A stretch of DNA of 41,981 nucleotides from a virus: IMG/VR virus record IMGVR_UViG_3300029787_000036, positions 19,414-61,394 of that record. The stretch is one strand, 5' to 3'. Each line of letters opens with the position of its first letter. The stretch's first letter is position 1. The position numbers were made by a program, and so were the translations under genes. Shown piece after piece: positions 1 to 41,981 of this stretch. Under the pieces are notes generated by a model. The model did not search any database. It worked only from the letters and a program-made list of their open reading frames with translations, and was not told the DNA's origin.

Positions 1-2
1 TA

Positions 3-3000
3 CGTAATATTATATCGCAAGGACAAAAAGAAGATACTGCTATTGCGGAAGGTATGGTTAAAAAAGCTAAAGCAAATTTAACTAATGTTGAAAAAGATTT
101 AAGAGAACGATCAAAACAAGAAAAACAATTTAAACAAGTAGAAGAAGCTGTTGAAAAACAAGAAAAAACTGAACTAACAGGGTTTGCAAAAGAAGCTGAT
201 GAACTAAATCTTAACGAAAATAATGTATATGCTGGTTTAGAAAAAGCATTTACAGGAGTTAGAACTGATGAAGATACCACGATTGACCGTACAACAGGTA
301 GAACAGGCATTTCAGATGATGTGGACGATGCAGGACGACCAACCGATAAAGATCCCCAGAGAGTTAAACCATCTGTCGATTCAAGATTGGGAGAAGTTGG
401 GCTACCTATTTCAGATGACACTGGAGGAGAAGGACAACGAGGCACTGCATTAACTAATGATGCACAAAATTTATTAGATACTGTAGAAAAAGGAGGAATG
501 TTACCTTCTATTAACAATAATGTTAAACGTATATTGCAAGAAAATAATGTAGAAATAACTCCTCAGACTACACCTGAACAAGCTATTAATTTATTAAAAG
601 AAAAATCTAAAGAAAGACTCACCGCTACCGAAACGAGTGAAGTTGGAGCTGCAATTACAGCAGACAATATAAAACAATCTGACGTAAGATTTGCCCCATC
701 TGAAAAGCCAAAACTAGTTGATAATAGAAGTAAACCAGATTTAACTGTTACTAAAACAGAAACAGTAACAGGAGGTAGACAAGAGGGGCGTATCCTAGAT
801 CCTAGAGTAAGGAAACGAATATTTGATAAAATTAAATATAAAGAGCCTCTGAAGGCTAATATACTTCCAACCGCATTAAAAGATATTTATGGTGATGCGC
901 TATCTAAAGTTAAAATAACTAGAGAAAATACTTCTTATGCAGGGGGACACCATAATGGAGGGGTTGTTTTACAAGGTCGGTGGCCTCATGCTGTACCTAT
1001 CGCTCCAAATATAGTGGCACATGAGTTAGGACACGCATCACATTCATTATTGGGTAATTCTATTAATACTGATTCCGCAATACAAAAAGAACTTTCTGTA
1101 ATAGAAAACACGTTATACCCTGACCTTAGAAATAAAATACTTACTGCAGATAAACAGCAAAAAATAGACCCGTTAGACGTAGAGTTTTTTAATTATTTAT
1201 TATCCCCTGAAGAGATAATTGCTGAGTTTAATGCGTATAGAATACTACAGCCAGAACAAGCTAATAAAATAGCTCCTAATTTAGTAGATAAATTATCTTC
1301 AGTAGAATCAGCTAAAAATTTAGTTGTAGATAGAAAAACTTTCCCTAATGGGTATGGTACAATAGTAATAAGCGCCCCAGAATATTTTGATGGAGACTTT
1401 ACTAAACTTAACGCTTATATGGGACGTGCAGCAAAAAGAGCAGCAGATAAAGGACTCACCGCTACCGAAAAGAGTGAAAGTTTTATTTTTGGTGCGAGAG
1501 AAGGCGAAGTTACTAAAAAAGCATTATCAACCCAAGACGTTGAAAAGTTAACGAAGTTTTTGCCTCTACCGAGAGAAGAAATTGACGCTAGAATAAACAA
1601 TTTATATAAAACAAAACCAGAGGATGTAGAACCTAATACCCCTAAAGAATACTTGTTAAAGAAGATAAGTCCTATGTTCGCTTCCGTAGACGCAAGAGAA
1701 GCACAGCAAAGAAGATTTGATGAACAAGACTTAATATCACTGAAAGAGAAAAAATCTAGAGAAAAAGCTGAAGCTAAAAAGAAAGAGATAGAACTAGCTA
1801 AGAAAAGGACAGAAGACATAAAAGGTGCTAGTAAGTTTGCAAAGACGTTAAATCTTCAAGAACGAAATGCACGTATTGAACTTAATAAACAGTTTAAAGA
1901 CCGCTTTAACAAGAAAGCTGATTTAGTAGAAAAAGCTCAAGCTAAAGGTTTTAAACCTGAAAAAACAACTTTAGTTTCAGAAGGTAAGGGAGACAGAACT
2001 GAACGTGATTTGGATGTTGAACCAATAACAGACCCTACTACGTCAAAGGACAAAAAATTAATTTTAAATTTATTAGAGTCTAAACCAAAGGATAAAGAAG
2101 CGTTAGCTGCAAAGATGTACTTTAACAAAGTCGGCTCTACACTACAAGGTTTAGAACAGATAGTTTACGATGCTAAATATCAAAAAGAAAGATATAGAAA
2201 AGAACAGAAGGATAAACAAAAAAATCCTGAAACGTTAGAAGGTTTTATAACTTTTTTATCAGATAAAGGGTTAGGGGCAAAAACTTATACTTCTAAACAA
2301 CAAAGAATATTACGTTTACAAGAGTTTATAGAAGATAAATTTGCGGAAGGGTCGGGGGCAGAGAAAGCACGTCAAGCGATTAAGTGGATGAAGACCAACC
2401 TAACAGACGCAACTAATGATTATGTAACAACACGTCTGTCAGAAGAAACATTGAAAAAAACAGTAGCAGATCAGTTTCTTGGTCATAGCATAATGTATCT
2501 ACCAAGCGAAAACATAAGTGATTTAGCTGACACTTTATCCCCTAATGTGCGAGGATTACTAGCAGAAGGTGATCTGAAAAACGCGTTAACTGCTATGCCT
2601 TTACCAAAAACCATAAAAAATCTAGGCAAAAAATTAGCAGAAAACATCGGTGACACTAAGATAAAGATAGTCTCTAGTATCCCTGATAACATGGTTGGTT
2701 TATTTGACCCAAAAACAAATACTATAAAAATAAGTGAAACTGAAGGTATGAACTCGCATGTTCTTTTACATGAAGTAGTTCACGCTGTTACTTCTGCAAC
2801 CTTAGCAAAGAAGAGTCACCCTATGACTAAGCAGCTTAACGCGTTATACAACGATGTTAAAGGTAACATGGGGACGGCTAGAGGTTCTGAAAATTTAGAT
2901 GAGTTTGTTTCAGAGGCTTTTAGTAATCCAGAGTTTCAGGCAGAACTGGCATCAATTAATCCAAAAGGCGATCCTATAAATGCGTTACAAAGATTCATTA

Positions 3001-6000
3001 ATGCAGTTGCTAATTTCATAAAACGTATGACGGGTGGTAAATTAAAACTAAAACAAACAGATGCTCTATCAGAATTTAGCGATCACGTAGAAGCTATCAT
3101 AGCTCCAGCTCCGAAGTACAGAGATGCTAACAAGTTAAGCATGTTCTCCACTAAAGATGGTGTTTCAAAGTATATGAAAACTTGGAGCAATAACATAAAA
3201 GACGTTTATACTGGTAAAGGTGCTGATCCAAGTTTAGGGCAAACGGCTATTAATTCTGTTTACGAAATGAGTAGAACAGCTAGAGCTTTGTCTTTACAGG
3301 TTCTTGATACTCAGTCCTTGGGGGATGTTGCGAGGAGTTCAGGGTATCAGCAGACTGGTATATTAACACATGAAGACATAGAAAACCAACGTGGGGATAT
3401 GGATAAAGCAGATAAAGTCTTTACTGCAGTATCGGAAAAAATATCTAAATGGTTCGGAGATAATCCTAATCTTATAAAGCACTTTGACAATCTTATTTAT
3501 CATCCAGAGTACGGTGCTACTTTATATCAAGTAGATCCAAATAAAAAAGAAAGTGATTATCGTGATAAAAATGGTATACCTAAAACCATAGATGGCAATA
3601 ATCAAGTTGAAGCTTGGAAAAGGGGGCAACAGGAGTGGAATAAGTTAGGTACTAGAGGCAAAGAAGTATTTAACGAAATGCGAGCCTACTATCAAAAACA
3701 ATATGACAAGTTAGAAAAAGTTCTTTACGGAGAGATAGATAGCACTGACATGGATAAAGAAGCAAAGGACTCTTTAAAAAATGATGTATTTAAAAAACTT
3801 TTTGCTAAAAATAAATTAAACGTATATTTCCCCTTAATGCGTGATGGTAGGTATAAATTAAGTTATGAGCTTAAAGATAAAACAGGGAAAGATCCATATG
3901 TAGTGCAAATGTTCCAGACTAAAATACAAAGAGATATAGAGTTAAAAAGAATAAAAGACAATGATATAGCCGTTGGAGAAATAAAGACAAGCGATACTTT
4001 GGATGTAGACCGTGAAATGTTTAATAATGCGCCAAGCGACTCCTTTATAAGTGATGTGTTAAATATATTAGATGCAAACTTAAAAGGCGATCCAAAAGCT
4101 AGGAAAGCAGTTACTGATGACTTTATAAGTTTATATATAAATACTTTACCTGAAACATCTTTTGCTAGGTCATTGCAACCACGTAAAGGCAATCCAGGGT
4201 ACAATATAGACGCTCTAGAAGCTTTTAAAACAAAGGGGTTTGATCTGGGTAGGCAAATCGCTAGAATATCTAACGGGTCAAAATTACGTGCTAGAGCTGC
4301 GGAAATTAGAGAGATTATGAAAGGAGGAGCTAAAAATGCAAAAATACCTAAAAGCATTACGGGTAAATTTGCAAAGGGGTTAGAACCTACTTTTGAGGCT
4401 GTAGGTAATGAGTTGCTAGAAAGAATTAGATTTGCAACTGCAGGTGCAGACAACAAAAAATTAGAACGGTTTGTGAAGTCCGCAAACCAAACTGCGTTCC
4501 TTTTTACTATTGGTACAAACCCATCTTCTGCTCTGGTTAATCTTTCTCAAATACCAATCGTTGTGTTTAATTATTTAGGTGGGCAATTTGGGTTTACAAA
4601 AAGTTTTAAAAACTTAGGAAAATCTTACAAACTAGTCCAACAGTCAGGTAGGTCTTTAGACAGTTTTTATGATTATGACAACGAAACTGGAGAACTTACT
4701 GTTCGTAAAGATTTAGACAATCGTATTGATGATAAAATGTTAGAAAAAATAAAACCTCTTGTAAAACTGGGACTACAAAGAGGTTTGTTAAATAGAAGTT
4801 TTATAGCTGATGTGTTGGGTATTAATGAACGAGGTAGAAAACAACAAGGTTCAGTTATGGATAAACTTACTGGTGCTAGCGCAATCGCGTTTAATGCAGC
4901 TGAACGTCTTAATAGACAGGTTACTATGTTATCAAGTTATAACCTAGTATTAGAAGCATTAGAGACGGGTAAACCTTTCTCCAGTATGTACGAGGGCAAA
5001 GTAATTTTTCCTAAAAATATGTCAGAGCCACAACGCCAAGAGTTCGCAGCGAAAGAAGCCTTATATATGACCCAACAAACAAATGGCGGTGCGGTGTTAG
5101 AAACTGCCCCTCGTGTAGCGCAACAAGGTCTTGGTCGTGTGGCTATGATGTATAAAACGTTTGGAGCAAGAATGTACTACACTATGCTCAAGACTGCCAA
5201 GATTGCGTTAGATAGTGATCCATCAATATCTAAAGAAGATAGAAAAGTGGCTTTTAAACAATTAGTGGGCGTTACTGGCACATCTTTTTTCCTTGCAGGT
5301 CTACAAGGTATCCCAATATACGGTGCTGTAAAAGTGATAGCTAATTCGTATTTGGCTTTGTTTGGTGACGAAGATGATGAAGATTTTGATACTTTGGTTA
5401 GGAAACAATTTGGTGAACTAGGGTATAAAGGGGTTATAGCAGAGTTTACGGGAATAGATATGGCTGACCGTATAAAAATGACTGGGTTGTTGTTTCAAGA
5501 AAACAAATTTAATTCAGATCAATCCATAGAAGAAGAAATATTTGGTCACCTTGGAGGGCCTTTTGTAAGTGTATTGAAAAAACTTGGGAGGGGCGTTTCA
5601 GATATTGCGGATGGAGAAATACAACGTGGCATGGAAAGCCTACTTCCTACAGGTGTTGCTAATTTTTGGAAAGCAACTTTCGGTAGAGTTGCACGTGAGG
5701 GCTACTTAACAAGACGTGGCGACCCAATATATGACGACATAACGGGTACAGAACTTTTCTTTTTAGCGTTTGGACTTCCTCCTACAGAGTATACATTTAG
5801 ACAATCTAAAAATAGAGACATTGTTAAACTAGGTAAAAAACTTGCTAAGAAAAGATCATCTCTTTTAAAAGATTTATATTTAGCAACAGAAAACTTTGAT
5901 TACGAACGTGAATTACAAGTCTTAAAAGAAATAGACACGTATAATAATAAAGTAGCCTCTAAATTTCCTGGGGCGGTTATTGATTCAAAAACAGAAAAAC

Positions 6001-6107
6001 GTTCTTTAGAGACGCATAGAAGAACTACCGCAAACATGTATAATGGTGTAAACGTAAGCCCTATCATACGAGATTCGTTATTGGAATTAGATCGGGAATA
6101 CGGATAA
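3..6107 (+). CDS. Giant polyvalent virion-type protein, 5'-partial
   Basis: The reading frame is open back to the window edge, so the first in-frame ATG at 54 is probably internal. More than 2,030 residues are visible. Numbering from that ATG, two zinc-peptidase motifs stand out: HELGH at 323-327, followed by a glutamate-bearing AEFNAYR helix, and HEVVH at 906-910, followed by DEFVSEAF. Lysine/glutamate-rich coiled-coil stretches lie around 540-720. A hydrophobic stretch near 1742-1771 could be membrane active. Architecture and length fit the polyvalent or internal virion proteins of phages, which are injected with the DNA and act on the host (family knowledge). The last gene before a convergent junction, it probably ends the late operon. 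Which targets the peptidases cleave cannot be told from sequence. Confidence 0.72.
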   Translation, partial: RNIISQGQKEDTAIAEGMVKKAKANLTNVEKDLRERSKQEKQFKQVEEAVEKQEKTELTGFAKEADELNLNENNVYAGLEKAFTGVRTDEDTTIDRTTGRTGISDDVDDAGRPTDKDPQRVKPSVDSRLGEVGLPISDDTGGEGQRGTALTNDAQNLLDTVEKGGMLPSINNNVKRILQENNVEITPQTTPEQAINLLKEKSKERLTATETSEVGAAITADNIKQSDVRFAPSEKPKLVDNRSKPDLTVTKTETVTGGRQEGRILDPRVRKRIFDKIKYKEPLKANILPTALKDIYGDALSKVKITRENTSYAGGHHNGGVVLQGRWPHAVPIAPNIVAHELGHASHSLLGNSINTDSAIQKELSVIENTLYPDLRNKILTADKQQKIDPLDVEFFNYLLSPEEIIAEFNAYRILQPEQANKIAPNLVDKLSSVESAKNLVVDRKTFPNGYGTIVISAPEYFDGDFTKLNAYMGRAAKRAADKGLTATEKSESFIFGAREGEVTKKALSTQDVEKLTKFLPLPREEIDARINNLYKTKPEDVEPNTPKEYLLKKISPMFASVDAREAQQRRFDEQDLISLKEKKSREKAEAKKKEIELAKKRTEDIKGASKFAKTLNLQERNARIELNKQFKDRFNKKADLVEKAQAKGFKPEKTTLVSEGKGDRTERDLDVEPITDPTTSKDKKLILNLLESKPKDKEALAAKMYFNKVGSTLQGLEQIVYDAKYQKERYRKEQKDKQKNPETLEGFITFLSDKGLGAKTYTSKQQRILRLQEFIEDKFAEGSGAEKARQAIKWMKTNLTDATNDYVTTRLSEETLKKTVADQFLGHSIMYLPSENISDLADTLSPNVRGLLAEGDLKNALTAMPLPKTIKNLGKKLAENIGDTKIKIVSSIPDNMVGLFDPKTNTIKISETEGMNSHVLLHEVVHAVTSATLAKKSHPMTKQLNALYNDVKGNMGTARGSENLDEFVSEAFSNPEFQAELASINPKGDPINALQRFINAVANFIKRMTGGKLKLKQTDALSEFSDHVEAIIAPAPKYRDANKLSMFSTKDGVSKYMKTWSNNIKDVYTGKGADPSLGQTAINSVYEMSRTARALSLQVLDTQSLGDVARSSGYQQTGILTHEDIENQRGDMDKADKVFTAVSEKISKWFGDNPNLIKHFDNLIYHPEYGATLYQVDPNKKESDYRDKNGIPKTIDGNNQVEAWKRGQQEWNKLGTRGKEVFNEMRAYYQKQYDKLEKVLYGEIDSTDMDKEAKDSLKNDVFKKLFAKNKLNVYFPLMRDGRYKLSYELKDKTGKDPYVVQMFQTKIQRDIELKRIKDNDIAVGEIKTSDTLDVDREMFNNAPSDSFISDVLNILDANLKGDPKARKAVTDDFISLYINTLPETSFARSLQPRKGNPGYNIDALEAFKTKGFDLGRQIARISNGSKLRARAAEIREIMKGGAKNAKIPKSITGKFAKGLEPTFEAVGNELLERIRFATAGADNKKLERFVKSANQTAFLFTIGTNPSSALVNLSQIPIVVFNYLGGQFGFTKSFKNLGKSYKLVQQSGRSLDSFYDYDNETGELTVRKDLDNRIDDKMLEKIKPLVKLGLQRGLLNRSFIADVLGINERGRKQQGSVMDKLTGASAIAFNAAERLNRQVTMLSSYNLVLEALETGKPFSSMYEGKVIFPKNMSEPQRQEFAAKEALYMTQQTNGGAVLETAPRVAQQGLGRVAMMYKTFGARMYYTMLKTAKIALDSDPSISKEDRKVAFKQLVGVTGTSFFLAGLQGIPIYGAVKVIANSYLALFGDEDDEDFDTLVRKQFGELGYKGVIAEFTGIDMADRIKMTGLLFQENKFNSDQSIEEEIFGHLGGPFVSVLKKLGRGVSDIADGEIQRGMESLLPTGVANFWKATFGRVAREGYLTRRGDPIYDDITGTELFFLAFGLPPTEYTFRQSKNRDIVKLGKKLAKKRSSLLKDLYLATENFDYERELQVLKEIDTYNNKVASKFPGAVIDSKTEKRSLETHRRTTANMYNGVNVSPIIRDSLLELDREYG
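616..641 (+). repeat. 26-bp direct repeat, copy 1, inside giant gene
   Basis: Begins GACTCACCGCTACCGAAA and matches 1453-1478 at 25 of 26 positions. It encodes LTATETSE, and its GC-rich core stands out in an AT-rich gene. Confidence 0.8.
1453..1478 (+). repeat. 26-bp direct repeat, copy 2, inside giant gene
   Basis: Second copy of the repeat at 616-641 with one mismatch. It encodes LTATEKSE in the same frame, just downstream of the first peptidase region. Confidence 0.8.
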
Positions 6108-6129
6108 AAAGTACCCCCCGAAGGGGGTC
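6106..6129 (-). terminator. Rho-independent terminator of the leftward operon
   Basis: Read on the minus strand, ACCCCC and GGGGGT form a 6-bp stem with a TTCG tetraloop, followed after two bases by five Ts. It sits between the convergent ends of the giant gene and the leftward DNA-metabolism operon. The hairpin could weakly serve the plus strand too, but no T-run follows there. Confidence 0.75.
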
Positions 6130-6165
6130 AGTTTAGGGAGAGAAATATGATACCCCAATAATGTA

Positions 6166-6399
6166 TCACAGAACTCTCCAAACACGAACACCTAATTTTT
6201 TATTTTCTTCTCTAACCTGAGTTTCTATAGTCCAACCTTTGCGTTTGGCTATCTTATCCACCTGCTCTACACACTTTTCTGTGTTGATGCACAAGATGAA
6301 CACAGAGGAACTTGTTACCATGCTATCCCAGTTTACTATGATCCTCACACCATCAGGGTTTAAATCATCAATCTTTAGTATTCCCTGACGCATTTTCAC
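6166..6399 (-). CDS. Small conserved-looking protein of unknown function
   Basis: 77 residues if translation starts at the GTG at 6399; the ATG at 6393 would give 75. No clear ribosome binding site favours either. The gene overlaps the 3' end of the primase-helicase by 32 bp, so translational coupling is likely. The protein is a mixed alpha/beta domain with a basic middle (KIAKRKGW) and a conserved-looking end, LGVRVWRVL. No catalytic motif is visible. It is the last gene of the leftward operon and probably a replication accessory factor by position only. Confidence 0.6.
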   Translation of the reverse strand: MKMRQGILKIDDLNPDGVRIIVNWDSMVTSSSVFILCINTEKCVEQVDKIAKRKGWTIETQVREENKKLGVRVWRVL

Positions 6400-9124
6400 T
6401 ATCTATAGAACAATCTACCACGATTACATCAGTTGGAGGTAAGTTCATTTTTGTACCTTTGCTCAAACGCGACTTAGTACGTTTACCTCCCAGTTTGGTT
6501 ATAAGGTCTTGCACAAAAGAACTATAATTTATCTGTTGATCCCCACACCACTTCTTTAACGGTTTAGGTAGAAGATAAACTTTCTTTAGATCTGTTTCAT
6601 ATCGTGCAACAAGTTGTCCTCTAGCCAAAGATTCTGGAATAACTAAGTCTGTAACTCCATCTGCTCCTGCGCGAACATCGTCTGTGCTTTTTATCCACAG
6701 CACATTACTCCAGTGTTCATGTATGTAGTCGTTTAACGTGTCCTCTATGGATATACTCATATCATTTACACTGTATTTATTACTCTTCAATAGATCTACT
6801 GCCCATGCAAATAAATTCTTAATATCGTAATCTACAAGACCAATACGTTTTGCTATTATCAATCCTGTCATGGTACAAGAAACTAACACAGACCAAAATC
6901 TGTTTTCTGCAGAAAGCTTTGCCTTTTGATCCACTGATATTTGCACCTGACGAAGAAGTTTTCTTACTTCCTCTAAGTTATTCATCACGTACTGTATGTA
7001 TATCTTACCTGCATGACCGTAGTTCACATTTACTTCTTCTGCGAGTCTATCGGTCTCTGTTTTATCTTTAAGTATACTTTTTAAATTCTTAACACGACAT
7101 TCTAACACTCTCTGTGCTTCCGCTGTGGGCATGGATTTAACCATGCTTATCTTTTCTATCATGCTTGCGTTGGCTGATGAAACACAAATCAGTCTCCAAG
7201 GTTTACCTCTTTGACGCTCCACGTTACTATTTGCCGACATTCTACCTCTTTGTTTACCGCCTGTTAACTGATAAGCTAGTGAAGAAAACTCAGGGCCTTT
7301 CATTTCCGTAAGCTCATCCATGTAGAGAGGTAAGCTGTGATAGACCTCTCCTCTGTTCATCCTGTGGTTAAGTGTATCATATCTATCTGTTATTAATTCA
7401 GATGGGTCGCCCCATAAAGCTAACCCTGTTTTCATAGCCGTTGTCTTACCTACACCTGTAAGCCCATGTAAGTGCAAAGTTACGGCATTTATAGGAGTTA
7501 ATGCTACTAGTGGGGAACCAAAAGATGTGCCAACAACAAACTGGTGTAGTTCAAAATGTTCACGGTTGTAAAAGCTTGCTGTTTTTTTCCAACCCTCTAA
7601 AGTCCCCCTTGGTTCAAAATAACGAAACATCCCTGTTGTCGCTGTAGATGGAGGGTTAGATTTTATTCTATCTGCTTGTATTTCTTCCTTACCTACCACA
7701 AACCCTGTGAGTTCATCATCTACCCACCCAAATTGTCTACGTGCTTCATCAGCTTCACTCTGACTTTGCAGTTCATTAACCCATGTTGTTGTATATTTCA
7801 TAAGTTCATCCGTTCTAGTTACAGCTATGCCTTGCATAGATAGTTGTTTCCTTAGTTCTTCTTTTGAAGTCACCGCAGTTAGCGGTATAGTAAACTCTCT
7901 TACCCCATCTTTAGGTAAGTGCAATCGCATCACAATGGCTTCCCCTATCTCCGAATCACACACACGTTTGGTAACGTATAAGTCGTTCTGGTATATCATC
8001 TTGTCTTCTGGCTCACCATCACCGTCTATATTTCTTATGTATATGCCACCATTCGCACCTCTGAAGTATGGCTTTGGATACTCAGGTATACCGTCTTGTT
8101 TTGGGGCTTGTTTAATTTCTTTGCATAATTTAATTGGGGAGTTTATTTTTCCCCAATGAGAACAGTTTGGGCATATTTTTGGGTTATGTTCATCAAATGT
8201 AGTGCAATAAAAAGGGCCTTTTATAAGACTAACCTTCTCTTCTGTTAACGCCTCATCGTAACCGTCATGTCCCATAGATATAAAAGCTATGGCTTTTTCT
8301 TTATCTGCACATTTCTTAGCTATAGATAATCCTGCTCTCCACATAGGTTCACTTAATGTTTTTCTATTGTCTACTATGTGCTTTATTTGCCCACACCCAA
8401 CACCCTTTTGTATCTTCACTAACAAGTTTTTAAATTTATGCTCAGAGTTACGTATCAGGGCTTCTTCTAACGAACTTGTTCTTTCGTCAGGTTCTAATCT
8501 AGATGGCACTTTCATACCACCGCCTAGCAAATTAGAAAACTGTTCAAAGTCAATGAGGTCGGGTGCTGTATCCCCAAAGAACTCTACACTCTTTGTTATG
8601 CCTTTTTTATAATTGTTTGTATACGGAACTCGTAACACTCGCGCTCCATCTGCTGTCACAACTGGGTCTGCTAACAAGTTATGCTCAGTACATAAACTCT
8701 TTAGCTTGAGGGCCACTGGATACCAATCATCATAAGGTATGCTAGATTTTAACGCCCAGTACACATGTACCCCATTACCTGAGTTCACCATAACAGGTTT
8801 TGGTAGACCTATGTTCTTACAGAACAGCTGGCAAGCAACTAGAGCTTCCTTCTGATTAGGGTAGTCCTTACCCTCACCGCAATCTAAATCTAAGAAGAAA
8901 GAGCTAAGAGACTTTATGTTTTGTATTTTTCTTGATTGAGGAGTCTCAAACGTGGACAACCCAAAGTACACATTATAATTTTCTTCGTTTAAATTATTGG
9001 CAACATCTATGATTTGATCTATAGAGTTGTAAAACTTTTGTATGGTTCTATCTTCTTTAAACGCCCATACGCAGTAGAAGCCATTTGTATCTAGCACTCT
9101 ACTAAAAAATGTTTTTAATTCCAT
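6368..9124 (-). CDS. Primase-helicase: AEP-type primase fused to DUF927-like ATPase
   Basis: 918 residues. The N-terminal part carries FFLDLDCG (Asp79 and Asp81) and SGNGVHVYW (115-123), the DxD and SxGxGxH signatures of archaeo-eukaryotic-type primases. A Cys305, Cys318, Cys321 cluster (CPNCSHWG) may bind zinc. The C-terminal part has a Walker A motif, GVGKTT near 557-562, a Walker B motif with Asp603-Glu604 and a sensor-like CVSSAN, as in DUF927 helicases. It should unwind the fork and lay primers for the DNA polymerase. The start follows GGGTGG six bases upstream. Neighbours are the ssDNA-binding protein and the HTH gene. A plasmid-style initiator role is an alternative. Confidence 0.85.
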   Translation of the reverse strand: MELKTFFSRVLDTNGFYCVWAFKEDRTIQKFYNSIDQIIDVANNLNEENYNVYFGLSTFETPQSRKIQNIKSLSSFFLDLDCGEGKDYPNQKEALVACQLFCKNIGLPKPVMVNSGNGVHVYWALKSSIPYDDWYPVALKLKSLCTEHNLLADPVVTADGARVLRVPYTNNYKKGITKSVEFFGDTAPDLIDFEQFSNLLGGGMKVPSRLEPDERTSSLEEALIRNSEHKFKNLLVKIQKGVGCGQIKHIVDNRKTLSEPMWRAGLSIAKKCADKEKAIAFISMGHDGYDEALTEEKVSLIKGPFYCTTFDEHNPKICPNCSHWGKINSPIKLCKEIKQAPKQDGIPEYPKPYFRGANGGIYIRNIDGDGEPEDKMIYQNDLYVTKRVCDSEIGEAIVMRLHLPKDGVREFTIPLTAVTSKEELRKQLSMQGIAVTRTDELMKYTTTWVNELQSQSEADEARRQFGWVDDELTGFVVGKEEIQADRIKSNPPSTATTGMFRYFEPRGTLEGWKKTASFYNREHFELHQFVVGTSFGSPLVALTPINAVTLHLHGLTGVGKTTAMKTGLALWGDPSELITDRYDTLNHRMNRGEVYHSLPLYMDELTEMKGPEFSSLAYQLTGGKQRGRMSANSNVERQRGKPWRLICVSSANASMIEKISMVKSMPTAEAQRVLECRVKNLKSILKDKTETDRLAEEVNVNYGHAGKIYIQYVMNNLEEVRKLLRQVQISVDQKAKLSAENRFWSVLVSCTMTGLIIAKRIGLVDYDIKNLFAWAVDLLKSNKYSVNDMSISIEDTLNDYIHEHWSNVLWIKSTDDVRAGADGVTDLVIPESLARGQLVARYETDLKKVYLLPKPLKKWCGDQQINYSSFVQDLITKLGGKRTKSRLSKGTKMNLPPTDVIVVDCSIDSENASGNTKD

Positions 9125-9150
9125 AATGTTCCACCCTTATGAATATGTAA

Positions 9151-9191
9151 ATCACGACCAAAGAGGCATGGAGATCCCCTTCAGTCGTGAT
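9151..9191 (-). promoter_or_regulatory. Leader stem-loop before the primase-helicase gene
   Basis: ATCACGAC (9151-9158) and GTCGTGAT (9184-9191) form a perfect 8-bp inverted repeat with a 25-base loop. It fills the gap between the ssDNA-binding gene and the primase start, upstream of the ribosome binding site. No T-run follows, so it may be an RNA-processing or translation-control hairpin or a protein site rather than a terminator. Confidence 0.5.
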
Positions 9192-9203
9192 AATAGTCAA
9201 TGG

Positions 9204-9863
9204 TTAATCGTCATCCCAACCATCAACGATAGCACCTAAGTCGTCATCTTTGTCATCAGCGGGCGGAGGGGCTGACTTTTTAACAACCTTCTTAGGTTCT
9301 TCTACAGTATCCGACTCTTCCGCAAATGGGTCATCGGACTCTGCAACTGTAAACCCTTCTACATTATCAAAAGGGTTTCTTTCTTCCATAGGAATATATT
9401 TAACTACTTGTACGCCACGCAACCTTAAAGAGACGTTTTGTTTCCCCCCAAAATCATATGGTGTAAATTGTACAGCAACATTGACGGTACTGCCAGTGGT
9501 TAATAGAAAATCATTAGGTAACTTGTTACCCTTTGAATCAACTTGTAGAGGCTTTATAGTCGCTACGTTTTTATACGCACCCTTCAGGGTTGACTTATGA
9601 GTGTAAGTGCCATCATCGTCCTTCACAAAAGGATTCTCAAGCTTTTCTGCCCACTTATCTTTTCTATTATCTTTGTATGCAGTAGACATTGCTTGAAATA
9701 ATGACTTTGCTGTATCCTTTCCCATCCTAAACTGTATCGAATACTCAGCACTTGGTTCTGTTGCACCACACGCCACAGACCTGTTCTCCTTAGAATCAAA
9801 CCTATAAGTCTGATTTATTTTAGGCCATAAAGCCTCTACGTTCTTAATAATATATGTATCCAT
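9204..9863 (-). CDS. Phage ssDNA-binding protein, DUF2815/gp2.5-like
   Basis: 219 residues. An OB-fold-like body (about 1-165) is followed by a disordered, strongly acidic tail ending DDKDDDLGAIVDGWDDD. An acidic C-terminus with terminal aromatic/Asp residues is typical of ssDNA-binding proteins, which use it to recruit replication partners. The segment with FTPYDFGGKQNVSLRLRGVQ resembles the DUF2815 core. Its place between the HTH protein and the primase-helicase supports a replication role: coating single strands and helping recombination. GGAG lies just upstream of the ATG. A recombination-specific role is possible. Confidence 0.72.
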   Translation of the reverse strand: MDTYIIKNVEALWPKINQTYRFDSKENRSVACGATEPSAEYSIQFRMGKDTAKSLFQAMSTAYKDNRKDKWAEKLENPFVKDDDGTYTHKSTLKGAYKNVATIKPLQVDSKGNKLPNDFLLTTGSTVNVAVQFTPYDFGGKQNVSLRLRGVQVVKYIPMEERNPFDNVEGFTVAESDDPFAEESDTVEEPKKVVKKSAPPPADDKDDDLGAIVDGWDDD

Positions 9864-9889
9864 TTCGCTCTCCTAAGAGGTTATATTGT

Positions 9890-10153
9890 TTAGTAGTCTT
9901 CATCAGCGATAAGTTCATCTAGCTCATCACTAGGTATAGTATCCATAGCAGTGTCTATATTTCTTTCGCTTTTATTTTTGGTTAATGCGTTTGTCACATC
10001 TTCCACACAGAACCGATAGGTACTATCTATTTTTATATAAGTATCTTTCGGTATGTGTTCTTGTCGTATCCATGAACGGAGCGTAGATATAGAAACTTTA
10101 AAATGTTTCGCTAAGTCCTCTATGGTTACAAATGTTCCCGATTTTGTTGTCAT
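9890..10153 (-). CDS. Small helix-turn-helix DNA-binding protein
   Basis: 87 residues. Residues about 8-55 read as a winged or excisionase-like helix-turn-helix (TIEDLAKHFKVSISTLRSWI) with a short beta wing containing YRFCVEDV. The tail is acidic (DELDELIADEDY). Its start overlaps the stop of the upstream gene in an ATGA junction, so the two are co-translated. Standing before the ssDNA-binding and primase genes, it could be a replisome loader or a regulator of this operon. It is not next to any integrase, so excisionase function is unlikely. Confidence 0.7.
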   Translation of the reverse strand: MTTKSGTFVTIEDLAKHFKVSISTLRSWIRQEHIPKDTYIKIDSTYRFCVEDVTNALTKNKSERNIDTAMDTIPSDELDELIADEDY

Positions 10154-10542
10154 TTTTTCCTCACAGAAATTACTACTTCGGTTTCGGTTTCTAAACCCCT
10201 TGGTGTTGTATCAGGGTTTTCCTCAAGGAACTCTTTAAGATTAGATTGATTGATGCGTTTATCTAACAACTGTGGAACATTATGTTCAATAATAAAATTG
10301 TGCATAGCATCCCAATCGCTAGTCCAATACTTAGTACGTCTAGACCTAAAGAATAAACCCTCTGAGGTTCTTATGCTTTCCGCATTGTGCTTTTCACAAT
10401 GATCTAGCATTGCCTGTTTGATGCGATCTTGTTGCCTTGCAAGTTTCGCCTCTTTTTCTTTGAACTCTGCCTGAAGCACAGCACGTTCTGCTCGTATTTT
10501 TAAGAAAGCTTTTGTAAGCTTATCTGGAGTTACATCCACCAT
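10150..10542 (-). CDS. Conserved phage protein with N-terminal coiled coil
   Basis: 130 residues. The first half (about 8-50) is a charged helix (KIRAERAVLQAEFKEKEAKL) predicted to form a coiled coil. The second half has a compact region with SIRTSEGLFFRSRRTKYW and a C-terminal RGLETETEVVISVRKK. Helix-plus-small-domain proteins of this kind commonly sit beside the ssDNA-binding genes of marine phages. A Gam-like DNA-end or nuclease-inhibitor role is possible but not shown. GGAG precedes the start, and a candidate promoter lies directly upstream. Confidence 0.65.
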   Translation of the reverse strand: MVDVTPDKLTKAFLKIRAERAVLQAEFKEKEAKLARQQDRIKQAMLDHCEKHNAESIRTSEGLFFRSRRTKYWTSDWDAMHNFIIEHNVPQLLDKRINQSNLKEFLEENPDTTPRGLETETEVVISVRKK

Positions 10543-10571
10543 TACTTTACTCCTTATCTATTATATAGTTA

Positions 10572-10600
10572 CATATAGTGAGTATAGCTATGCTAGTCAA
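10572..10600 (-). promoter_or_regulatory. Candidate sigma70 promoter for HTH/ssDNA-binding/primase genes
   Basis: On the minus strand TTGACT (10595-10600) and TATATG (10572-10577) are separated by 17 bases. It overlaps the stop of the helicase gene and lies in one of the few gaps of this operon. The minus-10 match is imperfect. Confidence 0.4.
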
Positions 10601-12128
10601 GTATTTCTTTGTAAAGATCTATTAATTTTGTGTGTACGTCTATTCTGTTATCTAATAGTCTGTAAACGTGTCTTTCTGCGTTAGATCCTTGTAACTGCAC
10701 AACAGTCGTTTTATGCTTTTGTCCTGATCTATGCACTCTAGCATTAGCTTGCTCGTAAGTCTCAAGGCTACTCGTAGGCCCCCACCATACGACTGTGTTT
10801 GCTCTTGTTAACGTGACACCGTGAGCTGCTGCTTGTGGTTGTATCACGAGTACCTGTGGGTCATCAGTAGTTTGGAACTTCTTAAATATGTCAGTTCTTC
10901 TATGAGCAGGTACATCCCCTCGTATTACTTCTGTAGATATACCCTCTGATCTAAGCTTATCTGTCAGTATATCTATAACATGTTTAAACGGAACAAAGAC
11001 TAAAACTTTCTGGCTCGACTCGTCTATAACTTCTCGTAGCACTTTATATCTGTTCTTCGTATCGAACTCTAATACTGAACCATCGTCTGTATATACTGCC
11101 CCTGCGGATATTTGCAGTAGTTTATTCATAGACACAGCAGAGTTTACAGCAGTAATCTGTTCCCCTGTTATCTCCATTATCATCTGGTCTTTCAGCTTCT
11201 TATAGTATTTCTTTTGTTGAGCAGTTAATTCAACCATTCTCTTCGTATAGACCATATCAGGTAGGTCTAGACATTGTTCTTTTGTAAATCTTATAGCAGG
11301 TTGCAAAGCCCTATATACTATATCGGTAGCGGTATCTCTTACTTTCCAAGTAAACTTAGACACCTTATACATAACCATATCTTTAAAAGCTCCATAGAAT
11401 CTAGGTACTCTATTTCTATCGACTAATTTAGCTAGACCGTACGCATCGGCAGGGCTTTGAGAAGCAGGTGTACCTGTCATCATCCACAACCATGTACTCT
11501 CTTGTAATATGCTATGTAACACCTTCCATCTCGTAGTTCGCGCGTTTTTATAATGCGTTGCCTCGTCAACTATTATTAGATCAAAGCCACCTTTTTTTAT
11601 TTCTTCGCGTACTATTGCAACACCATCGTAGTTTATAACCACGTAGTCTGCGCCTTCTTCGATTATTTTTTTGCGTTTGTCTGATGCGCCATGCGCTACC
11701 GAAACACTCCTATGAGGTGCGAACGTAAACAAGTCATCACGCCATGCACTATCCATGATTGACAACGGGCATATTACAAGCACTCTGTTTATGACTCCTA
11801 AATTAAGGAGGTAGTCTGATGCCCATATCGCACTAGCAGTCTTACCTGTCCCTTGCTCGTTAAAACAAAAAGCTTTCTTATTCTTTGTTAAAAAAGATGA
11901 GGTAGATATCTGATGCTTAAAAGGTTTATGTTTCCCAGGCCATTGATAGAGTGCTTGTATCGGTGATGGCACGTTAATGTTGAGTTTGTTAAGTGTCTGG
12001 ACTTGTTCTAATCCCCACTTCACCATTACTTCATGGTCGCTTATCTTGCGACTACTTGGTATGACTGAAGTAACTTTGTTAGGCTCACGTAGTTTGAGCA
12101 ACAAAGACTTGTTGTCTATAATCTGCAT
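10593..12128 (-). CDS. SNF2/DEAD-like superfamily 2 helicase
   Basis: 511 residues with both RecA-like lobes. Motif I is GTGKT (93-97). The Walker B box reads DEAT (188-191) in place of DEAH. Motif III is MMTGTPASQ, and motif VI is ARVHRSGQ (463-470), the SNF2 signature. Proteins of this type in phages translocate on duplex DNA and are thought to aid replication restart, recombination or strand transfer. The order beside the nuclease and polymerase suggests fork processing. Only a weak AGAGAG precedes the ATG. The DEAT variant is unusual but keeps the catalytic acids. Confidence 0.88.
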   Translation of the reverse strand: MQIIDNKSLLLKLREPNKVTSVIPSSRKISDHEVMVKWGLEQVQTLNKLNINVPSPIQALYQWPGKHKPFKHQISTSSFLTKNKKAFCFNEQGTGKTASAIWASDYLLNLGVINRVLVICPLSIMDSAWRDDLFTFAPHRSVSVAHGASDKRKKIIEEGADYVVINYDGVAIVREEIKKGGFDLIIVDEATHYKNARTTRWKVLHSILQESTWLWMMTGTPASQSPADAYGLAKLVDRNRVPRFYGAFKDMVMYKVSKFTWKVRDTATDIVYRALQPAIRFTKEQCLDLPDMVYTKRMVELTAQQKKYYKKLKDQMIMEITGEQITAVNSAVSMNKLLQISAGAVYTDDGSVLEFDTKNRYKVLREVIDESSQKVLVFVPFKHVIDILTDKLRSEGISTEVIRGDVPAHRRTDIFKKFQTTDDPQVLVIQPQAAAHGVTLTRANTVVWWGPTSSLETYEQANARVHRSGQKHKTTVVQLQGSNAERHVYRLLDNRIDVHTKLIDLYKEILD

Positions 12129-12152
12129 CTATTCTCTCTCTGTATTTATTAT

Positions 12153-12434
12153 TTATTTTTTGTGTTTTTTCTTGAGGGCTTCTTTCGCCCTTTTTGCGAT
12201 TTGGGCTTGTTCGTTTTTCCCAGATACTTTGGCTCGTTGCTCCATGACAGTAAGGATTTGAATTTTTCTAGCGTAAGGTTTGTTAATGTTCTTAACTTTC
12301 CTAGCAGTCTCCCTAGCATCTGCCACGGTAGCATACTTAATTGATACAGTGTCTTTAGGATTTTCATCGGTATATAGTCTCCTTCCTGATCCTTTAGGTT
12401 TCTTGCCTGTTCCTGTTTTCGGGTCTTTAGCCAC
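12153..12434 (-). CDS. Small basic protein with GKKPKGSGRRLYTDENP motif
   Basis: 93 residues starting at a GTG. GGAGG lies seven bases before that GTG, whereas the longer reading frame upstream (ATG at 12458) has no such site, so this start is preferred. The N-terminus carries a distinctive GTGKKPKGSGRRLYTDENP stretch, known to me as a recurrent segment in small marine phage and algal-virus proteins, then a helical basic domain ending KKKHKK. A nucleic-acid-associated role is plausible; function is not known. It overlaps the upstream gene by 8 bp and is followed by the helicase. Confidence 0.7.
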   Translation of the reverse strand: MAKDPKTGTGKKPKGSGRRLYTDENPKDTVSIKYATVADARETARKVKNINKPYARKIQILTVMEQRAKVSGKNEQAQIAKRAKEALKKKHKK

Positions 12435-12675
12435 GCTTACTCCTCCCATTCCTTGCACGATTTTTAGATGGGCTTTCTAATCTAGTTCCGTCTTTGTTAG
12501 ACCCACCCTTGCTTAACATCTTATTATGAGACACATCTTTGCCTTTACGACTGATACCTTTCTTGTCGTAGGCACGTCTAGCACGTTGACGCTCCATGCG
12601 ATCAGGATGTTCTTTACGTTCTTTCTGTTTTTCATATTCTTTTTTGTATGGTCTTTTAGTTTTTGTATAAGCCAT
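12427..12675 (-). CDS. Small basic protein with degenerate HNH-like segment
   Basis: 82 residues, very rich in Lys and Arg. The segment GKDVSHNKMLSKGGSN resembles the core of HNH-type nucleases (His, then GG and Asn), but no zinc cysteines or second histidine are visible. It may be a minimal or degenerate member, or a DNA-binding protein only. GGAG lies seven bases before the ATG. It stands between the small membrane peptide and the 93-residue gene in the leftward operon. Confidence 0.65.
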   Translation of the reverse strand: MAYTKTKRPYKKEYEKQKERKEHPDRMERQRARRAYDKKGISRKGKDVSHNKMLSKGGSNKDGTRLESPSKNRARNGRSKRG

Positions 12676-12684
12676 TGGTTACTC

Positions 12685-12765
12685 CTACTTTGATATCCAA
12701 ATAATCCCACTCAATATAAAGACAAAACCTACGAATAGAGATGCGTAAAAAAATATTTCCAACAT
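12685..12765 (-). CDS. 26-residue single-span membrane peptide (candidate)
   Basis: The ATG follows immediately after the TAA of the nuclease gene, and the frame encodes MLEIFFYASLFVGFVFILSG plus six more residues. Almost the whole peptide is one hydrophobic helix with a lysine at the end. It exactly fills an otherwise empty 90-bp gap. The ribosome binding site is weak (GGGAAT), so translation would depend on coupling. Small phage membrane peptides can act as holins, antiholins or host modulators, but nothing here decides which. Confidence 0.42.
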   Translation of the reverse strand: MLEIFFYASLFVGFVFILSGIIWISK

Positions 12766-13431
12766 TTAATTATTCCCATTATGCACACATTCTACCACAA
12801 CACAGTGCCGTTTGCATAGCCCACTTGGTCTTGCGTTCCATACGTTCTCTTTGTTAGCAATCTTCATGCGATTGTATTTGAAGAACCACTTATCCCACAA
12901 CAGGTCACTATCTTCTTTCTTATAAACTTCTTTGACAGCTTTCTTTGCGATAACAAACAACAACCCTGCGTACACCTTTTTTATATCAGGGAAGTGTTTG
13001 AACGTAGCCATAGCCATAAGTTCTAGTTGTCCTTTATCTGCATAGTTAGCAGACTTGCTCGTCTTATAATCTACAACCCATGCTTCTTTGTCGTCTATAA
13101 TAACTAGGTCTGCTATACCTCGCCACCAAACACTTTCATCTCTGAACTCACATGGTTCTAAATTAGCATCAAGTCCCATCTTTATCTCTGTTAACTTGTT
13201 ACCACGTCTTCGTTTAAGTGCTTCGAGGACCTCGTTCATGTATGAAAATTTTGGAGGGACAGGCTTACCGTCACGTATATATTCTTCAGCAACCAAGTGA
13301 GCTTGCGTCCCATAGCGCATAGCTTCAGTGCTAGGCTCTTTATAATCTTTAGCAATATTCAAATGGTAAAACTTCTTCGGGCATTGCTCAAAGGATTTTA
13401 TTTTACTAAATGACCAAGGGGTTATACTCAT
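12766..13431 (-). CDS. RecB/Cas4-like PD-(D/E)XK exonuclease
   Basis: 221 residues. The family motifs appear in order: SFSKIKSFEQCP at the N-terminus, GTQAH (His45), GIADLV (Asp108), VDYKTSK (Asp121, Lys123) and the QLELMA helix (Gln135). Cys17 and a C-terminal group, Cys206, Cys210 and Cys215, match the one-plus-three cysteine pattern that binds an iron-sulphur cluster in Cas4 and AddB, with slightly different spacing. It should degrade DNA ends, feeding recombination or recycling host DNA. The gene overlaps its upstream neighbour by 4 bp. Confidence 0.85.
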   Translation of the reverse strand: MSITPWSFSKIKSFEQCPKKFYHLNIAKDYKEPSTEAMRYGTQAHLVAEEYIRDGKPVPPKFSYMNEVLEALKRRRGNKLTEIKMGLDANLEPCEFRDESVWWRGIADLVIIDDKEAWVVDYKTSKSANYADKGQLELMAMATFKHFPDIKKVYAGLLFVIAKKAVKEVYKKEDSDLLWDKWFFKYNRMKIANKENVWNARPSGLCKRHCVVVECVHNGNN

Positions 13432-13910
13432 TTATCTTTTTTTCTTATGCTTACTACGTTTTTAACTTTGTTAATTCGTGTCCACTCACCAAAATGAGGT
13501 ACACCTTCGGGTAGAGGTTCACCCATATCCAAATGCCCTATATTATATTTCTCTACGTATTCCTTAAATTTTTTACTATACCCTGTAAGAGAATGGCTTC
13601 CGAGGCTTGATAAATATGAGTTATGAGAATAAGGAATTACTTTTTTCACCCAATTTATACGTGAACAATAATTATGGGTTACTTCATTAAACAGAGCTAA
13701 TGATAATTCTGCTGAACACTCTTTACAAGTGAACTCTATAATAACACCTTCACTTTTCATTATTTTATTAGGCGTAGAAATTTTACCCATAGACAAATTT
13801 ATTGACTTACATTTAGGGCAACATATAAAATCACTTTCAACGTTTACGTTTTGGTTATGATGTTCTCCAGAACTATCAGAGTACCCTATCGCCATTTCGT
13901 ATTCATCCAT
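13428..13910 (-). CDS. Zinc-ribbon protein of unknown function
   Basis: 160 residues. Cys31/Cys34 (CPKC) and Cys62/Cys65 (CKEC) form a four-cysteine zinc ribbon with a long 27-residue loop. An aromatic and serine-rich region (about 90-115) and a basic C-terminus, VVSIRKKDK, follow. I do not recognise the rest. Overlapping junctions with both neighbours place it in the same transcript as the nuclease and polymerase. Zinc ribbons in such operons often bind nucleic acid or adapt host transcription, which remains inference here. Confidence 0.6.
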   Translation of the reverse strand: MDEYEMAIGYSDSSGEHHNQNVNVESDFICCPKCKSINLSMGKISTPNKIMKSEGVIIEFTCKECSAELSLALFNEVTHNYCSRINWVKKVIPYSHNSYLSSLGSHSLTGYSKKFKEYVEKYNIGHLDMGEPLPEGVPHFGEWTRINKVKNVVSIRKKDK

Positions 13911-14164
13911 TATTTACGTTCCCTCTCATCTTCTTCGTATTTATCGGTATGTCGTCTATAGGAGGTTATTGAGTTATAGGTGTGTCCACACTCATTACAC
14001 ACCTTACCATGATTACTTATGTGACTAACAATGCGCTCCAACCGCTTAAACTTTTGATAAATATTTTTCTTGGGTATAGCTTCCTTTACCTCTTGCCAAG
14101 TACACCCACGCATACGCATATCGCAAACTGTCCATATTTCTTTGCTAGATAAATTCATCCCCAT
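13910..14164 (-). CDS. Small helical protein with zinc-finger-like segment
   Basis: 84 residues from the ATG that overlaps the preceding stop in TAATG; the second ATG at 14158 is an alternative start. Residues 5-45 look like a helix-turn-helix (SKEIWTVCDMRMRGCTWQEV). CNECGHTYNSITSYRRH (56-72) resembles a C2H2 finger that lacks a clear second histidine, the end being acidic and arginine rich. A DNA- or RNA-binding accessory protein is likely by composition; the family is not recognised. Confidence 0.6.
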   Translation of the reverse strand: MGMNLSSKEIWTVCDMRMRGCTWQEVKEAIPKKNIYQKFKRLERIVSHISNHGKVCNECGHTYNSITSYRRHTDKYEEDERERK

Positions 14165-14391
14165 TATTTAAGCTCTCTTTCATCTAATTCATGACATCTG
14201 AAATTGTAGACACGTACAAAACGCTCTTGGGCTTCTTCGATTGATGCTCCCAACATAGCTAACAACACACCCTCCATACTTACTTCTGGCTCATCAGAAA
14301 ATGGGTTGTTTCGTTGCTTCCATAATTGCACAGCCATATCTAGCCTTGCGTCTGTTGCTTCAAATAACTCTTTATCACTTCTATCCATCAT
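14164..14391 (-). CDS. Small acidic helical protein
   Basis: 75 residues, almost entirely helical by appearance, with a central hydrophobic stretch (EGVLLAMLGASIEEAQERF). No catalytic or metal motif is seen. It overlaps the 3' end of the DNA polymerase gene by 4 bp (ATGA) and is followed by a TAATG junction, so expression is tied to the polymerase. It could be a polymerase accessory protein by position only. Confidence 0.58.
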   Translation of the reverse strand: MMDRSDKELFEATDARLDMAVQLWKQRNNPFSDEPEVSMEGVLLAMLGASIEEAQERFVRVYNFRCHELDERELK

Positions 14392-16208
14392 TCACACTCC
14401 CCATATGATTTCCCTTTTCCACTTTCACAATTTACTGGTAAGCCTTCTGCCCAATCAGGTGTCCAACGCATACAACCTTCTATATATTCTTGTGCTTCCG
14501 CTACCTCTTCATCACGCACACAACAAACTATACTGTCGTGTACGGTCAAAACTACCTTGTATTTCTTAGCTATTTGTAACATCTGCTCACCTATGATGCA
14601 ACGCGCTATGGCTTGGCAGACATTCTCTATGATCTTCCCACCATATATTCTAGTGTATCCTCGCCTAGTCTTGTAGGAAAACTCCAGACCTTTCTCGCCC
14701 TGTTCGTAGCGTAGCCCATCGTATTTCATGGAAAGCCCCGATGGTAGGGTAATTTTGTTAACTCCGAAACTCAATACATCCGACTTTCCAAATGCAACTA
14801 CATCTCCACGTTGAGAACTCTCGAGGTATTGTTGAGCGTCTCTCCATAACTTGTTAATCTTCCAGTTAGTATCTCTGTATATTTTTATAACGCGCCTTGC
14901 TTCGTCAATGTCCATACTAAACCCGAAAGTCTGTAGCTGATCTTTGAACTTGATCGCCCCCATGCCATACCCTGCACCAAGTATGGTGGTCTTACCAACG
15001 AACCTCTGATCCTTAACTACATCTTGTTCGGCAACTCCATATATAGCTGATGCCATCTTCTTATAAACATCTTCACCTTTCTTGAAAGCATCTGTTAAGT
15101 CATCTTGATCTGCAAGCCAAGCCAACACCCTAGCTTCTATTTGTGCTGAGTCAGCGTCAATCAAAGAATGCCCGCGCTGAGGTACAATGCTACACTTTAA
15201 CTTGTTACCGTTAACCCCACGACTAGGTAGGTTCTGTAAATTAATCTTGTCATCACCACCCCAACGCCCTGTGTGGGCAGAGTAATACCGTATAGGCACA
15301 GGCAATAACCCACGTTTAGATATATCAATAAATCTTTGTGTCCTTGTTTCTTCCAAGGTACTCTTGTTACCTAGTCTAGCAGAGATAAGGCTCTGCACTC
15401 TCTCGTCTGGATGCGTCTCCAATTCTTTAAAATCCTCATCCGATTTAGAGAAAGCTAAAGTTTTCTGCCCAGTGGTAGGGCTTATCTTTGTAGGAGGTTT
15501 AACACCAAGACCCTTCAAGAGTTCTGCAAACTTGGGGTTACTCATCAAATCTTCTTTAGAACACCCTGCGTCTTGCAATAGTTTTTCTTTACGGTTACGT
15601 GTTTCTGTGAGGTGGCTCTCTAACCAAATGCCATCCAAGTCTAGCGTGGGTTCTATAAACATACGCAAGGATAGATCAATCAGTTTAAGTTCTTTCTTAG
15701 GAAAGTCCTTCGCCATCTTGGTAAATATTTTATAAGTCAACTCTACGTCATTGATGCAGTAGTCACCAAACTTAGATAACTCCTCTTCGGTAAAGTCCTC
15801 TCGTCTTTTACCTATAGTATTGAGAACCTCTTTACCTTTCGTGCCAACACCGTATCTTTCAGATAGAGCGTCAAGGCTACTGCTAACCTCTACACCGTTC
15901 ACTGCTCTAGATATACATAGGGTGTCTGTGTATACTTTAGGTTTAATATCAAACTTCCAATTTAATATTGCCCCATCGAACATAGTGTTATGCGCCAGTA
16001 CCATAGCGGTCCCCCAGGGAAACGTGTGTAGATACTCCTTAACTTGTTTGTGTGTACCACTCGCCCACTCTGTAGGGTTGTTGTTTACCTTTACACCTAG
16101 ACCTATAACTTCAAAGTCTGAGCTACGGACATATTCTTCTGTGGTTACTTTACGCAGTGAGTACTGCTTGTCATAATACGTTTCAAAGTCTAACGTTATT
16201 AAATCCAT
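14388..16208 (-). CDS. polA: Family A DNA polymerase with 3'-5' exonuclease
   Basis: 606 residues from the ATG inside a TAATG junction that follows GGAGGGGAG; the upstream in-frame ATG at 16223 lies within the preceding gene and is less likely. Exonuclease motifs: LDFETYYD (Asp7, Glu9), AHNTMFDG and YCINDVELTY. Polymerase motif A is DADSAQIEAR from Asp351. Motif B is RFVGKTTILGAGYG (Arg402, Lys406, Tyr414) and motif C is VHDS (His557-Asp558). All catalytic residues are present. It copies the phage genome. There is no 5' nuclease and no DnaJ-like zinc insert. The leader is shared with the HNH gene through a direct repeat. Confidence 0.95.
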   Translation of the reverse strand: MDLITLDFETYYDKQYSLRKVTTEEYVRSSDFEVIGLGVKVNNNPTEWASGTHKQVKEYLHTFPWGTAMVLAHNTMFDGAILNWKFDIKPKVYTDTLCISRAVNGVEVSSSLDALSERYGVGTKGKEVLNTIGKRREDFTEEELSKFGDYCINDVELTYKIFTKMAKDFPKKELKLIDLSLRMFIEPTLDLDGIWLESHLTETRNRKEKLLQDAGCSKEDLMSNPKFAELLKGLGVKPPTKISPTTGQKTLAFSKSDEDFKELETHPDERVQSLISARLGNKSTLEETRTQRFIDISKRGLLPVPIRYYSAHTGRWGGDDKINLQNLPSRGVNGNKLKCSIVPQRGHSLIDADSAQIEARVLAWLADQDDLTDAFKKGEDVYKKMASAIYGVAEQDVVKDQRFVGKTTILGAGYGMGAIKFKDQLQTFGFSMDIDEARRVIKIYRDTNWKINKLWRDAQQYLESSQRGDVVAFGKSDVLSFGVNKITLPSGLSMKYDGLRYEQGEKGLEFSYKTRRGYTRIYGGKIIENVCQAIARCIIGEQMLQIAKKYKVVLTVHDSIVCCVRDEEVAEAQEYIEGCMRWTPDWAEGLPVNCESGKGKSYGECE

Positions 16209-16223
16209 TACTCTCCCCTCCAT
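16196..16223 (-). repeat. Direct repeat flanking the HNH gene, polymerase side
   Basis: TTATTAAAT followed by CCATTACTCTCCCCTCCAT (plus strand) is nearly identical to 16953-16980. It spans the ribosome binding site, TAATG junction and first codons of the polymerase gene. Confidence 0.8.
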
Positions 16224-16966
16224 CTTGGTATTCTTGGTAGTGTTTTTTCATCAAGAGTCACATGAAAATTGTAGTGGTCAAAATTAACTTTCACATCTCC
16301 ATAGTGCATTTGCCTGTGATGAGTGGCACAGAGACACATTATATTATCTGTAAAATCCGTACCGTTCTCAGAGAGAGGGATAACGTGATGAGCTTCCGAA
16401 TATCTGCGACCATTCTCTTTTATAAATGAACTGTTTTCAATTACACCTTGAGCCTTACACACTTGACATTCATCATTAAAATGATCCTTAACTTTTTCTC
16501 CATTAGCACCACGCTCTATCCGTTTAGATTCTTTGAGATCTTTTTCTTTCTCCTCCCTAGTTTTTTCTGGGTAAGAAAGTATCTTTACATCTTCACTTTT
16601 AATACGCATTACGCGAGTGCATTTACATTCTTTGAGGTAACCTAATTCTAAATTTTTGGTAACATTAGCTATAAAGGAAAAGGTCATACCTTCAGTAATA
16701 TCATGTTGATATGAATAATCGTAAAACCCTGCGCTATTAGTTTGATAGAAATTTTTATCGTCATCTTCAAAAAAGAAACCATCATATCCTGAAAAGTGGT
16801 AACCTGTTTCAGAATTAATATTCCCACCATTGTTATCTACACAACAAATAAGTTTTAAATTAAATTTTTTTTGTTTTTCACCTTCCTCATAACAGTGTTT
16901 GGAACTTTTATACTTGTGTAAAAAAGAATCACACGCTTCCCCCCAAAAATATTTATTAAACGCCAT
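16208..16966 (-). CDS. HNH endonuclease
   Basis: 252 residues from the ATG in TAATG after GGAGGGAG; the upstream ATG at 16987 is inside the neighbouring gene. The C-terminus is a clear HNH zinc domain: Cys167/Cys170, EAHHVIPL (His193-His194), Asn208, CLC (Cys211, Cys213) and THHRQMH (His216, His217, His221). The first 130 residues carry cysteine pairs and an aromatic acidic region and may recognise DNA. It cuts DNA and is probably a free-standing homing-type nuclease, since it splits the DUF6378-polymerase junction and is bounded by direct repeats. A packaging or anti-host nuclease role is less likely at this position. Confidence 0.85.
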   Translation of the reverse strand: MAFNKYFWGEACDSFLHKYKSSKHCYEEGEKQKKFNLKLICCVDNNGGNINSETGYHFSGYDGFFFEDDDKNFYQTNSAGFYDYSYQHDITEGMTFSFIANVTKNLELGYLKECKCTRVMRIKSEDVKILSYPEKTREEKEKDLKESKRIERGANGEKVKDHFNDECQVCKAQGVIENSSFIKENGRRYSEAHHVIPLSENGTDFTDNIMCLCATHHRQMHYGDVKVNFDHYNFHVTLDEKTLPRIPRWRGE

Positions 16967-16980
16967 TACTCTCCCTCCAT
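16953..16980 (-). repeat. Direct repeat flanking the HNH gene, DUF6378 side
   Basis: TTATTAAACG followed by CCATTACTCTCCCTCCAT (plus strand); differs from 16196-16223 by one substitution and two single-base indels. It supplies the HNH gene with the same start context as the polymerase gene. Confidence 0.8.
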
Positions 16981-17247
16981 AACACACTCGTACTCAATGC
17001 CTACGTATGCCATGTTATCTATGTAATGATCTTTCTTGGTGGGGCTACTCATCCTTCGGGCTAACTTGGTAGCTTGATGCACCAAAGCTATATCTCTTGC
17101 GGTTAACGTATTACCTGTTATGGCATTGAAGATGCGTGCAATATGTTTGTGGTTATCCACAGGGCTACCATAGTCATCACGTCTATCACCTGCGGTCAGT
17201 GCTGATGCCTCTGATAACAAGTCACAGCGGTTTAGTTTCTTGTTCAT
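16966..17247 (-). CDS. DUF6378-like phage protein
   Basis: 93 residues. The pattern ITAGDRRDDYG-like start (TAGDRRDDYGSPVDNHKHIA), then TARDIALVHQATKLAR and HYIDNMAYVGIEYECV, matches the phage DUF6378 family, an all-helical domain thought to be related to MazG-like nucleotide enzymes (family knowledge; activity not shown). The two acidic patches, DRRDD and DN, could bind metal. Its 3' end is the repeat that borders the HNH insertion, so it was probably once joined directly to the polymerase gene. ATGA overlap with the upstream gene. Confidence 0.72.
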   Translation of the reverse strand: MNKKLNRCDLLSEASALTAGDRRDDYGSPVDNHKHIARIFNAITGNTLTARDIALVHQATKLARRMSSPTKKDHYIDNMAYVGIEYECVMEGE

Positions 17248-17465
17248 AGTATAATCCCTTTACTTCTAAGCTTTGCGACAAACATACGTAAGTCCTCTCG
17301 CCTTCTTGTGTAGGTTTCTTTTGTCTTTGGATTGTTATCACGCATGTAATCCTCCATGGCACGATCCATGACTTTTTTAAGGAACCTCAACTCCTCCTTA
17401 TGGGCAGGGGTTATTTCTATCTCTCCCATATCAGGATATCCGTAATCATTCCTACTCATCTCCAT
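17244..17465 (-). CDS. Small charged helical protein
   Basis: 73 residues. A short acidic N-terminus (DYGYPDMGEIEITPAHKEE) is followed by a long charged helix, LRFLKKVMDRAMEDYMRDNN, and a basic end. No known domain. Overlaps both neighbours, so it belongs to the same operon. A structural or adaptor role is possible; the sequence says no more. Confidence 0.58.
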   Translation of the reverse strand: MEMSRNDYGYPDMGEIEITPAHKEELRFLKKVMDRAMEDYMRDNNPKTKETYTRRREDLRMFVAKLRSKGIIL

Positions 17466-17817
17466 ACACCTTCTTCCATATCTCTAGCCTCCTTTTTATT
17501 TTTTCTTGTAACCTATGTTTTCTCTCTAATGTCTTTAGCACTAGTCTTTCTTTTTTAGACAAACGCTCCCCCTTAACAGGTTTTTTAAGCTTATATCTAT
17601 CAATCGGAGGTAGAGTACGGTAATCGGTTTTTACCATTTGTTCCTCGTCTGATAACTCGCAACCCTCTTCGTTCAAATCTTCAAAGCTTGGTTTCTGGCA
17701 CGTCAAACCACTACAACAATCATCAACTACTGATCTACACAACGGACATTGGTAGTGTCCATGCACGACTATCATCGTGGCTTGCTGTCCACATCTAGGG
17801 CATATAGATAAAGTCAC
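17452..17817 (-). CDS. Cysteine-rich zinc-ribbon protein with basic coiled tail
   Basis: 121 residues. CPRC (Cys6, Cys9) and CPLC (Cys24, Cys27) make a classic zinc ribbon; Cys34, Cys35 and Cys40 follow and could form a second metal site. The C-terminal half is a strongly basic helix (SKKERLVLKTLERKHRLQEKIKRRLEIW) of a nucleic-acid-binding type. It may act on RNA or RNA polymerase, but no family is recognised. Four-base overlap with the upstream gene indicates co-translation. Confidence 0.62.
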   Translation of the reverse strand: MTLSICPRCGQQATMIVVHGHYQCPLCRSVVDDCCSGLTCQKPSFEDLNEEGCELSDEEQMVKTDYRTLPPIDRYKLKKPVKGERLSKKERLVLKTLERKHRLQEKIKRRLEIWKKVYGDE

Positions 17818-18101
17818 ACTCTATCCCCTAACAAACCTTCGGGTCTAGAAAGTGGGGGCTTCATGCCGTACACATAGCCCTTACTACAAGTATTCTTACC
17901 ATAAAATAATTGTGATGCTTCCTTACATTTTTCTAGTGTAGGAAAATCCATCGTATAAAACTGACCGTGCATCCCATCCAATTCAAAACAAGCGTACCCA
18001 AACGTGTCACCGTACGTATCGTCAGTCCATTTCTTACAGGCGTCCTGTGATGTGAAGTAAGCTACCATCATAATACTATAAATAATTGTTGTTGATACCA
18101 T
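17814..18101 (-). CDS. Possible exported four-cysteine protein
   Basis: 95 residues. The N-terminus (MVSTTIIYSIMMVAYFT) is hydrophobic and could be a signal peptide or membrane anchor. The remainder has exactly four cysteines (22, 38, 59, 72), fitting two disulphide bonds in the periplasm. GGGAG precedes the start by six As. An exported small protein inside a DNA-replication operon is out of place. Superinfection exclusion or host-envelope modification would fit, but this is only inference. Confidence 0.6.
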   Translation of the reverse strand: MVSTTIIYSIMMVAYFTSQDACKKWTDDTYGDTFGYACFELDGMHGQFYTMDFPTLEKCKEASQLFYGKNTCSKGYVYGMKPPLSRPEGLLGDRV

Positions 18102-18304
18102 TTTTTCTCTCCCTTTTTAGTCGCCCCCTCTGATTAAAGGGGGCTAAGTGTTTCGTACTCTAATCGACAAGATCAGCAATTAAGGAGGTCACCATGAGTA
18201 GGTCACGAAGTATTGCCTCTTGTTGCAGTGGATATTCTATGCCGTAGGACTCTCACTGCTTGTCCTACTCGGTACAGACAAACTTAAATGTACCGATCAT
18301 ACAT
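18102..18304. ncRNA. Hairpin-rich noncoding stretch, candidate structured RNA
   Basis: About 200 bases with no leftward gene. Three perfect 7-bp stems occur: GCCCCCT (18123-18129) with AGGGGGC (18138-18144), GTAGGAC (18244-18250) with GTCCTAC (18262-18268), and CGGTACA (18270-18276) with TGTACCG (18289-18295). The loop of the second contains CACTGC (18254-18259), complementary to GCAGTG at 18225-18230, so a pseudoknot can form. No T-run makes any of them a simple terminator. The strand is undecided; it may be a processed leader of the leftward message or an independent RNA. Confidence 0.4.
18194..18247 (+). CDS. 17-residue plus-strand mini-ORF with perfect Shine-Dalgarno
   Basis: TAAGGAGGT lies five bases before an ATG that encodes MSRSRSIASCCSGYSMP. 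It is opposite to all surrounding genes and inside the hairpin-rich stretch. The ribosome site is the strongest in this area. It could be a leader peptide with the two downstream hairpins as attenuator-like structures, yet no rightward gene follows, so chance is possible. Confidence 0.22.
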   Translation: MSRSRSIASCCSGYSMP

Positions 18305-18613
18305 TCATCGTATTGGGTGTGTTAACTCTACCATCGCTTTCATTTCTCGCATCAAGCTATCCACGTTCTCCTCGTTGACAACCATGGCGAACCCCCCTGC
18401 TTTATTTATATCTTCTAAGTTTTTTTCTTGTAACGCGGTAGGCTTGTTGCTACCTGACTTACACTCTATCCCAAAGAACTTACCACAATAACACGCTACT
18501 ATGTCTGGCACTCCGCTTCTTCCATACCCATAGGTCATGGGGTAAAAGTGGTACGCATCCATAGCTTTCAACTGTGCTACTGCTTTCCTTTTTACTTTAG
18601 CTTCTGGTGTCAT
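18305..18613 (-). CDS. VRR-NUC domain nuclease
   Basis: 102 residues, a complete stand-alone VRR-NUC domain of the PD-(D/E)XK fold. Motifs: RSGVPDIVA (Asp37), FFGIECKSG (Glu50, Lys52) and Gln62 in ALQEKNL. Phage members cut branched or Holliday-type DNA and are normally found among replication and recombination genes (family knowledge). It overlaps the 54-residue gene upstream in an ATGA junction. Its transcript would run into the hairpin-rich stretch downstream. Confidence 0.85.
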   Translation of the reverse strand: MTPEAKVKRKAVAQLKAMDAYHFYPMTYGYGRSGVPDIVACYCGKFFGIECKSGSNKPTALQEKNLEDINKAGGFAMVVNEENVDSLMREMKAMVELTHPIR

Positions 18614-18774
18614 TCATAAACCCAAAAACTGGTATCATCTTCAAGAGTTTCTTCGCTCATTATCCTGTCCCAAACGTCAAGATTATGAGAACCCCACTTA
18701 GATATCCACGCATCCTTATCTGAGGACAACACGTCATCCTCCATATCCATTAATAGTTCTTTCATTGCACCCAT
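18610..18774 (-). CDS. Small acidic protein, 54 residues
   Basis: The frame MGAMKELLMDMEDDVLSSDK continues with a Trp-rich acidic half (two WxxKWG-like turns, DVWDRIM) and ends DTSFWVYE. GGAGA lies six bases before the ATG, and the stop overlaps the ATG of the VRR-NUC gene in ATGA, which supports a real gene. It is acidic and may be a DNA-mimic or partner of the nuclease; no family is recognised. Confidence 0.6.
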   Translation of the reverse strand: MGAMKELLMDMEDDVLSSDKDAWISKWGSHNLDVWDRIMSEETLEDDTSFWVYE

Positions 18775-18790
18775 TGTGTCTCTCCTTTTT

Positions 18791-18814
18791 TGAGTTAGGG
18801 AAACCCCTAACTCA
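18791..18814. repeat. Palindrome copy 1 (TTAGGGAAACCCCTAA)
   Basis: Variant of the family TTAGGGAATTCCCTAA, here extended to 10-bp perfect arms, TGAGTTAGGG and CCCTAACTCA around AAAC. It overlaps the stop of the 91-residue gene and precedes the ribosome site of the 54-residue gene, at the downstream border of the accessory module. Confidence 0.85.
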
Positions 18815-19082
18815 TTTCTGGTTGTATGTTAGTGAGCCAGAAAGTACCTGTCTTTGTTTTCCAACCCACGTTTCTTATTCTGTCGTCTGGCTTAACCATT
18901 GAAAGCACTGCTATCCTATTCTGCATCCACTCTGGCAAATCATTCATATTAGAATAGCAACCTACTTCGTTGCTGTCAATACATTTCGTGCCAAGACATA
19001 TTACACTAATGTAACCGTCATCATTGTGTACAGAAACACGGTAAACAGTATCTTCTTTTATCACATCATTGTTTAACGACAT
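18807..19082 (-). CDS. Stand-alone copy of the C-terminal domain of its upstream neighbour
   Basis: 91 residues from the ATG at 19082; the longer frame would need a TTG start at 19112. Its last 35 residues (LPEWMQNRIAVLSMV, then DDRIRNVGWKTKTGTFWL) align with the end of the 293-residue protein (VPEDILGKISVLNIT, DEYVKDVGYNTGDGMFYV). The two overlap by 17 bp. This suggests a tandem duplication followed by divergence. The fold and function are unknown. Its stop codon lies within palindrome copy 1. Confidence 0.65.
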   Translation of the reverse strand: MSLNNDVIKEDTVYRVSVHNDDGYISVICLGTKCIDSNEVGCYSNMNDLPEWMQNRIAVLSMVKPDDRIRNVGWKTKTGTFWLTNIQPEMS

Positions 19083-19947
19083 AGAACATACCATCTCCTG
19101 TGTTGTAGCCAACGTCTTTCACATACTCGTCAACGTCAGTTATATTGAGAACACTAATCTTGCCCAAGATATCTTCTGGCACTTCACTCTCACGGCATCG
19201 CACGATCTCCTTGACAACATTACCTGATCCTTTGTGTAAGTCGTTAATGTCAATGATCTCAAAGTGTAGTTCTCCATCCCCATACTTGTCATACGCACGA
19301 ACGAAATGGACATGTAGTTTCTCCATCTTGGCACTACGGTCAATGTCAATCTTATCCAACAACTCCTGTACCATACTTCTGTACTGCTTGTTCACAAACT
19401 CGTAACCATTTTTTATCATGTTACGAAACTCAGCCTCGACAAGTGATTTATCGAATACTTTACTCCAAGTATTATACACGTCATTGCTTTTATCACTGAC
19501 CTCCCTCTTAAATTTATCTTGTATGTTTCTACTCTCCATCGTTGCAATATCTATGGGATTGATAGGTCGCATAGCCTTCCTTGCTTTAGTGAGAATAGTT
19601 TTGAGATTAACACTTGTGTACATACTATGTTGGTCATTGTAGGTAGCGTACTTCTCGTTCTCAATGTTGCGTGATGCAACCATATACTTATGCTCCCCAG
19701 TAACGTGTACTAGGTAGTCACCATAACCTATGTACCCCAGGACGTAGGGGTCGTTATCGAGGTACACCCATAACTCGTTATCACGCTTACGTGCAAACTT
19801 TAATCCTGGTGAATACGATAGTAATGCTTTGGCATAATTCTGTAACTCTGACTTCGCGTCATAAGCTGTTTGGTCTGTGGGTACTATCTCTTTAACCGTC
19901 ACAGTTTTATCAATTATTTTACTAACTCTTACGTGTAGTTTATCCAT
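19066..19947 (-). CDS. Unknown protein with internally repeated MxKLHV module
   Basis: 293 residues. The N-terminus, MDKLHVRVSKIIDK, is echoed at residue 208 by MEKLHVHFVRAYDK, and the codons match closely too, so the C-terminal ~86 residues look like a fused duplicate. The middle (60-110) is beta-rich with many Tyr and Asp (WVYLDNDPYVLGYIGYGDYL). No catalytic motif. GGAG precedes the start, and TAATG joins it to the upstream gene. It belongs to the MoxR/VWA transcript. Partner or substrate adaptor of that ATPase system is a guess from context. Confidence 0.65.
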   Translation of the reverse strand: MDKLHVRVSKIIDKTVTVKEIVPTDQTAYDAKSELQNYAKALLSYSPGLKFARKRDNELWVYLDNDPYVLGYIGYGDYLVHVTGEHKYMVASRNIENEKYATYNDQHSMYTSVNLKTILTKARKAMRPINPIDIATMESRNIQDKFKREVSDKSNDVYNTWSKVFDKSLVEAEFRNMIKNGYEFVNKQYRSMVQELLDKIDIDRSAKMEKLHVHFVRAYDKYGDGELHFEIIDINDLHKGSGNVVKEIVRCRESEVPEDILGKISVLNITDVDEYVKDVGYNTGDGMFYVVKQ

Positions 19948-21014
19948 TATCTTTCTCCTTTTACTTTTACTATTGATTTTTCAGAGTGTAAGTACTCCAA
20001 CTCCAAGGCCGTATTTATCCAACGGTTGTACTGGTTACGTACTCTGGATTGTGCTTGTTTCTCGTCAAGTTCACCCTCGTATGCGTTACGTGAGATACCA
20101 CTCAAGTCACTGTCACGTACAAACATATCAAGTAGATCCACACGACATGGGTGATCTTCGGTTTGAAACACATGGGCTATGAAGTCACCCCTGCCTTTCC
20201 AATCCCACCAATGACTCAAATCTTGACTATCTTCACCGAGCCATTCATTATAGTGTTTCTTCAAGTTATCCTTAACTTTCTCATACGCTTGGTAGTCCCA
20301 TCTCCCATCACCAATGTCAACGAGTGTCCACATAGCACCGATGTAACCCCACATACCTTCGATAGCATCTTTGAGGTCAGCCTTACGTTTCTTGTCAATC
20401 CTCTTCTTCGGTGGACTAAACGTAAACGTGTTACCCTGCGGTAACCAAAACTTAGAATTGGCGGGTTTGGTAAAGTGCAACTGTCTACCATCGTCTTTGG
20501 AACCTGCCTGTTTCCAGAAGTATTCACTCTTTGGTAGGAAGTAGTTAGAGAGTTTTGAATTTGGTACAACACCTGATCTCACTTCTATATACTGCTTACC
20601 ATTCTCAATAAGAAGCCTCATACCGTATGGTAACGTATGTTGAAGAAATGCGTATCGTGTTTGATGTGCTTGTTCACCAGAGCCATTACGTACCTTGATA
20701 AACTCGTTACCCTCGTCATCAATAGACCACACTATCGGTGCAAGTGCCTCGACTTCTTGCATGGTTGGTAATCTACTAGCGTTGTTGTGGTTGTAACCAC
20801 GCCAAAATGGTATTGGGTCAACATCACCGTCATTGAGAATATACTTCTGGTCGTTGATCTTGATAATGCGTTCCCACTTTCTACTGCGAACACCCACAGG
20901 TCTAAGGTCATCTTTTCCACTGTGGTTTTTACTGACCATGGGCTTTACTGTGTTGTATAACTTAGCAACTTCAGCAAAGGTATTAGCTTGTACTGTGTGA
21001 TATCTATATGACAT
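19947..21014 (-). CDS. Conserved phage protein of the MoxR/VWA module
   Basis: 355 residues from the ATG at 21014, which has AAGGAG seven bases upstream. The frame stays open to another ATG at 21104 (30 more residues), directly beside palindrome copy 2 but without a ribosome site. The sequence shows RPVGVRSRKWERI near the start, a beta-rich middle with GMRLLIENGKQYIEVRSG, and a Trp-rich helical part (LSHWWDWKGRGDF). No enzyme motif is visible. Regular occurrence beside AAA+/VWA genes would make it a functional partner, but this cannot be tested here. Confidence 0.7.
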   Translation of the reverse strand: MSYRYHTVQANTFAEVAKLYNTVKPMVSKNHSGKDDLRPVGVRSRKWERIIKINDQKYILNDGDVDPIPFWRGYNHNNASRLPTMQEVEALAPIVWSIDDEGNEFIKVRNGSGEQAHQTRYAFLQHTLPYGMRLLIENGKQYIEVRSGVVPNSKLSNYFLPKSEYFWKQAGSKDDGRQLHFTKPANSKFWLPQGNTFTFSPPKKRIDKKRKADLKDAIEGMWGYIGAMWTLVDIGDGRWDYQAYEKVKDNLKKHYNEWLGEDSQDLSHWWDWKGRGDFIAHVFQTEDHPCRVDLLDMFVRDSDLSGISRNAYEGELDEKQAQSRVRNQYNRWINTALELEYLHSEKSIVKVKGER

Positions 21015-21105
21015 TTTTTTTCTCCTTAATATGTCTTTACAGAGTTCCTTTAAAAACTCTTTGGTTTCATCGTCTAGGTTTTCAAATTCTTCACTCGGTT
21101 TCATG

Positions 21106-21121
21106 TTAGGGAATTCCCTAC
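21106..21121. repeat. Palindrome copy 2
   Basis: TTAGGGAATTCCCTAC, 15 of 16 bases of the consensus. It contains the stop codon of the metallopeptidase/VWA gene and lies just upstream of the downstream gene's extended start. Confidence 0.85.
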
Positions 21122-22296
21122 ATCAAGTTTGAGTTGACGTGAACAACCTTACCCACGTCTGGTTTAGCACTCTTGTTGTCAAGGACACACCATAGAACAG
21201 GGCAAGTCCATTGACCCCAACTACTACCAAGGTATCCGTCCGTTAACACAATACATGCTTGTGGTGACACGTTATTGTCCGTCATGTACTGAGGAACACA
21301 CTCAACCATAGTGCCACCACCACCCTTTGGTTTAGTTGAGTTAATGAGATTGTCTAGTTCGTGCATCTCATACTTCTCTGCCCGACACACTTCTGTATCC
21401 CAGTAGAGTATGCGTACTGCACTAGGCTTGACTGTCTCTGCGATACCTTTGACTTCGGATAAGAACACCGATAGTTCGTGGTCACCGATACTGCCTGACG
21501 TGTCAATGGCAAGCACTAGCTCCTCGACTTTCTCCGATACACCACTAGGCATATAGATACCCATACTGATGTACCGTCTGTTAGGTTTACGCCAACTAGA
21601 GTAGTCTCGCCCTGCGCAAGTCTCAGTAATAAACTCACGTAACACCTGCCTCCAATCTACTTGTGGTTGCAGTAACTCGTTAAGGCCACGGTCACCACCA
21701 CTGCCCATCTTACCTGCGATCATAGCACCCTGACGTATTGCCTCGTCAATCTCTCTGGCAAGGGCATCTTTCTCATCGGGGGTCATGTCTTTAGCACCAT
21801 CCCAGTCGTGACCATCTAGACTATCATCTTGTGGTGGTGGGTTCTCCTTGAGATCGTGGAATACTCTTGCCGTATCCCAACCCTTGTACTTCACGTCATA
21901 ACAACCCTTGGTCAACTCCCCAGTCATTGTGGCAAAGTTATCCTCATGGTTATCTGCAACAAGTTTGAGATTGATAACGTGATCCATAGCTATGTTCGCT
22001 AGTTGTGCGTTATCCTTGGCTAGATGTTGCCACGTTACCAAGTGTCTGTATAACTTGTGATAGTTCTCATGCAACACAAGGAACCGTAACTCTGCGTCAT
22101 TGAGTTTATCACAAAACTCTCGCCCATACTGCTCGTTCTTGCCATCAGTACAAGCCGTTGGCACGTCATCGACAACTGTGCGTTCACCAATCATTAGTAC
22201 ACCAGACAACGCCACATACTTGGGGTTCTCCATGATACCAACAACTGCTTTGTACAACCGTTGCTCGACTGTTAGTTTTTGTCCGATACTAAGCAT
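21118..22296 (-). CDS. Metallopeptidase-like protein with C-terminal VWA domain (DUF2201 type)
   Basis: 392 residues. The N-terminal domain has HENYH (His76, Glu77, His80) followed by NIAMDHVIN (Asn101, Asp105, Asn109), the HExxH plus NxxxDxxxN pattern of COG3864/DUF2201 predicted peptidases. The C-terminal domain starts VLAIDTSGSIG with a full DxSxS metal site (Asp265, Ser267, Ser269) and has VLTDGYLG later, as in von Willebrand A domains. Such proteins work with a MoxR-type ATPase, here the next gene upstream. GGAGG precedes the start. The substrate is unknown. Confidence 0.85.
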   Translation of the reverse strand: MLSIGQKLTVEQRLYKAVVGIMENPKYVALSGVLMIGERTVVDDVPTACTDGKNEQYGREFCDKLNDAELRFLVLHENYHKLYRHLVTWQHLAKDNAQLANIAMDHVINLKLVADNHEDNFATMTGELTKGCYDVKYKGWDTARVFHDLKENPPPQDDSLDGHDWDGAKDMTPDEKDALAREIDEAIRQGAMIAGKMGSGGDRGLNELLQPQVDWRQVLREFITETCAGRDYSSWRKPNRRYISMGIYMPSGVSEKVEELVLAIDTSGSIGDHELSVFLSEVKGIAETVKPSAVRILYWDTEVCRAEKYEMHELDNLINSTKPKGGGGTMVECVPQYMTDNNVSPQACIVLTDGYLGSSWGQWTCPVLWCVLDNKSAKPDVGKVVHVNSNLM

Positions 22297-22306
22297 TTAC
22301 TCCTCC

Positions 22307-23401
22307 TTACTTCTTATCTGCTGAAAACATATAGTTGTTTACTCTAGCCCAATCGGTGAACTTCTTGTTGGTCATCACCATTGAACGCTTGGAATACTTG
22401 GGTGACTTGACACCATTGGCAAACAGACCTTGTGCCTCTGCATCTAGTCGTAGCATATACTCCATCCAGTTATCCAACCACTCACGTTCCATTGTAGCAA
22501 GTGACCGATACACCACCATACATACTGCACTCGCACTGTCTGGCACTTTAGCGTTCTTTGGGTCTGTCTTGATACTATCCAAGCTTGGTAGTTGGTCAGA
22601 TAGTCTAACGTGAGACACCAAGTCCATCGCACCACGTTCGCCAATCGTACCAATCAATGCACCTGTTAACGTGTTAGTATCTAGTACATCACGTTGCTTT
22701 ACGATATTAGAAGCTAACTCCAGTGATCGTGGTGTAACAAACGCATCTCGTTGTGCTTGTGGGTGAAAGATGTATGGGTTCTCTTCGGGGTCTTTGATAT
22801 CCTCGAAACTGTGGAACGTCTGTGGGAAGTCCTTGACCCAACCAAGAACTGCGTGGTCGATATCGCCCTCGTTGATACCCCACTCAATCCATGTCATGTG
22901 GTCTGTCTTTCTCACTGGCACTACTGTCATACGATTACGTGCGTGTGGTGGTAGTATGTCACCAACTCCCTCGCTACCTTTGTTGGTCGTGGCAAAGATG
23001 ATGCTACCCTCTGGCAGTGTGTACTTACCCATCTTGCGTTCGTAGATACCACGTAACAAGGCCGTCTTCACTGGGGGTAGTGCTTTACCAAACTCGTCTA
23101 GGTTGATGATAACAGGTTTATTTGAGTGGAACCCCAACTCCTCGTTAGTCACCATGGTAACACAGTCACCACCCTCAACATCTTTGAACTTAGGATACAT
23201 GATATCGCCAAGGTCTTTAGTGGTGCAGTCAAAGTAGAAATACTTGTGTGTTGGCATCTTAGTTTCTAGCATGTAACCAACGGCTGACTTGCCGTTACCC
23301 ATGTCACCTTGAAGTAACACAGTCTGCTTGTGACCGATTGCACTGATAAGATCAACACACTGCTCTAAGTTGAGTGCGTACATTGTTTTTGCAGTTGACA
23401 T
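22307..23401 (-). CDS. MoxR-type AAA+ ATPase
   Basis: 364 residues. Walker A is GDMGNGKS (32-39), Walker B is NLDEFGK (Asp102, Glu103), sensor 1 is ATTN (Asn140), and HARNRM near 153-158 supplies the arginine finger. This is a complete ATPase core of the MoxR class, acting as a chaperone that loads or remodels metal-dependent partners together with a VWA protein (family knowledge; phage N4 has an analogous gp24-gp25 pair). The VWA protein lies directly downstream. GGAG precedes the start, with palindrome copy 3 just upstream. Confidence 0.88.
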   Translation of the reverse strand: MSTAKTMYALNLEQCVDLISAIGHKQTVLLQGDMGNGKSAVGYMLETKMPTHKYFYFDCTTKDLGDIMYPKFKDVEGGDCVTMVTNEELGFHSNKPVIINLDEFGKALPPVKTALLRGIYERKMGKYTLPEGSIIFATTNKGSEGVGDILPPHARNRMTVVPVRKTDHMTWIEWGINEGDIDHAVLGWVKDFPQTFHSFEDIKDPEENPYIFHPQAQRDAFVTPRSLELASNIVKQRDVLDTNTLTGALIGTIGERGAMDLVSHVRLSDQLPSLDSIKTDPKNAKVPDSASAVCMVVYRSLATMEREWLDNWMEYMLRLDAEAQGLFANGVKSPKYSKRSMVMTNKKFTDWARVNNYMFSADKK

Positions 23402-23429
23402 TTTTAGTTCTCCTTATGTCTAAATTAAG

Positions 23430-23445
23430 TTAAGGATTTCCCTAA
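23430..23445. repeat. Palindrome copy 3 (TTAAGGATTTCCCTAA)
   Basis: 14 of 16 consensus bases. It sits in the 47-bp gap between the DUF3150-like gene and the ATPase gene, upstream of the latter's ribosome site, where a bound protein would block the ATPase and everything after it. Confidence 0.75.
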
Positions 23446-23448
23446 CAG

Positions 23449-24348
23449 TTAAATACCGATAGTCGGTAAGGTTTTAATCACTTCATCAACGGAACGCTTT
23501 GTATCCAATCGTAAGTGATCGTCTTCACGCAATGCTTCTGGCGTTATACCATTGAGTGCGTGTCTTAACTTCTTATGAGCCATCTCCATGTCACGATCAT
23601 CATTGACATTGAAAGCTTTAAGAAGGTCAAGTACTTCTGTGACGTTAGACACAAGCGTCTTGGTAAACACTTTCTTTGTGTCCTTGTCTGCATCTTCGGG
23701 ATAGTCTAGCCGTTCTGACATTCTGGCTAGGGGTTTGTACAACCTGTCCCACAAGTCATTCATGGCGTTGGTGTACTGCGTGTCATAGTACTTCGTGTAC
23801 TGTTCTTTCAATATTTCTGCTTGCCAGTTGCCGATATCAACACGGAAGTCACCACTCTCTTGAATGGGCATGAAGTTTAATCGCCAACCGAATTTACTCT
23901 GCATAATCTCGATGCTAGGGTAATCATCACTGACAAACAAGTTACCGAGAGTAGTCTCAGCTTCATTAATACGGGTAGCGTATACTTGTATGAACTTGTC
24001 CACTAACTTCTCAAACTGTTGTTGTCTTTCGGTCATGGCCTTGGTGTACTTCTCTAGCCCCATGGTGGTCACGATACGCAACCCCTGATCTGACCAAGGT
24101 AAAGTCATTGAGTAATGTGAGTTACGTAAGTTACCGACAAACTTGTGTATGGCATCCAACTCTGGACACTTGCCCATGATACGTTTGTGTACGTTGGCAA
24201 CGCCAAGAGATGCTGAGTTAGATACCTCGACCTCCTCACTTGCACGTTTGTCTAACTTCCTGCCTGTCCACTGCGAGACACTAAAGTCAATTAGAATAGC
24301 ACTAGAACTTAGGTTCGGTACTGATATGTTTTTAATAGGTTGTATCAT
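23449..24348 (-). CDS. DUF3150-like protein of the MoxR/VWA module
   Basis: 299 residues, mostly helical. The N-terminal LIDFSVSQWTGRKLDKRA is the kind of segment found at the start of DUF3150 proteins, which travel with AAA+ and CobT/VWA-type genes on plasmids and phages (family knowledge; assignment from memory of the pattern). A charged helical middle (about 100-150) and a C-terminal helical bundle follow. No catalytic residues are seen. A TAATG junction after GGGAGAT couples it to the gene upstream. Probably the third component of the complex. Confidence 0.62.
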   Translation of the reverse strand: MIQPIKNISVPNLSSSAILIDFSVSQWTGRKLDKRASEEVEVSNSASLGVANVHKRIMGKCPELDAIHKFVGNLRNSHYSMTLPWSDQGLRIVTTMGLEKYTKAMTERQQQFEKLVDKFIQVYATRINEAETTLGNLFVSDDYPSIEIMQSKFGWRLNFMPIQESGDFRVDIGNWQAEILKEQYTKYYDTQYTNAMNDLWDRLYKPLARMSERLDYPEDADKDTKKVFTKTLVSNVTEVLDLLKAFNVNDDRDMEMAHKKLRHALNGITPEALREDDHLRLDTKRSVDEVIKTLPTIGI

Positions 24349-24614
24349 TATTTATCTCCCATGCTGATGTTATATTGATTGACATACTCCATTATAATAC
24401 TTGGCTTGATTAACTTGTTAGCCATCACATTGTTTAGGTGTTGAAAGAACTCTACTTTCTTTTCGGTTAGGGATTTCCCTAACTCTGCTTTGCCCTCAAT
24501 CAACGAGCGTTCACGATCTCCTTTTTCTGAATGTTGGCATAACTCTTCCCAACCCATAATTTTCTCTTTGCCCTCACCCATGGGGGCATTTGTGTATGTT
24601 CCTTTGAATTTCAC
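24348..24614 (-). CDS. Small helical protein, palindrome in coding region
   Basis: 88 residues from a GTG start with AGGAG seven bases upstream. A long charged helical region (KGDRERSLIEGKAELGKSLTEKK would be its core) spans the middle. Palindrome copy 4 is translated as part of it (GKSL). No domain is recognised. It is the second gene after the leftward promoter, so it is among the first proteins made from this operon, and a regulatory role is possible. Confidence 0.6.
   Translation of the reverse strand: MKFKGTYTNAPMGEGKEKIMGWEELCQHSEKGDRERSLIEGKAELGKSLTEKKVEFFQHLNNVMANKLIKPSIIMEYVNQYNISMGDK
24467..24482. repeat. Palindrome copy 4 (TTAGGGATTTCCCTAA)
   Basis: 15 of 16 consensus bases, located inside the 88-residue gene. 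It shows that the element is tolerated in coding DNA. Confidence 0.8.
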
Positions 24615-24615
24615 T

Positions 24616-24843
24616 TTATCTCTCCTGTTTGTTGTTGATACCGATTAAGTCACTCTTGCGAGAGACCACTACATAGTTTGACTTGTGCATGGGTACGACA
24701 CAGAACTTTACTTCTTGTGCAAGTAACTCTCCACACGACAAACAAGTATTATATCCAAGTGCGTGACGCTTTGGGTTGATACCCTCACCACACTCATAAC
24801 ACGTTAAGGAATTCCCTAACTGATATTTGGTTACGCTTGACAC
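24616..24843 (-). CDS. Small zinc-ribbon protein, first gene of the leftward operon
   Basis: 75 residues from a GTG start with AGGAGA eight bases upstream. CYEC (Cys15, Cys18) and CLSC (Cys34, Cys37) form one zinc ribbon; the end is basic. As the promoter-proximal gene it is a candidate early regulator or an RNA-polymerase-binding factor, but similar ribbons also occur in small proteins of no known role. Palindrome copy 5 overlaps codons 8-13 (QLGNSL), about 70-110 bp after the promoter. Confidence 0.65.
   Translation of the reverse strand: MSSVTKYQLGNSLTCYECGEGINPKRHALGYNTCLSCGELLAQEVKFCVVPMHKSNYVVVSRKSDLIGINNKQER
24804..24819. repeat. Palindrome copy 5 (TTAAGGAATTCCCTAA)
   Basis: 15 of 16 consensus bases, in the first codons of the promoter-proximal gene. 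A protein bound here could act as a roadblock to leftward transcription. Confidence 0.82.
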
Positions 24844-24887
24844 TAATTCGTTCTCCTTGTTGTTGACATATTTCTAATTGTACTTTT

Positions 24888-24916
24888 AGTATACCATAGA
24901 TATCAGGTGGTGTCAA
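24888..24916 (-). promoter_or_regulatory. Leftward sigma70-type promoter
   Basis: On the minus strand TTGACA (24911-24916) and TATACT (24888-24893) are exactly 17 bases apart, a near-consensus promoter. Transcription would start about 40 bases before the GTG of the 75-residue zinc-ribbon gene and read the whole leftward operon. It stands beside the iteron block. Confidence 0.82.
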
Positions 24917-24959
24917 GGGGTACTGTATGACGTGTTTAGATAGTATATGGTGGTAAAGA

Positions 24960-25336
24960 GTGTAATGTTCGGTAATGTTCGGTAATGTTCGTTTTTGAAA
25001 ACGTGTAAGTCCTTGAAAAGAAAGTAATGTTCTAATGTTCGGTAATTCTGGAGGTCTGGGCGTGGGTAAAAGTGACGGATAGAAAAACGAACAAAAGATA
25101 GCAAAAACCTTGTCGCTCAATAAATGCTTCAGATGTTTTTAAAAAACGAACATTATATAATATATATATAAATATACTTTTTTACTACTACTACACATTA
25201 TTGCCTACCACTGGATACCACCATTTACCACGAAACCTAATGTTCGTTTTTGCTTAAAAATTACCGAACATTACCGAACATTACACCATAAAAAACGAAC
25301 ATTACCTTTTTTGCAAGGATATAAAACCGAACATTA
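24960..25336. repeat. Iteron region, candidate replication origin
   Basis: Three tandem GTAATGTTCG units at 24962-24991 and partial units at 25024-25041 face inverted CGAACATTA(C) units at 25147, 25265, 25275, 25296 and 25328; one forward unit lies at 25238. Positions 24960-24986 and 25260-25286 are a perfect 27-bp inverted repeat. Between them is an AT-only core (about 25149-25176). Three TACCAC motifs follow at exact 10-bp spacing (25206, 25216, 25226). Iterons around an easily melted core, with no gene, are the layout of a replication origin. Early-promoter control is the alternative, since the leftward promoter abuts it. Confidence 0.72.
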
Positions 25337-25349
25337 GGGAATTCCCTAA
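25334..25349. repeat. Palindrome copy 6, perfect
   Basis: Perfect TTAGGGAATTCCCTAA, sharing bases with the last CGAACATTA iteron, so a protein on one site would affect the other. Confidence 0.9.
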
Positions 25350-25358
25350 CACAAAAGA

Positions 25359-25389
25359 CTCAGCGCAACACAACTAACTGGTATCAATA
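25359..25389. repeat. 31-bp direct repeat, copy 1
   Basis: Starts CTCAGCGCAACACAACTAAC and is identical to 25410-25440, with a 51-bp period. The pair lies between palindrome copies 6 and 7. Confidence 0.88.
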
Positions 25390-25402
25390 TGGTAACAAGT
25401 TA
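25387..25402. repeat. 16-bp inverted partner of 26161-26176
   Basis: ATATGGTAACAAGTTA, the exact reverse complement of 26161-26176. The two copies bracket the isolated 171-residue gene. Confidence 0.75.
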
Positions 25403-25409
25403 ACAAAGG

Positions 25410-25440
25410 CTCAGCGCAACACAACTAACTGGTATCAATA
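25410..25440. repeat. 31-bp direct repeat, copy 2
   Basis: Identical to 25359-25389; followed six bases later by palindrome copy 7. Confidence 0.88.
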
Positions 25441-25445
25441 ATGTG

Positions 25446-25461
25446 TTAGGGAATTCCCTAA
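25446..25461. repeat. Palindrome copy 7, perfect
   Basis: Perfect TTAGGGAATTCCCTAA at the outer edge of the origin-like region, just beyond the terminator of the 171-residue gene. Confidence 0.9.
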
Positions 25462-25487
25462 GTGAATATTGAATTTTAATTAGGCAC

Positions 25488-25520
25488 AAAAAAACCCCCA
25501 CAGATTTCTCTGCAGGGGTT
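25488..25520 (-). terminator. Rho-independent terminator of the 171-residue gene
   Basis: On the minus strand AACCCCTGCAGA and TCTGTGGGGGTT pair (12 bp with two wobbles) around a GAAA loop, followed by five further Ts. It starts six bases after the stop codon, so the upstream gene is its own unit and does not read into the origin-like region. Confidence 0.9.
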
Positions 25521-25526
25521 AGAGTA

Positions 25527-26042
25527 TTATTCGTCACCAGCTTCATAGATCTTTTCAAAAGCTAGTTCTATTTTCATCAACCTATTTGCATCATCAATGA
25601 AATCATTCTTTTGCAATATCTCACCAGCTTGATAAACGAGATCCCAAAATCTTTGCTCTGGAGATCTTGCCTCGGCTCTCTCTTTGGGAGAAGTTTGATC
25701 TTTCTTTAATTGCTTTCTAAGATCCTTAATCTTACTACCGATTGCCATGCCGAGTTCTCTTTTACGGTTCTTTTCGACTTGATCCAGTTCCTTTGAAGGA
25801 GTTTCCCACAAGGTACGATCCGCAACAGGCCAACCCTTAGTAACAGCAACCCTAACACTTTCATAGTATTCTGGAGTGCAAGTAGATTCACTGTCCTTAG
25901 TATTGGGGCTGAGTAGATCGGTCGGTTTCTTTTTCAGTTCACGTAAAACTTGAATAAGTTTCTTACCATATTTAACGTCGGCAATTAATGCTTTTTCAAA
26001 CTCTGGCTCGATATGGTCGAGAATTGTATTTACTTTTGACAT
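25527..26042 (-). CDS. Isolated unknown protein, candidate regulator
   Basis: 171 residues, helical and highly charged. A central basic stretch (RKRELGMAIGSKIKDLRKQL) and repeated KK/EE pairs suggest nucleic-acid or protein binding; no standard helix-turn-helix is clear. GGAGA lies seven bases before the ATG. The gene is monocistronic, has its own terminator and has palindrome copy 8 about 32 bp upstream of its start. That arrangement suits an autoregulated control or origin-binding protein. No family is recognised. Confidence 0.7.
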   Translation of the reverse strand: MSKVNTILDHIEPEFEKALIADVKYGKKLIQVLRELKKKPTDLLSPNTKDSESTCTPEYYESVRVAVTKGWPVADRTLWETPSKELDQVEKNRKRELGMAIGSKIKDLRKQLKKDQTSPKERAEARSPEQRFWDLVYQAGEILQKNDFIDDANRLMKIELAFEKIYEAGDE

Positions 26043-26073
26043 AATAATGTCTCCTATATTAAGTTAAAATATG

Positions 26074-26090
26074 TTAGGGAAAATCCCTAA
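26074..26090. repeat. Palindrome copy 8 (TTAGGGAAAATCCCTAA)
   Basis: Perfect 7-bp arms (8 bp when the outer G-C pair is counted) with a three-base centre, one base longer than the consensus. It is the only copy between the 171-residue gene and its presumed promoter region. Confidence 0.82.
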
Positions 26091-26128
26091 CACTCGGTCG
26101 GTTTGTCCTTCCGATAAAATCAATGTAG

Positions 26129-26171
26129 CATAACTTGTTACTGTACAGTATGGATAACCATAACTTGTTAC
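26129..26171. repeat. CATAACTTGTTAC direct repeats, 30-bp period
   Basis: Two exact 13-bp copies surround a 12-bp palindrome. The second extends into the 16-bp element at 26161-26176 that recurs inverted at 25387-25402. Probably a protein-binding array upstream of the 171-residue gene. Confidence 0.7.
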
Positions 26172-26347
26172 CATATGTAATTATAAAACACCAAAAAGCA
26201 AACCATACCCACCCCCTATGCCCCACTTTATATTTTTGTGCGTACGCGTATGTATATATACTAATTTACTCAAATATTTTCGTTTTCCCTGAGTTTGACC
26301 CCACCCCCCTCTATATAGGAAGACCCCCCATAGGAGTCCCAAACTAC

Positions 26348-26377
26348 TTTACAAAAAAATTTTTTACGTTATATATT
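26348..26377 (+). promoter_or_regulatory. Candidate rightward promoter of the late operon
   Basis: TTTACA (26348-26353) and TATATT (26372-26377) match five of six consensus bases each with an 18-base spacer. It would give a leader of about 80 bases containing a stem-loop before the small terminase gene. TATACT at 26257-26262 lacks a good minus-35 partner. Confidence 0.45.
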
Positions 26378-26461
26378 GATTTGCGTGGCCTCATTAAAAA
26401 TAGAGGGATTCGTTTTTAATCAACGAGGTTACGCACCAACGGTTAAAACCTGCGAGCGAGA

Positions 26462-27067
26462 ATGACAATAACGGTTGAACCTGAGTTAGGAGTACCTTTA
26501 GATAAGGTCAAACCTTCTTTAGATTTAAAGGAGCGTACTAATGCTGCTGCAAATACAGCTAAAGAATTAGAAGAACATGGGTTGGATACTAGTCCTGGCA
26601 AGGAAGATAAAGATATTGCATCTAAAATATCTGGGGCTTATGCAGAAAACCCTAGTAAAACTTCTAAATCAGTCACTCAAAAGAAGATAGCCACGCTCAC
26701 TCCCGCTTCAATTATATTAACTAATAGTATTTTACAGGAGTTTGGACGTTCTGTAGTAGAAAATTCATTACAAATTCGCCATCTTGTTACTAATAAGTTA
26801 CTCTTAGAAACAGATAATCCTGATCCAAGGGTGCGAATACGGGCGTTGGAGCTGTTAGGAAAGATATCAGACGTAGGATTGTTCGCAGAGAAGTCTGAAG
26901 TAACGGTAACTCATCAGTCAACGGACGATTTAAGAGAGAAATTACGTTCAAAACTAGCAAAATTGGTAAATCCAGAGGAAGAAACCGAAGATGCTGTTGT
27001 TATTAACGGTGAATCTATAGATGTAGACGAGGAATTAGGGTTAAAAGACATAGATGACGGCAGTTGA
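26462..27067 (+). CDS. terS: Terminase small subunit-like protein
   Basis: 201 residues. Its position directly before the large subunit, its size and its helical make-up (LVTNKLLLETDNPDPRVRIRALELLGKISDVGLF, seen in part at 115-145) fit a small terminase, which recognises the packaging site and hands DNA to the motor. The C-terminus is acidic. No classic helix-turn-helix is obvious at the N-terminus. The ribosome site before the ATG is weak. The gene overlaps the large subunit by 14 bp. The assignment rests mainly on position. Confidence 0.65.
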   Translation: MTITVEPELGVPLDKVKPSLDLKERTNAAANTAKELEEHGLDTSPGKEDKDIASKISGAYAENPSKTSKSVTQKKIATLTPASIILTNSILQEFGRSVVENSLQIRHLVTNKLLLETDNPDPRVRIRALELLGKISDVGLFAEKSEVTVTHQSTDDLREKLRSKLAKLVNPEEETEDAVVINGESIDVDEELGLKDIDDGS

Positions 27068-28613
27068 ACCAAATTTTGACTTTTCTGAGGCTGAAGTCCA
27101 GCTTATGTTGGACAATTTAGACCAATATACCCCTGATGAGATGGTAGAAATCGACAGAATGGTCGATGAGTTGGCTACTCGTGGTAAAAACCAGAAAGCC
27201 TATGATGATTTAGTCGCTTTTTGTAAACATATGCAGTCTGATTACATTGTAGGTAAGCATCATAGGTTACTGGCTAACATGTTAATGGACATAGAACAGG
27301 GTAAAAAAGACCGTATTTGCGTGAACATACCCCCTAGACACGGTAAGTCCCAGCTTGTTTCTATTTTCTTTCCAGCATGGTTTTTAGGGCGTAATCCGAA
27401 TAAAAAAGTGATGATGGTGTCACACACGACTGATCTTGCGGTAGATTTTGGTAGGAAAGTACGTAATTTAATTGCCACAGAGGACTATGCTGCTATATTT
27501 CCTACTGTAAAGCTTGCTGTAGACTCTAAATCAGCAGGAAGATGGAATACAAACTCAGGAGGAGAATACTATGCTTGCGGAATCGGTTCCTCTATCGCTG
27601 GTCGTGGTGCTGATCTGTTGCTTGTTGACGATCCTCATTCTGAACAGGATGTTATAAACGGTAACTTTGAAGTCTTTGAGAAGGCATACGACTGGTTTAC
27701 TTTTGGTGCGCGTACTCGTTTGATGCCTAATGGTAGAGTAGCTATTATACAAACACGTTGGCATATGGACGACCTGACAGGGCGTGTTACCAAAGATATG
27801 AGCCAGAACGCTAAGTCTGACCAGTATGAGGTTGTAGAGTTTCCCGCTATATTAAAGGTCGAGGACAAGAAAACTAAGAAAGAGATAGAAAAACCGCTGT
27901 GGCCTGAGTTCTTTGATATGGAAGCCCTGCTGAGAACGAAAGCATCTATGCCCGTGTTTCAGTGGAATGCTCAGTATCAACAGGAACCTACAGCAGAAGA
28001 AGCTTCTATTGTTAAAAGAGAATGGTGGATGAAGTGGAAGAGTGAAGATCCTCCCCCATGTGAATATATTATCATGTCACTGGACGCAGCTGCTGAAACA
28101 CATAACAGAGCTGACTATACGGCATTGACAACGTGGGGAGTGTTCTTAAATGAGAGTGATAGTACATATAATGTGATACTTCTAAATAGTATAAAGAAAC
28201 GTCTGGAGTTCCCTGAGTTAAAAAGTCTGTCGTTAGAAGAGTATGACAGGTGGAGTCCAGACTCATTCATTGTGGAGAAGAAGAGTGCAGGTACAGCTAT
28301 ATATCAGGAGATGAGACGCATGGGTATTCCTGTACAGGAGTATACCCCCCATAGAGGCTCAGGGGATAAGCTAGCGCGTCTAAACTCTGTAACTGATATT
28401 GTATCGTCAGGTTTAGTATGGGTTCCTGATACGCGTTGGGCAGAAGAATTGATAGAAGAGGTTGCAGGATTTCCATTTATGAGTCATGATGACCTCGTGG
28501 ATTCTACTGTTATGGCCTTAATGAGGTTTAGGCAGGGAGGGTTTATACGATTACCGAATGACGAACCCGAAGACATTATATACTTTAAGCAGAGAAAAGG
28601 TGGATATTACTGA
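27054..28613 (+). CDS. terL: Terminase large subunit (packaging ATPase-nuclease)
   Basis: 519 residues. The ATPase has Walker A PPRHGKS (93-99), Walker B LLLVDDPHSEQ (Asp192, Asp193) and the coupling region IIQTRWHMDD. The nuclease domain shows MSLDAAAETHNRADYT (Asp344, Asp354) and SHDDLVDSTVMAL (Asp479, Asp480, Asp483), the RNase H-like acid set. It pumps DNA into the procapsid and makes the headful or site cut. It overlaps the small subunit and is followed within one base by the portal gene. Complete and typical in length. Confidence 0.95.
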   Translation: MTAVEPNFDFSEAEVQLMLDNLDQYTPDEMVEIDRMVDELATRGKNQKAYDDLVAFCKHMQSDYIVGKHHRLLANMLMDIEQGKKDRICVNIPPRHGKSQLVSIFFPAWFLGRNPNKKVMMVSHTTDLAVDFGRKVRNLIATEDYAAIFPTVKLAVDSKSAGRWNTNSGGEYYACGIGSSIAGRGADLLLVDDPHSEQDVINGNFEVFEKAYDWFTFGARTRLMPNGRVAIIQTRWHMDDLTGRVTKDMSQNAKSDQYEVVEFPAILKVEDKKTKKEIEKPLWPEFFDMEALLRTKASMPVFQWNAQYQQEPTAEEASIVKREWWMKWKSEDPPPCEYIIMSLDAAAETHNRADYTALTTWGVFLNESDSTYNVILLNSIKKRLEFPELKSLSLEEYDRWSPDSFIVEKKSAGTAIYQEMRRMGIPVQEYTPHRGSGDKLARLNSVTDIVSSGLVWVPDTRWAEELIEEVAGFPFMSHDDLVDSTVMALMRFRQGGFIRLPNDEPEDIIYFKQRKGGYY

Positions 28614-31003
28614 TGGCTATTGAAAAAGGTTTATACCAAGCCCCCAACGGATTAGACATGGATGATACCGCAGAGGGCGCAGCATTAGAGATAGATATAG
28701 TCAATCCAGATATGGTGACTCTTGATGACGGTAGTATGGAGGTAACGATTATCCCTGACGCGGACGTATCAGATACTATTCCTTTCGATGGTAACATTGC
28801 AGATATTTTAGAGAATAACCAGTTAACAGCGTTGTCGGGTGATTTACTTAGTATGGTAGAGTCCGATATGGACAGTCGCAAAGAGTGGGCTGACATATTT
28901 GTAAAAGGTTTAGATGTATTAGGATTTAAGTACGAGGAACGTACGGATCCTTGGGAGGGAGCTTGTGGAGTGTACTCTACCGTGTTAGCAGAAGCTGCTA
29001 TACGCTTCCAAGCTGAGACTATGAGTGAGACGTTTCCTTCAGCAGGACCAGTAAAAACAAAAATACTTGGTGAGGAGACTAAAGAAAAAGAGGCAGCAGC
29101 CACCCGTGTAAAAGCTGATATGAACTATCAGTTGACAGAGAACATGGTGGAGTATCGCCCAGAACATGAAAGATTGCTGTATAATCTGGGTTTAGCAGGG
29201 TCTGCGTTTAAGAAAGTATACTACGATCCTAATTTAGGTAGACAGTGTGCTATATTTATCCCAGCTGAAGATGTGATTGTCCCCTACGGTGCGTCACACA
29301 TAGAAACAGCAGAACGTGTTACTCATGTGATGCGTAAGACTAAGAACGAGCTGAAGAAGTTACAGGCAGTAGGATTTTACCGTGATATAGACTTGGGAGA
29401 TCCTGAACCCTACCATACCGACATAGAAGAGCGCAAAGCCGAGGAAGGTGGGTATTCCCTTACAGATGATGACCGTTACGCTGTGTATGAGATACACGCT
29501 GACATTGTTATAGATGGGATTGATGACTCTGACGATGAAATCGCTAAACCCTACGTAGTTACCATAGAACGTGGTTCGGGGTCTATTTTAGCCATACGTA
29601 GGAATTATGCCCCTGAAGATACTTTAAAATTAAAGAGACAGCATTTCGTACATTACGTTTATGTGCCAGGATTTGGATTTTATGGGTTAGGACTTATACA
29701 TATTATAGGTGGCTACGCCCGTGCAGGAACCTCCTTGATACGCCAGCTTGTAGATGCTGGTACTCTTGCCAACCTCCCTGGCGGTCTAAAGGCCCGTGGT
29801 CTTCGTATCAAGGGGGACGACACTCCCATAGAACCTGGAGAGTTTAAAGATGTAGACGTGCCATCGGGTAGTATACGTGATAATATTATGCCGTTGCCTT
29901 ATAAAGAACCTAGTCAGACTCTTTTAGCTCTATTGAACCAAATCACGACTGAAGGCAGAAGACTAGGGGCTATTAGTGATATGAACATATCGGATATGTC
30001 TGCTAATGCTCCTGTAGGTACAACACTTGCTCTTTTAGAGAGAACTCTTAAACCTATGGCAGCGGTACAAGCCCGTGTACATTACGCTATGAAGCAGGAG
30101 TTTAAGCTCCTAAAGATGATAATGTCCGAGTATGCCCCTGCAGAATATTCTTATCTCCCTGAAAGAGGTGAGATGACCGCAAGGCAGATTGACTATTCTA
30201 TGGCAGATGTGATCCCTGTCTCCGATCCGAACAGTTCTACTATGGCACAGAGGGTGGTACAGTATCAAGCTGTGCTACAGATGGCTGCTCAGTCACCTCA
30301 GATATACGACTTACCACAGTTACACAGACAGATGATAGAAGTGTTAGGAGTAAAGAACGCTGAGAAGCTTGTGCCGACTAAAGATGATATCAAGCCTTCA
30401 GATCCTGTTAGTGAGAATATGGCAGCTCTACTAGGTAAACCGATGAAAGCATTTATCTATCAAGACCATGAAGCTCATATCGCTACTCATATGGCGTTTA
30501 TGCAGGATCCAATGATTGCCCAGATGATAGGGCAGAACCCACAGGCTAAGAGAATTATGGGTGGATTACAGGCACACATAGCAGAACATCTAGGATTTAA
30601 ATATAGAAAAGATATTGAGCAACGTGTGGGCGCACCACTTCCTGCACCTAATTCAGAGCTGTCTGAAGAGATTGAAGTTAATTTGGCTAGAGTTGTTGCA
30701 GAAGCAGGTAAACAGCTTACACAGGCTAATATGAAACAAGCTGCTCAACAGCAAGCTATGGCTAAAGCGAAAGACCCCGTGATGCAAATGCAACAGGCAG
30801 AAATGCAGATCAAGCAGTCTGAAGTACAGAGAAAAGCTCAGAAGGATGCAGCAGATGCAGCTTTAGATAGAGAGAAGCTTAATCTTGAGAAAACTAAAGT
30901 CCAGATAGACGCTCAAGAAAAAGGAGTCAGGCTACAGGCAGATAAAGTTAAGGAAGATAATAAATTAGATTTAGAACTATTCAAAACAACTAGGAAACAG
31001 TAA
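28613..31003 (+). CDS. Portal protein
   Basis: 796 residues, the usual size of large podovirus-type portals. The core includes WADIFVKGLDVLGFKYEERT near the N-terminus, the helical wing region FVHYVYVPGFGFYGLGLIHI and the stem-like SDMNISDMSANAPVGTTLALLE. The last 100 residues are a Gln/Ala/Lys-rich coiled coil (QQAMAKAKDPVMQMQQAEM), as in portal barrels that extend into the head. It forms the dodecameric DNA gate on which the head is built. It directly follows the large terminase gene, which supports the call. Confidence 0.88.
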   Translation: MAIEKGLYQAPNGLDMDDTAEGAALEIDIVNPDMVTLDDGSMEVTIIPDADVSDTIPFDGNIADILENNQLTALSGDLLSMVESDMDSRKEWADIFVKGLDVLGFKYEERTDPWEGACGVYSTVLAEAAIRFQAETMSETFPSAGPVKTKILGEETKEKEAAATRVKADMNYQLTENMVEYRPEHERLLYNLGLAGSAFKKVYYDPNLGRQCAIFIPAEDVIVPYGASHIETAERVTHVMRKTKNELKKLQAVGFYRDIDLGDPEPYHTDIEERKAEEGGYSLTDDDRYAVYEIHADIVIDGIDDSDDEIAKPYVVTIERGSGSILAIRRNYAPEDTLKLKRQHFVHYVYVPGFGFYGLGLIHIIGGYARAGTSLIRQLVDAGTLANLPGGLKARGLRIKGDDTPIEPGEFKDVDVPSGSIRDNIMPLPYKEPSQTLLALLNQITTEGRRLGAISDMNISDMSANAPVGTTLALLERTLKPMAAVQARVHYAMKQEFKLLKMIMSEYAPAEYSYLPERGEMTARQIDYSMADVIPVSDPNSSTMAQRVVQYQAVLQMAAQSPQIYDLPQLHRQMIEVLGVKNAEKLVPTKDDIKPSDPVSENMAALLGKPMKAFIYQDHEAHIATHMAFMQDPMIAQMIGQNPQAKRIMGGLQAHIAEHLGFKYRKDIEQRVGAPLPAPNSELSEEIEVNLARVVAEAGKQLTQANMKQAAQQQAMAKAKDPVMQMQQAEMQIKQSEVQRKAQKDAADAALDREKLNLEKTKVQIDAQEKGVRLQADKVKEDNKLDLELFKTTRKQ

Positions 31004-31200
31004 TGGCTAAAACCGTCTTTGACGTGCTTAAAGAAAAAATTGAAAGTGACAAAAAACAGGCAACCGAATTTCTTGTATCCGCTGGGGCAAAAGACTTTTC
31101 CCAGTACAAGGAAGTGACTGGTCTTATACGAGGTCTAGAGGCTAGTTTATCATACATGGAAGACCTTTCGCGCAACTATATGGAAGATGAAGATGAATAA
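31003..31200 (+). CDS. Small protein between portal and co-chaperonin
   Basis: 65 residues. A charged helical protein (FDVLKEKIESDKKQATEFLV) with an acidic end, DLSRNYMEDEDE. It shares the A of its ATG with the portal stop and overlaps the GroES-like gene. Small genes at this place often serve head assembly, but no family is recognised. Confidence 0.62.
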   Translation: MAKTVFDVLKEKIESDKKQATEFLVSAGAKDFSQYKEVTGLIRGLEASLSYMEDLSRNYMEDEDE

Positions 31201-31606
31201 AGCAATAAAATTAAAAATAGAAGAAGACGAGAATATAGATATACAGGATGCTTCAGATGAAGATATTGAAGCTCAACTTCCAAAGCCTGTCGGGTATAAA
31301 ATATTAGTGGCTCTACCTGAAGTTGAAAAAACTTACCAGAATACCAACGTTTTGAAGACTGATACTGAAATCCACCATGACTATGTGTTGTCTATTATAG
31401 GACTTGTAGTTGATGTGGGAGAACAGGCGTATCAGGACAAAGAACGTTTTGGTGCTGAACCTTGGTGTAAAACTGGCGATTACGTAATGTTTCGCGCTAA
31501 TAGTGGCACAAGGTTTAAAGTTGGTGGAATTGAATATCGTTTAATGAATGATGATTCAGTAGAAGCCGTAGTCAATGATCCTCGCGGTGTGGCGAGAGCA
31601 ATATAG
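31187..31606 (+). CDS. GroES-like co-chaperonin
   Basis: 139 residues; an ATG six bases further (31193) has better spacing from GGAAG. After an acidic N-terminus of about 30 residues comes a chaperonin-10 fold: PVGYKILVALPEVEKTY, SIIGLVVDVGEQAY and CKTGDYVMFRANSGTRFKVGG. The family's mobile loop is replaced by a TNVLKTDTEIHHDYV stretch. T4 gp31-type proteins cap host GroEL and enlarge its cage for the capsid protein (family knowledge). Position between the portal and the scaffold supports that role. Confidence 0.78.
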   Translation: MKMNKAIKLKIEEDENIDIQDASDEDIEAQLPKPVGYKILVALPEVEKTYQNTNVLKTDTEIHHDYVLSIIGLVVDVGEQAYQDKERFGAEPWCKTGDYVMFRANSGTRFKVGGIEYRLMNDDSVEAVVNDPRGVARAI

Positions 31607-31616
31607 GAAATAAATT

Positions 31617-32648
31617 ATGGCGTTTGAGAAAGTGAATTATGATTTTCCTCACGAGGGAAACAAAAAACCTCAGATAGATATAGAAGATTCTGGGGCTATT
31701 GAGATAGATTTATCTAGTAAAGGTAAAGCTGAAGAGAAAAAAGTAGAACCTGAAGCACCTAAAGAGTTAGAGATTGAGGTCGTTGACGATACTCCGAAGG
31801 CTGACAGAAACCGTAAAGCTTCAGAACCTCCTGAAGATGTAACAGATGATGAGCTTGCAGATTATTCTGAGAAAGTCCGTAAGCGTATTCAACATTTTAG
31901 CAAGGGCTACCACGATGAAAGACGTGCTAAAGAGGTAGCTTTCAGAGAGAAGCAAGAGCTTGAAAGTTTAGCAAAAACTCTTGTTGAAGAGAATAAGAAA
32001 CTAAAAGGTAATGTTAGTAAGAATCAAGAAGCATTACTAGAGCAAGCTAAGAAGAGCGCATCATCTGAGTTAGAAAACGCTCAAAAAGCATATAAAACTG
32101 CCTATGAAGCTGGTGACTCAGACGCTGTAGTTAAAGCACAACAGGACTTAACAAAAGCAGAGATTAAGACAGATAAACTACAAAACTTCAAACTGCCTAC
32201 TTTACAACAAACAGAAACTCCTGTACAACCAGAAACTAAAGGTAGTGTTCCTAATACACAGGCTCAACAGCAAGTCGATGAAAAAGCCGTAGCATGGTCT
32301 CAAAAAAATCCATGGTTTGGCACAGACGATGAAATGACGAGTCTCGCTTTAGGACTACATAATAAGTTAGCGAAGCAGGGGATAAACCTGCAGAGTGATG
32401 AATACTACGAGGCAATAGATACTCGTATGCGCCAACTCTTCCCCGATCAATTTGACGGTGGAGAGGAAAAAATCGAGGCCGAACAGCCTAAGCAAAAGCC
32501 AAATGTGGTCGCACCCGCAACGCGGAGCCTAGCCCCTAAAAAGGTTAAATTATCGAAGACTGCGGTTACAATAGCTAAAAAGTTAGGAGTCCCCCTAGAA
32601 TTATACGCCCAAATGGTTGCAGAAGAAATGAGGAAAAAAAATGGCTGA
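31617..32648 (+). CDS. Scaffolding protein
   Basis: 343 residues, highly charged and helical. Long coiled-coil stretches run from about 70 to 200 (KEVAFREKQELESLAKTLVE and similar), followed by a Gln/Pro linker and a basic C-terminal end (PKKVKLSKTAVTIAKKLG) that would bind the coat protein. This composition and a position between the portal and capsid genes are typical of phage scaffolds, which guide procapsid assembly and then leave. No protease domain is visible. Confidence 0.75.
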   Translation: MAFEKVNYDFPHEGNKKPQIDIEDSGAIEIDLSSKGKAEEKKVEPEAPKELEIEVVDDTPKADRNRKASEPPEDVTDDELADYSEKVRKRIQHFSKGYHDERRAKEVAFREKQELESLAKTLVEENKKLKGNVSKNQEALLEQAKKSASSELENAQKAYKTAYEAGDSDAVVKAQQDLTKAEIKTDKLQNFKLPTLQQTETPVQPETKGSVPNTQAQQQVDEKAVAWSQKNPWFGTDDEMTSLALGLHNKLAKQGINLQSDEYYEAIDTRMRQLFPDQFDGGEEKIEAEQPKQKPNVVAPATRSLAPKKVKLSKTAVTIAKKLGVPLELYAQMVAEEMRKKNG

Positions 32649-33090
32649 AAACAGAATAGATCGTGAACTTACTACTCGTGACAAAACAAGTAGAAAAAAA
32701 GGTTGGCAGCGTCCAGAGGTTTTACCTTCGCCAAACCCAGAAGACGGCTATGTATATCGTTGGATACGAACTAGTACCCAAGGTCAAGTCGATGCCACTA
32801 ATGTTTCCTCTAAACTACGTGAGGGTTGGGAGCCTGTAAAAGCAAGCGCACATCCAGAGATTACGATGGTTACTGTAGAGAATGAAAGATTTGCAGATAA
32901 TATTGTGATTGGCGGTTTAATGCTTTGTAAAGCCCCTCAAGAACTGATTGATGAGCGTACGGCACACTATAATACCCAAACGCAAAATCAAATCCGTTCT
33001 GTTGATAATAACCTCATGCGTGAGAACGACCCTAGAATGCCGTTATTTAATGAACGGAAGTCGAAGGTTACTTTTGGAAAAGGCAATTAA
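32641..33090 (+). CDS. Head-region protein of unknown function
   Basis: 149 residues, overlapping the scaffold gene by 8 bp. It opens with a basic region (DKTSRKKGWQRPEVLPSPNP), followed by YVYRWIRTSTQGQVDATNV and a short domain with GLMLCKAPQELIDERT. No known domain is recognised, but similar proteins stand between scaffold and capsid genes in marine phages. A minor head component or assembly factor is the likely role. Confidence 0.65.
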   Translation: MAENRIDRELTTRDKTSRKKGWQRPEVLPSPNPEDGYVYRWIRTSTQGQVDATNVSSKLREGWEPVKASAHPEITMVTVENERFADNIVIGGLMLCKAPQELIDERTAHYNTQTQNQIRSVDNNLMRENDPRMPLFNERKSKVTFGKGN

Positions 33091-33106
33091 TATTGGAGTC
33101 TAAAAT

Positions 33107-33739
33107 ATGGCTTATCCTACTATTGATGCTCCCTATGGGCTAAAACCAGTCGGTTTGATCGGTGGTCGTCCGTACACAGGAGCTACTAGACAGATACCTA
33201 TTGCTTCAGGTTATGGCACAGGCATATTCCACGGAGATGTTGTGCAATACAAGAACGATGGTACTCTGATTATCACCACGCTTCAGAATGATACTTCAGC
33301 AGTAGCTGGGGTTGTTGGCGTGTTTCAGGGCTGTACCTTTACAGATCCTAACACGGGTCAAAAGACATTTAGGCAAGATTATCCTGCTAGTACTACAGCA
33401 AGTGATATCATGGCTTATGTTGTTGATGATCCACATGTTATCTTTAAAGCAGTTAATTGTACGGGATCCACAGCTGATGGCGCGACCACTGGTCTTGCAC
33501 CCCTAGCTAAAACTCGTGCGACTACAATTTCGTGTAATGCGGAACTTGTATTAAATACTGGTTTGACTGCCACGGGTAACAGTCGTCAAGGTATCTTTAT
33601 TAACAATGTAGCAACTATACTACCGATTACTGTTATAGATGTCGTTGAAGATACTAAAGATAGCTCAGGTAACTTTACTGAGTTTCTTGTAAAAATAACA
33701 GCTGGTTATCATCGTTATGACCATACTGTTGGCATATAA
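33107..33739 (+). CDS. Probable capsid decoration or head structural protein
   Basis: 210 residues. The start, APYGLKPVGLIGGRPYTGAT, and the beta-rich body (GIFHGDVVQYKNDGTLIITT, AGVVGVFQGCTF) are typical of small head proteins that sit next to the coat gene, in which an N-terminal APxGLxPV segment is common. The end repeats short beta strands (FLVKITAGYHRYDH). It should bind or stabilise the shell. GGAG precedes the start. Head decoration is inferred from composition and place. Confidence 0.68.
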   Translation: MAYPTIDAPYGLKPVGLIGGRPYTGATRQIPIASGYGTGIFHGDVVQYKNDGTLIITTLQNDTSAVAGVVGVFQGCTFTDPNTGQKTFRQDYPASTTASDIMAYVVDDPHVIFKAVNCTGSTADGATTGLAPLAKTRATTISCNAELVLNTGLTATGNSRQGIFINNVATILPITVIDVVEDTKDSSGNFTEFLVKITAGYHRYDHTVGI

Positions 33740-33752
33740 GGAGTGATTTGAC

Positions 33753-34661
33753 ATGGCGATATCAAGAGCGCAACTTTTAAAAGAACTCCTCCCTGGCCTG
33801 AATGCTTTATTTGGGTTAGAGTATGCTAAGTACGGTGAAGAGCATTTGGACGTATATGAGTCCGAATCTTCTGACCGTTCTTTTGAGGAAGAAACCAAGC
33901 TGAGTGGCTTTTCTGCAGCTCCTGTTAAAGACGAAGGTTCTGCCATCGAATTTGACAATGCACAGGAAGCATTCACAGCTCGTTATAACCACGAAACCGT
34001 TGCAATGGGTTTTTCAATTACTGAAGAAGCTATTGAGGATAACTTGTATGATTCTTTATCTGCACGTTATACTAAGGCATTGGCTCGTGCTATGGCGTAC
34101 ACAAAACAAGTTAAGGCAGCTTCTATATTGAATAATGCCTTTTCTAGCGGTACTACCTACGGAGATGGTAAGGAGCTTTGTGCTACTGACCACCCTCTAG
34201 TTTCAGGTGGTACTAACTCAAACGAACCAGCAACAGCAGCTGACCTTAATGAGACTTCTCTAGAAGCTGCTATTATTCAAATCGCAGGTTGGACCGATGA
34301 AAGAGGACTTCTAATTGCAGCAAGACCTCGTAAGTTGGTTATTCCACCGAATCTACAGTTTGTGGCAACTAGATTGCTAGAGACAGAAGGTCGTGTTGGA
34401 ACAGCAGACAACGATCTAAACGCGATCAGGAATAATGGTTCTATTCCAGAAGGCTATACTATTAATCACTATCTAACAGATACTGATGCGTTTTTCTTAA
34501 TGACAGACGTGCCTAATGGTCTAAAGCACTTTACCCGTACACCAATGTCAACATCTATGGATGCTGATTTTGATACAGGTAATTCAAGATACAAAGCTAG
34601 AGAGAGATACTCTTTCGGTGTATCTGATCCACTAGGGATCTTTGGTTCCCCAGGGGCCTAA
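33753..34661 (+). CDS. Major capsid protein
   Basis: 302 residues. It has the size and composition of an HK97-fold coat protein: an N-terminal helical arm, an E-loop-like segment (FTARYNHETVAMGFSITEEA), a long helix with AKALARAMAYTKQVKAASIL, and a beta-rich P-domain ending SFGVSDPLGIFGSPGA. The AAC-CDHPLVSGG stretch (CATDHPLVSGG) is frequent in Mu gpT-like coat proteins. A strong AAGGAG site and a terminator right after the gene agree with high expression. It assembles the icosahedral shell. Confidence 0.8.
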   Translation: MAISRAQLLKELLPGLNALFGLEYAKYGEEHLDVYESESSDRSFEEETKLSGFSAAPVKDEGSAIEFDNAQEAFTARYNHETVAMGFSITEEAIEDNLYDSLSARYTKALARAMAYTKQVKAASILNNAFSSGTTYGDGKELCATDHPLVSGGTNSNEPATAADLNETSLEAAIIQIAGWTDERGLLIAARPRKLVIPPNLQFVATRLLETEGRVGTADNDLNAIRNNGSIPEGYTINHYLTDTDAFFLMTDVPNGLKHFTRTPMSTSMDADFDTGNSRYKARERYSFGVSDPLGIFGSPGA

Positions 34662-34668
34662 AAGTTTT

Positions 34669-34700
34669 AAGGGGTGACTTGCGGGTTGCCCCTTTTTACT
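34669..34700 (+). terminator. Terminator after the capsid gene
   Basis: AAGGGG and CCCCTT form a stem around a 14-base loop, followed by further Ts (TTTTTACTTTA). It lies eight bases after the capsid stop and could lower expression of distal genes relative to the capsid gene. Confidence 0.65.
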
Positions 34701-34717
34701 TTATACTACAAATACCT

Positions 34718-34747
34718 TGACAGTTGCATGGTGTGACTGACAGTTGC
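34718..34747 (+). repeat. TGACAGTTGC direct repeats, 20-bp period
   Basis: Exact 10-bp copies at 34718-34727 and 34738-34747, between the capsid terminator and the next structural gene. Two helical turns apart, they suit a protein-binding site. The first lies within TTGACA, but no minus-10 box is properly spaced. Confidence 0.55.
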
Positions 34748-34766
34748 CAAGACAAGGAGATTTGAC

Positions 34767-35675
34767 ATGGCTAATACAACTTTTAACGGATCCGTTCGTT
34801 CCGAAAGCGGATTTAAGCAAGTTACTAAGAGCAGTACTCTTGGTACTTTTACTGACAACTTTGTTATTAATTCTAGCGGTAATATTTACAATACTGCTGG
34901 TGGACACGTTCAATACGCAGCTGCTACAGGATATGGCCCTGCTGATTTGATTGTAGGAAAAGGCGGAAGTCAATACGGCACTGTCAATCCTTACGCAGAA
35001 AGTTCCACACAATTATTTCCATTAGGTGCTGAATTACACTACGGCAATAATATTTTTAGATACGGTCAAATGGGATCAGGTGCGGTTACAGCAGGAAAGC
35101 TTGTTCAACATGCAGCAATTATTGCCAACCATACTAATATGACTGCAACAGCTACGACAGCCGTAGGAGAAACCGCTATTTCTGTTGAAACATCAGGTGA
35201 TACGGATATGACTTTGAACCAATATGCAGATGGATATTTATGGGTAAATGATGCAAACGGAGAAGGGCAGACTATGAGAGTCAAGTCAAACCCTGCTCAC
35301 GATCACTCTGCCGATCCTAGTGTTGTTATTACAACTTACGATCCACTTGCAACAGCGTTAACTACAAGTTCAGAACTTTCTCTGCTTGCTAATCCGTACA
35401 CAGGTTTGATTGTTGCTCCTGCTACTGAAACAGGCACTGTGATGGGCGCAACAGTTATTGACATGACAGCCAGTTATTACGGTTGGTTTACCGTATCTGG
35501 CCCACAAGCACTTCTTAGCGTTGGTACAGTGGTTCGCGGTAACATCTGTGTTCGTTCAGGCGGTACAGCAGGTGGAGTTGCTCCTGCAACAGACAACCTC
35601 CTTACTGAAATCGGTGAAGTTATGGCTGCAAGGGCAGACACTGAATACTCTTTAGTGTACATGAACTTGCAATAA
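34767..35675 (+). CDS. Structural protein following the capsid gene
   Basis: 302 residues, rich in Ala, Gly, Ser and Thr, with alternating beta strands (SGDTDMTLNQYADGYLWVND, TASYYGWFTVSGPQALLSVG). The YYGWFTVSGP segment recurs in marine phage head proteins of unknown role. An AAGGAG site and the ATTTGACATGGC start context are shared with the capsid gene, which suggests abundant synthesis. A second head or decoration protein is the best guess. Confidence 0.65.
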   Translation: MANTTFNGSVRSESGFKQVTKSSTLGTFTDNFVINSSGNIYNTAGGHVQYAAATGYGPADLIVGKGGSQYGTVNPYAESSTQLFPLGAELHYGNNIFRYGQMGSGAVTAGKLVQHAAIIANHTNMTATATTAVGETAISVETSGDTDMTLNQYADGYLWVNDANGEGQTMRVKSNPAHDHSADPSVVITTYDPLATALTTSSELSLLANPYTGLIVAPATETGTVMGATVIDMTASYYGWFTVSGPQALLSVGTVVRGNICVRSGGTAGGVAPATDNLLTEIGEVMAARADTEYSLVYMNLQ

Positions 35676-35681
35676 TTTATC

Positions 35682-35702
35682 AGGGGGGATTCGTTCCCCC
35701 CT
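35682..35702 (+). other. Intergenic GC-rich stem-loop
   Basis: AGGGGGGA and TCCCCCCT form a perfect 8-bp stem with a five-base loop in the gap before the next gene. No T-run follows on either strand, so it may protect or process the message rather than end it. Confidence 0.55.
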
Positions 35703-35721
35703 CCCACTATAGGAGATTAGT

Positions 35722-36324
35722 ATGGGACTTTCAGACGTTAAGGTTCTTACAATAAGTGATGAGAACGCATCAGACGATGACCGTTTAGTTACAGCAGCAA
35801 GACCTAACACTTCTGCAACAATGGCTAATACCACTTTTGCTGGAGGAGCTGCTAGGAATGTTATTGTAACTACTACAGGAACTGGCGATAACGCTAAAAC
35901 TTGCACGATTACAGGCACTGATGTTTTTGGTAGTGCTATGACAGAAGTTATAACATCTACAAGTTCAGCTGAAGCCGTGGCAGGAACTAAATTATTTTTA
36001 ACTGTTACAGCAGTAGAGTGTTCTGCACAGTATGCTGCTAACATAAAAGTAGGTTCAGGAACACTTTGCGCCCAAGCTGCAGAGGGTAGTAATAGAGTTA
36101 GATTAAAAGGTATGTCAATTACATCTGGTGGAACAGCAGGAGATGTAGAGTTTGTAGATGGTACACCTGAATCAGGCACAACTTTATTTAAATCTAGAAC
36201 TATAGGTACTGCTAACACTGTTATAGATAGAACGATACCTTCAGAGGGTGTTTTGTTTGCCAGTGGTTTAGTGATTAAATACACACTAGATACCACTGAC
36301 ATGACGACAATCTTTTATGCGTAA
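35722..36324 (+). CDS. Structural protein, beta-rich
   Basis: 200 residues, low in charge and rich in Thr, Ala and Gly (NVIVTTTGTGDNAKTCTITG). It looks like an extracellular beta sandwich. Residues 34-39 repeat the MANTTF start of the preceding structural gene. GGAG precedes the ATG. Probably a virion surface or tail-associated protein; no family is recognised. It overlaps the next gene by 8 bp. Confidence 0.6.
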   Translation: MGLSDVKVLTISDENASDDDRLVTAARPNTSATMANTTFAGGAARNVIVTTTGTGDNAKTCTITGTDVFGSAMTEVITSTSSAEAVAGTKLFLTVTAVECSAQYAANIKVGSGTLCAQAAEGSNRVRLKGMSITSGGTAGDVEFVDGTPESGTTLFKSRTIGTANTVIDRTIPSEGVLFASGLVIKYTLDTTDMTTIFYA

Positions 36325-36631
36325 CGATTACAAAAAAGGCGGGAAAGTTCGTAAAGACACAGGCATGAAAGGCATGTCTATTAGTAGTGGTGATAAACGC
36401 CCTACTAAGTCTGGTGCGGGCATGACTGCTAAAGGTGTAGCTAAATATAGAAGAAACAATCCTGGGTCAAAACTTCAAACTGCTGTGACTGAGAAGAAGC
36501 CCACAGGTAAGAGAGCATCTAGAAGAAAGTCATACTGCGCTCGTTCAGCAGGGCAGATGAAAAAATTTCCAAAAGCTGCAAAAGATCCTAACAGCCGTTT
36601 ACGGCAAGCAAGAAAAAGATGGAGATGTTAA
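36317..36631 (+). CDS. Basic protein with SYCARSAGQMKK motif
   Basis: 104 residues, strongly basic. Recognisable pieces are AKGVAKYRRNNPGSKLQTAV and RKSYCARSAGQMKKFPKAAK, then DPNSRLRQARKRWRC, a recurrent segment in small marine phage proteins (DUF6321-like from memory, not certain). The N-terminus carries KKGGKVRK, shared with other small genes nearby. DNA binding inside the head is plausible from charge. TAATG junction to the next gene. Confidence 0.65.
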   Translation: MRNDYKKGGKVRKDTGMKGMSISSGDKRPTKSGAGMTAKGVAKYRRNNPGSKLQTAVTEKKPTGKRASRRKSYCARSAGQMKKFPKAAKDPNSRLRQARKRWRC

Positions 36632-36762
36632 TGACAATATCTCGCGCACAAATGGGAAAACAGATACAAAACCCACCTAATAAATTATCAAAACTCTCAC
36701 AGAAGAGGAAGAAGGTGGCAAATAAAGGGAGAAAAAAGAAGGATGGCGTACCTACAAAGTAA
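36631..36762 (+). CDS. 43-residue lysine-rich protein
   Basis: Frame MTISRAQMGKQIQNPPNKLS continuing with a KRKK-rich half and ending KKDGVPTK. The ATG overlaps the previous stop in TAATG, and the end overlaps the next gene by 20 bp in another frame. MTISRAQ resembles the capsid start MAISRAQ. It is very basic and likely part of the same small-protein group; function unknown. Confidence 0.58.
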   Translation: MTISRAQMGKQIQNPPNKLSKLSQKRKKVANKGRKKKDGVPTK

Positions 36763-37441
36763 TATACCATATTTTAAAGCATGGGTAAGAAGAGAGTATA
36801 CTTGTAATTTTGAAAGATATCATGGAGAATTTTTACACGCTATGGTAGTAGCAGTAACATCAATGCCCAAGAGAACACTTAGTTTTCAGGTTATATTCAC
36901 AGGCTGTGAGTCGGATGATACCGAGGATTCTAATGTGCATGGGGGAGCTATGTGGGCTAGACTACCACTAACAGCTCTTGTTGCAGACGTTAGTTATGAA
37001 GAGTGGCCTACAGAGTTACCTCCTTATGCAGCACAACCTTGGGATTGTATGTCACACGATCATACTGTTTATCAAATAGAAAGAGCAACTCCTGCTCCTT
37101 GGATAGCAAAAGTAGATGGAGAGTTCTTTCCTGCTAAATATTATTTTACTGTCGATTATACTAACAGCGAAGTAGCTGATGATCCTGCACAACATAAACA
37201 AAGTCATGTACTTGAGTTATTGAATGCAGGAGAGTATACTGGTAATATTGTTGCTCTACCCAACAATAGAGTTCGGGTCACTCACCCTGCGTGGTTTGAA
37301 ACAGGTCAAGGCGCACCAGATTTTAAACCAAATCAAAATATTTATAATTCAAAAGAAGATGTAGGTTATGTATGGGATACTAGCCGAGTTTTCAACAACC
37401 TGTATAAGGAGTCTGACGATGATGAAGAAAAAAGGGTATAA
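36743..37441 (+). CDS. Conserved structural or virion-associated protein
   Basis: 232 residues, not low-complexity. Notable are FKAWVRREYTCNFERYHGEF near the start, GGAMWARLPLTALVADV, QPWDCMSHDHTVYQIERATP and a Trp/Asp-rich end. The pattern of aromatic, histidine and acidic residues could bind metal, but no known active site is seen. It lies inside the basic small-protein cluster. AAGAAGG is placed very close to the ATG, so initiation probably relies on the overlap. Role unknown. Confidence 0.65.
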   Translation: MAYLQSNIPYFKAWVRREYTCNFERYHGEFLHAMVVAVTSMPKRTLSFQVIFTGCESDDTEDSNVHGGAMWARLPLTALVADVSYEEWPTELPPYAAQPWDCMSHDHTVYQIERATPAPWIAKVDGEFFPAKYYFTVDYTNSEVADDPAQHKQSHVLELLNAGEYTGNIVALPNNRVRVTHPAWFETGQGAPDFKPNQNIYNSKEDVGYVWDTSRVFNNLYKESDDDEEKRV

Positions 37442-37859
37442 AGCTGGTGGCATGAAGAAGAAGGGTTATGCCAAAGGTAAAACGGTTAAGCCTGACTTTT
37501 TAGATATTGATAAAGATGGTGATACAACTGAGTCAATGAAAGCAGCTTCAGGTAAAAAAGCTGGCGGTATGATGAAGAAAAAAGGGTATAAAAGAGGTAA
37601 AATTGTCCAAGGAACAAAAAAATTTCCCGCTTCTATAAAAGCAGAAAAGCCAGATACTATTAAAATACCAGAGCCACCACTTTCAGAGCTTCTTCCTGGT
37701 AAAAAAATAATAAAAAGAAAAGCTGGCGGTATGATGAAGAAAAAAGGCATGGCTAAAGGTGGCATGATGATGATGAAGAAAAAAGGCATGGCTAAAGGTG
37801 GCAAAGTGCGTGGCGCAGGTATAGCTAAAAAAGGTGTAAGACCAGCAAAGATGAGGTAA
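37419..37859 (+). CDS. Low-complexity KKG/GGM repeat protein with EF-hand-like loop
   Basis: 146 residues from the ATG that has AAGGAG seven bases upstream; the longer frame from 37368 lies inside the previous gene. Repeats of AGGMMKKKGY and KKKGMAKGG fill the protein. One segment, FLDIDKDGDTTES, has the DxDxDG calcium loop of EF-hand or dockerin type. The end, GGKVRGAGIAKKGVRPAKMR, recurs in a gene 2 kb downstream. Very basic; it may be packaged with the DNA or link head proteins. Confidence 0.65.
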   Translation: MMKKKGYKAGGMKKKGYAKGKTVKPDFLDIDKDGDTTESMKAASGKKAGGMMKKKGYKRGKIVQGTKKFPASIKAEKPDTIKIPEPPLSELLPGKKIIKRKAGGMMKKKGMAKGGMMMMKKKGMAKGGKVRGAGIAKKGVRPAKMR

Positions 37860-37861
37860 TC

Positions 37862-38023
37862 ATGCGTAACTACTATAAAAGTGGAGGTAAGATTTGTCCC
37901 TCTGGTAAAGCATGGGCAAAACGAACCTTTGATACATACCCTAGCGCGTATGCTAATATGGCTGCTTCTAAGTACTGTAAGGATCCTAATTACGCCAAAG
38001 GCAGTAAGAAGAAGAAAAAATAA
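37862..38023 (+). CDS. 53-residue basic protein with PSAYAN motif
   Basis: Frame MRNYYKSGGKICPSGKAWAK, followed by TYPSAYANMAASKYCKDPNY and a poly-lysine end. The PSAYANxxASKxC segment is a recurrent element in small proteins of phages and large DNA viruses (from memory; family number uncertain). The two cysteines could bind metal. It starts two bases after the previous stop and overlaps the next start in TAATG. Confidence 0.65.
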   Translation: MRNYYKSGGKICPSGKAWAKRTFDTYPSAYANMAASKYCKDPNYAKGSKKKKK

Positions 38024-38292
38024 TGGGTGAGCTTAAAGATTGGGTTAAACAAGATTGGGTTCGTATCGGCACAGACGGTAAGATAAAAGGTAAGTGCGGT
38101 ACGTCTAAGGATAAAAAGAATCCAGATCGTTGTTTGCCAAGGAGTAAAGCGAATAGTTTGAGCCAATCGCAAAGAGCTACTACAGCTAAAAAGAAAAAGA
38201 AAGAAGGCGCAAAAGGTAAAACGGTAGTAAAAAATACAAAACCTGCTACAGTAAAATTACGTCAAGGTGGTTTGGCTAGGAGAAAACGATGA
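38023..38292 (+). CDS. Basic protein with WVRIGTDGKIKGKCG motif
   Basis: 89 residues. DWVRIGTDGKIKGKCGTSKD and NPDRCLPRSKANSLSQSQRA form a small two-cysteine domain seen in marine phage proteins, followed by a lysine-rich linker and the tail QGGLARRKR, which is shared with the next gene (GGGLARRKR). The common tail suggests a common partner. ATGA overlap with the gene downstream. Confidence 0.65.
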   Translation: MGELKDWVKQDWVRIGTDGKIKGKCGTSKDKKNPDRCLPRSKANSLSQSQRATTAKKKKKEGAKGKTVVKNTKPATVKLRQGGLARRKR

Positions 38293-38501
38293 CTGATAGA
38301 GAGAAAGAATTAAGAGAAGAGTATTTTGAAGGCCCAGCTTCTGATAGTATGAGCCTACAACAGTTTTTTCTATCAAAAGGTTTTAATCCCAAAGAAGAGA
38401 ATAAGTACGCAGGTGGTGGATTAGCTAGAAGAAAGCGATCTATAGCTAGAGGTTGTGGGGCGGTTATGGAAAAAAGAAGAAAGAAAACTTTATATACTTA
38501 G
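38289..38501 (+). CDS. Small protein ending in RGCGAVMEKRRKKT
   Basis: 70 residues. An acidic helical N-terminus (DREKELREEYFEGPA) is joined to a basic tail, GGGLARRKRSIARGCGAVME and onward. The RGCGAVxxxRRKxT ending is one I recall from other phage structural clusters. The split acidic-basic layout suggests bridging between a protein and DNA. Function unknown. Confidence 0.62.
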   Translation: MTDREKELREEYFEGPASDSMSLQQFFLSKGFNPKEENKYAGGGLARRKRSIARGCGAVMEKRRKKTLYT

Positions 38502-38510
38502 GAGATGACT

Positions 38511-38837
38511 ATGACAGGTTTAAAGATGATTCAGGTAGGTACAGATGTACATGACAATCCTGTTTATAATGTAGTAAAAGAAGATGGCAAATTAGCCACT
38601 ACTACTATTATGACTGAAGCAGAAGCTCAGGCTATGATATCTGGAGAAGACAAAGTAGTAGAAGCAGTTGTAGAAGAGCTAGAAGAAGACCTATCTCACA
38701 TACCTGACTACAAGGGTATGGGTAAGAAAAAATTAGAAGAAACTATGAGGACTTACGGTATAGAACTTGATAGAAGAAAAAGTAAATCTGCTTTATTAAA
38801 AGAGGTAGAAATGTTTTTTAGCGGTTATTTTACTTAG
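38511..38837 (+). CDS. Small protein with C-terminal SAP/HeH-like helical domain
   Basis: 108 residues from the ATG six bases after GGAG; the earlier ATG at 38505 overlaps that ribosome site. An acidic middle (EAVVEELEEDLSHIP) is followed by YKGMGKKKLEETMRTYGIEL and LDRRKSKSALLKEVE, which has the two-helix spacing of SAP or HeH DNA-binding domains. Probably an accessory virion or head-completion protein; the domain call is tentative. Confidence 0.6.
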   Translation: MTGLKMIQVGTDVHDNPVYNVVKEDGKLATTTIMTEAEAQAMISGEDKVVEAVVEELEEDLSHIPDYKGMGKKKLEETMRTYGIELDRRKSKSALLKEVEMFFSGYFT

Positions 38838-38851
38838 AGGTTATTTAACTT

Positions 38852-39535
38852 ATGGCTACCACAGGTACTACAGCATTTGACATAGACTTCACAGAGATCG
38901 CTGAAGAAGCGTGGGAACGTGCAGGACGTGAGATGCGTTCAGGTTATGATTTACGTACTGCACGTAGGTCTATGAATCTCTTAACGATTGAATGGCAGAA
39001 TCGTGGACTTAATTTATGGACAATAGATCAACAGACAGTATCTATTACATCAGGAACTTCTCAATATACTTTAGCAGCAGATACCATTGATGTGTTAGAC
39101 CAAGTTATAAGAGAGAACGCTGGGAACACTTCTACTCAAGCTGACCTCACCATAAGTCGTATTGGTGTGAGTACGTACGCTACTATCCCTAACAAGTTAA
39201 CACAGGGTAGACCTATTCAAGTTTGGATAGAAAGACTACGTGCTGCACCTAGAATTAACTTATGGCCTGTACCTAACGCAAGCTATACTTTTGTATATTG
39301 GAGAGCTAGAAGGATAGAAGACGCTGGCAATGGCGTAGAAACAGCAGATATGAACTTTAGGTTTTTACCTTGTTTAGTTGCAGGACTAGCTTACTACATT
39401 GCTATGAAAACACCTGAGTTAGCTGACCGCATAACCATGTTAAAAACAGTCTATGATGAACAGTATGCTTTAGCTGCTGGAGAAGATAGAGATAAAACGT
39501 CTGAACATTTTGTACCAAGAGTAGGAAGGATATAA
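38852..39535 (+). CDS. Head-tail connector, P22 gp4-like
   Basis: 227 residues. The helical N-terminus (YDLRTARRSMNLLTIEWQNR) with GLNLWTIDQQTVSITSGTSQ and a beta-rich core matches the pattern of P22 gp4-type tail accessory factors, which bind below the portal and close the DNA channel (family knowledge). The late-operon position downstream of the head genes agrees. The C-terminus is helical. A T7 gp11-like tubular role is an alternative within the same functional group. Confidence 0.72.
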   Translation: MATTGTTAFDIDFTEIAEEAWERAGREMRSGYDLRTARRSMNLLTIEWQNRGLNLWTIDQQTVSITSGTSQYTLAADTIDVLDQVIRENAGNTSTQADLTISRIGVSTYATIPNKLTQGRPIQVWIERLRAAPRINLWPVPNASYTFVYWRARRIEDAGNGVETADMNFRFLPCLVAGLAYYIAMKTPELADRITMLKTVYDEQYALAAGEDRDKTSEHFVPRVGRI

Positions 39536-39536
39536 T

Positions 39537-39860
39537 ATGGCAGGGCCAAAAGATCCAAAAGTTATAGAACGTCCTACTTTTAATGAGTTAGATATTGGTA
39601 TGTCCGATCCAGACCGTAAAGGTGGGGGTATATTTTACCCAGACATTCCAATGACCCCAAAGCAAGAAGCAGAGTTTCTAAGAATGTATGGCACTGATTT
39701 TATTGACAGGGCAGGGCCAAAAAGATTCAAAAAGAGAAAACGTATGGAAAAAGGTGGCAGAAGGCAAGGTACAGATGGTATGAAAAAAGGTGGTAAAGTT
39801 CGTGGAGCAGGTATAGCTCGAAAAGGTATAAAGAAATGTAAAATGGTGAAAGCTAAATGA
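39537..39860 (+). CDS. Basic protein with GGKVRGAGIA tail
   Basis: 107 residues. A unique N-terminal half with KGGGIFYPDIPMTPKQEAEF is followed by a basic second half that ends KKGGKVRGAGIARKGIKKCK. The tail is nearly the same as that of the repeat protein ending at 37859. It starts two bases after the connector gene and overlaps the next by 4 bp. Virion association is inferred from place and charge. Confidence 0.62.
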   Translation: MAGPKDPKVIERPTFNELDIGMSDPDRKGGGIFYPDIPMTPKQEAEFLRMYGTDFIDRAGPKRFKKRKRMEKGGRRQGTDGMKKGGKVRGAGIARKGIKKCKMVKAK

Positions 39861-40207
39861 CAAACAAGTTTGCATCTACAAAAAGAGCAATAGCAGAATG
39901 TGATGTTTGCGGGTTTCAGTTTAAACTACGTGAGTTGAGAAGCAAGGTCGTTAGAGGTAGAGATACTAACATCTTAGCCTGTCCTGAGTGTTTTGATGGT
40001 GACCATCCACAAAATAAACAAGGTATGTTCCCTGTAGAAGACCCACAGGCTATTAGGAATCCAAGACCTCCTGCTCACCTTGAGAGTAGTAGAAACGTGC
40101 AGTGGGGGTGGAACCCTGTAGGAGATGCGGTTAATAATTTTAATTTAAGTCCTAATAATTTGTCTGCTACAGGAGCAGTCGGAGAAGTAACTGTAACAAC
40201 GAGCTAG
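39857..40207 (+). CDS. Zinc-ribbon protein of the connector cluster
   Basis: 116 residues. CDVCGFQFKLRELR (Cys15, Cys18) and ACPECFDGDHPQ (Cys42, Cys45) make a four-cysteine zinc ribbon, with HPQ just after. The second half is Asn/Pro-rich and probably disordered (NPVGDAVNNFNLSPNNLSAT). It lies between connector genes, so a minor virion part is likely. The pattern is familiar from marine phages but its role is not established. Confidence 0.65.
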   Translation: MTNKFASTKRAIAECDVCGFQFKLRELRSKVVRGRDTNILACPECFDGDHPQNKQGMFPVEDPQAIRNPRPPAHLESSRNVQWGWNPVGDAVNNFNLSPNNLSATGAVGEVTVTTS

Positions 40208-40210
40208 ATT

Positions 40211-40855
40211 ATGAATTACACATCTTTAAAAACTAACATTCAAGATATATGTGAAACATCTTTTTCAGATGACCAGTTAGCGTTATTTACTCAACAAGCA
40301 GAACAAAGAATCTACAATACGGTACATATTCCTGCAATGCGTAACGTAGATAGTGGACCTCTTACAGCTACAAACAAATTATATACCACACCAGACGGAT
40401 ATCTTTTTACTTACAGTTTAGCAGTAATAAGTAGTAGCACCACTAACTACTTGTTAAATAAGGATGTTAATTTTTTACGTGACGCTTACCCTGTAAATAC
40501 TAGCGCAAAGTATGGACTACCTAAGTTCTATGCTTACCACAGCACTTCGGGGTCTATTATACGATTAATGCTTGCACCTACTCCAGACCAAAACTATGAG
40601 ATAGAACACATATATGCTAAGTATCCAACGTCTATAGTAACAGCAGGTGGTACTTATTTAGGAGATAATTTTGATTCTGCGTTGTTAAATGCTGCTTTGG
40701 TAGAAGCTGCTAGGTTCCAAAAAAGTGAGCCTGATATTATACAGAACTATGATAAGATGTTTCTAGAGTATATTACACTATTGAAGAACACAACGGATGG
40801 TAAGTTAACTCAAGATTATTACCGTTCGGGGCAACCGAGGACAGATGTGAGGTAA
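40211..40855 (+). CDS. Head-tail adaptor protein, SU10-adaptor-like
   Basis: 214 residues. Opens MNYTSLKTNIQDICETSFSD with the first helix of gp6/SU10-type adaptors, followed by QLALFTQQAEQRIYNTVHIP, and has a long helical C-terminus (LLNAALVEAARFQKSEPD). These proteins form the ring under the portal onto which the tail is built (family knowledge). The order after the gp4-like gene is consistent. Start three bases after the previous stop. Confidence 0.75.
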   Translation: MNYTSLKTNIQDICETSFSDDQLALFTQQAEQRIYNTVHIPAMRNVDSGPLTATNKLYTTPDGYLFTYSLAVISSSTTNYLLNKDVNFLRDAYPVNTSAKYGLPKFYAYHSTSGSIIRLMLAPTPDQNYEIEHIYAKYPTSIVTAGGTYLGDNFDSALLNAALVEAARFQKSEPDIIQNYDKMFLEYITLLKNTTDGKLTQDYYRSGQPRTDVR

Positions 40856-40856
40856 G

Positions 40857-41297
40857 ATGGCGTTTTCTGGTAATTTTATGTGTACATCGTTTAAAGTGGC
40901 TTTATTAAATGGAGAGATGGATTTTAGTAGTGATACTTCTCAGACATTTAAAATTGCTTTGTATACGTCTAGTGCTACACTAAACGCTAGCACAACTGCT
41001 TATTCTACTACAAACGAGATCTCAGGCACAGGATACACGGCAGGAGGTAATACTTTAACAATATCCACTAACCCGACAAATGCTACTTCGGGTACAGTTG
41101 CGTTTTTAAGTTTTTCAGACTCTACTTGGGCTAGTTCCACTTTAACAGCAAGAGGAGCCTTAATTTATAAATCTGGGGGGACTAATCCTTCCATAGCAGT
41201 TTTAGATTTTGGGGCTGATAAGTCCTCTAGCAGTAGTACATTCAAAGTTGAATTTCCCACCGCATCTGATACAACAGCAATACTACGCATAGGCTAA
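40857..41297 (+). CDS. Virion structural protein, beta-rich
   Basis: 146 residues, rich in Ser, Thr and Ala with alternating strands (FKVALLNGEMDFSSDTSQTF, GALIYKSGGTNPSIAVLDFG). It looks like a small beta-sandwich of a head fibre or tail-associated protein. The pattern with KIALYTSSATLNASTTAY is common in marine phage late genes. It overlaps nothing and is followed by the tail fibre gene. Confidence 0.65.
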   Translation: MAFSGNFMCTSFKVALLNGEMDFSSDTSQTFKIALYTSSATLNASTTAYSTTNEISGTGYTAGGNTLTISTNPTNATSGTVAFLSFSDSTWASSTLTARGALIYKSGGTNPSIAVLDFGADKSSSSSTFKVEFPTASDTTAILRIG

Positions 41298-41309
41298 GAG
41301 GTATAAAAC

Positions 41310-41981
41310 ATGGCAAGTACTTTTGAAAATGATCTCAGGCTAGAAGAGATAGGAACAGGTGAGCAGTCGGGAACCTGGGGTGCTACTACAAACACCAACC
41401 TAGAATTGATAGCAGAAGCTTTCAGTTACGGCACAGAGGCAATTACGACAAACGCAGATGACCATGCAACAGTGGTAGCAGATGGTTCGACTGATGAAGG
41501 TCGTTCTATGTATTTAAAGTACACAGGCTCACTAGATTCTACCTGCACAATAACAATATCAGCAGGGTCTGCAGGGACTTTCACATTGTCAAAAGTATGG
41601 TTGATAGAGAACGCAACTTCAGGTGGGCAGGATATAATAATCACTTCTGGTTCTGGAGCTAGTATTACCATTAAAAATGGACAAGTTAAGATGGTTGCCT
41701 CCGATGGTGCAGGTTCTGGCGGTATAATGTATGATCTTCTTCAAGACGTAGCCATACCTGATTTGTTCATAGATGACGATCTTACATTTCAATCTGATGG
41801 TGCGATAATAAATTTTGGGGCAGATGCAGAGATACAACTTACGCATGTGGAGGATATAGGATTACTTCTTACTGAAACAGGAGGTGGTGCGCCAACACTA
41901 CAGTTTAGAGATTCTGCCATATCAATTAGTTCAAGTGCAGATGCTACATTAGATTTAGCAGCAGATGGAGACATAAACCTC
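41310..41981 (+). CDS. Tail fibre protein, 3'-partial
   Basis: 224 codons visible, open to the window end. The start, RLEEIGTGEQSGTWGATTNT, is the typical N-terminal anchor of marine phage tail fibres, followed by Ala/Ser/Gly-rich beta repeats (DLFIDDDLTFQSDGAIINFG) as in beta-helical shafts. It should bind the host surface. AGAGG precedes the start by eight bases. The receptor-binding end is outside the window. Confidence 0.75.
   Translation, partial: MASTFENDLRLEEIGTGEQSGTWGATTNTNLELIAEAFSYGTEAITTNADDHATVVADGSTDEGRSMYLKYTGSLDSTCTITISAGSAGTFTLSKVWLIENATSGGQDIIITSGSGASITIKNGQVKMVASDGAGSGGIMYDLLQDVAIPDLFIDDDLTFQSDGAIINFGADAEIQLTHVEDIGLLLTETGGGAPTLQFRDSAISISSSADATLDLAADGDINL

Follow-up and report, generated by a model that had tools for sequence, protein, structure and literature searches.

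Dispersed palindromes with lineage-specific half-sites and a co-varying candidate reader protein in a family of uncultured viruses

The window analysed here is a stretch of 41,981 nucleotides (positions 19414-61394 of the 61,394-bp virus record IMGVR_UViG_3300029787_000036). Part of it is a leftward unit of genes that begins with p171, a 171-aa protein, and across which copies of a short palindrome are dispersed. The features of this region are as follows, in window coordinates.

18795..18810, no strand: site 1, TTAGGG-aaac-CCCTAA, where a 101-aa ORF stops
21106..21121, no strand: site 2, TTAGGG-aatt-CCCTAc, overlapping the stop of the VWA gene
21118..22296, minus strand: gene for a VWA/metallopeptidase-like (DUF2201) protein
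22307..23401, minus strand: gene for a MoxR-like AAA+ ATPase
23430..23445, no strand: site 3, TTAaGG-attt-CCCTAA, in the gap between the MoxR gene and that of the DUF3150-like protein
23449..24348, minus strand: gene for a DUF3150-like protein (match below the Pfam cut-off)
24467..24482, no strand: site 4, TTAGGG-attt-CCCTAA, within an 88-aa ORF
24616..24843, minus strand: gene for a 75-aa zinc-ribbon protein
24804..24819, no strand: site 5, TTAaGG-aatt-CCCTAA, within the zinc-ribbon gene, towards its 5' end
24888..24916, minus strand: sigma-70-like promoter, TTGACA-17-TATACT plus an extended -10, upstream of sites 1-5
24964..25335, no strand: iteron-like cluster AATGTTCG/CGAACATT, 10 copies, probable origin
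25334..25349, no strand: site 6, a perfect palindrome adjoining the iteron block
25357..25385, minus strand: asymmetric element GATACCAGTT..GCGCTGAGTC
25408..25436, minus strand: asymmetric element GATACCAGTT..GCGCTGAGCC, with site 7 lying 9 nt upstream
25446..25461, no strand: site 7, a perfect palindrome past the p171 terminator, 9 nt ahead of GATACCAGTT
25493..25520, minus strand: intrinsic-terminator-like hairpin with T tract, after p171
25527..26042, minus strand: gene for p171, which opens the leftward unit and is the candidate palindrome reader; its predicted structure is all-helical and it has no known homologue
25719..25748, minus strand: p171 codons 99-108, helix segment with residues that track the half-site sequence
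26074..26090, no strand: site 8, TTAGGG-aaaat-CCCTAA, with a 5-nt spacer, 31 bp ahead of the p171 start codon

A preliminary description of this DNA had reported eight copies that match a 16-bp palindrome at 14-16 positions. Seven of these were recovered when the window was searched at up to 3 mismatches, each with 0-2 mismatches, against 0.21 expected; none of 100 shuffled sequences reached seven sites, and a reversed control pattern gave 0 matches. The eighth (26074-26090, TTAGGG-AAAAT-CCCTAA) has perfect arms around a centre of 5 nt and is thus 17 bp long. As had been stated, no other copy is present in the window, nor does the whole 61,394-bp record contain one at up to 2 mismatches. The placement was likewise as described, with sites at junctions of stop codons and ribosome-binding sites, inside the 88- and 75-aa ORFs and at the iteron block, and also ahead of p171. 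Site 5 lies ~70-80 bp downstream of the strong sigma-70-like promoter that stands ahead of the zinc-ribbon gene. Most palindrome sites have no enrichment of sigma-70 hexamers near them.

The window's palindrome is one version of an element found throughout the family, and the letters of this element differ from lineage to lineage. The exact 16-mer is present on 91 viral contig stretches, many of which carry several copies. Relatives gathered by a MoxR protein search, independently of whether the window's own word was present, comprised 90 contigs from mostly marine, uncultured viruses, nearly all with multiple inverted repeats (719 sites in total). The general form is an inverted repeat with a half-site of ~7 bp and a spacer of 3-5 bp, in which the half-site word changes with lineage (GTTAGGG, GTTAGTG, GTTAGTC, GTTAGCC, GTAGTG, CTAGCC and others, further words being TTTAGGG, TTTACGG, TTTACGC and TTCGGGC); the base preceding GTAGTG varies between G and T. 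A list of nine half-sites labelled 88 of the 90 loci, one of them from a single site, and the remaining two (L139 and L148) had no match to it. Half-site pairs within 30 bp of each other were inverted in ~346 cases across the 90 loci, as compared with 16 everted and 5 direct pairs. Most words keep to one spacing, and GTTAGGG and GTTAGTG accept two or three, even inside one genome. No near-identical phage records were found. The nearest isolates by terminase, HTVC027P and DSL-LC04, showed neither a network of this kind nor p171 in the stretches scanned, a MoxR search of genome contigs for prophage or host copies gave no relative, and Rfam returned nothing relevant.

The relatives share a conserved gene order, in which TerL and p201 run in one direction and are followed by the iteron/origin region, and p171, the zinc ribbon, the DUF3150-like protein, MoxR, VWA, p385, p293, an Hjc-like protein and PolA run in the opposite direction. 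In long loci, the sites are confined to the module side (180 sites, 0.71 per kb), with 0 on the terminase side. Their density is 2.15/kb in the first kb past p171, falls to ~0.4/kb by 3 kb and becomes sparse by 10-13 kb. A site is found near the gene start for p171 (84%), p385 (76%), the zinc ribbon (75%), the Hjc-like protein (60%) and MoxR (59%), and for none of the PolA or TerL genes; the usual junction runs from a stop codon through the site and ~20 bp with a ribosome-binding site to the start codon. In line with the check that the preliminary description had proposed, the relatives therefore have symmetric sites at comparable junctions over one leftward unit and not elsewhere.

A second, asymmetric motif, GAWACCAGTT, is found on the coding strand with GCGnnGAGCC ~8-10 nt further on, and is kept across word families. 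It is located in the region past the p171 terminator and ahead of the Hjc-like gene, and shows a strong strand bias (148 copies of GAWACCAGT on the coding strand versus 22 on the other). Within 60 nt of a palindrome lie 88 of 120 GAWACCAGTT copies, as compared with 10.7 expected, and ~10% of palindrome sites have the motif downstream. Most copies that stand behind a palindrome do so at a gap of 4-9 nt, and this near-fixed gap argues that there the palindrome governs a process that begins, or a factor that loads, at the motif.

Inverted repeats with spacers of 3-5 nt, many of them directly ahead of ribosome-binding sites, could also act as mRNA hairpins, that is as translation operators, processing sites or terminators, and the two one-letter variants of the window give G-U pairs on the coding strand. 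We therefore compared arm pairing in 365 de-duplicated sites with sets in which one arm was shuffled within each word family. Watson-Crick pairs at variable arm positions were as frequent as in the shuffled sets (335 vs 336.5, 351 vs 351.9 and 318 vs 316.8), and 54 single arm changes, comprising 6 GU, 12 AC and 36 others, matched random change, so that paired arm changes are not in excess and GU changes are not favoured. Furthermore, several spacers occur as reverse-complement pairs, and the sites do not look like intrinsic terminators, since the 12 nt downstream have no T tract and are A-rich (39% A, 19% T). Because the arm changes are neither matched nor of the G-U kind, we rejected an RNA hairpin element and take the sites to be double-stranded DNA half-sites for a symmetric protein; an action as RNA is, in our estimate, improbable. 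The preliminary description had noted that the sites are symmetrical, and recognition by a symmetric protein agrees with arms that vary independently, without base-pair compensation. Spacer orientation is skewed in some words, for example CACG 17 versus CGTG 2. We also note that the bases directly outside the arms pair less than in shuffled sites (at flank position two, 76 vs 109), perhaps because stable hairpins ahead of ribosome sites are harmful.

We then asked which protein might read the sites. Searches with a p171 profile identified a homologue in 48 of the 48 loci that span p201 to MoxR, where the lineage-specific sites and p171 co-occur universally. Among stretches fetched by the exact palindrome alone, p171 was present in 43 of 60 with multiple sites and in 7 of 31 with a single site. 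Outside the GTAGTG clade, p171 identity between pairs of loci predicts a shared word with an AUC of 0.83, as compared with 0.43-0.73 for ten other proteins; after regression on MoxR identity, with the same clade excluded, the AUC is 0.76 for p171 and at most 0.65 (DUF3150), mostly ~0.5, for the others. The contrast is weaker when all families are taken, the GTAGTG clade included (residual AUC 0.75 for p171 versus 0.51-0.73), and with that clade included other proteins are as good as p171 at predicting the word. Protein trees alone fail to single out p171, since parsimony ties it with DUF3150: the half-site changes 8-9 times on the p171 tree, 8 times on that of the DUF3150-like protein, 9 times on the p201 tree and 10-11 times on the MoxR tree; in a set of 38 loci the counts are 8, 8 and 11 for p171, DUF3150 and MoxR. 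Nearest-neighbour label prediction did not single it out among the proteins either.

Within p171, the per-column association with the half-site peaks at residues 100-108 (nine-column window 0.40, null 95% 0.32, p<0.0005). With the GTAGTG clade excluded, a weaker cluster was seen at residues 222-231 of p385 (p=0.0005) and none in the other proteins; inclusion of the clade gave clusters in DUF3150, MoxR and PolA too, which we attribute to the general divergence of that clade. The p171 segment typically reads IGSK-x-KD in loci with TTAGGG, IGARRND in those with TTAGTG and IGSRR-x-K in those with TTAGTC, and is QANSVIGN-like where the word is GTAGTG; at single positions, mostly S103/K106/D107 accompany TTAGGG, A103/N106/D107 accompany TTAGTG and K107 accompanies TTAGTC. 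AlphaFold2 predicts p171 to be all-helical (mean pLDDT 89 for L170 and 85 for the window protein) and places the word-tracking segment within a single long helix. Pfam, PHROGs, PDB sequences and Foldseek gave no convincing match for p171, whether to a family or fold in general or to a known DNA-binding family; PHROG 6506, annotated as 'Arc-like repressor', weakly matched 2 of 39 p171 members (best E 0.0006), and 50,697 phage records contained no significant homologue (best E 0.5). The preliminary description had proposed to test binding by the 171-, 88- and 75-aa products of the unit, and the association points to the first of these and not to the other two. On the strength of these sequence patterns, p171 is probably the reader of the palindromes.

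In the explanation that we favour, at a probability of about 0.5, a symmetric viral protein, which is probably a dimer and most likely p171, binds the palindromes as double-stranded DNA, and the sites work as operators plus stoperators. Binding by p171, its dimer state and repression as the outcome are what we infer from the data above. According to this model, p171, whose gene has a site of its own ahead of it (26074) and a terminator and a further site after it (25446), would occupy all 8-13 sites over the adjoining 8-13 kb. It would regulate itself via 26074 and control the operon start next to the origin, in the region past p171, and the junction sites downstream would obstruct RNA polymerase in the manner of combined operators and stoperators. 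The recognition helix and the half-site would have diversified together, giving each lineage a private network. The strong promoter just upstream of sites 1-5 speaks for the model, and the lack of enriched promoter hexamers near most sites speaks against it, as does the want of a match between p171 and any DNA-binding family. A rigid dimer would not usually accept spacers of 3, 4 and 5 bp within the same genome, which counts against a p171 dimer, as does, for p171 as such, a similar array in the phage Pag-Yong1, in which p171 was not detected.

The main rival, which we consider unlikely, is that p171 or another reader uses the sites not in transcription but as a centromere-like or DNA-organising array by the origin, for partition, replication control or compaction. 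Such a role fits a density that is highest just past p171 near the iterons, declines over ~13 kb and is almost nil on the other side, as well as the location of most sites away from promoters and of some within genes, and the authors of the Cluster O study argued against transcription initiation for their own array (PMC4351075). It sits less easily with sites at gene junctions ~20 bp ahead of start codons, with the near-fixed spacing at which some adjoin GAWACCAGTT, and with the lack of a ParA/ParB-like partner among the proteins scanned. It is also rather unlikely that the network is read by another module protein (p385, the DUF3150-like protein or the zinc ribbon) or by a host protein. The zinc ribbon could bind DNA, DUF3150 has as few label changes on trees as p171, and p385 has its weaker cluster; outside the GTAGTG clade, however, once relatedness is corrected for, these proteins perform at chance or close to it, DUF3150 (0.65) being the exception, and lineage-specific words are not expected from a host protein. 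Finally, palindromes at gene borders might be mobile, or be recombination sites, and delimit gene cassettes, and in Cluster O a few similar repeats are recombination points (PMC4351075). We regard this as highly improbable, given that gene order is conserved across lineages though the word changes, that the word also changes at some sites within reading frames, and that no recombinase was seen among the proteins scanned.

A further reading, less likely than not, is that p171 represents a new all-helical DNA-binding family with a readable code (residues 103, 106 and 107 against the inner half-site positions), and that lineages diversify this code because the network makes related viruses incompatible or excludes superinfection among them, with no lysogeny involved. 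As for the immunity system envisaged in the preliminary description, immunity of the lysogenic kind lacks independent support, since neither an integrase nor ParAB turned up among the proteins scanned (a subset of ORFs). Were p171 to bind the sites, it would become a further DNA-binding family, found in widespread uncultured viruses and equipped with an evolutionary specificity code.

The preliminary description also likened the sites to the stoperators of Cluster A phages such as L5, which belong to temperate phages and have a proven repressor. The distribution fits this comparison, since in both cases many copies of a single site, proven or presumed to serve one regulator, are dispersed through transcribed operons, here downstream of a promoter and within the operon. 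The likeness does not extend to the site itself, as Cluster A stoperators lack symmetry and are oriented along the direction of transcription (PMC4351075), whereas the present sites are symmetric inverted repeats.

The nearest described case is the 17-bp palindrome array of the Cluster O mycobacteriophages (TGTTCGG-NNN-CCGAACA; 34 copies in Corndog), whose intergenic copies lie mostly in the leftward region and about a third of whose copies lie within genes; dimeric proteins were proposed to bind it, with no reader or function identified (PMC4351075). Both arrays have a 7-bp inverted repeat with a short central spacer in many copies, at junctions and in genes of one dominant operon, with no consistent spacer orientation and in phages that are not obviously temperate. 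The Cluster O word is, however, absent here, where GTTAGNN and other words are found in an unrelated phage, and it remains a single word with a spacer of always 3 in the five phages compared, whereas here the word diversifies along with a co-varying candidate reader. Corndog-type dispersed palindrome arrays have so far been described without a reader or a function, and ~ten natural words together with such a candidate make both questions testable with purified proteins and short DNA. The open-licence literature searched contained no description of the present family. The network is real and wider than first noted, diversified by lineage and accompanied by a candidate reader that co-varies with it.

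In SPbeta, ~10 dispersed copies of a ~15-bp element are read by the master repressor MrpR (PMC10516654), which shows that a single repressor can have such a scattered set of sites as its regulon. The common ground is one short element in dispersed copies and one phage DNA-binding protein, here a candidate only; SPbeta differs in having its sites in promoter regions, a reader of tyrosine-recombinase fold and prophage lysogeny (PMC10516654). The start-associated sequences of Cluster K are also short repeats upstream of genes (PMC3203893), but they are closely tied to translation starts (PMC4351075), and many sites here are not. The Planktothrix phage Pag-Yong1, a distant relative by terminase (42%), carries a GGTTCA-NNN-TGAACC array that differs from the present ones in that some copies lie on the structural side and no p171 homologue was detected; its first leftward gene proved unrelated to p171 by profile comparison. 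The array nonetheless has a 3-bp spacer, and its repeats lie mostly at the junctions of a leftward unit with VWA and ATPase genes.

The palindromes are strongly associated, at a spacing of 4-9 nt, with an asymmetric motif, GAWACCAGTT..GCGnnGAGCC, which lies on the coding strand in the window and in related viral loci and also precedes the Hjc-like gene. This motif is possibly a phage promoter, an initiation element or an RNA element. It and two further features are located as follows:
25377-25385, 25428-25436 and 18628-18636, minus strand: asymmetric motif, also in related loci
24964-25335: ten iteron-like repeats (AATGTTCG/CGAACATT), between the p171 and zinc-ribbon genes
21118-24348: conserved trio of DUF3150-like, MoxR ATPase and VWA (DUF2201) genes

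The iteron-like repeats are enriched across relatives, and their cluster is the probable origin. The probable start of the 385-aa ORF is 21014, which has a good ribosome site, rather than 21104; with this start, palindrome site 2 would be intergenic.

Three related contigs (L135, L156 and L158) each carry two paralogues of p171, the candidate palindrome reader, which could indicate recent reader duplication or exchange. Upstream of p171 and past its terminator, several relatives carry near-dyad repeats similar to GTAACAAGTTAT / GTGACACGTTAT, which in the window fall at 26125-26165 and in the stretch 3' of the p171 terminator. These repeats are possibly sites for a second regulator.

Planktothrix phage Pag-Yong1 (L115), in which a search for a p171 homologue found none, carries an independent array of 16 GGTTCA-NNN-TGAACC copies, mostly within 6600-17905 and mostly at gene junctions. 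Within the conserved trio, annotations of the VWA protein differ, PHROGs giving 'HNH endonuclease' whereas Pfam gives metallopeptidase and VWA domains.
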